Assembly: GCF_023115465.1 (NCBI RefSeq)
Contig: NZ_CP096034.1
Span: forward strand, 2,604,001 to 2,668,000
Reading direction: 5' to 3'
Length of the DNA stretch: 64,000 bases
From: Gottfriedia acidiceleris
Lineage (GTDB): Bacteria > Bacillota > Bacilli > Bacillales > Bacillaceae_G
Positions 1 through 64,000 of this stretch are shown here, in pieces (positions within the stretch are counted from its first letter, which is position 1; the number at the start of each line of letters is the position of its first letter). The notes beneath the pieces were generated by a model that searched no databases, was not told the DNA's origin, and saw nothing but the letters and a program-made list of their open reading frames with translations. A program made the position numbers and the translations under genes.

Positions 1-1
1 A

Positions 2-98
2 CTGCAAATAAAAGTAGCGAATCTGCAATTAAATTTGTTAAACCGCAATTAAAATTATCAAATCTGCAATTAAATCTAGCACAAGTGCAATTAAGATA
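2..98. repeat. Degenerate tandem repeat with a 21-bp period
   Basis: Five copies of a core resembling CTGCAATTAAAT recur with their central GC at positions 4, 25, 45, 66 and 87, so the spacing is 20 to 21 bp, about two helical turns. The stretches between cores are AT-rich and variable. A single related core (GAATCTGCAAAA) lies near 220. The array may continue left of the window. It is clearly periodic, but its function is unknown. Confidence 0.6.
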
Positions 99-277
99 CG
101 AAATTAACCCTACCAGTTAAGGTATTTCACACCAAGGACTGTTTATCAATTCATATTTTTTAAAGAAAACTAGCAATTTCCCTCTAATTTTATCTATCTC
201 GAATAAAAAGTCGCTACGAATCTGCAAAAATATGAATTGTGATAGAACAGTGCTATACATTCTAGTGTAATACAACA

Positions 278-326
278 AAAAAGGACCGCTTAGATCAGTT
301 CCCCTGACCAATAAGACAGTCCTTTT
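278..326 (-). terminator. Intrinsic terminator of the betaine-type ABC operon
   Basis: On the minus strand an AAAAGGAC arm pairs with GTCCTTTTTT. An inner GGTCAG/CTGATC pairing extends the stem, and a T run follows. It begins a few bases past the stop of the permease/binding-protein fusion gene. Confidence 0.75.
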
Positions 327-329
327 CGT

Positions 330-1856
330 TTATTTTAGCAAACCCTCTTCCTTCAAAAACTCTCTAGCAACACTTTCAGCAGATTTTCCACCAACATTTA
401 CTTTGTAATTCATTTCTCGCATTTCATCATCCGTTATTTTATTTTTTAATTTATTTAGTATAATTTTGACTTCTGGATATTTTTTAAGTGTTTCTTTTCT
501 CAGAAGTGGTGCGCATTGATATGGTGGGAATAAATTTTTATCATCGACTAGCACTTTCATGTTATAACTGTGGAGTTCACTATCAGTTGAATATGCATCG
601 ATTATTGAGAGATCGCCCGATTGAATTGCGTCATATCGCAATTTTGGTTCCATCGTTTTTAAATTTTGGAACTTTAATCCATATAATTTTTGTAGACCTA
701 AATATCCGTCTTCACGATCTGTAAATTCTAATGTGAAACCTGCTTTTAACTGATTTTCTACTTTGGTTGCATCTGAAATTGTTTCGATTCCAAATTGTTT
801 CGAAATATGATCCGGAACAGCTAATGCATACGTGTCATTAAATTTCATAGGTTCCAAATAGCTCAAATTATATTTTTTTGCTAAACCTTCAGCAGCTTGT
901 TCATATACTGCATTTGCATCGTTACTAACAGTCTTTTCTTTCAAAAAAGTAGAAATGGCCGTACCTGTATATTCTGGATAAATATCAATGTCACCCTTTT
1001 TTAATGCATTAAACACAAATGTTGTTTTACCAAAATTAGGCTTAACTTCAACGTTTAGATTCGTTTCATCCTCAATCATTAATTTATACATATTCATTAT
1101 TATTTCTGGTTCAGCACCTAGTTTTCCAGCGATCACTAGATCCGTTTTATTCCAAGATTTAATTGTTAATGGAGAAAATAATAATGCTAATAAAATAAAA
1201 CTAGCAGTTATGATTCTTAATGAAAAACTCTTAAAACTCCTCTTCTCTATTAATCTTAAAATAAAATCAAATATAATTGCTAAAAGTGCTGAAGGTATTG
1301 CCCCTATAATGATTAAATTCATATCGTTTCGATCGATTCCTAATAATATTAAACTACCTAAACCTCCAGCTCCTATTAAAGCGGCGATTGTTGCCGTTCC
1401 AACAATTATGACCATCGCAGTTCGGATTCCCGCCATCATAACTGGTAATGCTAATGGTAATTCAACCTTAAAAAGTCTTTGTCTACCGTTCATTCCTAAC
1501 CCAGTTGCTGCTTCTAATAGAATCGGATCAATCTCCTTAATTCCGGTATATGTATTTCGCAGGATCGGCAATAATGCATAAACACTTAGCGCAATCACCG
1601 CTGGAATCTTTCCAATACCGACTAAAGGTATTAAAATCCCTAACAGTGCTAATGAAGGAATCGTTTGAATAACTGCTGTAGTTCCAATTACAAATTCAGA
1701 GAGAACTTTCTTTCTCGTTAAGTAAATTCCAACCGGGACAGCTATTATTATTGCAATAATAAGTGCAAATACTGAAATTTGAATATGCTCTAACAAAGCT
1801 GTTAGTAATTGCTCTTTTCTATTTGCAAGGGTTGTTGTAAATGAAGTGAGAATCAT
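330..1856 (-). CDS. Glycine betaine/carnitine/choline-type ABC importer, permease fused to substrate-binding protein
   Basis: The N-terminal ~215 residues form a binding-protein-dependent permease domain with about six membrane segments and an EAA-type loop (EAATGLGMNGRQRLFKVELP). From residue ~240 to the end is an OpuAC-like solute-binding domain (DLVIAGKLGAEPEI...), tethered to the outer membrane face. This permease/receptor fusion is typical of the BusB, OpuF and BilE types that import quaternary-amine osmolytes. The gene is second in a two-gene operon. Its ATG lies 1 nt after the stop of the ATPase gene, with GGAGGG as ribosome binding site, so translation is probably coupled. Substrate is inferred from the family; glycine betaine, choline or carnitine cannot be separated here. 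Confidence 0.85.
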   Translation of the reverse strand: MILTSFTTTLANRKEQLLTALLEHIQISVFALIIAIIIAVPVGIYLTRKKVLSEFVIGTTAVIQTIPSLALLGILIPLVGIGKIPAVIALSVYALLPILRNTYTGIKEIDPILLEAATGLGMNGRQRLFKVELPLALPVMMAGIRTAMVIIVGTATIAALIGAGGLGSLILLGIDRNDMNLIIIGAIPSALLAIIFDFILRLIEKRSFKSFSLRIITASFILLALLFSPLTIKSWNKTDLVIAGKLGAEPEIIMNMYKLMIEDETNLNVEVKPNFGKTTFVFNALKKGDIDIYPEYTGTAISTFLKEKTVSNDANAVYEQAAEGLAKKYNLSYLEPMKFNDTYALAVPDHISKQFGIETISDATKVENQLKAGFTLEFTDREDGYLGLQKLYGLKFQNLKTMEPKLRYDAIQSGDLSIIDAYSTDSELHSYNMKVLVDDKNLFPPYQCAPLLRKETLKKYPEVKIILNKLKNKITDDEMREMNYKVNVGGKSAESVAREFLKEEGLLK

Positions 1857-1857
1857 C

Positions 1858-2610
1858 TTATATTCCCTCCTTTACAACAGCTTTACCACGATAATTGTCT
1901 ATAAATTGTTCAACGAAAGGGTTAACTGGATTATTTAAAATTTCTTCCTTCGTACCTACTTGAACTAGTTCACCATCGTGCATGATCCCGATTCGGTCTC
2001 CTAAATAAAATGCCTCGTCTAAATCATGAGTAACGAAAAGGATCGTTTTATTAATCTTAGTTTTTAATTGCTTCAAGTCCTTTTGTAATTGTAATCTAGT
2101 AATCGGATCTAATGCACTAAACGGTTCGTCCATTAATAATAAGTTTGGATCTCCTGCTAAAGCCCTCGCTACACCTACCCGCTGTTGTTGACCCCCAGAC
2201 AACTCCGAAACTGATCTTTTACTAAATTCCAAAGGATTTAATTTTACTAATTCTAATAATTCTTGAGTTCGCTCATTTATTTGTGCTTTGTTCCATTTTT
2301 TTAATTCTGGTACGATTGAAATATTTTCTTCAACATTCAGATGAGGAAATAGTGCAATCTGTTGTAGTACATATCCAAACTCTCTCCTCAGCTTATGTTC
2401 ATCATAATCTTTAATGTTTTTATCATTATAAAAAATTTCACCGTCTGTTGGTTTAATTAATCTATTTATTAATTTAATTGTTGTTGTTTTTCCACAGCCA
2501 CTTGGGCCAATTAAAACAAAGCATTCACCTGAATGAATTGAAAAAGATAAATCCTGAACTGCACTTTTTCCATTTGAAAACTTAAAAGATATATCTTGAA
2601 ATTGGATCAT
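1858..2610 (-). CDS. ATP-binding subunit of the betaine/choline-type ABC importer
   Basis: A 250-residue ABC ATPase with Walker A GPSGCGKTT (~35-43), Q-loop, signature LSGGQQQRVGVARAL, Walker B LLLMDEPF and the switch histidine in LFVTHD. It belongs to the proline/glycine betaine family, but the C-terminal CBS pair found in OpuAA and OpuCA is absent. Sensing of osmotic strength by CBS domains is therefore not expected. It is first in the operon, with GGGAGG six bases before the ATG. It should drive the adjoining permease/receptor fusion. Confidence 0.88.
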   Translation of the reverse strand: MIQFQDISFKFSNGKSAVQDLSFSIHSGECFVLIGPSGCGKTTTIKLINRLIKPTDGEIFYNDKNIKDYDEHKLRREFGYVLQQIALFPHLNVEENISIVPELKKWNKAQINERTQELLELVKLNPLEFSKRSVSELSGGQQQRVGVARALAGDPNLLLMDEPFSALDPITRLQLQKDLKQLKTKINKTILFVTHDLDEAFYLGDRIGIMHDGELVQVGTKEEILNNPVNPFVEQFIDNYRGKAVVKEGI

Positions 2611-2820
2611 TCTAGTCCTCCCTTAAAAAAGCCTATAATTATATATAGTTAGAGGACAAGTTTACTTATGCTTTAAGCAATAAAAATTAGGACAAAAGAA
2701 ATTTTTTTCATTCTTTATGAAAATTGTAAGAATTTTAAAAGATTTTGTAGTAAATAAAGTTATTTTTTGATAGAATGAGAAAATCATTTTTAAAAAGCAA
2801 CTATGTTTGAGGTGAATTAT

Positions 2821-4155
2821 TTGAATACTTTATCAAAAAAAGAAATACTGTTTATTGGATTTATGTTATTTTCTATGTTATTTGGTGCAGGTAATTTAAT
2901 TTTCCCAGCATACATTGGACAAGCAGCCGGAGAGAATGTATGGGAAGCAATTATAGGATTTATTATTTCAGATGCAGGTATTGCGATTTTAGCATTTATA
3001 GCAATAGCAAAATCCGGTGATTTTGATACGCTTGTAAAGAGAGTACATCCTATTTTTGCACTTCTCTTCCCGATGGCAATCTACTTGTCGATCGGACCTG
3101 GACTTGCAATTCCACGCGCTAGTAGTCTCGCATATGAAATGGGTGTTAAACCATTTTTGTCCGAAGGTTTAGCTAATTCGCCAATAGGACTATTAGTTTA
3201 TTCAATTGTGTTTTTTAGTATCGTTTATTGGTTTGCTAAATCACCTTCAAAATTAGTTGACAGATTCGGTAAAATTTTAACTCCAGCTTTACTAATCTTA
3301 ATTTTAATTGTTTTTATTAAAGCAATGTTTACGGACTTATCTAGTTTTAAGGGTGCATCCTTAACATACAAATCTAATCCAGTCTCACAAGGAATTTTAG
3401 ATGGCTATCAAACGATGGATGGGATTTGCGCATTAATCTACGGGATTGTTTTCATCAATATTTTTCAAAGATTAAATGTTACAAATCAAAAATTACAAAT
3501 TAAGTATTTAATGATTTTCGGTTTAATTTGTGCATTATTATTATCGATGACTTATTTTATAATTGGCTACTTAGGTGCCTCAACAACGATTACTGGACAA
3601 ATTGACAATGGAGCAATCGTCTTAACAACAGTAATGAATCAATTATTTGGAAATGGTGGAACGATTGTTTTAGGACTTATTTTTACACTTGCATGTTTAA
3701 GTGTTTGTATTGGTTTAATTACATCATGTTCTCAATATTTTAATAGTATTTTCTCTAAATTATCATATAAAAAATGGGCAATCTTATTATGTTTCTTTAG
3801 TGGATTCGTAGCCAATTTAGGACTTACACAAATATTAAAAGTATCCGTTCCAATATTAGGTCTTTTATATCCGATGGCAATTGCACTGATTGTTCTAGCA
3901 CTTTTACACGATCAATTACCATTTAAAGGTAGAGCAATTTATTTATTAACAATTTTGTTTGTTGGAATTTATAGCTTAATCGAAATAATCAATTCATCAT
4001 TTTTAAATAACGGCTTAAATGAATTATTATCGATTGTTCCAATGCAAAGTAAAGGATTCGGTTGGGTAATACCTGGTTTAATCGGTTTTGTAATTGGTTG
4101 TATAATGGAGAAGTTTTTCGTTAAAGAATATACCGAAGTAAAGAAGGCAGTTTAA
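2821..4155 (+). CDS. brnQ: Branched-chain amino acid transport system II carrier protein
   Basis: LIVCS-family cation symporter for leucine, isoleucine and valine, with about 12 hydrophobic segments. The N-terminus carries the family pattern SMLFGAGNLIFPAYIGQAAG. The longest frame opens with an ATG at 2803, but GAGGTG at 2809-2814 lies inside that extension, six bases before a TTG at 2821. The TTG start (MNTLSKKEILFIGF...) is preferred and gives the usual BrnQ N-terminus of 444 residues. It is monocistronic and faces the lactate-oxidase-like gene across a shared terminator. CodY control is common for such carriers, but no convincing CodY box was found upstream. Confidence 0.93.
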   Translation: MNTLSKKEILFIGFMLFSMLFGAGNLIFPAYIGQAAGENVWEAIIGFIISDAGIAILAFIAIAKSGDFDTLVKRVHPIFALLFPMAIYLSIGPGLAIPRASSLAYEMGVKPFLSEGLANSPIGLLVYSIVFFSIVYWFAKSPSKLVDRFGKILTPALLILILIVFIKAMFTDLSSFKGASLTYKSNPVSQGILDGYQTMDGICALIYGIVFINIFQRLNVTNQKLQIKYLMIFGLICALLLSMTYFIIGYLGASTTITGQIDNGAIVLTTVMNQLFGNGGTIVLGLIFTLACLSVCIGLITSCSQYFNSIFSKLSYKKWAILLCFFSGFVANLGLTQILKVSVPILGLLYPMAIALIVLALLHDQLPFKGRAIYLLTILFVGIYSLIEIINSSFLNNGLNELLSIVPMQSKGFGWVIPGLIGFVIGCIMEKFFVKEYTEVKKAV

Positions 4156-4170
4156 TTATATTTTCAAAAT

Positions 4171-4216
4171 AAAGAGCGACTCATTAGTCTAAGCACTCAC
4201 TGAGATCGCTCTTTTT
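4171..4216. terminator. Bidirectional terminator between brnQ and the lactate-oxidase-like gene
   Basis: AAAGAGCGA with inner CTCA pairs with TGAG-ATCGCTCTTTTT. T runs are present on both strands, so it can end both convergent genes. Confidence 0.85.
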
Positions 4217-4221
4217 AATTT

Positions 4222-5394
4222 TTAAAAATGTTTACTAAGGTTTTCTTTTACCAACAAAGATGGCTTTAATTCACTGATACTTTTTTGTCCGGATAAAGCC
4301 ATCGTTAAATCAAAATCAGCTAAAATATTTTTCATTACTTGGACTACCCCGTTTTTACCAGCAAGAGCTAGGCCATACATATACGGTCGACCAATTAAAA
4401 CTGCATCAGCACCGATTGCTAATGCTTTATATACATCTGATCCTCTTCTAATACCACTATCCATTAAAATTGGTAATCTACCTTTTAATTCACTACAAAT
4501 ACTCTCTAATGCATCTAAAGTACTAATCGTTCCATCAACCTGTCTTCCACCATGATTCGAAACGATAATGCCATCCATACCATATTCAAGAGCAAGCATT
4601 GCATCATCCTTATGTAAAATTCCCTTTAATAAAATAGGTAATTTAGTTTGATTTCGCAAAAATGCTAAATCCTCCCATGTTAATGCAGGATTGCCAAAGA
4701 GTCTTGTCCATAATAGAATTGCTGACTGTGGATCTTCTTCAGGTGATTTATTTAATCGTGAGCGAAATACAGGATCCTCTAAATAGTTACCAATCCCTTG
4801 GCCTTGTAAAAATGGTAAATATGCATTTTCAATATCTTTTTCTCTCCAACCCATAATCGAGGTATCAAGCGTAATAACAATCGCTTCGTAGCCATTTGCT
4901 TCAGCACGTTTAATCATACTTGCTGCAATTTCCATATCACTACTACAATATAATTGATACCATTTTGGAGAATTTCCTAGAACAGTTGAAACCTTTTCTA
5001 ATGAGTAAGTCGATGCAGTGCTAGTAATGTATGGAATATTCAATTCTGCAGCTGCTCGAGCAGCTTCAAGTTCCCCTTCTGGATGTGCAATCGACTGGAC
5101 ACCGATTGGAGCAAATAAAATCGGCGAGTTATATGTTTTGCCAAATAAATTTATACTAATATCACGCTCAGCCACATTACGTAACATTCGCGGTACAATT
5201 TTCCACTTATCAAATGCTAATCTATTTTCAATCATCGAGCGCTCACTACCAGCGCCCCCAGCTATATAATAAAAAGGTCCTTCCTCTAATTGATCTTGTG
5301 CTAACTTTTCTAAATCCTCAAATCTAACAGGAATCTCACTTTTTTTTCCACCACTATACACTTGCAATTGAATATAATTTCCGAAATTCTTCAT
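4222..5394 (-). CDS. FMN-dependent alpha-hydroxy-acid oxidizing protein (lactate oxidase/monooxygenase-like)
   Basis: TIM-barrel flavoprotein of the FMN-dependent alpha-hydroxy-acid dehydrogenase family. Visible family marks are YYIAGGAGSE, the FMN-contacting lysine in LLKGIL, the catalytic histidine/arginine in SNHGGRQVDG, and DSGIRRGSDVYKALAIGADAV followed by GRPYMYGLA. The protein is soluble, about 390 residues, like lactate oxidase and lactate 2-monooxygenase. The exact product (pyruvate plus H2O2, or acetate) cannot be told. A TTG at 5412 opens a longer frame, but AAGGA lies just upstream of the ATG at 5394, which is preferred. A consensus cre site lies immediately upstream, so catabolite control by CcpA is likely. 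Confidence 0.87.
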   Translation of the reverse strand: MKNFGNYIQLQVYSGGKKSEIPVRFEDLEKLAQDQLEEGPFYYIAGGAGSERSMIENRLAFDKWKIVPRMLRNVAERDISINLFGKTYNSPILFAPIGVQSIAHPEGELEAARAAAELNIPYITSTASTYSLEKVSTVLGNSPKWYQLYCSSDMEIAASMIKRAEANGYEAIVITLDTSIMGWREKDIENAYLPFLQGQGIGNYLEDPVFRSRLNKSPEEDPQSAILLWTRLFGNPALTWEDLAFLRNQTKLPILLKGILHKDDAMLALEYGMDGIIVSNHGGRQVDGTISTLDALESICSELKGRLPILMDSGIRRGSDVYKALAIGADAVLIGRPYMYGLALAGKNGVVQVMKNILADFDLTMALSGQKSISELKPSLLVKENLSKHF

Positions 5395-5416
5395 TCGAAA
5401 CACATCCTTCAAAAAA

Positions 5417-5431
5417 ATGTAACCGTTTACA
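5417..5431. promoter_or_regulatory. Catabolite-responsive element (cre) for CcpA
   Basis: The 15-mer ATGTAACCGTTTACA fits the Bacillus cre consensus WTGNAANCGNWNNCW at every position. It lies about 25 bp upstream of the chosen ATG of the lactate-oxidase-like gene, just outside its ribosome binding site. A position this close suits repression by promoter overlap or roadblock. Confidence 0.75.
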
Positions 5432-5647
5432 TATTCTAATTCATTTCAACTAACTCCTCTATTTTTCTTAATAAATCATTCGACATTTTGAATATTTATA
5501 AGATTCTTTATACCGTCAAGTACTTACTTTTATATTAAAAAATTTTTTTTGAATTATATTACTCTATTTTTATTGTTCTGATAAAAAAATGAATTTTCTT
5601 ACTTTATATTGATTAAATATGTTCTTAAATACTGTAATAGAGTGTAC

Positions 5648-5732
5648 AAATAAGTAAGATACCCTTTTTATTGGTAATGGTTGATTTAAAGTAGTATAAA
5701 TCGATTAACCAATTTTATTGCCTACTTATTTA
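5648..5732. repeat. Long imperfect inverted repeat upstream of guaD
   Basis: The left arm (about 5648-5688: AAATAAGTA ... TTGGTAATGGTTGATTTA) is mirrored by the right arm (about 5697-5732: TAAATCGATTAACCAA ... TACTTATTT) around a short loop. Transcribed, it would give an ~85-nt hairpin with bulges. It sits ~70 bp before guaD in a gene-free stretch of ~370 bp. It could be a structured leader, a degraded miniature element or a protein-binding site; no known riboswitch was recognised. Confidence 0.5.
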
Positions 5733-5799
5733 TATTAATTTAAGAGATTAGATAAATGGAAAAACCTTTCGCCCTTATTACTATAAAGGTGGTGTTAGT

Positions 5800-6276
5800 T
5801 TGAATCACTCTGATTGGATTAAATTAAGTGTAAGACTTGCTTATGAAAATTTATTAAATAAGAATGGTGGGCCATTTGGGGCAGTTGTTGTCCAAAATGG
5901 AAAAGTAATTGGTGCCGGTGTAAATGGTGTCACTACTTTAAATGATCCAACTGCACATGCAGAGGTTCAAGCAATTCGAAACGCATGTCAAAATTTAGGT
6001 ACATATTTATTAAAAGATGCCGTCTTATATACTAGCTGTGAACCATGCCCAATGTGTCTAAGTGCCGCCTATTGGTCTAGAATATCAAAAATATATTATT
6101 TTTTTACAAAAGATGATGCTGCAAAAATTGGATTTGATGATGCACATATTTATGATGAACTTTCATTGCCTTATGAAGATCGAACGATCCCTAGTGAACA
6201 AATTATGATTAAGGTCAAAGATATTGAAAACCCTTTCATTGTTTGGTCAAAAGATGAAAGTCATGTACATTATTAA
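5800..6276 (+). CDS. guaD: Guanine deaminase
   Basis: Zinc-dependent cytidine-deaminase-fold enzyme that hydrolyses guanine to xanthine in purine salvage. Zinc ligand His53 and catalytic Glu55 are in TAHAEV, and the ligands Cys83 and Cys86 are in SCEPCPMC. Length (158 residues) and the C-terminal region (FDDAHIYDE..., ERTIP-like segment) follow Bacillus GuaD rather than the tRNA deaminase TadA. The start is a TTG preceded by AAAGGTGGTG. It appears monocistronic, with a long inverted repeat in its upstream region. Confidence 0.9.
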   Translation: MNHSDWIKLSVRLAYENLLNKNGGPFGAVVVQNGKVIGAGVNGVTTLNDPTAHAEVQAIRNACQNLGTYLLKDAVLYTSCEPCPMCLSAAYWSRISKIYYFFTKDDAAKIGFDDAHIYDELSLPYEDRTIPSEQIMIKVKDIENPFIVWSKDESHVHY

Positions 6277-6286
6277 ACAGTATAGA

Positions 6287-6319
6287 AAAGGTTGCTCATT
6301 AATAATAATGGGCAACCTT
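6287..6319. terminator. Bidirectional terminator between guaD and the YkvA-like gene
   Basis: The near-perfect stem AGGTTGCtCATTA / TAATGgGCAACCT lies between two convergent genes and is followed by TTATTTTAATTTT on the plus strand. Confidence 0.8.
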
Positions 6320-6340
6320 ATTTTAATTTTGATTGATATT

Positions 6341-6799
6341 TTAATCTTTTAGCTCATGATCTTGCTCTATCTCTTCAATTTCCACTAAATTTGTTGAATC
6401 ATCTTTTTCGATATTATTTTCTTTCCAAATTTTATACTTTTCAATATCTTTGTTAATTTGTTTAAATGTATACGCTAAAATCGTTGCATCATCTAAAAAG
6501 CCTAAGCCTACGATAAAATCTGGTATTGCGTCGATTGGACTGACAAAATAAATTAATGCTCCGATTACTGTCAAAATTGATTTTGTAGAAATATCTCTAT
6601 AACTGCCATTAATATATGATTTAAATAGATCGATAAATAAATTTACTTTTCCCCAAGCTTCACCTAACGCGCCTTTTTTATCCGGTGCGAGCTGAGCTGC
6701 TTTTTTCAATAAATTCGTTGATTTTTCTTTATTTCCTAAATAGGAAGAAGCTTTCTTTAAATACTTTTTAAAAAACTTATTATCATTTAACTCGGACAT
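6341..6799 (-). CDS. YkvA family (DUF1232) protein
   Basis: 152 residues. The middle contains the DUF1232 signature: a hydrophobic segment (ILTVIGALIYFVSPIDAIPD) running into FIVGLGFLDDATILAYTFKQI. Charged N- and C-terminal tails flank it, the C-terminus being very acidic. The family is widespread and of unknown function; one membrane-associated hairpin is likely. A strong AGGAG-type site precedes the ATG. Confidence 0.8.
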   Translation of the reverse strand: MSELNDNKFFKKYLKKASSYLGNKEKSTNLLKKAAQLAPDKKGALGEAWGKVNLFIDLFKSYINGSYRDISTKSILTVIGALIYFVSPIDAIPDFIVGLGFLDDATILAYTFKQINKDIEKYKIWKENNIEKDDSTNLVEIEEIEQDHELKD

Positions 6800-6857
6800 T
6801 TTTTCTCCTCCCTTTTTTATAGTTTAACAAATATAAAAACAAGATGAAAGTACGAAA

Positions 6858-6883
6858 AACCACTAATCAATTGATTAGTGGTT
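6858..6883 (-). terminator. Terminator of the ABC-F gene
   Basis: A perfect 26-bp palindrome (half: AACCACTAATCAA) lies just past the stop of the ABC-F gene. On the minus strand it is followed by TTTTTCG. Confidence 0.7.
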
Positions 6884-6919
6884 TAACTTCTATCCTGTGA
6901 ATGGCCTTTGTATGTGGAA

Positions 6920-8542
6920 TTACTTATTATATAACTCTTCTACTTGCTTTTGTAAATCCTTGTTCTCTAAGAACTCATCATAAGTACACTCTTTATCAAC
7001 TAAACCGTTTGGTGTTACTTCAATGATACGGTTTGCAATAGTTTGAATGAACTGATGGTCATGAGAAGTAAATAATGCAGTACCTTTGAAGGCAATTAAA
7101 CCATTATTTAATGCCGTAATTGACTCTAAGTCTAAGTGGTTAGTAGGATCATCTAATACTAATACGTTTGCTCCACTTAACATCATTTTTGAAAGCATAC
7201 AACGAACTTTTTCTCCCCCAGAAAGAACAGAAGCTTTTTTCATTACTTCCTCTCCTGAGAATAGCATACGTCCTAAGAAACCACGTAAGAAGCTCTCAGA
7301 CTCATCTTGTGGAGAGAACTGACGTAACCATTCGATTAAGTTCATGTCACTATTTTCAAAGAACTCAGAGTTATCTTTAGGGAAAAATGCTTGAGAAGTT
7401 GTTACACCCCATTTAAATGAACCAGTATCCGGCTCCATTTCACCCATTAAAATTTTAAATAAAGTTGAAATTGCAACGTCATTTTTACCTACAAACGCAA
7501 TTTTATCGCCTTTGTTTACAGTAAAACGTACATTATCTAGTACTTTTTCACCATCGATTGTTTTTGAAATTCCATCTACAGTTAATAAATCATTTCCAAC
7601 TTCCCTCTCTGGCGTAAATCCAACGAATGGATAACGACGAGAAGATGGTCTAATATCATCAAGCGTAATTTTATCTAAAAGTTTTTTACGTGAAGTAGCT
7701 TGTTTTGCTTTTGAAGCATTTGAGCTAAATCGAGCAATAAATCCTTGTAGTTCTTTAATTTTCTCTTCTTTTTTCTTATTAGCATCAGACATTAATTTTT
7801 GAGCTAATTGACTTGATTCATACCAGAAATCATAGTTACCAACATAAAGTTGAATTTTACCAAAATCTAAATCTGCCATATGTGTACAAACTTGATTTAA
7901 GAAGTGACGGTCATGTGATACAACGATAACTGTGTTTTCAAAGTTAATTAAGAAGTTTTCTAACCATTGAACAGCTTTAAGATCTAAGTTGTTCGTAGGC
8001 TCATCTAGTAAAAGAATATCTGGTTGACCAAATAGTGCTTGAGCAAGTAGTACTTTTACTTTCTCACCAGCTTGTAATTCAGCCATTTTTTTATAATGTA
8101 AGTCTTCTGTAATACCAAGACCTTTTAATAAAATCGCAGCTTCTGATTCTGCTTCCCAACCATTTAACTCTGCAAACTCACCTTCAAGTTCTGCAGCTTT
8201 CATGCCATCTTCTTCAGTAAAATCTTCCTTCATATAGATTGCATCTTTTTCTTTCATTACTTCATAAAGACGAGTATGACCCATAATAACTGTTTGAAGA
8301 ACTTCAAACTCTTCATATTCAAACTGATTTTGTTTTAATACTGCAAGGCGCTCACCTGGCGTTACAATAACATCACCTGTAGACGGCTCGATTTCACCAG
8401 ATAAAATTTTAATAAAAGTAGATTTACCCGCACCATTAGCACCAATTAAACCGTAACAGTTACCTGGTGTAAATTTTATATTAACATCATCAAATAATTT
8501 TCTGTCCGCAAAACGCAAACTAACATTGCTTACTGTAATCAT
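6920..8542 (-). CDS. ykpA: ABC-F family ribosome-associated ATPase (YkpA/YbiT type)
   Basis: Two ABC cassettes in one soluble chain without membrane segments, joined by a basic linker (SNASKAKQATSRKKLLDKITL) that in ABC-F proteins reaches the ribosomal tRNA site. First cassette: Walker A GANGAGKST, Walker B LLLDEPTNNLDL, with a degenerate signature LQAGEKVKV. Second cassette: Walker A region GKNDVAIST, which lacks the usual GKT/S core, signature LSGGEKVRC, and Walker B LVLDDPTNHLDL, where Asp replaces the catalytic Glu. The 540-residue length and overall sequence match Bacillus YkpA. The role is inferred as translation factor or ribosome rescue rather than transport. It is monocistronic. Confidence 0.88.
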   Translation of the reverse strand: MITVSNVSLRFADRKLFDDVNIKFTPGNCYGLIGANGAGKSTFIKILSGEIEPSTGDVIVTPGERLAVLKQNQFEYEEFEVLQTVIMGHTRLYEVMKEKDAIYMKEDFTEEDGMKAAELEGEFAELNGWEAESEAAILLKGLGITEDLHYKKMAELQAGEKVKVLLAQALFGQPDILLLDEPTNNLDLKAVQWLENFLINFENTVIVVSHDRHFLNQVCTHMADLDFGKIQLYVGNYDFWYESSQLAQKLMSDANKKKEEKIKELQGFIARFSSNASKAKQATSRKKLLDKITLDDIRPSSRRYPFVGFTPEREVGNDLLTVDGISKTIDGEKVLDNVRFTVNKGDKIAFVGKNDVAISTLFKILMGEMEPDTGSFKWGVTTSQAFFPKDNSEFFENSDMNLIEWLRQFSPQDESESFLRGFLGRMLFSGEEVMKKASVLSGGEKVRCMLSKMMLSGANVLVLDDPTNHLDLESITALNNGLIAFKGTALFTSHDHQFIQTIANRIIEVTPNGLVDKECTYDEFLENKDLQKQVEELYNK

Positions 8543-8666
8543 TTTATTTTTATTCCTCCAACTCTTTTGCTCTACTCTTTACAATACCATACTTTAAAGG
8601 GAAATTAAATTTTTTCTAAAATAAATTCTTAATCAATCACCAAATTTTGTAAAAAAATAGCTTAAT

Positions 8667-9305
8667 TTAGTTTTTCATTTCCTTTTTAAAGGCAATATAT
8701 GAGTATATAGTTGTGAACCCAACTAAAAATATAATCAGTGGAAATACAATTATTCCTTTGTTACTCACTGGTATAAAATAAAGCAACACGAAACATAAAC
8801 CAACGATCATAAATAATCTACCGCTAACTCGATGTGTTTTTTTCCAAACATTTTCATTACTTAATGTCCAAGGCGTACGGATGCCAATAAAATAATTCGA
8901 ACGAACATGAGGCATATAATTTCCAAGAAACATAAACAAAAGACCAATAAAAAGAAAACTCATTGAGCCGATCTGAACGTTATAACCTAATCCATAAAAT
9001 AAAACACTCATATTAAGTAAAAAGAAAATAAATAAAATCCCTGTTGCCATAAAGGACAAGCTTCTTTGGAATAACTTATAATTTTCTTTTCTTGGATCAA
9101 TCTTCGGAGTTACAATTGGCAATAAATAAACAAAAAGCATGATCGCATGGAGCTCGATAAACGTTTGCATTTTTGAATCGTAATTATTAACATGACCTGA
9201 AAAATCCCAGTGAACTGGTAGTTGACTTGGTAAATCATGAAAGTTAATAATCCATAATACAAGCGAACAAATAAATAGTAAAATTGCTATAATATGCTTC
9301 TTCAA
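8667..9305 (-). CDS. sdpI: SdpI family immunity/signal membrane protein
   Basis: 212 residues with about six membrane helices. It starts with the DUF1648 pattern (LPSQLPVHWDFSGHVN) and ends with the SdpI domain (NYFIGIRTPWTLSNENVWKKTH). In B. subtilis SdpI protects against the cannibalism toxin SDP and sequesters the repressor SdpR at the membrane. The start is a TTG with AGGTGA seven bases upstream. It lies 17 bp downstream of the sdpR-like gene, so the two form an operon. No sdpABC toxin genes are present nearby, so the protein is an orphan immunity or signalling module here. Confidence 0.85.
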   Translation of the reverse strand: MKKHIIAILLFICSLVLWIINFHDLPSQLPVHWDFSGHVNNYDSKMQTFIELHAIMLFVYLLPIVTPKIDPRKENYKLFQRSLSFMATGILFIFFLLNMSVLFYGLGYNVQIGSMSFLFIGLLFMFLGNYMPHVRSNYFIGIRTPWTLSNENVWKKTHRVSGRLFMIVGLCFVLLYFIPVSNKGIIVFPLIIFLVGFTTIYSYIAFKKEMKN

Positions 9306-9322
9306 AATATGTCACCTCTCAA

Positions 9323-9580
9323 TTATTTTTCTTTAAAACTATATGCCCAACTTATAATTTCTTGGAAAACAGTCAGATTTAGAGAGTAAATAATAAATTG
9401 GCCCTTCTTTTCATCTTGAATTAACTGGGCTGATTTCAATATTTTAAGATGCTGCGAAATACTAGGTTTTGACATATCGAATTGTTCTGAGATTTCTCCA
9501 GCAGTTAAATCCTTCTCTTTTAATAAAGCTAAAATTTTCCTTCGAGTTGGATCCGATAATGCTTTAAATAATTCGTTCAC
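9323..9580 (-). CDS. sdpR: ArsR-family autorepressor, SdpR-like
   Basis: 85-residue winged-helix repressor. The helix-turn-helix is LTAGEISEQFDMSKPSISQHLKIL, and the N-terminus LFKALSDPTRRKILALL is typical of ArsR/SmtB proteins. The metal-binding cysteines of ArsR sensors are absent, as in SdpR. The start is GTG, with GAGGTG upstream. The gene begins 17 bp downstream of a perfect 32-bp palindrome that is the obvious candidate operator, so autorepression of sdpRI is expected. Confidence 0.87.
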   Translation of the reverse strand: MNELFKALSDPTRRKILALLKEKDLTAGEISEQFDMSKPSISQHLKILKSAQLIQDEKKGQFIIYSLNLTVFQEIISWAYSFKEK

Positions 9581-9597
9581 ATTTCACACCTCTAAGA

Positions 9598-9629
9598 TTT
9601 AGTATTTAGTTAATTAACTAAATACTAAA
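9598..9629. promoter_or_regulatory. Perfect 32-bp palindromic operator upstream of sdpRI
   Basis: The half-site TTTAGTATTTAGTTAA is followed by its exact reverse complement with no spacer. The element lies between the sdpR start region and the divergent AlaX gene. No T run follows it on either strand, so it reads as a dimer-binding operator rather than a terminator. Binding of SdpR is inferred from position and symmetry. Confidence 0.75.
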
Positions 9630-9751
9630 ATCTATTTGTCTAATTGTCAATTATGCTAAAATTAGAAACAGAATATTTTAAGTTTTTATTTCGTTTCTAT
9701 CTAATTTAAATTAAAGTAAATTTTGAAAATTAAAAGATTAGAGGTATTATC

Positions 9752-10936
9752 ATGGCTAATAAACTATATTTTGAACACCCCTCATTAAAAAAATGGTTTA
9801 CTAAAATTACTGAAATTAAAGAAGTTGATTCTTTATTTCATATCAAACTTGAGGATTCATCATTTTATCCTGAGGGTGGCGGGCAACCATCTGACTTCGG
9901 TACAATTAATGGAATCGAAATTGTTGATTTAATAGAAGATGATGAAGAAGTGATCCATGTCTTAAATGCAAAACCGGATACAACGGAAGCAACATGTGAA
10001 ATAAATTGGGATCGAAGAATTGATCATATGCAGCATCATAGTGGCCAACATTTACTGTCAGCAACAATTATTGATCTATTCGATATTCCTACTGTAAGTT
10101 TTCATCTAGGAAAAGAGACAGTCACGATTGACTTAGATACACCTTCTCTTTCTGCTGAACAATTAAATCAAATTGAAAGAGCAGTTTATGAAAAGATTCT
10201 TGCAAATATTGAAATTAAAACATACTTCGTAAATAAAGAAGAATTAAATGCACTTCAACTCCGAAAATTACCAAAAGTTGAAGACAACATACGAATTGTT
10301 GAGATATTACATACAGATTTATCTGCTTGTTGTGGTACTCATGTAAAACATACGGGTGAAATTGGATTAATTAAACTAATTAAAACTGAAAAAGTAAGAC
10401 AAACTACTCGACTCCATTTTAAATGTGGCTATAGAGCACTAGAAGAAGTTCAAAAAACTAGTAAAACATTATCAAAAATTAATCAATTATTTAATACACA
10501 TACTGATCAAATTAAAGATAAAGTTGAAACGACGATTAATGAATTAAAAGAAGCACAAAAAGAAATTGATAGAATGAAAGAAACGATTTTTAACTCAATC
10601 TCTAACGAGTTACTATTAACTGCAATGAATGATATCATTATCAAAACATTTGAGGAAGAATCAGTAAAAGACTTACAGTTACTCGCAAAGGTAATCCAAT
10701 CTAAAAAACCTTCATTACTTGTTTTTTCAAGTGTAAAAGAGCAAAAATTATTGCTAATTAATCAGCTCAAAAATGATGTGCACTGTGGAGAACTTATAAA
10801 AATTTTGATAAAACAGGTTGAAGGAAAAGGAGGCGGCGGTTCAGGGCAAGCACAAGCTACTTTTGAGACTTCAATCCAATTAAATGAAGCTGAAAATATT
10901 TTAAAACGTATTCTTCTTAGTCAGGTAAATGTGTAA
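9752..10936 (+). CDS. Alanyl-tRNA editing protein, AlaX-L type with DHHA1 domain
   Basis: Trans-editing hydrolase that removes serine or glycine mischarged on tRNA-Ala. It resembles the editing and C-terminal parts of AlaRS without the synthetase domain. Visible are PEGGGQPSD (~40-48), the zinc/catalytic motif HHSGQH (95-100), the second motif CCGTHVKHTGEIG (from ~193), a coiled-coil (~230-290), and a C-terminal DHHA1 domain ending in GKGGGGSGQAQAT. Length 394 fits the long AlaX class. It is divergent from sdpR and appears monocistronic. Confidence 0.88.
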   Translation: MANKLYFEHPSLKKWFTKITEIKEVDSLFHIKLEDSSFYPEGGGQPSDFGTINGIEIVDLIEDDEEVIHVLNAKPDTTEATCEINWDRRIDHMQHHSGQHLLSATIIDLFDIPTVSFHLGKETVTIDLDTPSLSAEQLNQIERAVYEKILANIEIKTYFVNKEELNALQLRKLPKVEDNIRIVEILHTDLSACCGTHVKHTGEIGLIKLIKTEKVRQTTRLHFKCGYRALEEVQKTSKTLSKINQLFNTHTDQIKDKVETTINELKEAQKEIDRMKETIFNSISNELLLTAMNDIIIKTFEEESVKDLQLLAKVIQSKKPSLLVFSSVKEQKLLLINQLKNDVHCGELIKILIKQVEGKGGGGSGQAQATFETSIQLNEAENILKRILLSQVNV

Positions 10937-11054
10937 TGCTTCAAAAATATAATTTTGAACTTAGTCTTTACACTTTATGTAGAAGAATTATTATTACTTA
11001 GGTTTTAATGTCTTGATTGATTGTAAACAGATTTCGTAATTTAAAGAAATGTAA

Positions 11055-11088
11055 AAAAAGATTCACAGAAAATACTGTGAATCTTTTT
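11055..11088. terminator. Bidirectional terminator
   Basis: A perfect 14-bp stem AAAAAGATTCACAG / CTGTGAATCTTTTT has a six-base loop. It lies between the convergent AlaX gene and the Ig-repeat protein gene. Confidence 0.85.
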
Positions 11089-11091
11089 TAC

Positions 11092-13692
11092 TTAGTATAC
11101 GGTTACAATTGTGCTTCCACTTTTATTTTTTGCTGAATCGACCGCATAAACGGAAAGTTTAGTGCCTTTTCGTTGTTTTACAATTGTGATTCGAAACGCT
11201 CCTTTTGAATCCACTTTCCCTTTTCCTAAATATTTTGAGCCTGCGTAAACATACACAGTTGCATATTTTTCTGCTTTCCCAGTTAGGATTGTTGTATTTG
11301 ATGTTACTTTATTTACAACCGGTTTTGAAGGAGCAATTTTATCAAGTACAGTTACTTTTGTTGGATTGCTTGTGCCCCCATTTAAAGTAGCTGTAACTAC
11401 AACAATTGTACCTGCTTGTTGTTTTGGAATTGTTATACTAAATTGGCCAGTTTGCAATGCTTTTCCTTGTCCAATCACTTTTGAACCAACTTTTGCTGTA
11501 ATCGACGCATTTGGGGTTGTTTTCCCAGTAATACGAGTATGGCTATTCCAAATTGAGCTTACAGATGGTGCTGGAGGTCTGATATTTGAAACGATCAAAG
11601 ATTTCGTAGTACGATTTCCAGCCACGTCTTCAGCGATGAATTTATAAGTTCCATTTTTACTAACAGGGAAAATTGCGTTAGTCCCATTCACTTCACTACC
11701 ATTTGGTAAGATAATTTTTGCAATTCCAGATGCATCACTTGCATTTGCAACAAGTAAAACATTTGATAGCGTTACTTCGGTTGTACTTGGAATCACATCC
11801 ATTTTAGGTACAATGGTATCAATATTGTTCACAACGACTTCTTTATTCGTCGTATTTCCAAATATGTCCTTTACGTAAAAGTAGTATGATCCGTTTTTTG
11901 ATACATCATATGTTGCGTTACTACCTGAAACAACTACATTGTTAGGTAATTGAATCGATTGAACACCAATATTATCAGTCGCAGACACTTGAATACTAAC
12001 TGGTTTATTTGTAAGGCGTTCAGTACTTTTTGTGATCGTCACTGTCGGGCTCTCATTATCAGTTACCGTCTGATAAAAATCAGTCAGTTTTTCGTACGCC
12101 ATCGTTGAACCTGCACTTCTTGCTTCCACTTTAAAATGGAATGTTCCTTTTGCTTTTGGATTCCATGTAAAACTAGATGAAGAACTATATTCTTGTAAAA
12201 CTTTCCATGTGCCATTTTCATTCACAGAAAATTTGTACTCTACATTTTGCCCACCAGTAGAAGTTGCATTAAATCTATACTCTTTTGGTGCAAGATTTGA
12301 ATCAGTTGCAACAGATAGATTCGTAATTGGCGGTATTTTCGTTTTAAATGAATACGTCAAATCGGATGTTAATGCTTCATTTAAATAGCCTGTCATCGCT
12401 TCTTTTTTAATGCTTAATGTGTAATTTGTACTTGGATCGAGGTTTTCTGCTTGAATAATAAGTGTCCCATGATCCGTTTCAACATCAATTGGTACGTTTC
12501 CATTTGATCCAGCTAGCGTGATGCCATTTAAATCTCGAATAGTCAAATTCTGTGGAAATTGTAATGCGAAAATCGTATTGATTGGCACATTCAGCATTCC
12601 ATCTGTCAGTTTTGGCAGATTTTCGTCTGTCCAATGATCCAAATCAAATACAGCACTATCAACCACCGAGAAAGGCGCTGGTTTTACATCATTTATAAAC
12701 TCACAATAATACTTGTTGTTCTGATCAGAATAAACAACGAACAATCCATTCTTATATAATAATTTTTCTGGTAAAACATTTTCTTTTAATGAGTACAAAA
12801 ACTCATCTGTATTGTATGTAAACACATCAATACCACCGTTTGAATTAGCAGCGAATGTTAGATTGTCTGCAAGACTAAATGCAAAATCATAGTAATCCCC
12901 ACCCATTCCAAGTGAATACGTCATATCACCTGCACGAAGTGGTGCAAGGTCAAACACTGCCCCACTATGATTATATAAATGTAATCCGTCGGGTGTAATG
13001 TTCGCTTCTGTTTCTAAATTATAATCCCCATGATACGGGGAGTCATAATGGTTGATGATTTTTCCATGATCAACTTCAAACGCATCGATATCCATTGGTG
13101 AGATGTCTTCAGAATCAACAGTATAAATTTTTGAATTTTCTTTGTTATAAAAAATTGTCGCACCAGCATAAATAGTGGTATAAAGCGTTTGTGGTACTTC
13201 GGTAAAATCAGCTAGATTAATTACTTTTAGTGCAACCCACTGGCCTGAACCTGGTGTAATATACAGATACCCATCTTTGTCGATTGCGATATCCATTGGA
13301 TCAATTGTAATATTCGCTACTCGAACTAAGCTAAAATCGCTTCGATTGATAATCGCAATTCCACCATTTCCAGAGCTATATCGATCGTGTGAAACTTTTT
13401 GTTGCGTTGCATAGACATAATCTCCGTATACTTCAATATGTTCCGATGGGTACGGTAACACAATTGTTTTCACTTGACCGGTTTCATAATTGACAGCTGT
13501 CACATTTTTACTACCTAGTTTTGTTAAATATACAACAGGAAGCTCTGGGTCCATTGCTGCATCAGCCGGTGAAAAACCGAGTGAGATTGGTGTACTTTGT
13601 GCATTTACTTTTGTTGTTTCAAACAGCCTGCTAGGAATAAAACTTCCGACTACAAGACTGATGACTAGTAAAATGGTTGTCCATTTTCTCAA
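11092..13692 (-). CDS. Large secreted protein: N-terminal beta-propeller-like region plus Ig-like repeats
   Basis: The signal peptide is a basic start followed by TTILLVISLVVGSFI, ending near VNAQS. Residues ~40-330 look like a YncE/WD-type beta-propeller (PVVYLTKLGSKNVTAVN, YLYITPGSGQWVALKVINL). Then come a Big-like domain and, from ~550 on, several Ig-like repeats. Two of them share the pattern NGSYYFYVKDIFGNTT / NGTYKFIAEDVAGNRT. The C-terminus has Big_6-like modules (ITGKTTPNASITAKVGSKVIG). No LPXTG motif or S-layer domain was seen, so it is probably exported. A longer frame opens at 13707, but GGAGGG lies within it, seven bases before a TTG at 13692. Function unknown; adhesion or surface binding is plausible. 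Confidence 0.78.
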   Translation of the reverse strand: MRKWTTILLVISLVVGSFIPSRLFETTKVNAQSTPISLGFSPADAAMDPELPVVYLTKLGSKNVTAVNYETGQVKTIVLPYPSEHIEVYGDYVYATQQKVSHDRYSSGNGGIAIINRSDFSLVRVANITIDPMDIAIDKDGYLYITPGSGQWVALKVINLADFTEVPQTLYTTIYAGATIFYNKENSKIYTVDSEDISPMDIDAFEVDHGKIINHYDSPYHGDYNLETEANITPDGLHLYNHSGAVFDLAPLRAGDMTYSLGMGGDYYDFAFSLADNLTFAANSNGGIDVFTYNTDEFLYSLKENVLPEKLLYKNGLFVVYSDQNNKYYCEFINDVKPAPFSVVDSAVFDLDHWTDENLPKLTDGMLNVPINTIFALQFPQNLTIRDLNGITLAGSNGNVPIDVETDHGTLIIQAENLDPSTNYTLSIKKEAMTGYLNEALTSDLTYSFKTKIPPITNLSVATDSNLAPKEYRFNATSTGGQNVEYKFSVNENGTWKVLQEYSSSSSFTWNPKAKGTFHFKVEARSAGSTMAYEKLTDFYQTVTDNESPTVTITKSTERLTNKPVSIQVSATDNIGVQSIQLPNNVVVSGSNATYDVSKNGSYYFYVKDIFGNTTNKEVVVNNIDTIVPKMDVIPSTTEVTLSNVLLVANASDASGIAKIILPNGSEVNGTNAIFPVSKNGTYKFIAEDVAGNRTTKSLIVSNIRPPAPSVSSIWNSHTRITGKTTPNASITAKVGSKVIGQGKALQTGQFSITIPKQQAGTIVVVTATLNGGTSNPTKVTVLDKIAPSKPVVNKVTSNTTILTGKAEKYATVYVYAGSKYLGKGKVDSKGAFRITIVKQRKGTKLSVYAVDSAKNKSGSTIVTVY

Positions 13693-14015
13693 GTCTTTTC
13701 CCTCCAATTCTACTACAAATCAAATACTATATTATCACACATAGCGTATAATTGTTGAAAAATTTCAGAAAATTACTTCTTGTAATGAAAAAAAGCTATT
13801 TAGCTATCAAACAATAAGTTCTATATTCTATGTTTCTATATTTTTATATAAACTTTTTACAACTCTGTCATAACTGTCAAAAACCTTTTATACTACTATG
13901 ATACTCCGCTTCATGTATCTAGCCTTTTTATTACTTTGGTCCCTCATAACAAAGAATGGATAAAATTAACGATTAAAAAAGCCAATTCTTTAGCAACTAC
14001 CCTGTAATTTAGATC
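13693..14015. other. Gene-free stretch upstream of the Ig-repeat protein
   Basis: AT-rich DNA with no supported reading frame. It should contain the promoter of the Ig-repeat gene, but no convincing -35/-10 pair stands out. Confidence 0.4.
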
Positions 14016-14038
14016 AAAAAAAGACCACCGAAGCAGTC
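14016..14038 (-). terminator. UUCG-loop terminator
   Basis: On the minus strand GACTGC-TTCG-GTGGTC is followed by seven T. The stem has two G-T wobbles and a stabilised C(UUCG)G loop. It is the first terminator downstream of the broken GNAT gene. The ~170 bp between them hold no recognisable feature. Confidence 0.7.
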
Positions 14039-14210
14039 GATTCATGCTAAACAAGAATATGCGTTGTTAAATACTTTTTCCTAAAGATGGATAGGACTAA
14101 CCCAATATTCCAAACGATTATATACCACCCATTAGTGAAAGAAGGAAAAGAACAAAGACAGACTGCTCAAGTCCACAGTTATTCTTTTCTTGTTATGTAT
14201 TCACTTCTAT

Positions 14211-14705
14211 CTATTCAACCAAATACTTATAGAATTTTTTATCGACCTTGATGACTGGAAATTTTTCAGGTAAATCGGTAACTTCTACACTTGTAAAACC
14301 ATTTTTTTCATAAAATCGATGTGCTGCTAAAAATTGAGGAGTTGTTCCAAGATAAATTGCTTTTATTGACATTTCTTTCGCTCATTTAATAGCATTATTT
14401 AATAAAAGACTTGCAGTTTTATATTTTGTACCTCTGTATTCCTTGTCTACAAACATTTTTCTTAACGCAACTTTTTGATTCCCTATATCTAAAAGACTGA
14501 TTGTACCAACTACTTTATCGCCATATATAGCCACCCAAAAGTTCCCTTTTCCATTCTGATAAAATTCTTCTATAGTAAACAAATCAGGCTGGTCATCCTT
14601 GGTGATCTTAATATTGTATTCTTTTTGCTGAATATCAAGAATCAAATCTACTACTTGAGCTTGATAATCATTAGAGTATTCTTTCACAATAGGACTGCTG
14701 TTCAT
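14211..14705 (-). pseudogene. GNAT N-acetyltransferase interrupted by an in-frame TGA
   Basis: The frame runs 107 codons (MNSSPIVKEYSNDYQ ... LLLNNAIK) to a TGA at 14384-14382. It then continues in the same frame for 56 more codons (AKEMSIKAIYLGTTPQFLAAH ... FYEKNGFTSVEV ... KFYKYLVE) to a normal stop. The missing residue is where GNAT relatives carry Trp, so one G-to-A change (TGG to TGA) explains it. The N-terminal part has the acetyl-CoA region (RKMFVDKEYRG); the C-terminal GNAT strand lies after the stop. It is probably a recent pseudogene, or a sequencing error. Confidence 0.8.
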
Positions 14706-14848
14706 AAATATACACCGCCTTTAAAAGATTAACACTTTACTGTTTTCAATATAGCCACTTCTCTTTCATATCACTGATATCACTTTATTCAATATCGAGA
14801 TCAAGATGTCCTTTTTCCTATTTAACTAAAAGTGTTAAATTGAACAAT

Positions 14849-14881
14849 AAAAAATGACCGACGAATCGTCGATCATTTTTT
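14849..14881 (-). terminator. Terminator of the ABM-fold gene
   Basis: The stem AAAAATGA-C-GACGA / TCGTC-G-TCATTTTT has T runs on both strands. It lies just downstream of the ABM-domain gene. Confidence 0.75.
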
Positions 14882-14941
14882 CAGATTCACCTCAGTGAAA
14901 GAAAGTTTATCTCGTACTTCCAAGTAGTTGAATATGGCTTA

Positions 14942-15235
14942 CTAAAGTTTAACCTTTTTAAAATGTTCAACAGTCGGAAATGGGTCATAAAAATGATGTA
15001 ATTGCTTTTTCCATTCTTGATACTCGGTAGATTGTCTAAATCCAACTGTATGGTCTTCTAATGTTTCCCATTGAACCAGTAGTAAATATTTCCCCTTTAC
15101 TTCCAGACAATGCTGTAATTCGTGAGATAAGTAACCTTTCATTGAAGAAATTATTTCTGATGCCCCACGAAATGCTTCTTCATATTCCGCTTCCATACCA
15201 TCCTTAACTTGTAGCATAACGGCTTCCAATATCAT
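14942..15235 (-). CDS. Antibiotic biosynthesis monooxygenase (ABM) domain protein
   Basis: 97 residues of ferredoxin-like ABM fold (MILEAVMLQVKDGMEAEYEEAF ... GYLSHELQHC ... YLLLVQWETLEDHTVGFR). Such small dimeric proteins include quinone monooxygenases and heme-degrading enzymes. The Asn/Trp/His set of IsdG-type heme oxygenases is not evident. A longer frame from 15253 encodes MKRGFY before it, but AGAGGA inside that extension serves the ATG at 15235. It sits between two broken GNAT genes. Substrate unknown. Confidence 0.8.
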   Translation of the reverse strand: MILEAVMLQVKDGMEAEYEEAFRGASEIISSMKGYLSHELQHCLEVKGKYLLLVQWETLEDHTVGFRQSTEYQEWKKQLHHFYDPFPTVEHFKKVKL

Positions 15236-15347
15236 ATAAAATCCTCTTTTCATAAGTTAATCAATATTACTTTCTTTTAAAGCCCTTTTATAAATCTTTA
15301 CTTCCGTGTTGTTCAACTATCTCATGCAGTAGTTATATAAGAACTCA

Positions 15348-15847
15348 TTATAATAATTTAGACATGTAGTATTCATCAAAACTATTACCTTCTATTATTA
15401 ATGAGTTTCTTTTTGTTCCTTCAATTTCTTACCCCATCTTTTTATATAAACATACTCTTGCTTCATTTTGTTTTACAACAGTCAGTTCTAATCTTGAAAT
15501 CCTATGTTTAATTGCCCATTCTTCTATGTTTTGAAATAATTTAGTACCAATACCTTTACCTGTATAATCCTCTAAGATTCCAATTGCAAGAAGACCGAAT
15601 GTTTTTTTCTTATCACACTACTCCCAATCGCAAACGCATAACCGACTAATATTCCAGAAGAATCTTCCGCAACAAATATGGTTGAATTCGGTGATTTCTC
15701 AATAACTTCTAACTGTTTACGTTGTTTCTCGACCGTAATATTTCTTTCTCCAGCCCCATAAAGCATGAAATCAGCCCGTTTTTCAACTTCTTTAATTAGT
15801 TGGACAAAATTTTCTGCATCGTCTAGTTTGATTTCTCTAATGTTCAT
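15348..15847 (-). pseudogene. GNAT N-acetyltransferase with a frameshift and a nonsense codon
   Basis: The first ~86 codons (MNIREIKLDDAENFVQ ... GYAFAIGSSVIRKKHSVF) are intact. A one-base loss near 15593 then shifts the frame. The rest continues as LAIGILEDYTGKGIGTKLF ... KHRISRLELTV ... ARVCLYKKMG, then TAA, then EIEGTKRNSL ... DEYYMSKLL and a final stop. The order of the GNAT core and the EYYMSKLL ending are clear. The gene is disabled by at least two lesions, so sequencing error alone is unlikely. Confidence 0.85.
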
Positions 15848-16042
15848 TTAATTCTCGCCTTAATGATTAATAATCAATAATTATATTCTATAAAGAAAAT
15901 CGTATTCCCTTTCTTATGTAACAAAACAGCCATTTACTTCAAAAAAACGAACTGCAAGCTAAAATTGAGCCCTTTTTGGTAATTAAAACTATGAAAGGTA
16001 CGTTATTCCAGTTTATTAACCTCTGGAATTTCTGCGGATCTG

Positions 16043-16076
16043 AAAAAGGCGTTCAAATAAATGAACACCCTTTTTT
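16043..16076 (-). terminator. Terminator downstream of the nuclease gene
   Basis: The stem AAAAGG-GTTCA / TGAAC-CC-TTTT lies downstream of the NucB-like gene and the excalibur fragment, with a T-rich tail on both strands. Confidence 0.6.
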
Positions 16077-16093
16077 GCTAAAAAACTACTTTT

Positions 16094-16186
16094 TCAATTT
16101 GGCAAACTGTCACAAGACAATTCGTCATTGTCACGGTCTATATCGTTAGGGTCGCTAGGGTCAGCATCGTAAATTGTTTGAAATGT
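16094..16186 (-). pseudogene. Orphan excalibur calcium-binding domain fragment
   Basis: Thirty codons read TFQTIYDADPSDPNDIDRDN followed by DELSCDSLPN and a TGA. The D-x-D-x-D-rich string ending in a Cys is the hallmark of the excalibur domain, which usually ends secreted nucleases. It has no start and lies 20 bp beyond the stop of the NucB-like gene, in a different frame. It looks like the severed tail of a nuclease gene: either this one, which was longer, or a deleted neighbour. Confidence 0.6.
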
Positions 16187-16205
16187 TTACTACAATTTAT
16201 ATAAA

Positions 16206-16661
16206 TTACTTAATCACAAATTTTACCTTTGTACCATTCTTATACGGACGTAACGTATTCCCTACTGATGCCCCACTACCACGGTTATCGCTCGAATGTA
16301 TCAATCTCACATCTGCACCTTTTCCACCTTCATCACACATCGCAAATGGAAACTCGTCTCGGTCATATCCTTTTTTCGTTTTGATACCTTTTAATGATTG
16401 GCTACGGTTATACTCAGCTTCGCCCCTTTTAATCGTACAGAAATTCGACTCACCTTTTCTTAACGCATCTTTCCAATGTTTTGCCGATTCCGGATATTTC
16501 GCATCCGGGAAATTGTAAGTTTTAACGTTTTTCCCACCAACATATATATACATGACTAAATCATTTTTCTGAGTCGTTGCATCTGATCCATTCGCTACTC
16601 CAAAAAATCCACTCGTTAAAATACCAACTGTTAACGCAACTTTTACAAACCTATTTTTCAC
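16206..16661 (-). CDS. Secreted deoxyribonuclease, NucA/NucB family
   Basis: 151 residues with a signal peptide (KNRFVKVALTVGILTSGFFG) followed by the NucA/NucB domain. Family-defining strings are KGYDRDEFPFAMCDEGG, with the catalytic Asp/Glu, and ADVRLIHSSDNRGSGASVGN. NucB is the sporulation-specific extracellular DNase of Bacillus; NucA is the competence nuclease. The long frame starts at 16727, but GGAGG inside it lies seven bases before a GTG at 16661, which gives a proper signal peptide. An orphan excalibur fragment follows directly. Confidence 0.88.
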   Translation of the reverse strand: MKNRFVKVALTVGILTSGFFGVANGSDATTQKNDLVMYIYVGGKNVKTYNFPDAKYPESAKHWKDALRKGESNFCTIKRGEAEYNRSQSLKGIKTKKGYDRDEFPFAMCDEGGKGADVRLIHSSDNRGSGASVGNTLRPYKNGTKVKFVIK

Positions 16662-16993
16662 TTCCAGTTCCTCCATGCCTTGTCTAGTTGTTGGATTGCT
16701 GTATTGCTGTATTACTATCTTTATCATAAATGAAAATATACCTTTGTCACTTGGTAATTAAAGGAACGAAAAAACACGCATTTAGAAGGGTAACCTTTTT
16801 AACATAGAATTGAAGATAATACTTATGCAACGATCCTGCCAGTTAGTTAAACAAGCACCTCAACAACACAATTAATCAAAACCTATATTCTACTTTTTCT
16901 ATTTTTATATGGATTTTACATAGTCTTTTTTTACTATTGATGAGATAATAGATTTTGTCGAATTATATTAAGGGTAAGTGGGGAGAAATTTTT

Positions 16994-18217
16994 ATGTGGA
17001 AAAACCGAAACGTTTGGATCGTTTTGTTCGGTGAATTTGGTGCCGGTATAGGTCTTTGGTTCGGAATTATCGGAAATTTGGAATTTATGCAAAAACATGT
17101 ACCTTCTGATTTCTTTAAATCGTTAATTCTTTTTTTCGGTTTATTAGCAGGAGTGTTTGTTGGTCCGTTGGCTGGACGGTTAATTGATCAATATTCAAAG
17201 AAAAGGATTTTATTAATTAGTGGTTTAGGCCGAACTTTAAGTGTGATTCTTATGTTTTTTGCAATTCAATACGAAAGTATCATTTTCATGGTTTTATTTT
17301 TAGTTATGCTGCAAATTTCTGCTGCATTTTATTTCCCAGCGCTTCAAGCTGTTATACCAATGATTGTTAAAAACGAACAGTTATTAACTTTAAATGGGAT
17401 TCATATGAATATTTCTACAATATCAAGAATTGCTGGAACTTCAATTGGTGGTATTTTAGTTGTATCAACAAGTCTCACAAATGTATACGGAATGAGTATG
17501 CTAGCATATGCATTTTTATTTTTCATGACGTTCTTTTTACGAATAGAAGAACCTATGATCAAACCAATAAATGTAGAAAAAACAAAAAAATCTAAAGCAG
17601 ATAAAGGATTTGCTGAAATATTTGCTCTTATAAGGAACAGTCCAACAATCCTAAATTTATTTATTTTAAACCTGGTGCCAGTACTTTTTCTTGGCGGATT
17701 TAATTTAATGGTAATCGAAATAAGTGATCTTCAACATGATCCTTCAATTAAAGGCCTAATTTATACAAGTGAAGGTATCTCGTTCATGATTGGAGCATTT
17801 GTTATAAAACGATTAACAAAAAGGTATACGAATAAACAATTATTATACTTTTCAACTTTTTTAGTAGCTTTTGCTCAGCTATCACTTTTCTTTGCAGATC
17901 ACCATTGGATGACACTTATCTCATTTGCAATTTTCGGATTTTCAGTTGGTTGCTTCTTTCCTGTTTGTTCAACTGTTTTCCAAACTTCAATTGACAAATC
18001 ATACCATGGTCGACTTTTCTCATTTAGAAGTATGTATGACAGAGTAACATTCCAGATTGTTCTTTTAGGTACAGGACTATTTTTAGATACAATTGGTTTA
18101 CAATATATGGTTTTAATTTTCGGAACGGTTTCTCTCTTAATTCTTGCTAGATTATTATATAATGACAAAAAATCTAAAGCAGAGTTAGTGAATGAAACCA
18201 AAAACTTATCAATGTAA
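16994..18217 (+). CDS. MFS transporter, drug/macrolide efflux-like
   Basis: About 12 membrane helices over 407 residues. The MFS loop 2-3 motif appears as GPLAGRLIDQYSKKRIL. The overall look resembles Mef/MFS_3 exporters. A TTG at 16955 opens the frame, but GGGGAG sits at 16980-16985, eight bases before the ATG at 16994 (MWKNRNVWIVLFGEF...), which is preferred. The gene is monocistronic with its own terminator. Substrate is not predictable. Confidence 0.85.
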   Translation: MWKNRNVWIVLFGEFGAGIGLWFGIIGNLEFMQKHVPSDFFKSLILFFGLLAGVFVGPLAGRLIDQYSKKRILLISGLGRTLSVILMFFAIQYESIIFMVLFLVMLQISAAFYFPALQAVIPMIVKNEQLLTLNGIHMNISTISRIAGTSIGGILVVSTSLTNVYGMSMLAYAFLFFMTFFLRIEEPMIKPINVEKTKKSKADKGFAEIFALIRNSPTILNLFILNLVPVLFLGGFNLMVIEISDLQHDPSIKGLIYTSEGISFMIGAFVIKRLTKRYTNKQLLYFSTFLVAFAQLSLFFADHHWMTLISFAIFGFSVGCFFPVCSTVFQTSIDKSYHGRLFSFRSMYDRVTFQIVLLGTGLFLDTIGLQYMVLIFGTVSLLILARLLYNDKKSKAELVNETKNLSM

Positions 18218-18218
18218 T

Positions 18219-18272
18219 TAAAAGAGGCTGTCTCAATAGTCAAGTTAACTGACACAGAGGCTCCTCTTTTTC
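18219..18272 (+). terminator. Terminator of the MFS gene
   Basis: Outer AAAAGAGG / CCTCTTTTT and inner TGTC / GACA pairings are followed by a T-rich tail, directly after the stop codon. Confidence 0.7.
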
Positions 18273-18522
18273 ATTCTTATTTCTTAACTTAAGTGTGGTA
18301 ATCGGGAGTATTAAACACATTTGATATGTAAGTGAGGACAGATTTTTAATGAATTTCGAATAAATTAGAACATATTTACTAGTAACTAATTTAAAAAGTA
18401 TCAACAATCTTACAATTTCAAGGTCATAATACCCAACCGGTACAGGTAATTTACAGTCCCTTTCATAAAAAAAAGGGGTCCATCTTAATTACAATGTTGG
18501 AACACCCTCATTTTATTAAATT

Positions 18523-18822
18523 TCAATATCCGTATGCAGCTAAAAATTCATTCAAACTTGTATACAGTGTAACGACTTCCCATTTTCGTTCAAATTCATA
18601 GGTAGTACATACTTCCCCTGATTCCTCATTGATAAAAATAACATCATCCGTTTCGTCATCGAAACCAATGATTAACCAATTTTCTGGCCATTGTATTTTT
18701 TTAGTTAAGTCCTTTTTAGCCTCATTTAAATCCTCTTCTTTTATAAAATAGATCGTCATATTTTCATTTGAGACTTCATCTATATCGATTCCTTTAATTC
18801 TTGAAAACCATTCATTTTGCAT
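18523..18822 (-). CDS. SMI1/KNR4 (SUKH)-like small protein
   Basis: 99 acidic residues. The central WLIIGFDDETDDVIFINEESGEVCTT resembles the SUKH core (I-G-x-D...D-x-I..d...G.VY), and the end EVVTLYTSLNEFLAAYGY matches the closing helix of the fold. The family's N-terminal half is shortened. SUKH proteins are often immunity proteins for polymorphic toxins, but no toxin gene lies adjacent, so a housekeeping role is equally possible. GTGGGG precedes the ATG. Confidence 0.6.
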   Translation of the reverse strand: MQNEWFSRIKGIDIDEVSNENMTIYFIKEEDLNEAKKDLTKKIQWPENWLIIGFDDETDDVIFINEESGEVCTTYEFERKWEVVTLYTSLNEFLAAYGY

Positions 18823-18848
18823 TTATTATTCCCCACTTCCAATAAGAA

Positions 18849-18877
18849 AGCCTGTATCAACCAAATGATCACAGGCT
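18849..18877 (-). terminator. Terminator of the 33-residue ORF
   Basis: AGCCTGT pairs with ACAGGCT, with additional TCA/TGA pairing inside. TTTCTTATT follows on the minus strand, directly after the stop of the small gene. Confidence 0.65.
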
Positions 18878-18884
18878 AACTTTT

Positions 18885-18986
18885 TTACTTTTGTGCTTTT
18901 TTTGATTCAGATAAATTTGATTTATCTTCGTAGTTAGGTTGTTTTTGACCGGCGTTATTTTTTCTTCCACCATTTCCACGTCCCAT
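18885..18986 (-). CDS. Small hydrophilic protein, 33 residues
   Basis: Reads MGRGNGGRKNNAGQKQPNYE and continues DKSNLSESKKAQK. A perfect AAGGAGG lies eight bases before the ATG and a terminator follows at once, so this is very likely a real gene. It is Gly/Asn/Lys-rich, without hydrophobic stretches or cysteines. The composition recalls minor small acid-soluble spore proteins, but no family was recognised and none is claimed. Confidence 0.6.
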   Translation of the reverse strand: MGRGNGGRKNNAGQKQPNYEDKSNLSESKKAQK

Positions 18987-19052
18987 TTCTTTCGCCTCCT
19001 TAAATTGTCATAAAAATATTTTATACAATTAAGGTCAGACTATCCCAATAAA

Positions 19053-19313
19053 TTACAGGAAGAAAAAATAGATAACAAATTGGATAAATAGGATGATCCA
19101 ATAACCAAAAACAAATGTTGGATGCTTTGTTTTATGTTTAAAATAATACATTCCTAAAATTGAACCAATCGAACCCCCGATAATTGCAAGTAAAAATAAG
19201 ATACGTTCAGGAATTCTCCATGCTTTTCTTTTTGCCCTAGACTTATCAATTCCCATAATTGCGAATGAAACAATGTTGACAATTACTAAATAAAACATAA
19301 AATACCCTACCAT
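19053..19313 (-). CDS. DUF1294 family membrane protein
   Basis: 86 residues with three hydrophobic helices and the DUF1294 core: IMGIDKSRAKRKAWRIPE, then FLLAIIGGSIGSILGMYYFKHKTKH. Known from Bacillus (YsdA-like); function unknown. The ATG follows GAGGG. Confidence 0.8.
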   Translation of the reverse strand: MVGYFMFYLVIVNIVSFAIMGIDKSRAKRKAWRIPERILFLLAIIGGSIGSILGMYYFKHKTKHPTFVFGYWIILFIQFVIYFFFL

Positions 19314-19335
19314 TTGGATCCCTCATAAGACTCGT

Positions 19336-19812
19336 TTATTTTGAAATTTTTGCTATTTTGCTACGAGTTGTTTGTATTAAATCTTTTGCATTCAATTGAA
19401 GTTGTATACCTATTTTTCCACCGCTTACAATAATCTCTTCTATATTATTAACAGATTCTTCAATAAAAGTAGGGTATTGCTTTTTCATACCAATAGGTGA
19501 ACATCCACCTCGAACATATCCTGTACTTGCTAAAAGGTCTTTCACTGGCAATAATTCTACTTTCTTTTCTCCAGCAGCTTTTGCTGCTAATTTTAAATCT
19601 AATTCTTTTTCGACTGGTATGACAAATACATAAATCGCCTTGGATGGACTGATGGATACAAGTGTTTTATAAACTAATTCAGGATCTTTATTTATTTTAT
19701 TTGCTACTGATATCCCATCAATCAATCCATCATTCGAGTCATAAATTAAAGTTGTATAGTTAACTTTTTTTGAATCTAACATTCTCATTGCATTCGTTTT
19801 ACTTACAGCCAT
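19336..19812 (-). CDS. ybaK: Cys-tRNA(Pro) deacylase, YbaK/EbsC family
   Basis: 158-residue aminoacyl-tRNA editing domain. YbaK hydrolyses Cys mischarged onto tRNA-Pro. Family features include the N-terminal TNAMRMLDSKKVNYTTLIYD, the substrate-pocket lysine region KTLVSIS, and GYVRGGCSPIGMKKQYPTFI, the GxxSPxG-like loop of the fold. The longer frame from 19839 contains GAAAGGAG, which serves the ATG at 19812. It may be cotranscribed with rarD upstream. Confidence 0.9.
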   Translation of the reverse strand: MAVSKTNAMRMLDSKKVNYTTLIYDSNDGLIDGISVANKINKDPELVYKTLVSISPSKAIYVFVIPVEKELDLKLAAKAAGEKKVELLPVKDLLASTGYVRGGCSPIGMKKQYPTFIEESVNNIEEIIVSGGKIGIQLQLNAKDLIQTTRSKIAKISK

Positions 19813-19848
19813 TTTTACTCCTTTCAATGCTACAAACATAAAATATTT

Positions 19849-20784
19849 TTAGGCAGATATTGATTGTTTTTTATTTCGATTTTTAAGTTTTTGTTCAATG
19901 GATTTCATAAACGGTGTCGTTGAGACCGCAAATACGATACAAGCTAACCAAATAAATGAAAATGAGATAAAGTCTTTCTTTGAGAAACTTTCATCGTATA
20001 CTAAAATCCCTATTAATAAACTAATTGTTGGTGATATAAATTGCAAAAAACCAACATACGTATAAGGAATTAATTGTGCTGCTTTACCGAAAAATAATAA
20101 TGGAATGATTGTTACTAAACCAGCACCTACTATTAATAATTGCTCAATTGGTGCACTTTGTACAAGTCCTGCTTGGCCTTTATAAGCTAGGAAACCAAAG
20201 TACAGTAAGGCTACTGGAAAAATTATTAATGTCTCAATTGTAAGGCTTAAAAAAGAATCGATATTTAAAATCTTTTTCAATAATCCATAAAAGGCAAATG
20301 TTAAAGATAATAGTATGGCTACGATTGGTAACGTACCTGACATGATTGTTAAATATCCAACACCTATTGTTGCTAAACAAACTGAAACGATTTGCCAAAT
20401 TGACAGAGACTCTTTTAATACGATTACACCAAGTATAATACTAACTAAAGGATTAATATAATAGCCTAAACTTGCATCAAGAATATGATTTGAATTGACG
20501 GCCCAAATATATATTAGCCAATTGGTACTAATTAATAGTGAAATAGCAATCATTGAAACTAATACTTTTTTATTACTTACCAATTGCTTCCAAGTATTTT
20601 TAAATTGCCTTAATTTTTTTGTAAGAAGAATGAAAAGTATTAACGTTACAAAAGACCATATAATACGATGAGTTAATATTTCAAAAGGAGAAATATCTTG
20701 AATTAGTTTCCAATAAATTGGTAAGACACCCCATACCACATATGCAAGTACACCGTACAAAACCCCTTTAAGTGTGTTGTTCAT
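19849..20784 (-). CDS. rarD: RarD/EamA family transporter
   Basis: About ten membrane helices in two EamA halves over 311 residues. The family start (GVLYGVLAYVVWGVLPIYWKLI) is diagnostic for RarD, a drug/metabolite superfamily permease of unsettled substrate. A frame opening at 20919 would overlap the preceding MFS gene and adds a region unlike RarD. The ATG at 20784 (MNNTLKGVLYG...) gives the normal N-terminus, with GGGAG close upstream. It lies 25 bp after the MFS exporter gene, so the two probably form an operon. Confidence 0.87.
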   Translation of the reverse strand: MNNTLKGVLYGVLAYVVWGVLPIYWKLIQDISPFEILTHRIIWSFVTLILFILLTKKLRQFKNTWKQLVSNKKVLVSMIAISLLISTNWLIYIWAVNSNHILDASLGYYINPLVSIILGVIVLKESLSIWQIVSVCLATIGVGYLTIMSGTLPIVAILLSLTFAFYGLLKKILNIDSFLSLTIETLIIFPVALLYFGFLAYKGQAGLVQSAPIEQLLIVGAGLVTIIPLLFFGKAAQLIPYTYVGFLQFISPTISLLIGILVYDESFSKKDFISFSFIWLACIVFAVSTTPFMKSIEQKLKNRNKKQSISA

Positions 20785-20809
20785 TGTCTCCCAGCTTTCT
20801 TTTTCTAAA

Positions 20810-22249
20810 TTAGTGTGCAATTTCAACCTTTTTTTCTTCAGATTGTTCAGAAGGTAAAAATAAGACGAAAATAAACGTAATAATACTAAAAACTGCCATA
20901 AATAAAGTGATGATTTCAAAACCTGCAGTAACAGCTTTTACTGTCGATAAATGATTGATTTGATTATGAGCATTAAGTACTAATTTTTGACCATTCAATA
21001 CTTCGGATGCCTTAATTGTAAAAATAGTTCCTAACACTGCAACCGTAATTGTTTGGGAAAAAGTATTTAAAAAGGAATTTGCAGCAATTGCAATACCCCT
21101 TTGGTTCATTCCTACAGCTGATGAAATTAGGATCATATAAATTGGAAAAGATAATCCAAAGCCAAGACCTAAAAATGCATTAAATGGATAAATTAATAGT
21201 TTTGAATCATGGAAAAAGTTCATCCCTAAGGCACCTATAATACATAAAAAAGCACCTAATAGGATAATATTTCTTGCCTTCATTTTCTTAATGAAGCGAC
21301 CAGATAAAAATGAACCTAGTGTCCAAGCAAATGAAAGTGGAATTAACATTAAACCTGACTGTGTCGCACTTAATCCAAACACACTTTGATTATAAACTGG
21401 TAAATAGACCTCGATCGAGATTAGAAGTGCATGTGCAATAAACATTGCTGCATATGTTACAACTAAATGACGGATTTTAAATAAAGAAAGTGGTAATAAT
21501 GGCTCCTTTGCTCTTGTTTCAACAAATAGAAATAACCCAAATAAAATGATTGCAAATGCAAAAAGGAATAATAAATCCGGAGAAGTCCAGTTATGTTGCT
21601 CTCCCCCTACAACTAAAGCATATAAAGCTGATAAAGTACTTAATATAAAAAGAATGGATCCTAAATAATCAATTGAAATTGTATTTTTACGGTCAATTTT
21701 TTGATGATAAAATTTCCAAAATAGAATAATAGAAATGATTCCGAATGGAAAATTAATAAAAAAGATATAACGCCAAGAAATGAAGTCTACAAAAAATCCT
21801 CCAACTAATGGACCAATTACACTTGAAACTGCCCAAACGGCACTAATATACCCTTGAACTTTAGCCCTTTCTTGAAATGGATACAAATCACTTATTACCG
21901 TCATCGTTAAAGGTAATGCTGCTCCTGCACCTAGCCCTTGAATTGTACGAAATAATATTAATTGACCCATATTTTGTGAAAAACCACATAATACTGAACC
22001 TAAAATAAATAAAATGATCCCAAACATTAATAAGTTTTTGCGACCATATAAATCCGATAACTTCCCATAAATCGGTGTCGTTACAGTCATTGCCAACATA
22101 TAAGCTGCAAAAATCCAACTCATCAACTTAACACCAGATAATTCTGTAGTGATGGTAGGTGTGGCAGTTGTTATAATCGTCCCTTCAATCGCAGACAATG
22201 TAACTGCTACCAACAACCCGATCGTCACTAGCCTTCGATTAGTTTCCAT
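20810..22249 (-). CDS. MDR-type MFS exporter, DHA2 family (14 TM)
   Basis: 479 residues with about 14 membrane helices. Motif A appears as YGKLSDLYGRKNLL, and the antiporter motif C region as AVWAVSSVIGPLVGGFFVD. Residues GTIITTATPTI in helix 1 fit the DHA2 type. The closest Bacillus type is YusP-like multidrug exporters. It precedes rarD with a 25-bp gap. Confidence 0.87.
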   Translation of the reverse strand: METNRRLVTIGLLVAVTLSAIEGTIITTATPTITTELSGVKLMSWIFAAYMLAMTVTTPIYGKLSDLYGRKNLLMFGIILFILGSVLCGFSQNMGQLILFRTIQGLGAGAALPLTMTVISDLYPFQERAKVQGYISAVWAVSSVIGPLVGGFFVDFISWRYIFFINFPFGIISIILFWKFYHQKIDRKNTISIDYLGSILFILSTLSALYALVVGGEQHNWTSPDLLFLFAFAIILFGLFLFVETRAKEPLLPLSLFKIRHLVVTYAAMFIAHALLISIEVYLPVYNQSVFGLSATQSGLMLIPLSFAWTLGSFLSGRFIKKMKARNIILLGAFLCIIGALGMNFFHDSKLLIYPFNAFLGLGFGLSFPIYMILISSAVGMNQRGIAIAANSFLNTFSQTITVAVLGTIFTIKASEVLNGQKLVLNAHNQINHLSTVKAVTAGFEIITLFMAVFSIITFIFVLFLPSEQSEEKKVEIAH

Positions 22250-22328
22250 AGTATACCTCCATTCGAGAGCAGATATAAGGATTGAATTTTTTCACAATAG
22301 ATAAATATTCCTATGCACTCTTAAAAAT

Positions 22329-22355
22329 AATAGAAGCTCTAATGGAGCTTCTATT
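22329..22355 (-). terminator. Terminator of msrA
   Basis: A perfect stem AATAGAAGCTC / GAGCTTCTATT is followed on the minus strand by ATTTTTAAG. Confidence 0.8.
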
Positions 22356-22365
22356 GTTTCCCTGC

Positions 22366-22887
22366 CTACTTTTTCCAATTTGATTCAATAAATTCGTCTC
22401 TTCCAGACATCGCTCTATCTTCTTTATAGTGTTTTGGATTTTTTTTATGATAGTCTTGGTGATACTCTTCAGCCTCATAAAAAGTAGTTGCCTGTAATAT
22501 TTCAGTTACGATCGGTTTCTTAAAAATATTACTTTCAATTAATTTTTCTTTTGATTCCATTGCTTCCTTAAGCTGTGAATCATTATGAACAAAGATTGCA
22601 GCTCGGTATTGTGAACCTCTATCCTGGAATTGACCGTCTGGATCTGTTGGATCAATTTGTGGCCAAAATAATTCTAATAGTTTTTTGTATGAGAATAATT
22701 CATCGTCAAATGTAATTTGAACTACTTCATAATGACCAGTAGTCCCCTTTTTAACCTCTTCATACGTAGGGTTTTCTAATTCCCCACCCATATAACCTGA
22801 AACAATACCATGTATACCAGGTAAATCCTCAAACGGTGTTACCATACACCAAAAACAACCACCTGCAAATGTAGCTTTTTGAATCAT
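22366..22887 (-). CDS. msrA: Peptide-methionine (S)-S-oxide reductase MsrA
   Basis: The catalytic GCFWC is at residues 10-14 (nucleophile Cys11), followed by GYMGG, DPTDPDGQFQDRGSQYR and the substrate-binding EEYHQDYHKKNP. It repairs methionine-S-sulfoxide in proteins. This is the short 173-residue form without MsrB fusion. It lacks the resolving C-terminal Cys seen in some MsrA types, the chain ending FIESNWKK. It is monocistronic. Confidence 0.95.
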   Translation of the reverse strand: MIQKATFAGGCFWCMVTPFEDLPGIHGIVSGYMGGELENPTYEEVKKGTTGHYEVVQITFDDELFSYKKLLELFWPQIDPTDPDGQFQDRGSQYRAAIFVHNDSQLKEAMESKEKLIESNIFKKPIVTEILQATTFYEAEEYHQDYHKKNPKHYKEDRAMSGRDEFIESNWKK

Positions 22888-23070
22888 TTTAAATCCTCCT
22901 TACATTACCCAGTTTACATAATATCATTATGTTAAACCCATATATTTCTTTCATCTTATCTTATCTCTTTTAAAAGAATTTTTAAATATTTTAGCTCATA
23001 ATTTTCCAATTTTTTATAAAATGAATTTCATTAGCCTAATTGGACTTTTACTAAACTAAAAAGACGATAA

Positions 23071-23116
23071 AAAACAGACATAAATTGTCTATTCGAATGA
23101 CAATTATGTCTGTTTT
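23071..23116 (-). terminator. Terminator of the efe operon
   Basis: A long stem AAAACAGACATA-ATTGTC / GACAAT-TATGTCTGTTTT is followed by T on both strands, just downstream of efeU. Confidence 0.85.
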
Positions 23117-23127
23117 CTTATACTGTT

Positions 23128-24840
23128 TTAAGCAGCAATTGATTTATTATTGTTTTTAATTCTTGTTCCAACGAACAACCAAATGACAAATAGTAATAAA
23201 ATTAGTTGTGGAATGATACTTTCTAGGGAAGGATAAATCCCTAATTTAGGTATTGTTGGAAAAATAGTGCTCATATGGTCAGGCAAATAGCCAATTCCTT
23301 GTAATGCATGAATACTTTGACCAATGAATTTAAACGTCAAGTAATAAATACATAAACTTGCGATTGTAAAAAACGGCTTTAAAGGAATAAATTTGCTTCC
23401 TTTTAAGATGAAGATTCCAATTATAACAAGTAAAATGATCCCACCTGAAAAACCAGCAATCAATTCTTTCGCTGTAATTGAAGAACTCATACCGATATAA
23501 AACACGACCGTTTCGGCGCCTTCTCTAAATACTGCAAAAAATGAAAGTAAACTTAATGAAAGAATTCCTCCGCCTGCAATAGCTGCTTTTGCTTTTTCTT
23601 TCATCTTGCTACCATATTCTTGTTGACGAGATTGTTTATGCAACCATAACCCAACTGTTAACATGAAAACAACCGCAATAAGACCAGAGATCCCTTCAAT
23701 TAATTGATTACTAATTCCGGCTGAGATTTTTGATAATAAAAACTGGAATAATAAACCGGCTACTAAACTAGCTACTATACCAAAAGCACCACCAACGAAG
23801 ATCCACTTACGTGCTGATTCTTGTTTACCTTTTGACACTAATGCTAGTAAAGCGGAAATAATAATTAAAGCCTCTAAACCTTCACGGAATACAATTGTCC
23901 CTGCATCAAACGTCGTATAGGATGTTTTCTTCGTAGCTAAGTTTAAATTGTTTTGAATTTGTTTTAATGTTTTCATCGTTGTAGCAGATTTAGGCTTTTC
24001 TGTTAACTGAGTTAATGCAATGGATGTATCATTTTCAATCTTCTTATATAATTCCATTGAATTTGCTTGAACCATTACTTCAACATAAGGCCAATCTTGT
24101 ATAAATTCATTAAAAGTAGTTTGTGCTTTTTCTGTATCATTAGATTCTACATAATTGATTGTTTGATTGAGTAGCTTGATTGCTTTTTCAATACTGACTT
24201 CTTTTGTTGTGTCACTACTTGGATTATTCAAAACATCAATTAATTTAGTAAAAGATTCATTTACTTTAGTAATTGAAGGTTTTTCAGTAAACAAAGTTGA
24301 CCTTGAAGTAATCATATTTGCTTCGATTGAACCATAAAAACCACTGTTTGCTTTTCTTATATCATTTTCTACTTTAGACCATTCAATTTCAAAAAGCTTA
24401 TACTCTGTTTGTGCTTTTTCCCAATTCGATTCATTTGATAAAGTTTTAACATTATTTAAATGAAATAATAGTTTAGTAAGATTAATTTGAGAAAGATCTT
24501 TTTTATCATTCGTATTTTCAATCCACTTTTCTGTTTCAAAAGCTATGCCGCGAATATCATCTTTTACTGTTGCAAGTTCATTTTGATCGATATCTTTAAT
24601 CGCTTGGTCAACAAGTTTAGTTAATCTTGAAGTTTTTTTCTCATTTTTAATTAATTCTTTAATCGCTAATAAATCTGTTTTTACTTTATCTTTTTCACCA
24701 TTTTTAACTTCTGTTAAAGAGTTACCAATATGTGAAAGTACTTGTTCTTGAATATCAGTTTCAGCAAATGTTTTATGAAACGGACTAAATATTAAACTAA
24801 AAAATAGTAAACTAGCTGCTAAAAGTATATTTTTTTTCAT
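23128..24840 (-). CDS. efeU: EfeU, FTR1-family ferrous iron permease
   Basis: A signal-like N-terminus and a ~290-residue extracytoplasmic domain rich in Glu and Lys precede about seven membrane helices. Both FTR1 iron motifs are present: FREGLEAL at ~321-328 and FREGAETV in the fourth helix region. In EfeUOB-type systems the permease imports iron delivered by EfeO and oxidised or released by EfeB. A GTG at 24849 opens the frame, but AGGTGA precedes the ATG at 24840, which is preferred. It is third in the efeO-efeB-efeU operon. Confidence 0.92.
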   Translation of the reverse strand: MKKNILLAASLLFFSLIFSPFHKTFAETDIQEQVLSHIGNSLTEVKNGEKDKVKTDLLAIKELIKNEKKTSRLTKLVDQAIKDIDQNELATVKDDIRGIAFETEKWIENTNDKKDLSQINLTKLLFHLNNVKTLSNESNWEKAQTEYKLFEIEWSKVENDIRKANSGFYGSIEANMITSRSTLFTEKPSITKVNESFTKLIDVLNNPSSDTTKEVSIEKAIKLLNQTINYVESNDTEKAQTTFNEFIQDWPYVEVMVQANSMELYKKIENDTSIALTQLTEKPKSATTMKTLKQIQNNLNLATKKTSYTTFDAGTIVFREGLEALIIISALLALVSKGKQESARKWIFVGGAFGIVASLVAGLLFQFLLSKISAGISNQLIEGISGLIAVVFMLTVGLWLHKQSRQQEYGSKMKEKAKAAIAGGGILSLSLLSFFAVFREGAETVVFYIGMSSSITAKELIAGFSGGIILLVIIGIFILKGSKFIPLKPFFTIASLCIYYLTFKFIGQSIHALQGIGYLPDHMSTIFPTIPKLGIYPSLESIIPQLILLLFVIWLFVGTRIKNNNKSIAA

Positions 24841-24849
24841 GTAATTCAC

Positions 24850-26100
24850 CTAAAGTAATCCTTCACCAATATAACTTCCATTCTTAACACCTGGGAAGCA
24901 TGCAAATACTGCACTACCATTATGCTCAATGTATTCGTTCAATAAATCCATTTTTGCTAATTTATCTTGTAAAGGAATAAATTGTTTTTCTAAGTCTCTT
25001 TGGAAACTAACAAATAGTAAGCCTGCATCTAATTTTCCTGTTTGGATATCAAGTCCGTCAGTATATGAATAAGATCTTCTTAATATTTTTATTTTACCTT
25101 TTCCTCTTGCTAAGGCAACATGTGAATCTGCAGGAATCAGTAATTTCCCATTATCATCTGTTTTCTTTAAATCTATTTTAGCAAATTCACTACTTTCACC
25201 AATTGGTGCACCAGATGCTCTGTGACGTCCAAATGTTTGTTCTTGATCTTGTAATGAACTACGATCCCATTCCTCAACACGAATTCGAATACGTCTAGCA
25301 ACTAGATAAGAACCACCTGTTAGCCAAGCAGGACCATCGCCATTTTGCACCCAAATATGTGTATTCATTTCTTTTTCATCTTTTGTATCTGGGTTTCCAG
25401 TACCGTCTTTAAAGCCCATTAGGTTCCTAGGTGTACTACCAGATGGATCGGCTCCAGATGAACGTTGGAATCCGTGCTGCATCCATTTTAAACTAACCGT
25501 TCCGCGTCCAATTCGAATTAAGTTTCTTACGCCATGAAACGCAACTTGTTGATCATTTGCACAAACTTGAACTACGATGTCTCCACCGTTCCATTCCTCT
25601 CTTAAATCATCACCAGGGAAATGAGGTAAATCTTTTAACCCCGATGGTTTACTTGATTGAATTGATAATCGATCAAAAAATGAAGGTCCAACTCCAAATG
25701 TAAACGTAAGCTTCATTGGTTGTAGACCTGTTGCTTCACCCGTATCAATTGGTGGTGATGAAGGAAATTCAGAATCGCCTAGTTCTTTACCTTCACTCAT
25801 TAAAGCTGCTGCTTCAGTCCATTTTTTAAACATTGTTTTGACATCTGCTTTTGAAGTAGTTTCTAGTTTAAATGACGCCAAATACATAAAATCTTGGGCA
25901 GGTGTTGTAATACCTTGTTGCTTTTTACCATAAAACGGAAGAATCTCTTTTGCATCCGCTTTAGCCGGTGAAAAGAAATTAGTTACTTTTTCAGTAGCTG
26001 CTTCAATACCAGTTGCACCAATTAGTATACCAGCTCCACCAACCCCAATAAGTTTTAATGCATCTCTTCTAGAAACTTTATTGGTTTCTAATTTTTTCAT
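24850..26100 (-). CDS. efeB: EfeB, Tat-exported Dyp-type heme peroxidase
   Basis: The twin-arginine signal is SRRDALKLIGVGG at 10-22 with a hydrophobic core. The Dyp motif GXXDG is present as GFKDGTGNP, and the heme region as FGRHRASGAPIG. In Bacillus, EfeB (YwbN) is a classic Tat substrate that oxidises ferrous iron for EfeU uptake. The ATG sits 1 nt after the efeO stop; the AGGGG ribosome binding site lies inside the end of efeO, indicating coupled translation. Confidence 0.93.
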   Translation of the reverse strand: MKKLETNKVSRRDALKLIGVGGAGILIGATGIEAATEKVTNFFSPAKADAKEILPFYGKKQQGITTPAQDFMYLASFKLETTSKADVKTMFKKWTEAAALMSEGKELGDSEFPSSPPIDTGEATGLQPMKLTFTFGVGPSFFDRLSIQSSKPSGLKDLPHFPGDDLREEWNGGDIVVQVCANDQQVAFHGVRNLIRIGRGTVSLKWMQHGFQRSSGADPSGSTPRNLMGFKDGTGNPDTKDEKEMNTHIWVQNGDGPAWLTGGSYLVARRIRIRVEEWDRSSLQDQEQTFGRHRASGAPIGESSEFAKIDLKKTDDNGKLLIPADSHVALARGKGKIKILRRSYSYTDGLDIQTGKLDAGLLFVSFQRDLEKQFIPLQDKLAKMDLLNEYIEHNGSAVFACFPGVKNGSYIGEGLL

Positions 26101-26101
26101 A

Positions 26102-26950
26102 TTATTTAACCCCTAATGTTGACCCAACTTGAGAAATCGGTTCAGCTAATGCATCTACTTGTTGAGCTAATTTTTTCACTTCATCTTCTTTTAACTGTTT
26201 GTAATCAACGTATTGATCACCTTTTTTATAAGTATTTAAAGTTGTCATTAATTCATCGAATCTAGTTTTAATTGTTGAAGCTAAATCAGCATCTTTAGCT
26301 TTTAATTTATCTGATAATAATTGCACGATTTTATCTGAACCTTCCACATTAGCTGCAAAATCAGCTAAATCAGTATGAGAATATCGTTCTTCTTCACCTG
26401 TAACCTTTGAAGATGAAACTTCATTTAATAATTCCACAGGACCTGTTACAAATAATACTGGATCAATTTCAGCTGTTTCTACTTTTGCTCTTAAGTAGTT
26501 TGCATCCTTCATAAGTTGATCTGTATATTTTTCTAGACCTTTTGTTGTATTTTGAACCCAAAGAACTTGCTCAATTTTATGAAAACCAGTCCACTCATTA
26601 GCAGGTACATCACCTTCACGTGCATCGATTTTTGGATCTAAATCACCGAATGATTCTGCTACTGGTTCAATTCTTTCGTAATATGAACGACTAATTGGAT
26701 ATAAACGTTTTGCTTCTACCATGTTTCCTGCATTAATTGCATCAACGAACCTCTGTGTATTTGATACGAACTCTTCCGTTTGAGATACAACGAAATCTCT
26801 ATAATTATTAATCTCTGAATCTAAATTTATTTTTGCTTCTACTTTTGTTTCTTTTTTTACATTACTAGCTTCTTCACTTTTTTGTGCACAACCTGCCATC
26901 ATTAAACTTGTAGCAAGAGAAATTGCGATCATAGTAGTTTGCTTCTTCAT
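26102..26950 (-). CDS. efeO: EfeO, iron-binding lipoprotein with M75 (imelysin-like) domain
   Basis: The lipoprotein signal MKKQTTMIAISLATSLMMAG runs to the lipobox Cys. The domain contains the HxxE motif (FHKIEQVLW) of imelysin/EfeO and the GDLDPKIDAREGDV region. No cupredoxin domain is present, as in other Firmicutes EfeO. A longer frame opens at 27046, but GGGGGT lies just before the ATG at 26950, which is the start giving a lipoprotein. It is the first gene of the operon, behind a Fur-box promoter. Confidence 0.92.
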   Translation of the reverse strand: MKKQTTMIAISLATSLMMAGCAQKSEEASNVKKETKVEAKINLDSEINNYRDFVVSQTEEFVSNTQRFVDAINAGNMVEAKRLYPISRSYYERIEPVAESFGDLDPKIDAREGDVPANEWTGFHKIEQVLWVQNTTKGLEKYTDQLMKDANYLRAKVETAEIDPVLFVTGPVELLNEVSSSKVTGEEERYSHTDLADFAANVEGSDKIVQLLSDKLKAKDADLASTIKTRFDELMTTLNTYKKGDQYVDYKQLKEDEVKKLAQQVDALAEPISQVGSTLGVK

Positions 26951-27017
26951 GAAAATACCCCCGAAAAATCTAAATAATATATTATGTAAGTGATATTGAT
27001 AACTTTTCTCATTACTC

Positions 27018-27046
27018 ATCATAATACAATTGATAAATATTTTCAA
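27018..27046 (-). promoter_or_regulatory. Sigma-A promoter with overlapping Fur box for efeOBU
   Basis: On the minus strand TTGAAA (27046-27041) and TATGAT (27023-27018) are separated by 17 bp. The 15-mer at 27045-27031 reads TGAAAATATTTATCA. It differs from the Bacillus Fur box TGATAATNATTATCA at only two positions and fills the gap between -35 and -10. Repression by Fur under iron sufficiency follows from this layout. Confidence 0.75.
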
Positions 27047-27061
27047 TTAGATTTTCATAAA

Positions 27062-27090
27062 AAAATGACTGAAGCTTGTTCAGTCATTTT
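27062..27090 (-). terminator. Hairpin, copy 1 of an identical 29-bp palindrome
   Basis: Arms AAAATGACTGAA / TTCAGTCATTTT, with TTTTTTTATG following on the minus strand. It lies just upstream of the efeO promoter, insulating it from transcription arriving from the oxidase/aldolase pair. An identical copy lies 536 bp away. Confidence 0.7.
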
Positions 27091-27153
27091 CACGCTGTTG
27101 AAAAACTACCTTGTCAATTAATTATCAAATTTTCGTGAAAGGAGTAGGGTGAT

Positions 27154-27280
27154 GTTGATTTCCATTACAGGATGCTCGCTTTCCATGGGGCGAGATTCTT
27201 TAGCCTCCTCGGCAAGCCTGTGGGGTCTCAGCCTTCCCGCTTATCCCATAGGAGTGGAGCATCCCTCCATTCCAATTAAC
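27154..27280. repeat. GC-rich intergenic inverted-repeat element (REP-like)
   Basis: A ~127-bp segment much richer in GC than its surroundings. Its ends mirror each other: GTTGATTTCC...GGATGCTC on the left, and on the right the reverse complement reads GTTAATTGGA...GGATGCTC. Internal parts (CTTTCCATGGGGCGAGA, GTGGGGTCTCAGCC, CATAGGAGTGGAGCATCC) follow a pattern I recognise from repeats scattered through Bacillaceae genomes (tgatttcc...gctcgctttccgcggg...). No reading frame fits. It would fold into a long hairpin. The gene-free stretch around it (27091-27765) holds nothing else besides the second hairpin. Confidence 0.6.
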
Positions 27281-27597
27281 TTATTCATCTAAAAATGTCT
27301 GCGATAAACCCTAATCAAATAGCCTTTCCTTAGAGTATTCTAACTTTAATCAGATTGTAGATCAATTAATATTGAACATTTATTAAACTAAACAATCGAA
27401 TTTGTTTTCCTAAAAATAGCCCATAATATTTTTAACTTCTAAAAAAATCATTACTAGTATTATAGGAAATAAAATCGCTCAAACACATTTACATTTAAAA
27501 TCATTAAAAAATCATTCAAAAAATGCTGAATTCATCATTATTAATGTTCATTTAAAGTCCGTTTTCCCTATTGACGTCTTTAAATTTCAACAATCTG

Positions 27598-27626
27598 AAA
27601 ATGACTGAAGCTTGTTCAGTCATTTT
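27598..27626 (-). terminator. Hairpin, copy 2 of the identical 29-bp palindrome
   Basis: Base-for-base identical to the hairpin at 27062-27090. It is the first hairpin downstream of the aldonolactone-oxidase-like gene, and TTTTCAG follows on the minus strand, so it is probably that operon's terminator. Confidence 0.65.
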
Positions 27627-27765
27627 AAACTATATAGAAATATACCTATTATTTAGACTAAGTTTTCCAATTAATTTCACTTAATGTTCGTACTTTTTAA
27701 TATTACCTTTTATATAATTAAGGTACTACAGCTGAACCTATTAAATCATTTAACTGCAAGACTAA

Positions 27766-29064
27766 TTATTCAAACTTAAATAATTTTGCTAAATAAGCAT
27801 TCACAAAAATATTATTCTTATCTAATTGACTTCGAATAGTAAGAAAATTAGATAATGATGGATACGAGTGATTTAGTTTTTCTTTATTCATTGAATGCAT
27901 TTTTCCCCAATGTGGTCTGCCATTATAGCTTTGAAGAATTTCTTCTATTCTATTAAAATACTCTTGATGAGGCATTCCTTTATACATATGGATTGCGATA
28001 TAGGCTGAATCACGCATCGAAGCAGGACTTATTAAAAAATTATCTCCTTTTACAAATCGACATTCGATTGGGAAATGGACGTTAAATCGTTTATTTTTTA
28101 TTTCTTCTTGTATTTCTAACGTCGCATCATTCATATATTCAGCTGGAATACTGTATTCCATTTCGTTAAATTTTACATTTCGAGTAGTTGCAAATAATTC
28201 ATGGCTCGGTCCGACCATTCTTGTATTTGGAACACTGCTACCACTTATTCTACTAATTTGAGAACTACTTTTTGGAAAGTTTCTACTAAATTCACTTAAT
28301 AACCAAAAGGCATTATTTTCAATGGTTGCTACCTTCCATTTCTCAAATTTAAATGAATGTTTCTTCGTTCTAGTTTCATTCATTACCTTTACTTGAACAT
28401 AGTCAGAATAAGGGAATAAGTAAAACTCAAAATGTTCATTTTCTTTTTTCAAATTTAGTAAATTACTATAAACTTCATCAATCAATATTTTTTTACTCTC
28501 ATAACGATATGTTTTTGCAGGCTTTATTCTAATTTTAAATTTAACAACTATGCCAAGTAAACCTAACGACACGCCAATTGCCCTATATATATCTGTATTT
28601 TTTGTCTTTGAACAATCTAATAAATCACCTGATGGTAATACTACTGTCATCTCTTCGATTTGTGTAGATAGAATTCCGTGATTGATTCCTGTGCCGTGTG
28701 TACCCGTCAAAAATGCTCCTGCAATCGACTGAACATTAATATCACCTAAATTTTCTTGCGAATAACCTAATTCGTATAATTCATTCCCTAATTGCTCAAG
28801 CTTAGTTCCAGCCCAGACTTCAGCAATTTGTTCCTGTTTGTTGATTGAAATAATACCATTTAAATTATCTAGTGACATTAAATAGTCGTTTGTTGAAATT
28901 AGTGGAGTAAATGAGTGACTTGAACCTACTACTCTTATTTTCTTTTTTTCTGAGTTAGCTTTTTTAACGTGGTTTACAATTTCTTCAATTGAGGATGGAT
29001 ACAATACTTGATTCGGTTTAAACTTTACACTTCCAGACCAGTTTTTCCATAACATACTTTTCAT
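27766..29064 (-). CDS. FAD-linked oxidase, aldonolactone oxidase family
   Basis: 432 residues. The N-terminal PCMH-type FAD domain includes VVGSSHSFTPLISTNDYLMS and GSFxxGTHGTG-like IAGAFLTGTHGTG. The C-terminal aldonolactone-oxidase domain ends with the conserved HWGKMH motif. Relatives (L-gulonolactone, D-arabinonolactone and alditol oxidases) oxidise sugar lactones or polyols with O2. The substrate is not predictable. The ATG at 29064 overlaps the TGA of the aldolase-like gene (ATGA), with GGGGGTG upstream; the frame's earlier GTG at 29073 is less likely. Translational coupling implies a joint pathway. Confidence 0.83.
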   Translation of the reverse strand: MKSMLWKNWSGSVKFKPNQVLYPSSIEEIVNHVKKANSEKKKIRVVGSSHSFTPLISTNDYLMSLDNLNGIISINKQEQIAEVWAGTKLEQLGNELYELGYSQENLGDINVQSIAGAFLTGTHGTGINHGILSTQIEEMTVVLPSGDLLDCSKTKNTDIYRAIGVSLGLLGIVVKFKIRIKPAKTYRYESKKILIDEVYSNLLNLKKENEHFEFYLFPYSDYVQVKVMNETRTKKHSFKFEKWKVATIENNAFWLLSEFSRNFPKSSSQISRISGSSVPNTRMVGPSHELFATTRNVKFNEMEYSIPAEYMNDATLEIQEEIKNKRFNVHFPIECRFVKGDNFLISPASMRDSAYIAIHMYKGMPHQEYFNRIEEILQSYNGRPHWGKMHSMNKEKLNHSYPSLSNFLTIRSQLDKNNIFVNAYLAKLFKFE

Positions 29065-30236
29065 AGGAAGCACCCCCTATCTCCTCTGTATGTTGTGAAA
29101 CGGTCGATAATCTTATTTTTACTTACTACATACAAATGAGAAAAACGCTCAGCAATTTCACCAGACTTACTTGGTCTAAATAAAATAGCTTCTCCTATTT
29201 TTAAATCTTCATGTCCTGAATAAAAAACTGGGGTTTGAACTTCACCAGCACCTTCTAGTGGCAATAAAGTACAATGATTTGGGGAATATGGGGTCGGTAA
29301 TTTTTCTTTTCCTACAGCACCTGATGCGATAAATCCTCCACTTGTGCATGTAAAAATCTTATCCGCTGGTTTTCGAATGATTGGTAAAGCAAAGCCTATT
29401 GCTGGCTGATATTGAAAACTTCTGTATTCATCAAATAATGTTGGAGCGTAAAATCCTGAGCCTACTGTTACTTCAGTAACAACTTTCTCCTTCGTCGTCG
29501 AGTGAAGACTTCCAGTACCTCCCCCATTTACAAACTCAAGATGGTAACCATCTTTTTCAATGTATTTAACAATTTCTTTTCTTTTTTTCGCTATTTCACC
29601 TAATGATTTCTTCTTTAAAAACTGGATTATTTTATTTTTCAATACCCTATTTTTTGCATCATCACCAACCCCTGCAATTTGAGCCTCATATCCCATAATT
29701 CCTTCCAAACGCACATTCAAGGATTGCAATATATGTGTTAGTAGTGGTACTAAATCTCTAGGTTCTTTTATTGGTGACCGTCTAACTCCAAAATGAAAAC
29801 CAAAAAATGATGTACTCATGTCTATGTCGATACAAAGTGGAATAACAATCTCATTTTTTGCTGCAATCTTTTCAATAATAGTAATTTGTTCAGTCTGATC
29901 CACCATACATATGATTTTTTTACCCTTTTTTATTTGTAATGCTATTTTATTTAAACCTATTACATCAACTGTTGGATAACCAATTAATAAATTATCGAAT
30001 CCATTTTCAGCAAGAAAATCTGCTTCATGGGGGTTGTAGCACATTAGCCCTTCATAACAATCATTGCTCTCTAAAATATATTTTAAAACTTGTACACTAC
30101 GAATTGATTTTGTAGCAATTCGTATTTTCTTACCGTTTGATTTAGCGGCAATATCATCCACATTTTGAACAAAAGCATCCCAATCTAAAAAAGCACATGG
30201 CATAGACAATTTAGAAAATACCGATCGATCGACCAT
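29061..30236 (-). CDS. Amino acid deaminase/aldolase family protein (alanine racemase-fold PLP enzyme)
   Basis: 391 residues. The N-terminal alanine-racemase-type TIM barrel has its PLP lysine likely in IRIATKSIRSVQVL. Then come GYEAQIAG, FVNGGGTGSLHS, TEVTVGSGFYAP and a C-terminal D-threonine-aldolase-like domain (PIIRKPADKIFTCTSGGFIASGAVG). Related enzymes cleave or deaminate D-beta-hydroxy amino acids. It is first in a two-gene operon with the FAD-linked oxidase; the products of one may feed the other, but no pathway is known to me. Confidence 0.78.
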   Translation of the reverse strand: MVDRSVFSKLSMPCAFLDWDAFVQNVDDIAAKSNGKKIRIATKSIRSVQVLKYILESNDCYEGLMCYNPHEADFLAENGFDNLLIGYPTVDVIGLNKIALQIKKGKKIICMVDQTEQITIIEKIAAKNEIVIPLCIDIDMSTSFFGFHFGVRRSPIKEPRDLVPLLTHILQSLNVRLEGIMGYEAQIAGVGDDAKNRVLKNKIIQFLKKKSLGEIAKKRKEIVKYIEKDGYHLEFVNGGGTGSLHSTTKEKVVTEVTVGSGFYAPTLFDEYRSFQYQPAIGFALPIIRKPADKIFTCTSGGFIASGAVGKEKLPTPYSPNHCTLLPLEGAGEVQTPVFYSGHEDLKIGEAILFRPSKSGEIAERFSHLYVVSKNKIIDRFTTYRGDRGCFL

Positions 30237-30301
30237 TTATTCACCTATCCCGTAGCATTTTATTTTTAATTTATGCTCAAAATTATTTAATAAGAATAAA
30301 A

Positions 30302-30335
30302 AAAAGTTACATAGAATACTTTCTATGTAACTTTT
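30302..30335 (-). terminator. Terminator of the helicase gene
   Basis: A perfect stem AAAAGTTACATAGAA / TTCTATGTAACTTTT with loop TACT. It overlaps the last bases of the helicase stop codon and is followed by a T run on the minus strand. Confidence 0.8.
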
Positions 30336-32607
30336 AATAGTCTATAAATCCCTTTAATATTTGACACGTTAAAGGACAATTCAATCTCGCAGAGTTATTT
30401 GATTGGTTTAAACTAACATGCGACAAAGGAATGCCATACCATAAAATTTCATGATCAATCATAATGAAAGGTTGAACTTGATCTTTTTTTATAAAACTTC
30501 TATTTTTTTGATTTTCAAAATGAGCTTCACTTAGAAATAGAATTGGTATCTCAACTTCATTGATAAGTTTTCGAATTTCCAAAGACATTTCAGATAAATT
30601 TGGCATCGAGACAATTATTTTTTTCTTAGCATTTTTTAGATCATTTACTAATTCCTTTTTCAGGTCCAATGAATCATTTGAAAACAGTCTTAACCTCTTT
30701 GATATACTCTTTGAAAAAAACTTTTCAAACTCTTCTTTACTCACCTTGTATTCATTCTCCATTTGAAAATGAATTAACTTATTAATCGTCTTTTTTGAAT
30801 TTGTTTTACTTTTCATAAATGGAATATCTGCAATATGGATAAATTTGCCTCGAGCTCTAGTCAAAGCAACATTAATTAATCTTTCACTGTTTTGATCTGT
30901 AAGCAGTAATCCAGGAGCATATTGTGGTTTCGTATCAACTGAATCAAAAATGATTACGTCACACTCCGCTCCTTGAAATCGGTGAACTGTTGCGATTTGT
31001 ATCGGTAATTCACGATATTTTGTTTTCCCGATCATCTCTTTATGTAGTGCCGTAAGTAACTTTGCCTGTGCTCTATATGGCGTAACAATTCCAATTGACA
31101 TGACCCCATCTACAATACTTGAAAGAATACATTGAATTGCAATAATCGCAGACCCTAAATTATATCTAGAATTCGTATTTGAATCTTTTAAAGCATAGGT
31201 TTTAAGAAATTGTGAATTTATTAAACTATTTGCTTGCATTGGAAATGGCCTATGTTTTGCGATTTCCTGTCTTTTTTTAACAGAAGGATGATCAAACACC
31301 AATGAATGATAGATTTCTTTATTCGTAAATCCTGATATGGCCGGATGCATTCTCCTTTGTTGATTCAGTAAAACTAAATTAATTAATGGCTCACCATATT
31401 CTATTTTTTGAACAATACCAGTATGATGAAATAAATCTTCTTGTAGCCACTTTTTCACATATTCATTATGAAAACATGATGCGATAGGTGGTAATTGTTT
31501 AAAATCTCCGCATACAACAATTCGTTTCCCTAATGTTGAAGCAAATGCGATTTGTGGTGTATATGCCATACTAATTTCATCAACAATGACTAAATCGAAC
31601 TGGCGTAAGTAGATTAAAGGATCAATTGAACATTTGGATAATGTAGTTCCAATCACTTTTGCTTGATCAATTAATTCCTTTTCTTTTTCACGAATTTCCC
31701 CTCGAATTTTATTTAACTTATTTTGAATTTTACTTAAATCATCTAATTCTTTTTTTGAGGCTGCACCTCTTCTTGCTTTCCTTAGCATCGAGTGCTTTCG
31801 TTCATCTAAATTTTCCAATTCATATTGATTTATACTTCCATTTACTTCAACAAGCTTAGAAGAAAGGACATCTTCGTGTTGTAATAACACTTCATCTTTT
31901 GAATACCCATAGCGGACAATCTCGCCACTTTTCCATTTATCTTTCTTTTCTAATTCATGAATTACATTTTTCATTAATACATCTACTGCAGCATTAGAAT
32001 GAGCTATTACTAAAACTGACTTGTTTTTTTCATAATGTTTTAAAATAATATTAGTTAAATTATAAGATTTCCCAGTACCCGGTGGCCCCCATATATATGT
32101 TGTTGCATTATAAAATGAACGATAAATTAGCTCCTGCTTTGTTGAACTTTCTTTCTTCATTTTACTTAAATGTTTAGCAGTTGAATCTGCATTCATTAGC
32201 TTCATAATTCTTTTTTGTTTACTACGATAATCTTTTATTTCCTCAAGTCTTTCAATTAATTGATCTAGTAATTCCCACGGTTCATTAAAAAGTTCAGCAT
32301 GTGGAATCGTCGAAGTAATTCTTTCATTTATTTTCACTTCAACTTGAGAGCCTTTAAATGACAACAATTCACCTTGATATTCTTGATTTTCTATTTTTAT
32401 TCGAACCGGCGTTCCTTCTGGGACAAAAATTTCTGCATAAATCGTAAACAAGATAACCGTACTTTGTCCAATTTGATATAGTGGAGTCCCCTTAGAAAGG
32501 GTATAACTTCTCCCACCATGAAATTTTAAATAATTTCGTTCCGCTTCAATTGCAGTTTGCCATTCTATAATTAACTTATTGACGTCATTTAGTGTATTTA
32601 TAATCAT
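30334..32607 (-). CDS. SF1 (UPF1/IGHMBP2-like) helicase with C-terminal PLD-like domain
   Basis: 757 residues. The N-terminus (~1-100) is accessory with a small beta-barrel-like region. The helicase core follows: Walker A GPPGTGKS, motif II DEISM, motif III GDFKQLPP, motif V VHRFQGAECDVIIFDSVDT, and motif VI NVALTRARGKF. A coiled segment (~215-270) is inserted between motifs I and II. The last ~120 residues (KKIIVSMPNLSE ... FIMIDHEILWYGIPL) resemble a PLD-type domain without an intact HKD motif. Such helicases unwind DNA or RNA; fusions of this type occur in housekeeping and defence genes alike. It is monocistronic, with no nuclease or methylase neighbour. Confidence 0.75.
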   Translation of the reverse strand: MIINTLNDVNKLIIEWQTAIEAERNYLKFHGGRSYTLSKGTPLYQIGQSTVILFTIYAEIFVPEGTPVRIKIENQEYQGELLSFKGSQVEVKINERITSTIPHAELFNEPWELLDQLIERLEEIKDYRSKQKRIMKLMNADSTAKHLSKMKKESSTKQELIYRSFYNATTYIWGPPGTGKSYNLTNIILKHYEKNKSVLVIAHSNAAVDVLMKNVIHELEKKDKWKSGEIVRYGYSKDEVLLQHEDVLSSKLVEVNGSINQYELENLDERKHSMLRKARRGAASKKELDDLSKIQNKLNKIRGEIREKEKELIDQAKVIGTTLSKCSIDPLIYLRQFDLVIVDEISMAYTPQIAFASTLGKRIVVCGDFKQLPPIASCFHNEYVKKWLQEDLFHHTGIVQKIEYGEPLINLVLLNQQRRMHPAISGFTNKEIYHSLVFDHPSVKKRQEIAKHRPFPMQANSLINSQFLKTYALKDSNTNSRYNLGSAIIAIQCILSSIVDGVMSIGIVTPYRAQAKLLTALHKEMIGKTKYRELPIQIATVHRFQGAECDVIIFDSVDTKPQYAPGLLLTDQNSERLINVALTRARGKFIHIADIPFMKSKTNSKKTINKLIHFQMENEYKVSKEEFEKFFSKSISKRLRLFSNDSLDLKKELVNDLKNAKKKIIVSMPNLSEMSLEIRKLINEVEIPILFLSEAHFENQKNRSFIKKDQVQPFIMIDHEILWYGIPLSHVSLNQSNNSARLNCPLTCQILKGFIDY

Positions 32608-33086
32608 TTATTTCACCTTATTAATTTTGAAATTGATATTTAAATTTCTCTTTAATAATAGTTAGTGAATTCCAATTATTGCAAAGTCTATTCAACAATC
32701 GCCCCTTAACTATACAATAGAAAGTTTAAACATTTATAGTAATTTACTTATCATACACTAGTTCATACAGTTTATTAAATTATTACAACCAATCTATGTA
32801 GTAAAAATATTGTTGATTTTCACATTGTATTTATATGTAATTATTCATAATCTTTAAATGTTCTTTTCCTCCACAAAAAAAGCCTCCAACCAGATGAAAA
32901 GGAGAATGCATTCATTATGATAGTAGACTACCTTCCTTTATTATCGGATGGACTTTTTTGTGTGTCTACTATAAGGGAATAATATCATTCAGCAGTCTTC
33001 TTATTTATGCATAAAATTAAAATATTTTAATCTTTTTACCAAATATTGCCACTAAAAATGTATAATGAAATTAGGAGGTGATAGTT
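32608..33086. other. Gene-free stretch
   Basis: No reading frame is supported. The only structure is an inverted repeat, ATAGTAGAC at 32920-32928 and GTCTACTAT at 32964-32972, around a 35-base loop. Its meaning is unclear. Confidence 0.35.
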
Positions 33087-33524
33087 CTGAAGCCCAACAG
33101 GATTTTCTTTTGCCTAATTTACGATTTATTTGATCACAGCAATAGGATGCTCGAAAGAAGTAGAAACTAAAAAAACAAAAGATATTGGTTCAAAAACATA
33201 GAAATCATAAATACGAGAAATCATAAATACGAGAAATATAGAGTAGTTACGATAGATAACTACGTATTAAAAGCACAAGAAATACTTAGAAATTCTGATT
33301 GGAAATTAATAGATCCGAAAATGTCCCGTCAACCTGAATATGAATTAGTTTTTCAGTTTAAAAATCCAGATATTCAAGTAAAACAAATACTTTACAGAGT
33401 ATGGATTAATTCTAGTGACAACATGTTGGAAATAACTAAAAGTGGCCAATCTGTACAATGATCGAATGTAGATTCAGCGACTTTAGTTGAAATTATTACT
33501 GGAGAAAAATTAGCAAATAATTAA
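33087..33524 (+). pseudogene. Degraded lipoprotein gene
   Basis: AGGAGGTG precedes CTG-AAG (possibly a mutated ATG) and a signal-like MKPNRIFF... start. After a frame change the lipobox appears as LITAIGC-SKEVETKKTKD. Next is a perfect 16-bp tandem duplication (33201-33232) that breaks the frame. Then comes an intact stretch VVTIDNYVLKAQEILRNSDW ... ILYRVWINSSDNMLEITKSG ... SVQ, a TGA at 33459, and SNVDSATLVEIITGEKLANN to the stop. At least four lesions are present. The family is unknown. It lies 44 bp upstream of the barstar-like gene. Confidence 0.75.
33201..33232. repeat. Perfect 16-bp tandem duplication inside the lipoprotein pseudogene
   Basis: The unit GAAATCATAAATACGA occurs twice back to back, with five bases of a third copy. 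Removing one copy restores an open frame (KHRNHKYEKYRVVTIDN), so the duplication is a frame-breaking slippage event. Confidence 0.85.
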
Positions 33525-33567
33525 CTCTAGTAGTCTTAGTAATTTTTGATGTTTAAGGGGTAATAGA

Positions 33568-33954
33568 ATGATCATTAATGTTCAAAGTTCTATACTATTT
33601 CTTTTTTTATTCTTCTTGCCTTATTTTGTTCTTTTACTATACATAATTGAAAATGAAATAGAGAAAAAATCAAAAGTACCCAAATTAATTATTGATGTAA
33701 CAAAAGTAAGAACTAACAATGAATTGCATACTCTATTGAAAGAAAAACTGAAATTCCCATCTTATTATAGTGAAGATTGGGACGCTTTTTGGGAGACCAT
33801 TACTGGAATCGTAGAGTTACCAAATAAAATAGAGTTTGTTGGGTGGTCAGAAATGGCGAAAAGATTACCTGAAGATTCGAAAATAATGAAAGAATGCCTG
33901 CTAGAACATAATGAGGAATTCCCTGATTGGAAATGTGAGTTCTTATTCAACTAA
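33568..33954 (+). CDS. Barstar-family protein with an N-terminal membrane anchor
   Basis: 128 residues. Residues ~6-27 form one hydrophobic helix (SSILFLFLFFLPYFVLLLYI). Residues ~39-128 match barstar: LIIDVTKVRTNNELHTLLKE, FPSYYSEDWDAFWETITGIV, PNKIEFVGW. The YYxxxWDAFWE string corresponds to the barnase-binding helix. Barstars inhibit barnase-like RNases. No RNase gene is adjacent, and the anchor is unusual for a cytoplasmic inhibitor. AAGGGG eight bases before the ATG supports this start; no other Met precedes the barstar domain. Confidence 0.8.
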   Translation: MIINVQSSILFLFLFFLPYFVLLLYIIENEIEKKSKVPKLIIDVTKVRTNNELHTLLKEKLKFPSYYSEDWDAFWETITGIVELPNKIEFVGWSEMAKRLPEDSKIMKECLLEHNEEFPDWKCEFLFN

Positions 33955-34084
33955 CACTTTGAGTTAAATGGAAATAAGTAATTCTCGTAAAGTATTAATT
34001 CTAGCATTCTTTAGTGTAAGGACATTACATAACAACCTTCCTATTAAAATATAAAAAAGAGCTACCTAATTAGAATATCCCTAA

Positions 34085-34130
34085 AAAAACACTAGCGATA
34101 CAACAGTACTGATGTATCGCTAGTGTTTTT
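34085..34130. terminator. Bidirectional terminator
   Basis: A perfect 18-bp stem, half AAAAACACTAGCGATACA, with a ten-base loop and T runs on both strands. It lies between the barstar-like gene and the convergent esterase/ATP-grasp cluster. Confidence 0.9.
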
Positions 34131-34870
34131 TATTTAAATAATTCTCCTAAATAATACGGCATTTGTTTTCGCCACCAAACCCAGTCATGTGAAACATCTT
34201 CGCCCCATTCATCAAACCATGCTTTAATTTGTTTTTCTTCAAAGGCTTCTTTTAATGTAAAGTATGAAGGCAGTCCGTCTTGTTCCCAATCACCTAGCCC
34301 GGTACAAATTATGATATCTGCTGAACGGTATCGATCTATAAACCAGCCGTCATTTTGATTCCATATGTAATCACTTGGTGAATTTTCGTATACAAGAGGA
34401 TCATTTCCGTAGTCCCCAAAAAAGAAACGCACATCGTAAACACCGCTAAGTGCAACTGTTGTTTGGAAGACATCCGGATGTCTTAGGAAAAAGTTCAATG
34501 CATGATATGCACCCATACTACAACCCGTTGTCATCATTGGTTCAAACCAACCTGTTTTATGTTTAATAAATGGAATCGCTTCTGAAATTACATAACGATC
34601 ATATGCTTCATGAGCTAATGCACGGTCATGTACAGATTTTGAGTCGTGTAGCCAACTTTCGCTATCTATGGTAGACAGAGTAAAAAACTGAATTTTTCCA
34701 GATTCAATAAAGTCATGACACACATCAATCATTCCAAAATTATTGTATTCAAAATGAGTCCCCCCAGATGAAGGAAAAACTAGAATTGGCATGCCACTGT
34801 GTCCATATCTGTTCAACAGCATTTCTCGTCCTAATTCCCCGCTCCAATGGCTTAAATGTTCTATATTCAT
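34130..34870 (-). CDS. Esterase-family alpha/beta hydrolase
   Basis: 246 residues. The nucleophile elbow is GCSMG (TTGCSMGAYHALNFFLRHP). The oxyanion region is PILVFPSSGGTHFEYNNFGM, and a late catalytic His lies in VSHDWVWWRKQMPYYL. This belongs to the putative-esterase (esterase D/YbbA-like) class that often cleaves acyl groups from sugars, siderophores or peptides. The frame extends to 34909, overlapping the ATP-grasp gene, but GGGGATT lies before the ATG at 34870 (MNIEHLSHW...), which is preferred. It is third in a cluster of esterase, ATP-grasp ligase and esterase. Confidence 0.83.
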   Translation of the reverse strand: MNIEHLSHWSGELGREMLLNRYGHSGMPILVFPSSGGTHFEYNNFGMIDVCHDFIESGKIQFFTLSTIDSESWLHDSKSVHDRALAHEAYDRYVISEAIPFIKHKTGWFEPMMTTGCSMGAYHALNFFLRHPDVFQTTVALSGVYDVRFFFGDYGNDPLVYENSPSDYIWNQNDGWFIDRYRSADIIICTGLGDWEQDGLPSYFTLKEAFEEKQIKAWFDEWGEDVSHDWVWWRKQMPYYLGELFK

Positions 34871-34887
34871 AGAAAAATCCCCTATTC

Positions 34888-36075
34888 TTATACGTTTACA
34901 ACGCTGCAATTTTTTCGTTCATGTACAAAACGAATGATTTCATCGACTTCTTCCTGCGAATCTGCATTAATCGCATAAAATTGATTTCCTTGGAGTTCCG
35001 CAAACGCATCTGGCATGCGCTTTTCAAACTTCACACGGTCGCCAAATTGTTCATAAATAGCATTGGTATCATTGCTATACTCATACGCATCACGCTGTGT
35101 AATACCGACACAATACTGGTTTTTTGCATTTGATTCCTTCAATTCGCCTCCAGTCACAATAGAAGCATATTGAGCAAATAAATCAATGGAGTACGCGAAA
35201 TTGTACATATCAATCGTGTAGCCCCCAGCTAAGCGGTTATTATATTCAAGCGCAACATAGTCGCCATCTTCTAATTTGAAAAACTCAATATGAAAAAAGC
35301 GTTCTTTCATCCCAAAAGCTTTCACAATCGCCTTCCCATAGGTTTCGAGCCTAGGATCAATTTCTTTTTGAATCACATAAGCTAAATCCAACTGACCCTT
35401 AACAAGTTCCAGAGTTGGCACATTATATGTAAAGCTTGTCTGAAAAACAATATTCCCTTTTTGATCGACTAAGCCATCAAATGTACAAAGCACGCCTCCT
35501 TCGACATATGGTTCAATGAAATACACTTGTGCTTCATCCCATACTTCTTCAAAATGGCGGACAGCCTCTTCTGAACATAATTTAAAGGTTGCAGCTGATC
35601 CAACACCATTATCCGGTTTAGCAATAACTGGCAGTCCTAATTCATCAATGGCTTTAGTTAACTCATTTTTAGTTTTAACGACTTTTCCATCTACCACAGG
35701 CACACCTGCTTTTTTAAACAGCTTTTTCATTTCCGATTTATATTTAACTTTTTTCAAGTCACTCGGTTTATTACCATATACATTAAATTGTTCACGCAAC
35801 TGCGCATCAAGTTCTAACCAGTATTCGTTATTAGATTCAATACGCTCAATCGGACCATGTTTATAAAATAAAAATGCGACAGCCCGTTTCACTTCATCTA
35901 GATCTTCTAAATTATTCACTCTATAATATTCTGTTAAAGCGTTTTGAAGTTTGGGACCTAATTGGTCATAAGGCTCTTCGCCAATACCTAATACATTAAC
36001 ACCCGCGGCTTTTAAACGATAAGCAAATGACTGGAAATTCTCTGGATAATATGGAGATATCAAAATATAATTCAT
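34888..36075 (-). CDS. ATP-grasp domain carboxylate-amine ligase
   Basis: 395 residues. An N-terminal preATP-grasp domain (MNYILISPYYPENFQSFAYR) is followed by an ATP-grasp core: KYKSEMKKLFKKAGVPV, the ATP-binding LPVIAKPDNGVGSAATFKL, and the metal-binding HIEFFKLEDGDYVALEYNNRLAGGY with E/N ligands. The ATP-grasp family joins a carboxylate to an amine via acyl-phosphate. It lies between two esterase genes: 17 bp before the start of one and ~95 bp after the other. The substrate is unknown. The layout suggests that one small molecule is built by the ligase and processed by the hydrolases. Confidence 0.85.
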   Translation of the reverse strand: MNYILISPYYPENFQSFAYRLKAAGVNVLGIGEEPYDQLGPKLQNALTEYYRVNNLEDLDEVKRAVAFLFYKHGPIERIESNNEYWLELDAQLREQFNVYGNKPSDLKKVKYKSEMKKLFKKAGVPVVDGKVVKTKNELTKAIDELGLPVIAKPDNGVGSAATFKLCSEEAVRHFEEVWDEAQVYFIEPYVEGGVLCTFDGLVDQKGNIVFQTSFTYNVPTLELVKGQLDLAYVIQKEIDPRLETYGKAIVKAFGMKERFFHIEFFKLEDGDYVALEYNNRLAGGYTIDMYNFAYSIDLFAQYASIVTGGELKESNAKNQYCVGITQRDAYEYSNDTNAIYEQFGDRVKFEKRMPDAFAELQGNQFYAINADSQEEVDEIIRFVHERKNCSVVNV

Positions 36076-36169
36076 AAAAATGCTCCTTTCAAAATATCAA
36101 AAAGTTTATTAATTACACAATTTATTTCAATTTAAAAATTAATGTAAGCTTCTTTTTAAATCAGTTCAT

Positions 36170-37000
36170 TCAAATCCATTTCTCACTTAAGAAACGTAAA
36201 CATTCTGGTAAGTGTTTTGCCCAAGCTTTTTCATCATGTACTTCATCTGCATAAATATTTAAACAAATGCTATCAATTGGAACAGAGCCTTTTATCAATT
36301 GTTTATAATACTTAAGCGAGCAATCGATATATGCCTGCTTCATATTTCCATACATAAATTGTCGATCAGTATCATCGCCTTCTTGAGTACCTACTTGAAT
36401 ATATACTCGTTGTTCAGGGTCCAACTCTTGACTACCAATATAATGATCAAATGCTTTACTTGTAATCCAATTGGCTAAAGAAAAGATACCTAAACCACCA
36501 ATTTGATCTTTATATTCAACACCCATAAAAGCAGAAATATTTCCTCCTAGCGAACTACCAATCACCGCTGTATGATATTTATCAGGTTTAGTTCGATATT
36601 GCTGATCGATAAACGGCTTTACAATTGTCATTACAAAATTAGCAAACTCCGCGCCTTTACCACCTAGCTCATAATCTTCAGGAAGTGGGCTTTCAGTAAT
36701 TTTCCAAGGCGTATATTCATTAATTCGATCTTGTCCACCGTTATCGATTCCAACAACAATCATCCTTGGTAAATCTTGGTTTTGTTTGATTGCCGGAATC
36801 ACTTTCCATGAATACCCGCTATAAGATTCACTACTATAGAAAATATTTTGACCATCATGCATATAGACAACCGGATAATTTTTATCCTTGTCTTCTTCAT
36901 AATTTTTCGGCAATAAAACACGCACGCGACGTTTTTCATTTTTATAAGACATATGTAATTGATGTGTTTCTAGTTTTAAATAAAAATAGGATTGATTCAT
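36170..37000 (-). CDS. Alpha/beta-hydrolase-fold esterase (esterase D/Fes-like)
   Basis: 276 residues. Start of the fold: RRVRVLLPKNYEEDKDKNYP and VVYMHDGQN, the usual oxyanion loop. The nucleophile elbow is GSSLGG (AVIGSSLGGNISAFMGVEY), the acid probably lies in YADEVHDEKAW, and the catalytic His is in the same string. Related to siderophore and carbohydrate esterases. No signal peptide, so cytoplasmic. It is first in the minus-strand cluster with the ATP-grasp ligase and a second esterase. Confidence 0.83.
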   Translation of the reverse strand: MNQSYFYLKLETHQLHMSYKNEKRRVRVLLPKNYEEDKDKNYPVVYMHDGQNIFYSSESYSGYSWKVIPAIKQNQDLPRMIVVGIDNGGQDRINEYTPWKITESPLPEDYELGGKGAEFANFVMTIVKPFIDQQYRTKPDKYHTAVIGSSLGGNISAFMGVEYKDQIGGLGIFSLANWITSKAFDHYIGSQELDPEQRVYIQVGTQEGDDTDRQFMYGNMKQAYIDCSLKYYKQLIKGSVPIDSICLNIYADEVHDEKAWAKHLPECLRFLSEKWI

Positions 37001-37483
37001 TTTAACTTCCTCGCTCCTTTAAACTTACCTTTAGAAAAATCCTACTTATGTTCTTCTAATCAATAAGTGTTCGATAAATATAAATCACACTTGGAAAGGA
37101 ATTCTTCATTAACTTTATTTAATTCGCTGTTCTAATTTTTTTATTTAACTCTAAATCTATTAAAATTAGATGCGAACCTACTGCCTAAACAATTCTTTTC
37201 CGTGCAGTTACCACATCGGTCTGAAAAATCATTTGTAACTAATTCAACGAAAATAGATTAGATTCCTTCTTGAATTATCATGCCAAATAATGAAATAGAG
37301 GATATTTGATAAATGAATATCCTTCATTTCACACTTTGGAAAGCTAGTTTACTTAAGCTATCAACATTTATAAAAGATGAAAAACCAATCTTTAGCAAAC
37401 AAGTATAAATTTCAATTTTACGGTTTATATAAAAAGTTCTAAAATAAGAAGAGATAAGAAATTACATTTGGGGGAAAGAAAAA
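37001..37483. other. Gene-free stretch between divergent units
   Basis: It contains the promoters of the esterase cluster (minus) and the GNAT gene (plus). I see no repeat, hairpin or supported reading frame in it. Confidence 0.35.
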
Positions 37484-37996
37484 ATGATTAGAGAAGCTAC
37501 TCAAAAGGATTTAATGGACATTTTAGAGATTTATAACGATGCCATTCTAAATACAACTGCCGTTTATACATATAAACCACAAACGCATGAAAGCAGACAA
37601 ATTTGGTTTAAACAAAAGAAGGATGGAGGGTTTCCAATACTAGTCTTCGAACTTGATCAAAAAGTCGTTGGATTTGCTACATTCGGTCCTTTTCGAGCTT
37701 GGCCTGCCTATAAATATTCGATTGAGCACTCAGTTTATGTAAATAGTGAATACAGAAAAAAGGGTATTGCAACTTCATTAATGAAAGAATTAATCTCAAT
37801 TGCCAAAGAAAGAGAGTATATGACTTTAATTGCTGGAATTGATTCAGATAATGAAAAAAGTATTGCCATGCACAAAAACTTTGGATTTGTTTATTCAGGC
37901 ACAATTAAAAAGGCAGGTTATAAATTTAATAGATGGCTTGACTTGTCCTTTTATCAATTAGATCTTGATGGACCAAAGAATCCTACAGAAGAATAA
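37484..37996 (+). CDS. GNAT N-acetyltransferase, phosphinothricin acetyltransferase-like
   Basis: 170 residues with the PAT-type pattern: IREATQKDLMDILEIYNDAI, the FGPFRAWPAYKYSIEHSVYV core, acetyl-CoA loop RKKGIATSLM, and the ending NFGFVYSGTIKKAGYKFNRW. Relatives (Bacillus YwnH, bacterial Pat) acetylate phosphinothricin or methionine sulfone/sulfoximine. It has a strong GGGGGAAAG site and its own terminator. Resistance to a glutamine-synthetase inhibitor is a family inference, not shown here. Confidence 0.87.
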   Translation: MIREATQKDLMDILEIYNDAILNTTAVYTYKPQTHESRQIWFKQKKDGGFPILVFELDQKVVGFATFGPFRAWPAYKYSIEHSVYVNSEYRKKGIATSLMKELISIAKEREYMTLIAGIDSDNEKSIAMHKNFGFVYSGTIKKAGYKFNRWLDLSFYQLDLDGPKNPTEE

Positions 37997-38010
37997 ATTA
38001 GTAATCTATT

Positions 38011-38050
38011 AAGGGTATGTTTTGAACAATATTTTTCAAAACATACCCTT
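38011..38050. terminator. Terminator of the GNAT gene, bidirectional
   Basis: A perfect 16-bp stem, half AAGGGTATGTTTTGAA, with T-rich ends. It lies between the convergent GNAT and lipoprotein genes. Confidence 0.85.
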
Positions 38051-38072
38051 TCTTATTCTATCGAAAAACGTT

Positions 38073-38540
38073 CTATTTTACTTCTAAAGCAAAAACATAA
38101 GAGGCATCGCCATTCGATAAATGCTCATCTTTTTTATCCACCCACCATACTCCATATGAATAATAATATACTCCTTTATTAATAGGTGCTGAAAATTGAT
38201 TCTTCACTAATGAAATTTCACTTTCCTTACCATTATTTATTTGAGTTAAGTGGATTTCATTTGGTTTAGGTTTATAATTCATAAAAATTTTAACGTTTTC
38301 GCCAGGTTTTACTTCAATCGGCTTTTCACCTTTTAATAGATCGACCGGTCCAGCTGTATCAGCACATCCCCCTTTTCCTTTCGTAATCCAACAATATGAA
38401 CCTAACTTCGTATCATATGTTTGATTCTCTACTTGAACCATTGTTTTTGGAGGCTTATTTCCTTTCAAACCATTAATTGCTGAACATCCAGTGAAAATGA
38501 GAAAGACAAAAAGTATCGGTGCACCTAACCATTTTGACAT
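38073..38540 (-). CDS. Lipoprotein of unknown family
   Basis: Signal peptide KWLGAPILFVFLIFTGC with a lipobox FTGC. The mature part (~135 residues) has two more cysteines (GSYCWITKGKGGCAD) that could form a disulfide or bind a metal, and the pattern NKGVYYYSYGVWWVDKKDEH. I do not recognise the family beyond similar Bacillus lipoproteins. AGGGAG sits before the ATG at 38540, in preference to a GTG at 38549. It follows the anti-sigma gene by ~70 bp without a visible terminator, so it may be the third gene of the sigma operon. Confidence 0.7.
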   Translation of the reverse strand: MSKWLGAPILFVFLIFTGCSAINGLKGNKPPKTMVQVENQTYDTKLGSYCWITKGKGGCADTAGPVDLLKGEKPIEVKPGENVKIFMNYKPKPNEIHLTQINNGKESEISLVKNQFSAPINKGVYYYSYGVWWVDKKDEHLSNGDASYVFALEVK

Positions 38541-38608
38541 TTTGAACACTCCCTATTTTCAAATTGGACTTTAATATGACTCAAACTTTATTTTAATTAG
38601 TCAATCAA

Positions 38609-39115
38609 TCATTTTTCAGTTTTTAAAAACGTTAAGATTGTTCCGTCCTTTTGTTTTACAATTATGAATTTTGAGTCTTTATTTGTTAAATAAATTTTAT
38701 CGCCAAGCTTTAACATATTAGACGAAAAATTGGCTTTTGGAATGCTATTATTTTTAACCACTTCTTTGACTTCACCAATTTGGTCTTTCAGTATAAATTC
38801 CTTATTATGTAAAATTCCTTCAAACCGATATTGAGCCCCATTTACAATTAGTAGTCCAATACCCGAATCCGCAGAAGTAAATTCTTTTGTATTACCTAGG
38901 TCTTCCTTTAGTGCATTTTTAATAGGTAAATTAATCGTAATGGTAATTGCTAGAAACAAAAGAATCCCACCTGAAACAAACAGTTTTCGAATTCGATTAT
39001 ACCCCCTACTTGAATTGGCTTTATTCCATATTTGCACAAATGTGACGGAATGATGATGTTGATCTAAATTCTTCTGAAGTATGTGTTTAATGTCAGAAAT
39101 AGGATTGTTTTCCAC
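38609..39115 (-). CDS. Probable anti-sigma factor (single-pass membrane protein)
   Basis: 168 residues. A short cytoplasmic N-terminus (MENNPISDIKHILQKNLDQH) is followed by one membrane helix (LFVSGGILLFLAITITI) and an extracytoplasmic domain of ~100 residues. The gene starts with GTG inside the end of the sigma gene (23-bp overlap), with GGGGGAG upstream. This position and topology are typical of anti-sigma factors, though no ZAS-type HxxxCxxC motif is present. The regulatory role is inferred from position. Confidence 0.68.
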   Translation of the reverse strand: MENNPISDIKHILQKNLDQHHHSVTFVQIWNKANSSRGYNRIRKLFVSGGILLFLAITITINLPIKNALKEDLGNTKEFTSADSGIGLLIVNGAQYRFEGILHNKEFILKDQIGEVKEVVKNNSIPKANFSSNMLKLGDKIYLTNKDSKFIIVKQKDGTILTFLKTEK

Positions 39116-39659
39116 CTTTAAGTTCTCCCCCTTTCAGTTTTTCTTCTACTTTAAACAGTTCGTTGTTCGATAAACGATTTCTTAATTTTGTCAACGCGTA
39201 ATTAAGTCTTGATTTACATGTACCGATCGGAATATTTAAAGAGTCAGCTACTTCATCTAATTTAAGTTCTAAATAATAATGAAGAACAATCACTTCCTTA
39301 CTCTTTTGCGGTAATAAGTTTATCTCTTTCCATAGATGATCTTCCATTTCATTTTGTAAAATCGATTGTTCAACATTATTTTCAGTTAGAACATCATACT
39401 GAATGCCGAAAAGTTTCTTAATTTTTTGTTTACGTATCATATTGCGGGTGATATTTACTGTTATTCGATAAATCCAAGGTTCAATTGCTTTTGTTTGATC
39501 AAACAGATGGAATTTTTTTATGATACGAATGTACGTCTCTTGCGTAATATCTTCTGCCATTACTTTTGATTTGGTTAAAAAGTAAGCAGTACGATACACT
39601 AATGACGAGTGGTTATTAAACAATTCTTCTAAACAATCTTTGTCAATTCTTTCAGGCAC
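39093..39659 (-). CDS. ECF sigma factor (sigma-70 family)
   Basis: 188 residues. Region 2 is LVYRTAYFLTKSKVMAEDIT-QETYIRI; region 4 runs LPQKSKEVIVLHYYLELKLD to EVADSLNIPIGTCKSRLNYA with its helix-turn-helix. The middle linker is long and acidic. AAAGGAGG lies seven bases before a GTG at 39659, which is preferred to the longer frame from 39677. Upstream, on the minus strand, GAAC (39723-39720) and a GTAT ~17 bp further could be an autoregulated ECF promoter, but this is weak. Confidence 0.88.
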   Translation of the reverse strand: MPERIDKDCLEELFNNHSSLVYRTAYFLTKSKVMAEDITQETYIRIIKKFHLFDQTKAIEPWIYRITVNITRNMIRKQKIKKLFGIQYDVLTENNVEQSILQNEMEDHLWKEINLLPQKSKEVIVLHYYLELKLDEVADSLNIPIGTCKSRLNYALTKLRNRLSNNELFKVEEKLKGGELKGGKQSYF

Positions 39660-39887
39660 TAGTTTTCCTCCTTTCACGACTTACTCTATTACTCTATATA
39701 CACTTAAAAACAGTTGATAGTTCGGTGTTTTTTAAATTTTTTTTCTCTAGACTTACTTTAATTAAGAATGAGTAAAGAATTGTGTTAACAAAATCTACAA
39801 ATTTCATCAATGCGAGTTTTTAAAATATTTTTTCGATTAGTTATATAGTATGATAAGAATTAACTTAATTAAAGGTAGGTTTTTAGA

Positions 39888-40862
39888 ATGAAGGCAGTTC
39901 AAATTAATGAATCAAAGCATTTATTTATTGACGATTATCAGATGCCTGTTTTAAGTGAGAATGAACTACTTGTTAAAGTTCATGCTACGGCTATTAATCG
40001 AGCTGACTTACTTCAAAAACATGGTAAGTACCCCGTACCTAAAGGCGCATCACCGATTTTAGGTTTAGAGATGGCCGGGATCGTTGAACAAGTTGGGGCT
40101 AATGTTACAAATTGGAAAATTGGAGATCGTGTTTGTAGCTTATTGCCAGGAGGAGGTTATGCGCAGTATGTTTCCATTCCTTCAGATTTGGCAATTTCAA
40201 TTCCAAATCATTTTTCATTCGAAGAGGCAGCGTCTATACCTGAGGTGTTTTTGACAGCTTACTTAAATTTATTTGAATTAGGTAGATTAAAAGAAAATGA
40301 AAAAGTATTAATTCATGCCGGAGCTAGTGGTGTAGGAACAGCTGCAATTCAGCTTGCAAGAGAATTTGGTGCAAGTTCAATCGTTACGGCTGGGAATGAA
40401 ATGAAACTTACAGCCTGTACTGATTTAGGTGCAAATCATGTGATTAACTATAAAAATGAAGATTTTAAAACTGTTGTCGAAAAAGTTACTGATCACGTAG
40501 GTGTAGACGTCATTTTAGATTTTATTGGTGCATCTTATTTCCATCAAAACTTACAATCATTAAATACTAATGGAAGGCTCATTTTGATTGGTACAATGGG
40601 TGGAGTTAAAGTGAACGATGTGAACTTATTACCACTTTTGACAAAGAGAATTTCCATTATCGGGAGTACTTTGCGTTCACAAACACTTGAGCAAAAAATC
40701 TATTTAACAAATCAATTCAAAAAATATGTCTTACCACTTTTTATGAATAAGAAAATAAAACCAATTATCGATACAGTGTATAGTTGGCATGAAGTGAATG
40801 AAGCACATACTCGAATGAAGAACAATTTAAATATCGGAAAAATAGTCTTAAAAATAGATTAA
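39888..40862 (+). CDS. Zinc-independent quinone oxidoreductase (MDR superfamily, PIG3-like)
   Basis: 324 residues. An N-terminal GroES-like domain (AINRADLLQKHGKYPVPKGA, LGLEMAGIVEQVG) precedes a Rossmann domain with the NADPH loop VLIHAGASGVGTAAIQLA. The zinc-binding cysteines of alcohol dehydrogenases are absent. PIG3-type enzymes reduce quinones with NADPH. It is divergent from the ECF sigma gene and followed by the DUF554 gene 26 bp downstream, probably in one operon. Confidence 0.85.
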   Translation: MKAVQINESKHLFIDDYQMPVLSENELLVKVHATAINRADLLQKHGKYPVPKGASPILGLEMAGIVEQVGANVTNWKIGDRVCSLLPGGGYAQYVSIPSDLAISIPNHFSFEEAASIPEVFLTAYLNLFELGRLKENEKVLIHAGASGVGTAAIQLAREFGASSIVTAGNEMKLTACTDLGANHVINYKNEDFKTVVEKVTDHVGVDVILDFIGASYFHQNLQSLNTNGRLILIGTMGGVKVNDVNLLPLLTKRISIIGSTLRSQTLEQKIYLTNQFKKYVLPLFMNKKIKPIIDTVYSWHEVNEAHTRMKNNLNIGKIVLKID

Positions 40863-40888
40863 TTATATGTAAGTTAAAGGGGATAATC

Positions 40889-41593
40889 ATGGTACTACTC
40901 GGTTCATTTGTTAATGCAACAGCTATTATTTTTGGCTCTTTACTAGGTTTGTTTATTAAAAGGATTCCAGATCGAATGAAAAATCTAGTAACTCAGTCAA
41001 TTTCTCTCGTAATTATAGTTATAGGATTTACTTTAGCTATGAAAACAAATCAAGTTCTGATCGTCGTTTTCAGTTTATCGCTAGGTGCGGTTGTAGGAGA
41101 ATGGTTAGATATCGAAAGTAAATTAGATAAATTAGGACTATTTATCGAAAGTAAATTTCAGTCTAAAAGCGAAGGCTCTATTTCTAAAGGATTTGTCACA
41201 TCGACTTTGTTATTCTGTGTTGGCGCGATGGCTATACTCGGTGCACTTGATAGCGGGCTCCGTCATAATCATGAAATATTATATACAAAATCAATGATGG
41301 ATGGATTTTTATCAATCATTTTAACTTCGACTCTCGGCATTGGCGTGTTATTCTCCGCTGTCCCAGTTTTAATCTATCAAGGATTCATTGCCATTTTTGC
41401 CTCATTTGTACCGAATCTAGTAACACAGCATTTATTAAATTCAATTATTGCTGAAATCTCAGGTACAGGAGGAATTTTATTAATTGCTCTTGGTTTGAAT
41501 TCACTAGGTTTAGTAAAAATAAAAATTGGAAATATGTTACCTTCTATTTTATTTGCACTTATTATTGTTTGTTTCATTCAGTTTTTCAAATAA
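40889..41593 (+). CDS. DUF554 family membrane protein
   Basis: 234 residues with about six helices. Family features: LLGSFVNATAIIFGSLLG at the start, SLGAVVGEWLDIESKLDKLG, FCVGAMAILGALDSG, and the closing AEISGTGGILLIALGLNSLG. Related to YdfK/YqgA; function unknown. AAAGGGG precedes the ATG. Probably cotranscribed with the quinone oxidoreductase. Confidence 0.85.
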   Translation: MVLLGSFVNATAIIFGSLLGLFIKRIPDRMKNLVTQSISLVIIVIGFTLAMKTNQVLIVVFSLSLGAVVGEWLDIESKLDKLGLFIESKFQSKSEGSISKGFVTSTLLFCVGAMAILGALDSGLRHNHEILYTKSMMDGFLSIILTSTLGIGVLFSAVPVLIYQGFIAIFASFVPNLVTQHLLNSIIAEISGTGGILLIALGLNSLGLVKIKIGNMLPSILFALIIVCFIQFFK

Positions 41594-41601
41594 GATTACT
41601 A

Positions 41602-41630
41602 AAATGAGCCCCGAAAAGGGCTCATTATTT
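41602..41630. terminator. Bidirectional terminator
   Basis: ATGAGCCC-CGAAAA-GGGCTCAT with T/A-rich flanks lies between two convergent genes. Confidence 0.88.
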
Positions 41631-41634
41631 TAAA

Positions 41635-42333
41635 TTAATGGAGTTTCCTTCTAAAATAACCTTTGTCTTTATGATATAAGATTAACGCTACTATTAATAC
41701 TCCTGCAGCAATCCAAACAGCCTGATTCCCAATATATTTTGTGGAAATACTTCCAAACAATGCGCCAAATGAAAAGGAAAGGATAATAACCAAAAACTCT
41801 TTAAATTTTGTTTTTGCTTCTTTGTCTTGATTTATAAAAGCTGTATATGCTGCCTGTGAAGCAATTCTAATATTACCGGTTGTCATAGTTGAATTGTATG
41901 TCCATTTGTCTAAATGAGTGAAGGTTGAAATTTGTAATGATGAGACAAAGGAGATGCAAACAGTTACAACTATATTAGGTACACTACTAGGTAATAATCC
42001 TACAATCATTAATACACTAAATTCTAATAAGAGAATTGAACGTCTATAACTGTATAATAGTTCTCTTAATCGTGGGTGTTTAACGGATTCAGCAACCAAC
42101 ACTCCAAGAATAAAGGCTATAATAGGTAGAATATAATCCACAGAGTTTTTCCAATTTCCAAATGATAGATTTATTGCTAAAAGAACAAGATTTCCCGTTT
42201 GTGCATTGGCAAATACACCGTCTCTGCTTATAAAAGTATACCCATCTAAAAAACCGCCTACTAACGCTAACATTAAACCAAGATAGACTGAATTTGATGA
42301 TAATGATGGAATTATTTTTTGTTTAGATTTCAA
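41635..42333 (-). CDS. YoaK family (DUF1275) membrane protein
   Basis: 232 residues with about six membrane helices. DUF1275 marks: VGGFLDGYTFISRDGVFANA, QTGNLVLLAI, and TGNIRIASQAAYTAF. Function unknown. The frame extends to 42381, but TAGGAG inside the extension sits about seven bases before a TTG at 42333, giving the usual start (MKSKQKIIPSLSS...). Confidence 0.83.
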   Translation of the reverse strand: MKSKQKIIPSLSSNSVYLGLMLALVGGFLDGYTFISRDGVFANAQTGNLVLLAINLSFGNWKNSVDYILPIIAFILGVLVAESVKHPRLRELLYSYRRSILLLEFSVLMIVGLLPSSVPNIVVTVCISFVSSLQISTFTHLDKWTYNSTMTTGNIRIASQAAYTAFINQDKEAKTKFKEFLVIILSFSFGALFGSISTKYIGNQAVWIAAGVLIVALILYHKDKGYFRRKLH

Positions 42334-42584
42334 ACTAGTTCTCCTACTTCTATTACTAAACTTAGCACAATCATAACACACTTATTATGTAAATAAATGT
42401 GAACAATAATCCAACAATCACATAAAAAATAATCAATTTTTCACTTGGGATAATTGCTATTTTTTAAGTGGCTACCCTGAAAATTAACCATAAAAAAGAG
42501 TTTATGTCTCACTTCCATAGTAGTTACAAAAGGATATAAAAAACCTATCCAAATGGATAGGTTCAAAATTAAATTATTACTAAT

Positions 42585-44207
42585 TTATTTCAAGTACTTA
42601 CTTTCCACATAACCTAAATTCCCATCAACATTCACATAATTCCATCCAGTAAATTTCTGAAGTACAATGACCTGCTTGTTTTTACTAATAACTTTTATTG
42701 AACGAGACGATGTACTTTTCGTTAATTTTAATGGAATTTCAGCAGTAGTAGTTTTTTTCTGATTAATACCGCTTGTAATCTTTACATCTGACTTCTTCAC
42801 ATAATATACATTTGCTCCGTTGGCAATCTTTACATAAGTTTTATCTTCACGAATTACTATAAAACGCATATTTTTAGGTGCTTTTTTTACATACTTCTTT
42901 AAATATTTGTCACTATAAAGGACTGCTCCACTTGTTTTGGTTATATCTAAAAACTTTGGTGATATTAAACGGTAGTTATTTTCAATATAGTTAAAAGATC
43001 CATATATTGTTTTTGATTTCACTTGAGTTTTAACGGGTTCATTAACAAATCCGCTTAATGCAACCTCATATTTTACATTTTCTTTCTCACCGATTGGAGT
43101 GATCGTATTTGTTTCTGGATTTTTTATTGGAAACTTCACAACCTGAGTAATTGTTGTAGTTGGTATCTTATTAAATGTAAAATCTGAATATCCTTTGTTA
43201 CTTCTTAGATAGCCCCAACTTGTACCTGCCGGAATTTCAAGTGTAATTGAAAATCCACCTTCTACTTGCTGTACAGATTTTATTCTAGGGCTTGTAAAAA
43301 AAATAGGACTGCTTTGTTTGATTTCAAAAAAAGCTCCAGGAAGATTTTCTGGATCCCCTGATTGCCAATTTGGTACGCTTGAAAAATCACGATTTCCATA
43401 TGTGTCGTATGACATTATATTCAATGTTTCTGGTCCTTTTGTAAGGTTGTAAAAATTCTGGAGGTACATATAAGTTCCGTCTAGATTAAACTCATCTTTT
43501 GTAATTACCTTCAAAAGATTTGGTATTGTTTTTATACCACCGCTATAGATCTCCATTTTTTCAAAATCAGGGTCATTTGGACGCTTGACTGTTAAGTAAG
43601 CATAATCCCCCTTTTCATTAACTTTAATGAGTTCAGCGTGTCCGGGAGGCGTATGATCAATAATAAAACTTTTACTTACTTCTTCACCATTATCATCTCT
43701 TACAACTAAAGTATACAATCCATCTTCATTAATTGAATCATTTGTGAAAACTTGCTTAGCTACACCATCTTTAAATAATAAACCGTTTCCATCAAAATTT
43801 AGTTCAGAAGGGTTAACTGTTGATTCTAATGTTATTGTTGGTGGCGTAGTGTCTTTTACTGTTGAAATGTCAGTATTATAGATTAGACTTCTTCCATCTG
43901 CAGTTATTTCATAAATTTTATAGTTATAAGTTGTATTAGAATCTAAGCGTCTGTCATCCACTTTAAAAGACACTCCATAATCTATTGTAGCAATTACTTC
44001 ATTATCACGTTGCAATTCATAACTTAATCCTTCTTGATTAGGTTTCTCTAGCCAATTAAAAGAAATATCATGTTCGGTTTTTGTAAACTCGATATTATCC
44101 GTAGATGTTGCATAAACTTCTTTTGGAAGATATAAACCAAATAATCCAACCAAAAAACAAACAAGAATGAGGAAGGTTGTCCTCAATTTTATATTTAAAC
44201 TCAACAA
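42585..44207 (-). CDS. Secreted protein with fibronectin-like and SH3-like domains
   Basis: 540 residues. The signal peptide (LRTTFLILVCFLVGLFGLYL) ends near VYATS. Residues ~35-115 look like a fibronectin type III module (EKPNQEGLSYELQRDNEVIA). Middle residues are beta-rich, with a triple-proline-like TPPTITLESTVN repeat linker. From ~415, two SH3-like modules follow, the last ending KFTGWNYVNVDGNLGYVESK-YLK. SH3 modules of this type bind cell wall. No catalytic domain is visible. The start is a TTG with AGGGAGG seven bases upstream. It is monocistronic. Confidence 0.75.
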   Translation of the reverse strand: MLSLNIKLRTTFLILVCFLVGLFGLYLPKEVYATSTDNIEFTKTEHDISFNWLEKPNQEGLSYELQRDNEVIATIDYGVSFKVDDRRLDSNTTYNYKIYEITADGRSLIYNTDISTVKDTTPPTITLESTVNPSELNFDGNGLLFKDGVAKQVFTNDSINEDGLYTLVVRDDNGEEVSKSFIIDHTPPGHAELIKVNEKGDYAYLTVKRPNDPDFEKMEIYSGGIKTIPNLLKVITKDEFNLDGTYMYLQNFYNLTKGPETLNIMSYDTYGNRDFSSVPNWQSGDPENLPGAFFEIKQSSPIFFTSPRIKSVQQVEGGFSITLEIPAGTSWGYLRSNKGYSDFTFNKIPTTTITQVVKFPIKNPETNTITPIGEKENVKYEVALSGFVNEPVKTQVKSKTIYGSFNYIENNYRLISPKFLDITKTSGAVLYSDKYLKKYVKKAPKNMRFIVIREDKTYVKIANGANVYYVKKSDVKITSGINQKKTTTAEIPLKLTKSTSSRSIKVISKNKQVIVLQKFTGWNYVNVDGNLGYVESKYLK

Positions 44208-44307
44208 AATAAATCCTCCCTATATTAAAACAAATAGAATACCAAAATTTATTTTAATAGAAAGATTCTCTTGGATATAGAGGAAAAAATTGGAACACTT
44301 TTTGCAT

Positions 44308-44358
44308 AAAAAAGCTGATTTCTAATTATTTTATTATTTTATAGAAAATCAGCTTTTT
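44308..44358 (-). terminator. Hairpin terminator in a remnant region
   Basis: AAAAAGCTGATTT / AAATCAGCTTTTT with an AT-rich loop. T runs are present on both strands. It lies between the SH3-like gene and a decayed gene. Confidence 0.65.
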
Positions 44359-44507
44359 CATTTCTTCTATTTTACTGCACTGTTTCCCATTTAGCATTAC
44401 TATATTTAACTGTATTACATCTAATTTATATACTTTCATCTTATAGCACCTCTTCGGCATTAATTATTCCACATTCGGTTTATATTCTCCTTTTCTTCAA
44501 ATCTTTT

Positions 44508-44757
44508 ATCTAGTATTTTTTAATATGTTCCTTATTTTATCTGTATATATTTTATCTAAATCTTCAGTGCAGTATTTAAAGTTTTGCATGCTTGTTTCTT
44601 TAGGAATACCCTTGTGCACCAATTTAATATCAATTTTCTCAATAATAAAACGCTCGTCAATTTCATTTTTCACTCCACCAACTTCTGTTAAATCTATTTT
44701 AGTTCCATTTTTTAATTCTAAAATGTAAAAAAATTCACCTTTCGTATCTTCTATTTA
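44508..44757 (-). pseudogene. 5'-truncated remnant of an unknown gene
   Basis: An open stretch of ~82 codons has no start: EDTKGEFFYILELKNGTKID ... LTEVGGVKNEIDERFIIEKI ... KLVHKGIPKETSMQNFKYCT ... EDLDKIYTDKIRNILKNTR. Codon use and the mix of charged and hydrophobic residues are protein-like, while the opposite strand gives nothing sensible. A stop lies directly before the stretch. The family is not recognised. Confidence 0.55.
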
Positions 44758-44859
44758 AGAATCGCATGATTTAGTTTAATAAAGTTTATTAATTTTCAAC
44801 AAAAAACAAAATTGAAAGAGTTATAAAAAACAATGAAAATAACAGTAGGACAATTCTTT

Positions 44860-45021
44860 TTAGATGGTTGGTGATTTTACTAAAATAGAATTTAATATAG
44901 CTTCTACAAGTGTTGTTCCACCTTCGGATATAGATGAATCTATTTTTTCTTTAGGAGCGAATAATGAAAATAATCCCCCGAATTTTCCGATATCAATGAT
45001 TATAATATCTATGACTTCTAT
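44860..45021 (-). pseudogene. Short gene remnant with an ATA in place of the start codon
   Basis: AGGAGG, then eight bases, then ATA and 52 codons: IEVIDIIIIDIGKFGGLFSL, FAPKEKIDSSISEGGTTLVE, AILNSILVKSPTI. Ribosome binding site and spacing are ideal, so an ATG-to-ATA mutation is the simplest reading; rare ATA initiation is the alternative. Family unknown. Confidence 0.45.
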
Positions 45022-45154
45022 TTTTATGGCCTCCTAAATACGTAAATAATCTAGCATAATTATACCTTTCCTTATACAACTGATATGAACGAAACTGTCA
45101 ACTCACCATACCCAAATGGTTTTATTTTTATGTTTTGTCTGTTTTTAGGCAGAC

Positions 45155-45301
45155 TTATTCTAAGACTACCAACTTAGTTTTTTTCACTAAGTCTGTGATT
45201 TGGGTAAGCTTTTTAATCACTCCTTTATTGCCAACTGCAACCTACGTTAAGCAAAATGGAGCCGTTTCGTTCATTATGACTAAACTGCTTTTTTCACACA
45301 A
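45155..45301 (-). pseudogene. Remnant of a gene C-terminus with an internal TAG
   Basis: CEKSSLVIMNETAPFCLT, then TAG (45244-45242), then VAVGNKGVIKKLTQITDLVK-KTKLVVLE and a stop. The two pieces are in the same frame. No start is present. Family not recognised. Confidence 0.45.
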
Positions 45302-45303
45302 AA

Positions 45304-45328
45304 AAAGATCACATTAATTGTGATCTTT
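45304..45328 (-). terminator. Terminator of the small-membrane-protein cassette
   Basis: AAAGATCACA / TGTGATCTTT with a five-base loop. TTTTTTGTG follows on the minus strand, directly after the last gene of the cassette. Confidence 0.8.
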
Positions 45329-45329
45329 A

Positions 45330-45533
45330 CTACTTATAATATACCGTTGACGCGATGATTCTAGCAGCATCAACTAAAACACACATTGTTCCTCCAAAAC
45401 GTGTACTCCACTTAAAAAAAGAAGATGGTTCTGTTGCACCATCGGATTTCCAACTTTCTGTAACAACCCAAAATGCTTCTGGATTCACTATTAGTAAAAA
45501 TCCAAATAAAATGAGTAATATTCGGAAAAACAT
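45330..45533 (-). CDS. Small membrane protein, DUF6199-like
   Basis: 67 residues: hydrophobic helix FRILLILFGFLLIVNPEAFW, a loop with KSDGATEPSSFFKWSTRFGG, and a second hydrophobic segment. The layout VNPEAFWVVTESWKSDGATEP matches small Firmicutes proteins named DUF6199. GGAGGT lies eight bases before the ATG. It is last of four small genes on this strand. Confidence 0.68.
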   Translation of the reverse strand: MFFRILLILFGFLLIVNPEAFWVVTESWKSDGATEPSSFFKWSTRFGGTMCVLVDAARIIASTVYYK

Positions 45534-45580
45534 ATAAGAAGACCTCCAAAATATTTAGTGATCTTTACACGCTCATTTTT

Positions 45581-45685
45581 TTATTTTCTTACTATTTTTT
45601 TTATAAAAAAGATAATTCCAAAGGCAATAGCAGCAAAGATTAAAAACCAGACAATAATTGGGGTAAATAACATTAAGTTTCCCAA
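45581..45685 (-). CDS. 34-residue single-helix membrane protein
   Basis: Reads MGNLMLFTPIIVWFLIFAAI-AFGIIFFIKKIVRK: one strong transmembrane helix with a basic C-terminal tail. The start is a TTG with GGGAGG six bases upstream. It lies 22 bp after the preceding small membrane protein gene. Short proteins of this shape can be regulators, immunity peptides or type-I-like toxins; none is shown. Confidence 0.6.
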   Translation of the reverse strand: MGNLMLFTPIIVWFLIFAAIAFGIIFFIKKIVRK

Positions 45686-45707
45686 ATGAATCCTCCCTTT
45701 AGTAGGT

Positions 45708-45947
45708 TTATTCCTTGATTCCCTTATATACATAACGAATACCTACAATAAAGAATACTAAACTTAATATCAATGGAATTGTACCAATATTAATCAACGC
45801 TGTTCCGAAAACTCCTAAATTTGAGTCCCATCCATCTCCAGCTGGTTGAGATAGGTACAAAGAATAGATTGATGCCGAAATAAGTGTTACTCCAAATAAT
45901 AACATACTTGTTAAAACTCCAATTCCTCCAACGATTAGATTCTTCAT
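45708..45947 (-). CDS. Small membrane protein of unknown function
   Basis: 79 residues with two hydrophobic helices (LIVGGIGVLTSMLLFGVTLI and LINIGTIPLILSLVFFIVGI) and an extracellular-type loop YLSQPAGDGWDSNLGVF between them. AAGGAGTG precedes the ATG. It is second in the four-gene cassette. Family not recognised. Confidence 0.65.
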   Translation of the reverse strand: MKNLIVGGIGVLTSMLLFGVTLISASIYSLYLSQPAGDGWDSNLGVFGTALINIGTIPLILSLVFFIVGIRYVYKGIKE

Positions 45948-45998
45948 ATTTTCACTCCTTGGTTTGTTAGATAGTTCTTTCCCGGATTTAATATTCTA

Positions 45999-46229
45999 TT
46001 AGTCTAAGAAGCTTGCAACTAACCCAAATAACATTGTTAATACGATAAATGTAATAAAGAAATATCCTAAATATCTTATTAGCTTTGGCTTTTTACCTAA
46101 TTCAAAGCTTTTTCTTTTTAAAGGAATAACACCCTCTATTTTTTGTAAATCCTCTATTGGTGAAAATACTTTCTGATCATCCACGTAAACTTTGCTTTCA
46201 GTCTTTTCTGATTGGTGCGTTTGTTCCAT
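45999..46229 (-). CDS. Small tail-anchored membrane protein
   Basis: 76 residues. A charged cytoplasmic-type N-terminus (EQTHQSEKTESKVYVDDQ ... FSPIEDLQKIEGVIPLKRKS) ends in one membrane helix (YFFITFIVLTMLFGLVASFL). The frame also offers a GTG at 46238, but AAGGG is too close to it; the ATG at 46229 is preferred with moderate certainty. It is first of four small membrane genes in a row on this strand. Confidence 0.6.
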   Translation of the reverse strand: MEQTHQSEKTESKVYVDDQKVFSPIEDLQKIEGVIPLKRKSFELGKKPKLIRYLGYFFITFIVLTMLFGLVASFLD

Positions 46230-46499
46230 AGAATCCACTTCCCTTTTTAGTTATTATGAAATTTAACTGCATTAGATGATTTACTATATTTTACTATTTT
46301 TCATTAAAATTCGATTAGATATTTTTCTCCTTTTAATGCACTTCCGTACTTCCTTCATTAAGCACAAGCGAAATTATAAATTTATTCCTCTTCATCTAAC
46401 TAACATTCAGTTGAATAAGAACTCAACAATATACTTAACAGAGCCTTTAAAATAATAAAAAAAGACGATCAAATCATTCATTCGATAATCTCTTTCTTC

Positions 46500-47003
46500 T
46501 TATTTAATAATCTTTACCATATGATCCTCATCATAAAATTCACCATTAACAAATAATGCTCTTTTTTCTGTACCAAAGCTTTCAAAGCCAACAGCTTCAT
46601 AAAGTCTTTTTGCAGATTGATTTGATGAAATGACTGCCAATTCAATTTGTAAAATTTCTTCAATTTCCATAGCTTCTTGAATCGCTTGGTTTAAAACTTT
46701 TTTCCCTACACCTTTACAACGGTAATTTGGTGTAACATACATTCCCCAAATTGTTCCCTTATGTTTCATTTTTTCAGATCTTTTTTGGTAGAAACCAGCA
46801 ACCCCAACGAGTACGCCTTTTTCAAATGCACCAATGATAAAATTATCAAAAGTTTTAGGGAAATTATTTGTGTGCTGTTCGATTGATTTACTCTCATATT
46901 CAGTTAAACTTTCTCCAAATGCTTCTGGTGATAATGTTAATCCTTCACTTCTTAAGCGAATAAACTCAGGTAAATCTTCAATTGTTAATTTTCGAATTTC
47001 CAT
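46500..47003 (-). CDS. GNAT family N-acetyltransferase
   Basis: 167 residues: MEIRKLTIEDLPEFIRLRSE, core KGTIWGMYVTPNYRCKGVGK with the acetyl-CoA loop, and the ending LAVISSNQSAKRLYEAVGFE-SFGTEKRAL. A RimI-like class. Target unknown. AGGGAGGG-type site upstream; monocistronic. Confidence 0.85.
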   Translation of the reverse strand: MEIRKLTIEDLPEFIRLRSEGLTLSPEAFGESLTEYESKSIEQHTNNFPKTFDNFIIGAFEKGVLVGVAGFYQKRSEKMKHKGTIWGMYVTPNYRCKGVGKKVLNQAIQEAMEIEEILQIELAVISSNQSAKRLYEAVGFESFGTEKRALFVNGEFYDEDHMVKIIK

Positions 47004-47737
47004 TTTTACCCTCCCTTTAAGTTGATGAAATTGCCTTAAATTGACTTATAATTCTAATGGCTCGTTTTAATAGAAAATATTTTATGTAATGGTATTGATC
47101 AATTTGTTTGTCATATAATCAAACTCTCCTCCACAGCATGAACAAATATTATAGATTTGTACAACTCCTTGAAGTCCATAGGGTGATTAATCTAAGGCTG
47201 AATATCCATAAATGACATATAAATTTATTCATTAACTTATTCTCAATACCATGAGTTAAAAACGAATAACTGATTATATTCAATTAAAAGTTTTATTATC
47301 CCTTTATCTTTTTCTACCAAACTACCATTTTGTTGAATAAGAAATTTTAAAGATAGTTTATGGCCCTTTAACTACGATTGAAGGCAATGAAGCCAATATA
47401 TCAACCATATAGCCAATTACTCATAAACACATCCAAAGGAATGGTGTGGGTTTGTTATAAGACCATTCATAAATTGCACATTGTGAAACTCTTTCTATAA
47501 GTTTTTCATATTTTCCTTTAGAATTTATTGTTAAATCAAATGATATAACCCTTCTCCTTTAAAACTAGTACTTCAATAATATCATTAAATTATTCATATT
47601 GAGTTATACCCATAATAAAAAATAGAGCCGAGAATTGCCCCCTAAGCGTAATAGAAAGTCCATCTGTGATCTGGTGGTAAGCATTGGTCACATAGTAATT
47701 TCCCATTATGCGTTGCTACATCATTTAAACCTACGAT
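47004..47737. other. Long gene-free stretch
   Basis: About 730 bp of AT-rich DNA without a supported reading frame, RNA gene or clear hairpin. It ends at a decayed DUF3231-like fragment. It is unusually long for this compact chromosome, which suggests decayed DNA. Confidence 0.35.
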
Positions 47738-48016
47738 TTGGTCATTCTTCTTCCTTTCAGTTTTCTAGCAACCACAATTTTCACATCTGCCTCGGTTTTA
47801 GCCAAACCGCCAAAAGAGATTCGCCGGTTCATGGAGGAAGTGGTACAACTGGCAGCAGACCATATTGAAATTTTCACTTCCATCCTTGATGAAGACTTTA
47901 TCAGTTCTACCATCGCAATGGATGTGAAGCTTGCGGAAGACTGCACAAACATCATGATTTCCAATGGATGGTTTGAGGAACCGCCAAGTTCAGTAGATCG
48001 TCGAGAATTATCTTAG
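47738..48016 (+). pseudogene. C-terminal fragment of a DUF3231-like/coat-related protein
   Basis: From ~47808 the frame reads PPKEIRRFMEEVVQLAADHI-EIFTSILDEDFISST and ends KLAEDCTNIMISNGWFEEPP-SSVDRRELS. The string AED..NIMI..GW.E.PP..DR..L is the usual end of DUF3231 proteins, four-helix proteins of spore formers. The upstream sequence does not continue the domain in frame, and no ribosome binding site precedes it. It lies ~260 bp before the yraG operon and may have been part of it. Confidence 0.55.
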
Positions 48017-48272
48017 GGAAACTTCCCCATAATTGCGATTTTACGAAGTACACAACCCCCTTGAGTACCAAGGGAGGAACTAGTGTTCTTATCAATTATC
48101 CATGCAAGTACATATTGCAAATTAGCGTCTTAGTGCTAATTGAATTTTCTCCACTTTACGTATATTCCAACCATTAAGTATATAATATCTTTTTTTAAAA
48201 AAATTATAGAATGTTTCCTCCTATACTTGGAACAATACCATTGTATTTACGTAGAAAGGAGGGTAATTAGAA

Positions 48273-48518
48273 ATGGATATTCAAAAATTAGCCGATCATG
48301 AATCATTGGATTTACATGAAGTTATTAATTTCAAAACCCTTTGCTTAGCGAAATCAAAACTAATGCAAGGACTGGTATTTGATGATGATTTGAGAGCATT
48401 AATGCAAAAAGATGTTGAACAATCCATGCAAGCACTTGGAGAATTACAGGCAATTTATAAACGTGCACCTTTTGAAGCTCCTGTTCCTCAAAACCGTCCA
48501 ACTCCAATAATAAATTAA
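48273..48518 (+). CDS. yraG: Spore coat protein, CotF-like (YraG)
   Basis: 81 residues, mostly helical: LADHESLDLHEVINFKTLCL, AKSKLMQGLVFDDDLRALMQ-KDVEQSMQ, then a Pro-rich tail. It matches the first gene of the B. subtilis yraG-yraF-adhB-yraE-yraD operon in order and size. Such proteins are packed into the spore coat late in sporulation. GGAGGG lies eight bases before the ATG. The late mother-cell promoter expected for the operon could not be pinned down. Confidence 0.83.
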   Translation: MDIQKLADHESLDLHEVINFKTLCLAKSKLMQGLVFDDDLRALMQKDVEQSMQALGELQAIYKRAPFEAPVPQNRPTPIIN

Positions 48519-48533
48519 AAGGAGGCAAATTCA

Positions 48534-48902
48534 TTGAATCATGACTATTTAGACCCAATAAACTCGCTACATGTACCTGAGCTAGCAGATACCACATTTG
48601 CGATGGATTTTCTTCTTCGTGCCAAAGAAGGTGTTCGCAATATTGCGGTCGCATTAACAGAGTCAGCATCACCTGATGTTAGAACCCTCTTACGAAACCA
48701 ATTAATGCAAGGGATTGCTATGCACCAAGAAATTACAGAACTAATGATTAGTAAAAAATGGTTCCATCCATACGAACTAAGTGAACAATATCAATTAGAC
48801 CAACTCTCTGCCAACAATACATTAATGATTGGCAAAATGAATCTATTTCCTGTTGAGAACAATAGAAAAGGATTGTTTGACCGAACACCTGATGAACATT
48901 AA
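48534..48902 (+). CDS. yraF: Spore coat protein, CotF family (YraF)
   Basis: 122 residues with the CotF core: [54 protein letters not shown] and the aromatic GW-like KWFHPYE. Its partner gene products YraG and YraE supply the shorter helical half. The start is a TTG with AGGAGG eight bases upstream. It lies 15 bp after yraG. Confidence 0.85.
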
Positions 48903-48921
48903 CACTGGAGGCTTGTAACCA

Positions 48922-50058
48922 ATGAAGGCAGTAACGTATCAAGGTATTAAAAATGTAGAAGTGAAAGAAGTTCCAGATCCCAAGATTGAAAAACCAGATG
49001 ACATGATTATAAAAGTAACAAGTACAGCTATTTGTGGGTCTGATCTTCACCTAATTCATGGCATGATTCCTAACCTGCAGGAAAACTATATTATCGGCCA
49101 TGAACCAATGGGAATTGTAGAAGAAGTAGGTCCAGGTGTGACTAAGGTAAAAAAGGGAGATCGAGTAATTATCCCCTTTAACATAGCATGCGGTGAATGC
49201 CATTACTGTAAAACAAATTTGGAAAGCCAATGTGATAATTCGAATGATAATGGTGATATGGGTGCCTATTTCGGATATTCTGGTACGACGGGTGGCTATC
49301 CAGGTGGGCAAGCCGAATATTTAAGAGTGCCATTTGCCAACTTTACCCATTTCAAAATTCCAGAGACTTGTGAAGAATCAGATGAAAAGTTAGCAGTTAT
49401 TGCCGATGCGATGACTACTGGTTTTTGGAGTGTTGACAATGCAGGCGTAAAGGGTGGAGATGCAGTTATTGTTCTTGGCTGTGGTCCAGTTGGTCTTTTT
49501 GCTCAAAAATTTTGTTGGCTAAAAGGAGCAAAGCGTGTCATCGCCGTAGATTATGTAGACTATCGTTTGCAACACGCCAAACGTACTAACAAAGTTGAGA
49601 TTGTAAATTTCGAACACTTTGAAAATGTAGGAATGCATTTGAAAGAAATAACGAAGGGCGGCGCTGATGTTGTCATTGATGCAGTTGGAATGGACGGTAA
49701 AATGACTGATTTAGAGTTCCTGGCAAGCGGATTGAAACTTCATGGTGGAGCATTGGGTGCGTTTATCACGGCTACACAAGCAGTTCGTAAAGGCGGGACT
49801 ATTCAAGTTACTGGTGTTTACGGAGGGAAATATAATGGATTCCCAATGGGAGATATTATGAACCGAAACGTCAATATTCGATCTGGACAAGCACCTGTGA
49901 TTCATTATATGCCATATATGTTTGAATTAGTGACGACCGGGAAAATTGATCCAGGTGATGTCGTAAGTCATGTACTGCCACTAAGTGAAGCAAAGCGTGG
50001 CTATGAGATTTTTGACACCAAAATGGATAATTGTATAAAAGTCCTTTTGAAACCTTGA
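48922..50058 (+). CDS. adhB: Zinc-dependent alcohol dehydrogenase
   Basis: 378 residues of the medium-chain, formaldehyde-dehydrogenase-like type. Catalytic zinc ligands: Cys in [10 protein letters not shown] and the His/Glu pair GHEPMG. The structural-zinc loop is [15 protein letters not shown]. The NAD Rossmann motif is [12 protein letters not shown]. Position between CotF-like genes and size match B. subtilis AdhB. Its role in the coat or mother cell is unknown. GC content and codon use look higher than in neighbouring genes. It starts 19 bp after yraF. Confidence 0.92.
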
Positions 50059-50075
50059 GGAAGGAGGTATAAAAA

Positions 50076-50270
50076 ATGAACTACGCCTTACATGAAGTTC
50101 TTGAGGTCCATGAGATGGCTGCATTTAAGACCACTTGTTTAACGAAATCTAAAACGATGAAAGCGTTAGTTACAGATCAGCTATTAAAAGATATTATGCA
50201 GCAAGACATTGATCTATCTACTAGACAATTACAAGAATATTCTACAATCCTTTCCAACGCTAAGCAGTAA
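50076..50270 (+). CDS. yraE: Spore coat protein, short CotF-like (YraE)
   Basis: 64 residues: LHEVLEVHEMAAFKTTCLTK, SKTMKALVTDQLLKDIMQQD. It is a clear paralogue of YraG (shared FKT.CL.KSK..K.LV pattern) without the Pro-rich tail. GAAGGAGG precedes the ATG. It lies 17 bp after adhB. Confidence 0.85.
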   Translation: MNYALHEVLEVHEMAAFKTTCLTKSKTMKALVTDQLLKDIMQQDIDLSTRQLQEYSTILSNAKQ

Positions 50271-50288
50271 ATTAGGAGATGAATAAAC

Positions 50289-50588
50289 ATGAATCCAATC
50301 ATTGAAACTTTAACTGGCATGGACGCACTAACGGATCAAGTGGTTGCAATGGATCTACTCATTTCAGCTAAAAGTGGTGTTAGAAATTATGCCATGGCAG
50401 TTACAGAGGCAGGAACACCCGAAATTAAAGACATGCTCACTCGTCATTTAATGGAAGCTCTTGATATGCATGAACAAATTTCCTCATATATGGCAGAAAA
50501 AGGATGGTATCATGCTTGGGATACAAACGAACAAATCAATTTAGATTTAAATAATATCAATACAGCATTGAACTTACCCACTCTATAA
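50289..50588 (+). CDS. yraD: Spore coat protein, CotF family (YraD)
   Basis: 99 residues: VVAMDLLISAKSGVRNYAMA-VTEAGTPEIKDMLTRHL and EALDMHEQISSYMAEKGWYH. It is a paralogue of YraF. Last gene of the operon, with TTAGGAG upstream and a hairpin downstream. Confidence 0.87.
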   Translation: MNPIIETLTGMDALTDQVVAMDLLISAKSGVRNYAMAVTEAGTPEIKDMLTRHLMEALDMHEQISSYMAEKGWYHAWDTNEQINLDLNNINTALNLPTL

Positions 50589-50597
50589 AATTAAAAT

Positions 50598-50633
50598 AGG
50601 AGCAGTTTAGCATTACCAACTTAAACTGTTCCT
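50598..50633 (+). terminator. Hairpin downstream of yraD
   Basis: AGGAGCAGTTTA pairs with TAAACTGTTCCT (one G-T). No strong T run follows, so termination strength is uncertain. Confidence 0.5.
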
Positions 50634-50795
50634 AATAAACCATTTATATTAAAATGATTAACCACCATTTTCTTTTACAATTACAAACTTGATGTCTTTT
50701 CATTTATAAAAGAGCTATATTAAGCTTATTACGACCATTTGCTCGATGCTTACCAGTTCAAATTTCACAAAAAATTGAACCAACTATTTTTATTA

Positions 50796-51890
50796 TCAAA
50801 TGGTAGGAGCAGGAAATTCATTAATTTTCATACGAAGTAAACTATAAGGTTTTTGTCGCAGGTCTTTTCCATAATGAAATCTTGCCTGCCGATGTAATTG
50901 GTTCACAATGACATATAAGTATCCATCAGGGCCAATCGAAAAAGTATCCGGCCATAAAATTCTCGGATCATGTGCGATGGTTTCCATTGTACCATTTGGC
51001 AATATCTTTCGAATACTATTGTTCTCATAATCTCCAGCATAAATAGATCCTTTTGCATCAGTAATCATTCCATCAGAAGCACCTTTTTCTCCCAAATACT
51101 CCACATGATAAGCTAAATCCATGTCCGGTATATTTCTGTCTCTCAGGGCTTCTGTTGAGATCGAGAACAGATGACGACTTGTTAGTGGACAAAAAAATAA
51201 TACCTTTCCATCCGGAGAAATCGCAATACCGTCAGACGCCAATCTAAATGGAGAAGTCCCGCCATCTTTATTTCGATTCATCAATACTTTTCCTTCTACT
51301 TTCGGTATAAAATAGTGATCGGGTGAAGTTGAATTTGCTCCATTTAACCGTCTAAACGCGTTTCCATTTTCTAAATCTACGACGATAATAGCTCCTGGTC
51401 CTTTGGAAGAAGAATCCGTTATATAGGCATAACCTGCGTTTCCAACACGAAAATCAAAGCGGACATCATTCAGGTAAGTTGTTGGCAGGACAACATCTTC
51501 TGTAAAGGTGTATACGCTTCTAATTGTATTGGTTTTTAAATCAACAGCGACTAATTTTGCTCCACCTTTAATAGGTTCAGAAAAATTGGGTGCCGCTGTA
51601 TCTAATACCCAAAGCGTTCCTCTTCCATCAGCAACTACACTTTGGACACTGATGAAAGTCATAGTGATATTCTCGGGATTAACCAAATTGGTTTGTAAAT
51701 TAGGATAAGGCTGCAATTTATCCTCAACAATTTCCGCCACAGTAAATTTAACATCATCTCCCCATTTCGGAAAACAAATAAAAATTCGACCAGTTTCCGA
51801 AACACTAACACCTGTAGGCATAGTGCCATAAAATGCATAAACTAGTTCTAACTTACCGAAATATTTTTCCATAGGTAGCATATGTGTCAT
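50796..51890 (-). CDS. Major royal jelly/yellow-family protein (dopachrome-tautomerase-related)
   Basis: 364 residues that read as a six-bladed propeller of the MRJP class: TPTGVSVS-like MPTGVSVSETGRIFICFPKW, VVADGRGTLWVLDTA, TYLNDVRFDF, SDGIAISPDGKVLFFCPLTS, SIGPDGYLYVIVNQLHRQ. No signal peptide, unlike insect homologues. Bacterial members have no established reaction. AGGAGG precedes the ATG. It is convergent with the yra operon and lies next to an IS110 remnant. Confidence 0.8.
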   Translation of the reverse strand: MTHMLPMEKYFGKLELVYAFYGTMPTGVSVSETGRIFICFPKWGDDVKFTVAEIVEDKLQPYPNLQTNLVNPENITMTFISVQSVVADGRGTLWVLDTAAPNFSEPIKGGAKLVAVDLKTNTIRSVYTFTEDVVLPTTYLNDVRFDFRVGNAGYAYITDSSSKGPGAIIVVDLENGNAFRRLNGANSTSPDHYFIPKVEGKVLMNRNKDGGTSPFRLASDGIAISPDGKVLFFCPLTSRHLFSISTEALRDRNIPDMDLAYHVEYLGEKGASDGMITDAKGSIYAGDYENNSIRKILPNGTMETIAHDPRILWPDTFSIGPDGYLYVIVNQLHRQARFHYGKDLRQKPYSLLRMKINEFPAPTI

Positions 51891-51951
51891 GAAATCCTCC
51901 TCAACTATTTAAACGGGATATCACCTATATATGATTTATATTTTTTTTAGT

Positions 51952-52476
51952 GCATGTATTTTCTCAAGAAGACATAGAACGACTGGACTCAATATCTGGT
52001 ATCGCTACACGTATGGCTGAACAAAATACTCGCCGAAATCGGAACAGATTTAGAGAACCAGTTTGGAAGTGCACTTACATTATGTCCTTGGGCAGCAATA
52101 GTTCCTGGACATAATGAAAGTGCTGGTAAAAGGAAATCACCTAAATCAAAAAAAGGCAATAAGTATTTAAAATCAGCCTTAACTGAAGCCGCACATTCCG
52201 AGGGTGCATCAACTACCATGGAGCAATGTATCGATGAACAGCAGCACGAAAAGGTAAAAGAAGAGCAGGAATAGTAGTAGCCCAGCCATGGTAAGATTCG
52301 CCTATTATCTTCTGACTAGGAAAGAAATGTACAGAGACTTAGGAGAAGATTATGACAAACCAAAAGAAGTATCAATAGTCAGTCATTCGGTTAGAAGGCT
52401 AGAAAAATTAGGGTATTCTGTAAAGATCGAAGAAGTCTCTTTATCCATCAATCAATTATCTAACTTTTTAATTTAA
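51952..52476 (+). mobile_element. IS110-family transposase remnant (C-terminal part)
   Basis: Across several frames the sequence gives EDIERLDSISGIATR, then LAEIGTDLENQFGSALTLCP-WAAIVPGHNESAGKRK with KKGNKYLKSALTEAA, and finally FAYYLLTRKEMYRDLGEDYD ... RRLEKLGYSVKIEEV. This is the order of the Transposase_20 region of IS110 enzymes, with the catalytic-type serine in the NESAGKRKS string. The N-terminal DEDD domain is absent and at least two frameshifts are present, so it is dead. No IS ends were identified. Confidence 0.8.
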
Positions 52477-52593
52477 TGGACGCTTTTTATAAAATATAAA
52501 GACGTCTTTTTTCACATTATACCTTGAGGTTTTTTCATGATAGTTGAACAAGCTACACCTAAAAAAAATTTTCACCTTCTTATCTATAAAAAA

Positions 52594-52621
52594 AGACTTA
52601 TCATCTTTAAACATGATAAGT
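52594..52621 (-). terminator. Terminator of the gabT/aldehyde dehydrogenase operon
   Basis: GACTTATCAT / ATGATAAGTC perfect stem, with CTTTTTTTAT following on the minus strand. Confidence 0.85.
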
Positions 52622-52635
52622 CCTTCAAAAAAAGA

Positions 52636-54060
52636 TTAAAGTTTAATAGAGACTAGTTTCAATTCAGTCATCTCTTGTATTGCATACTTTATGCCTTCTC
52701 TTCCATAACCGCTTTCTTTTACGCCACCATAAGGCATTAAATCAACTCTAAATGTAGGAACATCGTTTACTAGCACGCCACCTACATGTAATTTTTTAGT
52801 AGCATATAATGCCCTTTGTAAGTTGTTTGTATAGACACCAGCTTGTAATCCAAATCGACTATTGTTTACTTCATTTATTGCTTCATCAAACTGTTCATAT
52901 GAATTAATAACGACAACTGGACCAAAAATTTCTTTACAGGATACATCGCTGCTGTTCTTTACGTTTGTTAAAATAGTTGGTTTATAAAGACGTTCATCTA
53001 TTATATCCCCACCAGTTACTAGATTGGCTCCATCATTAATAGATTGCTTAACCCATTCATTTATTCTAGCAACATCTTTTTTAGAAATTAATGCACTAAT
53101 ATCTGTTTGAAGGTCTAACGGCGAACCAATATTTAACGATTTAGTTGCATTTTTCATCTTCAATAGGAATTCATTATAAAGTGTATGGTGTACAAAAATT
53201 CTTTGTAATGAAATACAAACTTGGCCGTTATAAATAAAGGCTCCCCATACACAACGATTAATTAATTCATCAGTTAACTGGCTATCTTCATCGATGATCA
53301 ACGCTGAGTTTGAACCTAGTTCTAACGTTACTTTTTTTAGTCCTGCTTTGTTTTTTAATGAGATGCCGACTTCAGGACTGCCGGTAAATGTAATTGCGTT
53401 CACGTCAGGATGTTTTACTAAAGCATCACCGATTTCGGAGCCCTTTCCGGTAATCAGGTTAAACGCACCCTTAGGTAAATCCGTTTTATTAATCATTTCA
53501 GCTAATGCGATGGCAGAAAGTGGAGTCTGACTAGCTGGTTTTAAAACAATTGTATTTCCTGCAGCAATTGCAGGACCAACTTTATGTGCTACTAAATTAA
53601 ACGGGAAATTAAACGGTGTAATTGCACCAATTACCCCAACTGGCTCTCTAACTGTATAAGTGACTCGACCTTCACCACCTGCTACTGCATCTAGAGGGAT
53701 TGTTTCCCCGTATATTCTTTTTGCTTCTTCAGCGGCTATTTTATATGTTGCAATCGTTCGATCAATTTCACCTAAAGCAGCTTTTAGGGGTTTGGATGCC
53801 TCTAATGCTAAAATTTCAGCAAGTTTTGAACGATTTTCTTTAAACTGTTCAACTAATTGTTCTAAAATGACACTTCTCTCATATGAACTGAGCTTTTCCA
53901 TTTGAGTTTTTGCGTTATTAGCCGCTCTGATCGCTTCTTCCAAATTCTCTATCGTTGCGATTGGTATTACAGCTAAAACTTCACCAGAATGAGGGGCAAC
54001 AAGGTTTTCATGTTTAACTCCTTCAACCCAACTTCCATCTATATAAAATTGTTTTTTCAT
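52636..54060 (-). CDS. NAD(P)-dependent aldehyde dehydrogenase, probably succinate-semialdehyde type
   Basis: 474 residues. Catalytic Cys in YNGQVCISLQR, general base Glu in TLELGSN, NAD region TFTGSPEVG, and the Asn of PFNFPFN. The partner aminotransferase gene suggests succinate semialdehyde as substrate, as for GabD. However, the active-site string GQVCIS-QR is more like lactaldehyde, phosphonoacetaldehyde or sulfoacetaldehyde dehydrogenases than classic GabD. It starts 1 nt after the gabT stop, so the two are coupled. Confidence 0.82.
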   Translation of the reverse strand: MKKQFYIDGSWVEGVKHENLVAPHSGEVLAVIPIATIENLEEAIRAANNAKTQMEKLSSYERSVILEQLVEQFKENRSKLAEILALEASKPLKAALGEIDRTIATYKIAAEEAKRIYGETIPLDAVAGGEGRVTYTVREPVGVIGAITPFNFPFNLVAHKVGPAIAAGNTIVLKPASQTPLSAIALAEMINKTDLPKGAFNLITGKGSEIGDALVKHPDVNAITFTGSPEVGISLKNKAGLKKVTLELGSNSALIIDEDSQLTDELINRCVWGAFIYNGQVCISLQRIFVHHTLYNEFLLKMKNATKSLNIGSPLDLQTDISALISKKDVARINEWVKQSINDGANLVTGGDIIDERLYKPTILTNVKNSSDVSCKEIFGPVVVINSYEQFDEAINEVNNSRFGLQAGVYTNNLQRALYATKKLHVGGVLVNDVPTFRVDLMPYGGVKESGYGREGIKYAIQEMTELKLVSIKL

Positions 54061-54061
54061 T

Positions 54062-55426
54062 CTATTTCACCTCAGTTACAAGTTGACTAGCAACTTGATG
54101 TATTGATTGTTTTATAATATCCAGTCCTTCATCTATTTCCTCGTCAGAAATAATTAAAGGTGTTAAGAAACGAAGAACATTACTATGAACACCTGCGCTA
54201 AGAATAATGACTCCATTCTCATAACATTTTTTTGTTAATGCTGCAACAAACTCTTTTGCTGGTTGACCAGAAGTAGGATCTATAAATTCGATCCCTACCA
54301 TTGCTCCTAGTCCTCTAATATCATAAATAATTGGCAAATCATTTTTCAATTGACTAAAAAATAATTTGATTTTTTCTCCAATCGATCTAGCTCGAATCCA
54401 TAATTTTTCACTTTCAATTTTTCTAATCACCTCGAGCGCTGCTACACAACCTAAAGGACTTCCGCCATAAGTTCCACCTAGTTCACCGGGTGAAGCCGCA
54501 TCCATTATTTCAGAACGACCCGTCACCGCACTAATTGGTACACCCGCTGCGATTGATTTTGACATCGTGATTAAATCAGGTTCAATTTCAAAAATCGTTG
54601 ATGCAAATAATTCCCCTGTTCGCCCAAATCCTGTTTGAATTTCATCCGCTATGAACAAAATTCCATGTGACTTACAAATTGTATATACTTCTTTTATAAA
54701 TTTCTTTGGAGGAACAATAAATCCTCCTTCTCCTTGTACGGGCTCCATAATAACCGCTGCCACTTCTTCTGGTGACACCTCTGTTAAAAGAAAATCCTTA
54801 AATTGAGAGATACAAAAATTAATATATTCTTCTTCAGATAACTCTTTTGGTCTATTTGACAAATAAGGGAATTTAGCTTTATATGTAGCAGGAGCAAATG
54901 GTCCCATTTTATATTTATATGGTTTTACTTTACTTGTTAAGGACATTCCTAATAAGGTCCGCCCATGAAATCCTCGAGTAAACGAAATAATTCCAGGTCG
55001 ACCAGTGTACTTCCTCGCAATTTTAACAGCATTTTCAACTGCTTCAGCACCGCTATTTAATAGAATTGTTTTTTTAGAAAAATTCCCAGGCGTTATTTCA
55101 GTTAATTTTTTAGCTAAATCAATATAAGACTTATACATTCCTACATGAAAGCAAGAGTGGATTAATCGCTCTGATTGATTTTTAATCGCTTGTACAACAT
55201 TCTTCGGAGTATGTCCTACATTTAACGTACCAATCGCTCCAGCAAAATCTAAAAATTTATTACCATCAACATCCTCAACGATCGTACCGTTTGCTTTTTC
55301 TACAAAAACAGGTGTATTATTTCCAACTCCATTTGGAACAAACTCATTACGAAACTCAATGAGTTCTTTACCCTTTGGCCCTGGAACTCCTGCTGAGACA
55401 TTAACAAATTTTCGATTATTACTCAT
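54062..55426 (-). CDS. gabT: 4-aminobutyrate-2-oxoglutarate aminotransferase
   Basis: 454 residues, class III PLP aminotransferase. PLP-phosphate site NSGAEAVENAVKIAR; PLP-contact Asp in FIADEIQTGFGRTG; Schiff-base Lys in TMSKSIAAGVP; C-terminal MVGIEF. Family features fit GabT/DavT (4-aminobutyrate or 5-aminovalerate). GAGGGAGAG precedes the ATG. No GabR-like or sigma-54 activator gene is adjacent in the window. Confidence 0.88.
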   Translation of the reverse strand: MSNNRKFVNVSAGVPGPKGKELIEFRNEFVPNGVGNNTPVFVEKANGTIVEDVDGNKFLDFAGAIGTLNVGHTPKNVVQAIKNQSERLIHSCFHVGMYKSYIDLAKKLTEITPGNFSKKTILLNSGAEAVENAVKIARKYTGRPGIISFTRGFHGRTLLGMSLTSKVKPYKYKMGPFAPATYKAKFPYLSNRPKELSEEEYINFCISQFKDFLLTEVSPEEVAAVIMEPVQGEGGFIVPPKKFIKEVYTICKSHGILFIADEIQTGFGRTGELFASTIFEIEPDLITMSKSIAAGVPISAVTGRSEIMDAASPGELGGTYGGSPLGCVAALEVIRKIESEKLWIRARSIGEKIKLFFSQLKNDLPIIYDIRGLGAMVGIEFIDPTSGQPAKEFVAALTKKCYENGVIILSAGVHSNVLRFLTPLIISDEEIDEGLDIIKQSIHQVASQLVTEVK

Positions 55427-55568
55427 GCTAACTCTCCCTCTCGTAAAAATAATTTCATTTCAATCTATAAAATTATTAAATTATTAGCTCATTACTAATA
55501 TACTCACTTTCAAACATTTAAGAATGAAATAAAACTTGGCAAAGGGCTTTTAAGAGGGAAAGGAAAAA

Positions 55569-55586
55569 GCCACTCAGGAGAGCGGC
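55569..55586 (-). terminator. Terminator of the SNF2 helicase gene
   Basis: On the minus strand GCCGCTC-TCCT-GAGTGGC with one mismatch is followed by TTTTTCC. Confidence 0.65.
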
Positions 55587-55594
55587 AATTTAAT

Positions 55595-58500
55595 TTAAAA
55601 CATTAATAATTCGCGAATGTCTTCTTCTGTTAAATTAAATGAAGGTTTACCATTCGTTTCAATAATTTCTCCTATTAATTGTTTTTTCTTCTCTTGTAGT
55701 TCATTCATTTTATCTTCAATTGTACCTTTAGCGATTAGCTTGATCACTTGAACATCATTCATTTGACCAAAACGATATGCTCGATCTGTTGCCTGGTTTT
55801 CAACCGCAGGATTCCACCAATTATCATAAAGAATAACTGTATCAGCACCAGTTAGATTGAGACCCACTCCACCTGCCTTTAATGAAATTAGAAAGAAGTG
55901 ATGTTCACCAGCATTAAAACGATTACAGATCGATAGACGTTCTTCTGAAGGAGTTTTTCCATCTAAATAAAAAAATTGTTCTCCCATGATAGAAAGTTCT
56001 CTACCGATTAAATCTAACATTTTCGTAAATTGCGAGAATATCAATACTCTTCTACCGGCTGTTTTTGATGCCTCAATTATCTGAAATAGCTGTTCAAACT
56101 TAGCTGAACTCCCTTCATAACCATCTAAAAACAAAGCTGGATGGCAACAAATTTGTCTTAAACGCGTTAAACCGGCTAAAATTTTGATCTGATTTTTGCC
56201 TAATGTAAATTTATCCACTGCTAAGTGTTTTAGTGTGTCGTGTCGTAGTTTTGCTAAATATGCTGCATATAATTTTTTTTGTTCTGGTAACAATTCAACA
56301 GATTCCTTCGATTCGATTTTCTCTGGAAGTTCCTTAAGAACATCTTCTTTTAATCGTCTTAATAAGAAAGGCCGCACTCTTTTGGAGATTGTTTTCCTAG
56401 TTAAATTACTAAATTCCTTTAACGCTCCAAATAATTCTGGAAAAACTACATGATAAATTGCCCAAAGTTCTTCGAGTGAATTTTCAATAGGCGTACCAGT
56501 TAATGCAAACCGTTGATCAGCATTTATCTTCTTTACTACTTTAGCTGTTTGAGTAAAAGGATTTTTAAAATTTTGTGCCTCATCAAAAAATACTGTATGA
56601 AACTTTTGCTTTTCGTACCACTTTATATCATTTCTTAACATCGAATATGAGGTAATTATTACATCGATATTGACTAGTTCTTTTTGTATTTTCAACCTCT
56701 CATTTTTATTTCCATCAATGACAAGCGCTTGAATTTCAGGTACAAATTTGAATATCTCGCTTAACCAGTTATACGTTAATGCGGTCGGACAAACAATTAG
56801 GATTGGTGTATTAAATGAACGGATTTCGTTTAAAACAGATTGTATATAAGCAAGGCTTTGAATCGTTTTACCTAATCCCATATCATCCGCTAAAATTCCT
56901 CCAAATCCGAATTTAGCTAAATTCTTCATCCATTTATACCCAAAAATTTGATAGTCTCTTAACAGATTTTTCATTGTTTTAGGTACTTCTTCTACAATTT
57001 CATTTGGATTTATTAAACTCTCGTAAAAATGATGCAATCGATCTTCAATTTTAAATAAACTAGTGTCTTCCGTAGAATCTACTAAATATAGACAATTTTT
57101 TATGGGTAAGTTTAATACACCTTCATAATCAAATTCCTGCTCAGGTACTGCATTTAAAAATCGCCTGATCTCTTGTAATTCTCTCGTTTCAAGCGAGTAC
57201 AAAGTACCATCATGTAAACGAAAATATTTCCGTTTCTCTTTCAGTGCTAATAACACTTCTTTGATTTGTTTCTCAGGAATGTCTAATTCAAATTTAAATT
57301 CCAACCAATTCGTTCGTTCTCTTTTTAAATTAACGCGTATTTGAGGTTTCTTATTTTCTTTAAATATTCGATTTCGAACAGCGGTCGTTGCATAAATTTC
57401 AGTTAGTTTTTCAAGTTTAGGTACTATATTTCTTAAAAAATCGTATTCAAGTTCTTCATTTTGTAAGAAATAGCCACCTTCAGTTTTTGAAAATGAACTA
57501 TCTTCCATTAATTGTAATATTTCAATTTCTTTTTCTTCATTTCTAATTAACATTTTACTCAGTTGATTTTCTCTTTTATCTAGCCGATTAATCACAATGC
57601 GATCATAATGAAATTCAAGCCCTGCAAGTAATTTATTTTTAATACGATCTAAATATAGCTTTGCTCTTAACGGGGTTTCTGAATATTGGTTTGATAATGA
57701 AGTAGGTATTTGCACCTTACCAAGCTTTAAAAGACCTGGGATTACTTTCTCAACGTAGAGATGAATTTGGTCTGTGGGAATATTTATTTTTTCATGTGCT
57801 GTGTTTTGAAATATTTGTTTTAACTCAACAAGTCGATTAAATTCCTCTATATTAAGATTATATATTCTTCCACGATATAAGACTGTTGAATAAGCTTCCA
57901 ATATCGTTAATTGTTCGATTCCTTTTGCAGTTAAAAAGTATTGACCATCTAAATGCACAATTTCAAATTCCAATGGTAATTTATCTTCGGTAAATGAAAT
58001 TTCATTAAATGGTTTTCCGTTTTCGATTATTTTGACGTTTCCTGAAACTGTTAATAAATTAATAAATTGGCTCCAAATTGTCGGAGAAATGAACATATAT
58101 TCATTTTTCTTAGTCAAAGGATCATTAAACATTTTTTCATCATCTAATAACTTTATTAAAAGTTCCCAAATACGATTAACTTCATTTTGAACACAATGTA
58201 TATTAGGATCAAAAATAATATCCGCCGAAATTTTACTTGGTTTCCCCTTTTTAACATCCTTTAAAAAATTTCGTAGATTTTCTACATTCCTTTTTCCAAA
58301 TGTCATTGCAATTCCAAGTAGTTTATATCCTTCACTCATTTCAATGACTTCGCAAATAAAGTCAAAATCTATTATTTGCCGATCGTCAAAATGCTTTAAT
58401 TGTCCGCTTTTACGAAACGTTTTATTATGAAAAAGTTCTAAAATACCATTCGATCTAATGGAGTTTTCCATAAAAACATCAATTTCTGTTGGAATTCTCT

Positions 58501-58786
58501 CGTTTTTCTGAAGTTCAAAAATTGAAATTAAAACTGCAGCTATATGTTGACAATCCGTTTTAATTGAAGTTAGTTTAGGACAAGTGCACTTGCAATAAAC
58601 ATCACCATTTTCTTCTTTTAAAACATGAACGGTAAAATCTTCATTTCCTATAACTGTTGCAGTACAAGCATTATCATAATATTTTTCGATTTGTACTTTA
58701 TTTGCGCGATAAAAAGAGTCACCCCTTTTGAAGGAGACTGTACCGCAGCGTTCTTTTATGATTTTATGATTCAATTTTATTTTCAA
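55595..58786 (-). CDS. SWIM zinc finger SNF2-family helicase
   Basis: 1063 residues. The N-terminal SWIM finger is CKCTCP...TDCQHIAAV. A bacterial SNF2-associated region follows (~150-600). The SNF2 core has motif I DDMGLGKTIQ, II DEAQNFKNP (DEAQ instead of DEAH), III ALTGTPIENSLEELW, V SLKAGGVGLNLTGADTVILYD-NWWNP, and VI DRAYRFGQ. Such ATPases remodel nucleic-acid complexes; Bacillus YwqA is a shorter relative. The start is a TTG with GGAAGGAG upstream. It is monocistronic, with no restriction or DISARM-type neighbours. Confidence 0.87.
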   Translation of the reverse strand: MKIKLNHKIIKERCGTVSFKRGDSFYRANKVQIEKYYDNACTATVIGNEDFTVHVLKEENGDVYCKCTCPKLTSIKTDCQHIAAVLISIFELQKNERIPTEIDVFMENSIRSNGILELFHNKTFRKSGQLKHFDDRQIIDFDFICEVIEMSEGYKLLGIAMTFGKRNVENLRNFLKDVKKGKPSKISADIIFDPNIHCVQNEVNRIWELLIKLLDDEKMFNDPLTKKNEYMFISPTIWSQFINLLTVSGNVKIIENGKPFNEISFTEDKLPLEFEIVHLDGQYFLTAKGIEQLTILEAYSTVLYRGRIYNLNIEEFNRLVELKQIFQNTAHEKINIPTDQIHLYVEKVIPGLLKLGKVQIPTSLSNQYSETPLRAKLYLDRIKNKLLAGLEFHYDRIVINRLDKRENQLSKMLIRNEEKEIEILQLMEDSSFSKTEGGYFLQNEELEYDFLRNIVPKLEKLTEIYATTAVRNRIFKENKKPQIRVNLKRERTNWLEFKFELDIPEKQIKEVLLALKEKRKYFRLHDGTLYSLETRELQEIRRFLNAVPEQEFDYEGVLNLPIKNCLYLVDSTEDTSLFKIEDRLHHFYESLINPNEIVEEVPKTMKNLLRDYQIFGYKWMKNLAKFGFGGILADDMGLGKTIQSLAYIQSVLNEIRSFNTPILIVCPTALTYNWLSEIFKFVPEIQALVIDGNKNERLKIQKELVNIDVIITSYSMLRNDIKWYEKQKFHTVFFDEAQNFKNPFTQTAKVVKKINADQRFALTGTPIENSLEELWAIYHVVFPELFGALKEFSNLTRKTISKRVRPFLLRRLKEDVLKELPEKIESKESVELLPEQKKLYAAYLAKLRHDTLKHLAVDKFTLGKNQIKILAGLTRLRQICCHPALFLDGYEGSSAKFEQLFQIIEASKTAGRRVLIFSQFTKMLDLIGRELSIMGEQFFYLDGKTPSEERLSICNRFNAGEHHFFLISLKAGGVGLNLTGADTVILYDNWWNPAVENQATDRAYRFGQMNDVQVIKLIAKGTIEDKMNELQEKKKQLIGEIIETNGKPSFNLTEEDIRELLMF

Positions 58787-58886
58787 TTAACTGCTCCTTC
58801 CAAAATAAATAGAATGAATATAACTATCTTACCATTAATTATTTATTTATCTAAAATATTGCTTCAAATCTTCTTATAAAAATAGA

Positions 58887-58915
58887 AAAAAAGAAGCCAT
58901 TTTTGACTTCTTTTT
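58887..58915 (-). terminator. Terminator of liaFSR
   Basis: AAAAAAGAAG / CTTCTTTTT with a ten-base loop, directly downstream of liaR, T run on the minus strand. Confidence 0.8.
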
Positions 58916-58923
58916 GTAAAAAT

Positions 58924-59562
58924 CTATTTTTGTTCTACAATTCCATGTCTAAAAGCATAAATTACAGCCTGAGTTCGATCAACCACTTCTAATTTCGTTA
59001 AAATATTACTTACATGCGTTTTTACTGTTTTTAATGAAACAAACAAAGTATCGGCGATTTCTTGATTTGATTTACCTTCAGTCATTAAATGGAGCACTTC
59101 TTGTTCTCTAGCCGTTAAATCATCATGTAATTCGCGTTGAGTAGATTTTCTCATTCTATTCATCATTTTCCCAGTAACAACTGGTTCTAAAACTGAGCCA
59201 CCTTTATATGTCGTTCGTATTGCATTAGCGATATCACTAGCTCTAGATGTTTTTAACATATAACTGATCGCACCAGCATCAATTGCGGGATAAACATTTT
59301 CATCATCAATAAAGCTTGTAACAATAATGATTTTTGCTTCTGGCCATTTTGATATAATTTGTTTCGTCGCTTCAATTCCATCCATAACTTCCATTATTAA
59401 GTCCATTAATACAATATCAGGACGTTTTTCTAATACAAGTTCTACGCCTTCTTTTCCATTACTTGCTTGACCAACCACTTCAATATCAGATTGAGTACTT
59501 AAATATGTAGAAACACCCATTCTTACCATCTCATGATCATCAACTAACACGACTTTGATCAA
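58924..59562 (-). CDS. liaR: Response regulator LiaR (NarL/LuxR type)
   Basis: Receiver domain with phosphoacceptor Asp54 ([11 protein letters not shown]), Thr/Ser and Lys ([15 protein letters not shown]), then a LuxR-type helix-turn-helix ([38 protein letters not shown]). It regulates the cell-envelope stress response. The frame opens with GTG at 59571, but GAGGTGG overlaps it and best serves a TTG at 59562. That yields [16 protein letters not shown], the normal LiaR N-terminus of ~212 residues. Last gene of liaF-liaS-liaR. Confidence 0.92.
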
Positions 59563-59573
59563 ATTTCCCACCT

Positions 59574-60590
59574 CTATTCAATTACTGGAACTTTTACTTC
59601 TATCTGGGTTCCTCTTTTTGGTATACTTACAATTTTTGCCGTTCCACCAATTTCAGAAGAACGTTCACTTATCGATTGCAATCCATACGAACCAGTTTTT
59701 CGGTTCTCGACATCAAAACCAATACCATCATCAATCATTCGCACTAATACAAAATCTTCAATTTTTCTAACTCGTATTTCAAAGGTTTTTGCATTTGCAT
59801 GCCTTAAAGTATTCGATAATGCTTCTTGAATAATTCTAAATATATGATCCTCTACACCTTTTGAGAGTGTAATATCATCGATTTTCCATTTCAATTGAAG
59901 AGCTTGACGATTTGTTAATTCAGTTAGAAGCTTTTCTACGCCTTCTTTTAAGCTTTTACCTTCTAACTGAACTGGTCTTAAGTGTAATAAAAGTGCACGC
60001 ATTTCTGATTGAGCATTAATCGCCATTTTTTCTATATATTGTAATTGTTCTTTAAAGGTAGTTTCACCAAGTTCATTGATCGCAGAAATCATCATCGAAA
60101 TCGCAAATAATTGTTGGCTAACTGAGTCATGTAATTCCCTTGCTAATCTATGTCGCTCTTTCGTAACGACATCTTCAATTGTCTGAGATTCAATTAATTT
60201 CTTTTCATCTACTAATTTTTGAACAGTCTTCCTTGAATCTTCAATTTGCTTAGATATTTTTTGAAGTTGTAATTCAATTTCGTTATCAATTGACCGAATT
60301 GAATTCGCTGATTCTTTATGATAAATTCCATTTTCTGCCTTTACTATACCTTTTAGTAAAGCTTTTTCATTATGACGAATCGTGCTTAAAACAGCTGTAC
60401 TATAAACAATTGATATAATTATGATTGCTACTAATAATATTAATAATAAAGAAAAATTTCCAATTTTATACAAAAACAATTTATCAAGGAAAGTATGATC
60501 AATGAAATAATAAACAACGCCACAGATTAAAATACTGGATGTAAATGCAGCAAGACAGATTGATAAAAAGATACCTTTATCAATTTTCAT
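59574..60590 (-). CDS. liaS: Sensor histidine kinase LiaS
   Basis: 338 residues: two membrane helices at ~8-30 and ~45-70 with a very short extracellular loop, a HAMP-like linker and coiled coil, the HisKA_3 H-box [20 protein letters not shown], and an ATPase domain ([44 protein letters not shown]). It is an intramembrane-sensing kinase of the VraS/LiaS class. The gene overlaps liaF by 4 bp and is 11 bp from the chosen liaR start. Confidence 0.93.
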
Positions 60591-61324
60591 TTATTTGTCA
60601 CCTCAATATTTCCGATTGCTAAAGAAGTGACAATTTTTAACTTTCTTGAAGCTTCTTTATAATCATTAGAAGTGAACTTACAATTCTTGTTAAACCCGTT
60701 CAATTTATTTTTAAGGATATTAATTTTTCCATATAAAGTAGAATGTTGGATTGAGACTTCTAAATCATACGGCACATACAATGTAATGTTACCGATGATT
60801 CCATTTAATACCAACACTGTCTCTCCTTCAGGAATAAATGACTCAGAAAGATCGATTATGACATCTCCAATTCCAAAATAATAATTTACATCTTCTAATT
60901 CAAATGAATCATTCTTTAGATGAATATTTGTGAAAAAACGATTTGAAATAAGAGAATTTGTTTCAAAGACACCTGTATTCGTTGTTTCAACTATATTTGG
61001 TATAATGACTTTTGCATTAAATTTAGAATTAACGAATATTAAATATCCAACATAAATCACAATAAAGGATAGTACTCCTAAGATCGATTTCAATTGAAAT
61101 ACATTACTAATAAATAAAATGATTCCTCCAAAAAACGCGATATTCGCAGAAGTAGAAGGGTAAACTTTACGTTTTTTTGCCCCGTACTGAAACAAATAAA
61201 TACCTACTCCAGCTGCGATTATTGCAAAAGGATTTAAAAATAGATCAAATAATAATCCTATGCCTGCAATTATGAATAATAATCCTGTTAATTCATTGCT
61301 AGACAATCGTCTAAATCGCTTCAT
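60587..61324 (-). CDS. liaF: LiaF, negative regulator of LiaRS
   Basis: 245 residues: about four membrane helices in the first ~105, then a soluble beta-rich LiaF/DUF2154 domain (FFTNIHLKNDSFELEDVNYY, FGIGDVIIDLSESFIPEGET, HSTLYGKINIL). LiaF keeps the LiaS/LiaR pair silent without envelope stress. First in the operon. The usual B. subtilis liaI-liaH effector genes are not upstream here. Confidence 0.9.
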   Translation of the reverse strand: MKRFRRLSSNELTGLLFIIAGIGLLFDLFLNPFAIIAAGVGIYLFQYGAKKRKVYPSTSANIAFFGGIILFISNVFQLKSILGVLSFIVIYVGYLIFVNSKFNAKVIIPNIVETTNTGVFETNSLISNRFFTNIHLKNDSFELEDVNYYFGIGDVIIDLSESFIPEGETVLVLNGIIGNITLYVPYDLEVSIQHSTLYGKINILKNKLNGFNKNCKFTSNDYKEASRKLKIVTSLAIGNIEVTNK

Positions 61325-61448
61325 ATAGCTCTCCTCTATTCACCTAAACTAGCTTGTTAATAGCAATCGAAAGCTTTTGTTATTAACTATTCTACTATGT
61401 AGTTTATCTATTTTTTGAGGGTTTTGATACAAACTTAAGTATTGTCTT

Positions 61449-61476
61449 ATCTCGGTCTTAAGACTGAGATTTTTTT
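61449..61476 (+). terminator. Plus-strand terminator-like hairpin with no known gene before it
   Basis: ATCTCgGTCTTA / TAAGACtGAGAT followed by seven T on the plus strand only. It lies upstream of liaF (minus), so it would terminate an unidentified plus-strand transcript or an antisense one from the liaF promoter region. Confidence 0.6.
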
Positions 61477-61490
61477 GAGGAATTATGTAA

Positions 61491-61680
61491 GTAATTTTGG
61501 ACTCGTTATGAGTAAGGTAAGCGCGGATTTTTGTCTTTTTACTTACTCATGAACATCTTATGAGTTACTAAATCCCGGTTTCTTGCCTTTTTCCTTACTA
61601 ATGAACCTCTTATGAGTCACTAAATCACGCTTTCTTACATTTGTACTTCCTCATAAACCCCATTATAGTCACTAAATTTC
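61491..61680. repeat. Degenerate 52-bp tandem repeat
   Basis: Units begin at about 61491, 61543, 61595 and 61647, a period of exactly 52 bp; the last unit is partial. Shared landmarks are CTTATGAGT, ACTAAATC and TTTCTTGC-type strings. Units 2 and 3 are the most alike. It lies in the 350-bp gap between rsgA and liaF. Function unknown; no reading frame. Confidence 0.7.
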
Positions 61681-61690
61681 AAAAGAAAAA

Positions 61691-61710
61691 GAAGAGTATA
61701 AATACTCTTC
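61691..61710 (-). terminator. Terminator of rsgA
   Basis: GAAGAGTAT-AA-ATACTCTTC perfect palindrome directly downstream of rsgA, with TTTTTCTTTTG on the minus strand. Confidence 0.85.
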
Positions 61711-61714
61711 TCTC

Positions 61715-62761
61715 TTACTTATAAGACTTAGTATTCATCATTTTACTAATTTTTTTCCACTTATCTCTTTCTTGTCTAGCTAGTGATGCGTCTTGTTTAC
61801 GTTCTGCATACGCTAGTTCTCTCATTAATTTACGATAGCTTGTGAGTCTTTGCTGATCTAGTTCGCCGTTTTCGATTGCTCGGTTGACCGCACATCCTGG
61901 TTCGTTTGCATGTGTACAGTCAGAGAATTTACATGATTTTGCTAATTCTTCGACATCTGTAAATGTCGAGCTTATATGTTCTTCTCCACCCCAAAGTTGT
62001 AATTCTCGCATACCTGGTGTATCGATGACCATTCCGCCAGATGGTAGGAAAAATAATTCGCGGTGTGTTGTTGTGTGTTTACCACGATCGTCACCTTCAC
62101 GTACGTCCTGTGTTATTTGAATTACTTCACCGATTAGCGCGTTTAATAATGTAGATTTACCAACACCTGAAGAACCAAGTAAAGAAACAGTCTTCCCTTC
62201 TGAAATGAGCTGTTTCAGTTCTTCAATCCCTTCTCCATTTGTACTATTTACAGAATAAATCGGTACACCAAATGCAATCTCTTCAACTGCTGCAATTTTG
62301 GTTGGTAAGTCAGTGCATAAATCTTTTTTTGTTAAAACAATAATTGGATTTGCTCCACTATCATAGGCAACTAGTAAATAACGTTCTAATCTTCTTATAT
62401 TAAAATCGTTATTTAATGCCATTACTAAAAACACGTAATCTATATTAGCAGCTACTATTTGTTCTTCAGTTTTTTCTCCTGCAGATTGCCTTGAGAATTG
62501 ACTTATTCTCGGCAATACCTTTTGGATAATTGCTTTGTTTTCACCTTTTAATGGTTCGATTACAACCCAATCTCCAACGGATGGATAATCACTTTTTACT
62601 TTTGCTTGGAATTGAAATTTCCCAGAAACTTCACCAGTTAGTTCAGTTTCTCCATCATGCAATTTATAAATTTGTCTTTGTTCTGAAATTACTCTTGCAA
62701 CTACAGTATTTTGATCCTTTTCTCCGAACGTTTCGTTCCAACCTAATTGTTTTAAATTCAT
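61715..62761 (-). CDS. rsgA: Ribosome small-subunit-dependent GTPase A
   Basis: 348 residues: an N-terminal OB-fold, then a circularly permuted GTPase (G4 LTKKDL, G1 GSSGVGKST, G3 DTPGMRE), then a C-terminal zinc finger (C-x..-C-x-H-x..-C: CKFSDCTHANEPGC). It helps mature the 30S subunit. The frame starts at 62773 with TTG, but GGAGG lies inside, five bases before the ATG at 62761, which is chosen. Confidence 0.95.
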   Translation of the reverse strand: MNLKQLGWNETFGEKDQNTVVARVISEQRQIYKLHDGETELTGEVSGKFQFQAKVKSDYPSVGDWVVIEPLKGENKAIIQKVLPRISQFSRQSAGEKTEEQIVAANIDYVFLVMALNNDFNIRRLERYLLVAYDSGANPIIVLTKKDLCTDLPTKIAAVEEIAFGVPIYSVNSTNGEGIEELKQLISEGKTVSLLGSSGVGKSTLLNALIGEVIQITQDVREGDDRGKHTTTHRELFFLPSGGMVIDTPGMRELQLWGGEEHISSTFTDVEELAKSCKFSDCTHANEPGCAVNRAIENGELDQQRLTSYRKLMRELAYAERKQDASLARQERDKWKKISKMMNTKSYK

Positions 62762-62773
62762 TTTGTCCTCCAA

Positions 62774-63191
62774 TTATATAAGGACAATAATGAAGATTTA
62801 CTCCATTTTTTGTCCTCTATTATTTACCCTCTTCTGAACTAAATTAATTAACTTTCCCATATTCATCACTCCGTTTCATATATAGTACTTTTAGTATATC
62901 CAAATTTTAGAAAATCGTCCATATGAATTGATTGAATATTAAAAAAGGACAAAACATTCTATTTTTATTTCGACATATTTTGACAATTCCCATTCTTTTG
63001 TTTAATTAAACTTTTATAATATTAAAGTAAAAAATAATAAAAACCCTTGAAATATTTCAAAAACTTATTATTATTTAAATATAGGTCTTTTTGTTTAGAC
63101 TGTACTAATACAGGTCAATCGACAAAGTCTAAAAATACTAGTTTAATAAGAAAAATCAGTATTGCAAGATTTGTCTGACAATATAAAAAAC
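62774..63191. other. Gene-free stretch between rsgA and dtpT
   Basis: AT-rich DNA between divergent genes. It should contain the rsgA promoter. No repeat, RNA gene or supported reading frame was recognised. Confidence 0.35.
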
Positions 63192-63222
63192 TTTACAGAA
63201 ATACGCTATTGTGTGTTATACT
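63192..63222 (+). promoter_or_regulatory. Candidate promoter of dtpT
   Basis: TTTACA at 63192-63197 and TATACT at 63217-63222 are separated by 19 bp (18 bp if TTACAG is taken as the -35). It would give a leader of ~220 nt. Closer to the gene lies a half-site CAGAAAATT (63406-63414) that matches one arm of the CodY box. Both are tentative. Confidence 0.35.
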
Positions 63223-63448
63223 AAAATAGTAAATTGGTCCCAAGTTTTTTTGCGGATCTAGATAAAAAATTTAGTAGCATTGTTCTGTTGAAAAAAGTTA
63301 GAAATTTTTTTTAACTCAAATTGTCGAAATTTGTTGAATTCGGAAATTATTTTTTATAGTAAATTGACAGAATAGTATATGAATTGACGACAATAAATAT
63401 TCATACAGAAAATTACACAAAATAGCACTAATGAGGGAGGAATTTTGA

Positions 63449-64000
63449 ATGAGCGTAGCAGCAAAACAAAACGTTTCATCAAACGAGCAAAATCAAAAAA
63501 CGAAACACCCACCTGGCCTTTACTTACTTTTTGCAACTGAGGCTTGGGAGCGCTTTAGTTATTATGGAATGCGTGCACTTTTAGTTCTTTACTTAACAAC
63601 TTCAGTAGTTCAAGGTGGACTAGGATTTAAAGATGCTTGGGCACTACAACTTTATGGATTATTTACTGGATTAGTATATTTCACTCCAATCATTGGTGGT
63701 TGGATTACAGATAATTTCCTTGCAAAGCGTGCTGCGATAACACTTGGTGGTATTATTATGGCAGCTGGTAATATCGCATTATTCGGTATTCATTCTTCAA
63801 CAGGTTTATATCTTGGTTTAATTTTAATGATTATCGGTAATGGTTTCTTCAAGCCAAACATTTCAACAATTGTTGGTGAACTTTATGAAGGAGATGACCC
63901 ACGTCGTGATGGTGCATTCACAATCTTCTACATGGGTATCAACTTAGGTGCATTCTTTGCTCCACTTGTTACTGGTTACTTAGCACAAACTTTATTTATG
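63449..64000 (+). CDS. dtpT: POT-family di-/tripeptide transporter, 5' part
   Basis: 184 codons are visible and the gene runs off the window edge. POT signatures: EAWERFSYYGMRALLVLYLT (ExxERFxYYG) at the first helix, TPIIGGWITDNFLAKRAA, GNGFFKPNISTIVGELYE, and FTIFYMGINLGAFFAPLVTG. A proton-driven importer of short peptides. AGGGAGG lies nine bases before the ATG. Peptide transporters in Bacillus are often under CodY control. Confidence 0.93.
   Translation, partial: MSVAAKQNVSSNEQNQKTKHPPGLYLLFATEAWERFSYYGMRALLVLYLTTSVVQGGLGFKDAWALQLYGLFTGLVYFTPIIGGWITDNFLAKRAAITLGGIIMAAGNIALFGIHSSTGLYLGLILMIIGNGFFKPNISTIVGELYEGDDPRRDGAFTIFYMGINLGAFFAPLVTGYLAQTLFM

Follow-up and report, generated by a model that had tools for sequence, protein, structure and literature searches.

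An ATP-grasp ligase-like gene inherited together with esterase-fold hydrolase genes: a candidate mobile module for a small amide metabolite

Do three adjacent genes of Gottfriedia acidiceleris, predicted to encode an ATP-grasp enzyme flanked by two esterase-fold hydrolases, belong together, and what might they make? The genes lie on the minus strand of a 64,000-nucleotide stretch of DNA, the whole of which was analysed and is here called the window. A sequence-only reading had placed an esterase, an ATP-grasp ligase and a second esterase there in a row, and this arrangement was recovered at that place, with Pfam in agreement. The first gene, EB (36170..37000, minus strand), is preceded by an AAAGGAG-type ribosome site and specifies an esterase-fold hydrolase of 276 aa (PF00756 Esterase; E 6.6e-23, 82.2 bits, gathering cut-off 22). 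The second, AG (34888..36075, minus strand), encodes an ATP-grasp carboxylate-amine ligase-like protein of 395 aa (ATP-grasp_4 / CPSase_L_D2), and the third, EA (34130..34870, minus strand), another esterase-fold hydrolase of 246 aa (PF00756 Esterase; E 3.1e-11, 44 bits, gathering cut-off 22). The ATG at 34870 is more likely to be the start of EA than the TTG at 34909, since it lies 17 bases past the AG stop with GGGGA before it, and since the matching Met opens the EA frames of three related loci (L011, L012 and L013). The order of all three genes is the same in 11 of the 11 loci from Gottfriedia and its kin (L003-L013), and the dN/dS of cassette genes was 0.03-0.20 where computable; the row is therefore not a product of chance, and these values indicate that EB, AG and EA are real, intact genes under purifying selection.

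Nothing resembling a terminator lies in the spacer between EB and AG (94 bases; 36076..36169, minus strand). At 36092-36064 a promoter-like match overlaps the start of AG, but scanning the region gave nine such matches, fewer than in shuffled sequences (mean 18.1). The gene row had been proposed to end in a strong terminator, and folding of a 66-base stretch bore this out: an intrinsic-terminator-like hairpin with a U tract follows EA (34084..34131, minus strand), forming 19 continuous pairs, U tract included, and the stretch folds at -27.8 kcal/mol (z = -8.0 versus 200 shuffles). This hairpin was missing from the list produced by a simple terminator scan (loop limit 8), probably because its loop exceeds that limit. 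Hairpin-plus-T stretches were also noticed by eye downstream of EA in loci L029 and L031. A regulatory RNA was considered and rejected: Rfam matched the window stretch twice, both times below threshold and on the terminator hairpin. No riboswitch was found by Rfam in the cassette stretches searched (window and relative loci); the eight relative loci yielded a single tRNA and nothing else.

Co-occurrence beyond this strain was sought in 398 genomes of the host's phylum, the host's own genome being counted in. AG was present in 12 and EA in 10 of them (own genome included in both), and all 10 EA genomes were among the 12 carrying AG, the AG and EA matches lying 20-134 bp apart (Fisher p 2.7e-18, uncorrected for kinship). 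The neighbourhood check thus came out in favour of a linked set. In the host's family, presence and absence of AG and EA agreed in 18/18 genomes. Where an AG locus had no EA (same strand, within 400 bp), EA was found elsewhere in 14 of the 15 genomes tested, and in 11 of the 14 regions fetched it sat beside a further AG. No EA was seen in two AG genomes of the phylum sample (G361 and G383) or in one Geobacteraceae genome. Of the 10 phylum-sample genomes with both AG and EA, 3 had EB next to them. AG and EA are the indispensable pair, and EB a frequent but looser third member. Across 35 loci the distance matrices of AG and EA correlated (r 0.79; 2000 permutations reached at most 0.26), a correlation that may come from shared descent.

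Gene order varied among the 84 loci sampled: EB-EA-AG in 36, AG-EA in 21, EB-AG-EA in five, EA-AG-EA and EA-AG in two each, EB-AG and AG-EB in one each, and AG alone in 16. For the tree, L078, in which EA adjoins AG on the opposite strand, was scored as having EA. The earlier idea of a hydrolase on either side of AG holds for loci from Bacillaceae and a small number of others (L150, L167); streptococci mostly have EB-EA-AG, and outside streptococci the complete pair seen most often in this sample is AG-EA with no EB. Some genomes hold two AG copies, as tandem AG-AG or as AG-EA-AG. Eight other genes of the window area were followed as well: seven were found in L028 and L032 and none in L029, L030 or L031, which retain all three cassette genes. 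A divergent GNAT gene (37484-37996) was dropped as a fourth member, being syntenic in L028 and L032 and not found in the latter three loci, and the neighbourhoods read showed no third enzyme, transporter or regulator that recurs consistently. That the three genes are neighbours by chance might be argued from the differing genomic contexts and the frequent absence of EB, but the co-inheritance of AG and EA, the recurring orders and the retention of the cassette without its window neighbours leave this explanation practically no probability, and for AG and EA it is refuted. The gene families behave as one module, with EB the looser member: order and neighbours change, and the cassette stays together.

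The AG/EA core is scattered over at least six phyla, the counts outside the host's phylum being drawn from the best 80 of at least 577 matches in a scan biased to near relatives. It recurs in streptococci, gut Clostridia, Bacteroidales and Bacillaceae, and in some Thermodesulfobacteriota, Myxococcota, Chloroflexota and Pseudomonadota; EB occurs in Bacilli, some Clostridia and some Bacteroidales. When AG was searched in 25 genomes of one genus, most likely Streptococcus, 21 carried it. Three unannotated faecal records of 5-8 kb labelled 'Bacteriophage sp.' carry an AG. Viral carriage of the cassette was rejected, a search of viral contigs having found no EA relative.

What AG might do was approached through its nearest relatives. 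Its alignment (A2) comprised 48 rows, 47 loci plus the window, out of 51 loci considered; four loci whose matched stretch runs over a stop were left out, and near-identical loci never entered. K113, K153, E264, E277, N279 and R281, which we take to be the ATP, Mg (two ions) and acyl-phosphate residues, are present in 48/48 rows, and E188 in 47/48. Among solved proteins the L-amino-acid ligase RizA was the best match of a PDB profile search (E 7.4e-24), and it ranked first in Foldseek with the predicted AG model (pLDDT 92.9; E 1e-23), followed by YwfE. The claim of an ATP-grasp ligase of the amide-forming kind agrees with this kinship, and the model points to an enzyme with the ATP-grasp fold and the ATP, Mg and acyl-phosphate residues of a RizA/BacD-type L-amino-acid ligase. 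RizA and BacD/YwfE share fold and domain order with AG, the identity to RizA in the fold alignment being 18%. An AG on the carboxylase or kinase side of the fold (that of PurK and biotin carboxylases), with hydrolases acting on a carboxylated or phosphorylated product, appears improbable: such enzymes follow closely in Foldseek (query TM-scores 0.59-0.71 among the matches listed, against 0.71 for RizA) and turn up in the profile search too, but there RizA leads by ten orders of magnitude (E 7.4e-24 versus 1.8e-13), it is also first in Foldseek, and a biotin carrier was not noticed beside AG in the contexts read incidentally.

The acceptor side differs. By alignment, T81, K83 and S84 of the RizA acceptor loop correspond to N83, Y85 and W86 of AG, and S156 to V158; W86 is found in 48/48 and V158 in 46/48 AG rows, so that the acceptor pocket of AG is predicted to be unlike that of RizA. 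Pockets vary among L-amino-acid ligases, and this one would therefore exclude the specificity of RizA, not membership of the family. Phe at both K83 and S84 abolished RizA activity (PMC9321006); with this result and the differing loop, an L-amino-acid acceptor for AG is not assured. In almost all genomes seen, moreover, AG goes with EA, whereas RizA belongs to the rhizocticin cluster and BacD to the bacilysin cluster.

Both hydrolases look catalytically complete. In alignments of a chosen part of the copies (A3 for EA, 32 loci plus the window; A4 for EB, 20 plus the window), S118, E196 and H228 of EA were present in 33/33 rows and S150, E207 and H255 of EB in 21/21; a profile comparison of EA with EB matches Ser region to Ser region and His region to His region, and 33/33 EA rows match PF00756 at E 0.001. 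No signal peptide was obvious by eye in EA or EB, in keeping with the cytoplasmic location suggested earlier. The complete Ser-acid-His set, as in PF00756 esterases, makes a hydrolase role the predicted one for both, as had been proposed. The alpha/beta fold, the G-x-S-x-G elbow and the Ser-acid-His set are shared with enterochelin esterase/IroE/BES, S-formylglutathione hydrolase (FrmB) and CE1 ferulic acid esterases, and EA differs from the named PF00756 esterases in an invariant H-D-x-x-WW stretch. The window's EA had no NCBIfam match at E 0.001; the enterochelin esterase model matched 7/33 EA rows weakly (best E 1.1e-7). Catalytic Glu (33/33 EA rows) is also the acid of antigen 85, and an EA profile run against solved proteins placed the mycolyltransferase-type PS1 first (E 1.2e-7), with weak matches to Cmt1 and homoserine O-acetyltransferase (E 3e-4 to 5e-4). 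EA might accordingly be an acyltransferase that adds an acyl group to the AG product or takes one from it, in the manner of antigen 85 or homoserine acetyltransferase. This has a low probability: esterases come directly after PS1 in the same search (5vol, E 3.6e-7), Foldseek places EA nearest to ferulic acid esterases and S-formylglutathione hydrolases (top match 18% identity), and EB has Glu as well, so Glu does not single out transferases.

On balance, we lean towards the cassette being a module that is complete in itself, moves horizontally and serves one small metabolite, with AG making an amide and EA processing it. AG would spend ATP on phosphorylating a carboxylate, that of a small and probably amino-acid-like substrate, and then join this substrate to the amine of a second one through an amide (dipeptide-like) bond. 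EA would work in the cytoplasm as a Ser-His-Glu alpha/beta hydrolase on this product or an intermediate, releasing, trimming or transferring a part linked as ester, thioester or amide. EB is more distant in fold and could add another step of this sort in Bacilli and in some Clostridia and Bacteroidales. The amide chemistry is suggested by the kinship to RizA, and the shared substrate of AG and EA by their co-inheritance; what the hydrolases do, and in which direction, is likewise inferred. To our knowledge, no activity has been reported for any cassette member. Another arrangement, synthesis and removal, would have AG as a promiscuous ligase and EA (and EB) as proofreading or turnover hydrolases that destroy what AG makes, rightly or by mistake. 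That ligase and hydrolase are almost always inherited together would suit it, as would the EA copies flanking AG in L077 and L083, and a dipeptidase reported to act in this way for carnosine synthase, itself an ATP-grasp enzyme, offers a precedent (a title in the reference list of PMC6920838, reference 89). A turnover enzyme need not, however, sit within 134 bp of the ligase in 10/10 genomes with both. PF00756 enzymes of known function, besides, mostly cut esters or thioesters, not peptides, and we regard this arrangement as rather unlikely.

More tentatively, AG and EA (with or without EB) could be all that is needed to produce a small amide metabolite not described before: a ligase of the ATP-grasp type whose acceptor pocket is new would build it, and an esterase-fold enzyme dedicated to the task would complete it. 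If so, where a genome has two AG copies (AG-AG, AG-EA-AG), two units would be added one after the other. The core is nearly always together or absent, which would point to a generally useful metabolite that pathway maps may lack. With two or three soluble enzymes and no constant carrier or transporter gene seen, the cassette is small enough to be reconstructed in a laboratory strain, where mass spectrometry could be used to look for its product. No described pathway with this gene set had been known to the sequence-only reading, and literature searches aimed at such a module likewise found no description.

Cyanophycin synthetase is an ATP-grasp ligase kept beside cyanophycinase, a serine hydrolase handling its product. 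The pairing is like that of the cassette, but the hydrolase family is unrelated and the synthetase far larger; its model gave AG 38 bits (cut-off 850), over part of the ATP-grasp domain. A carboxylate-amine ligase gene also exists in a species carrying AG: spr0969 of Streptococcus pneumoniae R6, a tested L-amino-acid ligase. An Rgg/SHP pair is followed by a potential operon of 12 genes, of which spr0969 is the ninth (PMC5597970). The pneumococcal AG (L062) instead follows genes clustering with an aminotransferase-V (cysteine-desulfurase-like) gene and thiI of L038.

Roles were also sought in databases and neighbouring genes. An anti-phage defence system was rejected, the PADLOC-DB models giving 0 families for each of the three proteins at E 0.01. 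Some neighbours hinted at a cysteine or sulfur pathway: in loci of the S. mitis group an aminotransferase-V (cysteine-desulfurase-like) gene and thiI precede the cassette, a glutamate-cysteine ligase gene lies near that of L075, and a Cys/Met PLP enzyme gene follows AG in L080 and, by cluster, L092. As a general rule this was rejected, S. sanguinis (L043) having GIDA-family and E1-dehydrogenase genes before the cassette instead and many other loci sharing neither neighbour set. The likeness to IroE/BES and enterochelin esterase made a siderophore role a candidate; an unsystematic reading of neighbourhoods noticed no siderophore genes beside the cassette. For S. mitis, an esterase put in the alpha/beta superfamily is listed along with a transporter of iron chelates (PMC6722419). 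In L109, a TonB siderophore receptor gene lies about 6.5 kb from the cassette.

Three open reading frames follow one another on the minus strand at 34130-37000 of the window: EB (276 aa), AG (395 aa) and EA (246 aa, start ATG at 34870). EB and EA belong to Pfam family PF00756 (Esterase) and AG matched ATP-grasp_4 and CPSase_L_D2. The row ends in a U-tract hairpin (folding energy -27.8 kcal/mol; z = -8.0 from 200 shuffled sequences). The sequence-only reading, which had described an esterase/ATP-grasp/esterase row closed by a terminator, was correct in this observation. None of the three proteins attained an NCBIfam cut-off, and EA had no NCBIfam match at E 0.001. The genome containing the window is a single contig of 4.69 Mb.

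That same reading had called for a search for co-occurrence beyond this strain, and co-occurrence was found. An even draw of 398 genomes from the host's phylum (own genome counted) was searched with each protein. AG was present in 12 genomes (E 1e-30) and EA in 10 (E 1e-15), all ten being among the 12 with AG (Fisher p 2.7e-18, kinship uncorrected); in all ten the two matches were spaced by 20-134 bp, and in one (G109) EA was split across two frames. The two genomes with AG and no EA (G361 and G383) gave none even when a profile of EA was used (E 1e-6). EB-like proteins were detected in 16 of the 398 genomes (E 1e-10), five of them among the ten with AG and EA, and adjoined the pair in three (G000, G350 and G306). 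A search of 18 further genomes from the host's family (AG matches at E 1.1e-235 or lower; EA limit E 1e-10) found both AG and EA in the same 11 and neither in the other 7. Of the genus's 12 other genomes, G001 and G009 had no strong AG match; the complete EB-AG-EA order was kept in every one of the 11 close relatives in which the AG match was strong. What is new here is the near-obligate partnership of AG and EA in several phyla, which EB often joins as a third member.

To survey gene order, AG was sought in one genome per species (84,980 species), which produced at least 577 relatives; the best 80 loci of these plus four plasmid loci were examined, a sample rich in streptococci. EA lay within 400 bp of AG, on the same strand, in 66 of the 84 loci, EB was near AG in 43, and both were present in 41. 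The orders observed were EB-EA-AG (36), AG-EA (21), AG alone (16) and EB-AG-EA (5), followed by EA-AG-EA and EA-AG (2 each) and EB-AG and AG-EB (1 each). For the 18 loci with no same-strand EA within 400 bp, 15 whole genomes were tested for EA, leaving out L075 and L078 (EA elsewhere in the locus) and plasmid L111; EA was present in 14, at one of them (L072) 1.6 kb away on the opposite strand. Fourteen EA regions were fetched from 13 of these genomes. Since EA adjoined another AG in 11 of the 14 (with EB there too in five), an AG standing alone is in most cases a second copy; in one further region EB-EA lay no more than about 300 bases from the end of the contig, and in two, both from a Myxococcaceae genome, EA was alone.

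Some loci departed from these orders. L167 bears EB-AG-EA-AG (3201-7287), one EA between two different AG genes, hinting at two ligation steps, and in L168 and L169 EB is close to the pair on the opposite strand. L166 has a tandem AG-AG; an EA-sized gap (about 4560-5330) separates EB from the two AG genes, with no EA frame at E 1e-6, and EA may be interrupted there. One genome of Abiotrophia defectiva (L034 and L068) carries two partial cassettes at separate places, one being EB-AG and the other AG-EA. In a Geobacteraceae locus (L085, 231-3322) AG and EB adjoin a carbon-nitrogen hydrolase, with no EA match in the genome. The Massilia plasmid locus L111 (4869-8170) bears a divergent AG with no adjacent EA, downstream of a class-III aminotransferase gene and a methyltransferase gene; the same type of ligase may serve another pathway there.

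When 60 AG proteins were placed on a tree and the 19 rows labelled 'no adjacent EA' were mapped onto it, this label needed 12 changes (16.5 in shuffles); well-supported branches forced 10 of the 12. The state therefore arose many times and is partly clustered. The taxa include Bacillota, Bacteroidota, Thermodesulfobacteriota, Myxococcota and Chloroflexota, with Pseudomonadota represented via plasmid records. AG was present in 21 of 25 genomes of one genus, most likely Streptococcus judging by likeness to named loci. AG relatives are also encoded by three faecal records of 5-8 kb, unannotated and titled 'Bacteriophage sp.' (MT838712, MT836893 and MT838107), which may represent bacterial DNA or cargo carried by phages.

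The AG of the window is 92% identical to that of G. acidiceleris DSM 18954, 89-94% to those of Bacillus sp. (n = 2) and Paenibacillus sp. (n = 1) loci and 81% to that of Oceanobacillus neutriphilus, which makes a Gottfriedia the most likely host. At two relatives' loci (L028 and L032) seven of eight other window genes were shared (GNAT, sigma factor, helicase and others; barstar was missing). At L029, L030 (which stops at a contig end) and L031 none of the eight was found, yet EB, AG and EA were kept, so the three genes look like a mobile unit. Pairwise comparison of 13 loci with the window rendered dN/dS values of 0.03-0.12 for EA and 0.08-0.16 for AG (12 loci each, a thirteenth lacking an equal-length frame in either case) and 0.11-0.20 for EB (12 loci, the thirteenth saturated), a sign of purifying selection. 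Catalytic residues K113, K153, E264, E277, N279 and R281 of AG (48/48 aligned rows), S118, E196 and H228 of EA (33/33) and S150, E207 and H255 of EB (21/21) were invariant, counts in which broken copies are invisible because the rows were picked from full-length matches.

The AG model (mean pLDDT 92.9) had the L-amino-acid ligase RizA as its first Foldseek match (E 1e-23), followed by YwfE, another such ligase. PurK and biotin carboxylases came close behind, and a carboxylase-like AG is possible; with a profile of 48 AG rows, RizA matched at E 7.4e-24 and the next match at 1.8e-13. In a study of RizA (PMC9321006), T81, K83 and S84 are mutated positions in the pocket for the C-terminal substrate, and Phe at both K83 and S84 abolished activity. 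These align with N83, Y85 and W86 of AG (N83 in 47/48 rows; position 85 Y in 36, H in 10 and F in 2; W86 in 48/48). AG thus has the ligase core in common with RizA and differs from it in the acceptor loop.

EA and EB are distantly related to each other: their Ser regions can be aligned, and so can their C-terminal His regions. In the EA model (pLDDT 95.8) the Ser lies at a strand-helix elbow, E196 past strand 185-190 and H228 ahead of the last helix; its best listed fold matches (11-19% identity) include ferulic acid esterases and S-formylglutathione hydrolases, and EB resembles the CE1/IroE/BES group. Proofreading or turnover by the hydrolases is possible, as is acyl transfer by EA. Amide chemistry for AG, suggested by its kinship to RizA, and a compound common to AG and EA, suggested by their co-inheritance, are most likely: AG would activate a small carboxylate with ATP and join it to an amine, EA would work on that compound or an intermediate, and EB would add an extra step in some lineages. 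The small-molecule pathway proposed in the sequence-only reading is plausible.

Cassette neighbours vary by lineage (contexts read, some genes checked by Pfam) and offered no hint of function. Searched against Rfam, the window stretch and eight related loci showed no riboswitch, PADLOC gave no match, and no description of such a module was found in the titles and abstract openings of the open-licence papers listed. Near the cassette, on the plus strand, are a barstar-family frame (33568-33954; Pfam E 6.2e-15), the longest version of which has a hydrophobic N-terminal stretch, and a GNAT acetyltransferase gene (37484-37996) whose closest models, arsinothricin/phosphinothricin acetyltransferase, scored under cut-offs; the latter is syntenic in L028 and L032 and was not found in L029-L031. 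On the minus strand, an overlapping pair (27766-30236) encodes an alanine-racemase-N-like protein and then a D-arabinono-1,4-lactone-oxidase-like flavoprotein, and consecutive imelysin, Dyp-type peroxidase and FTR1 genes (23128-27046) have the make-up of an Efe-type iron uptake system.
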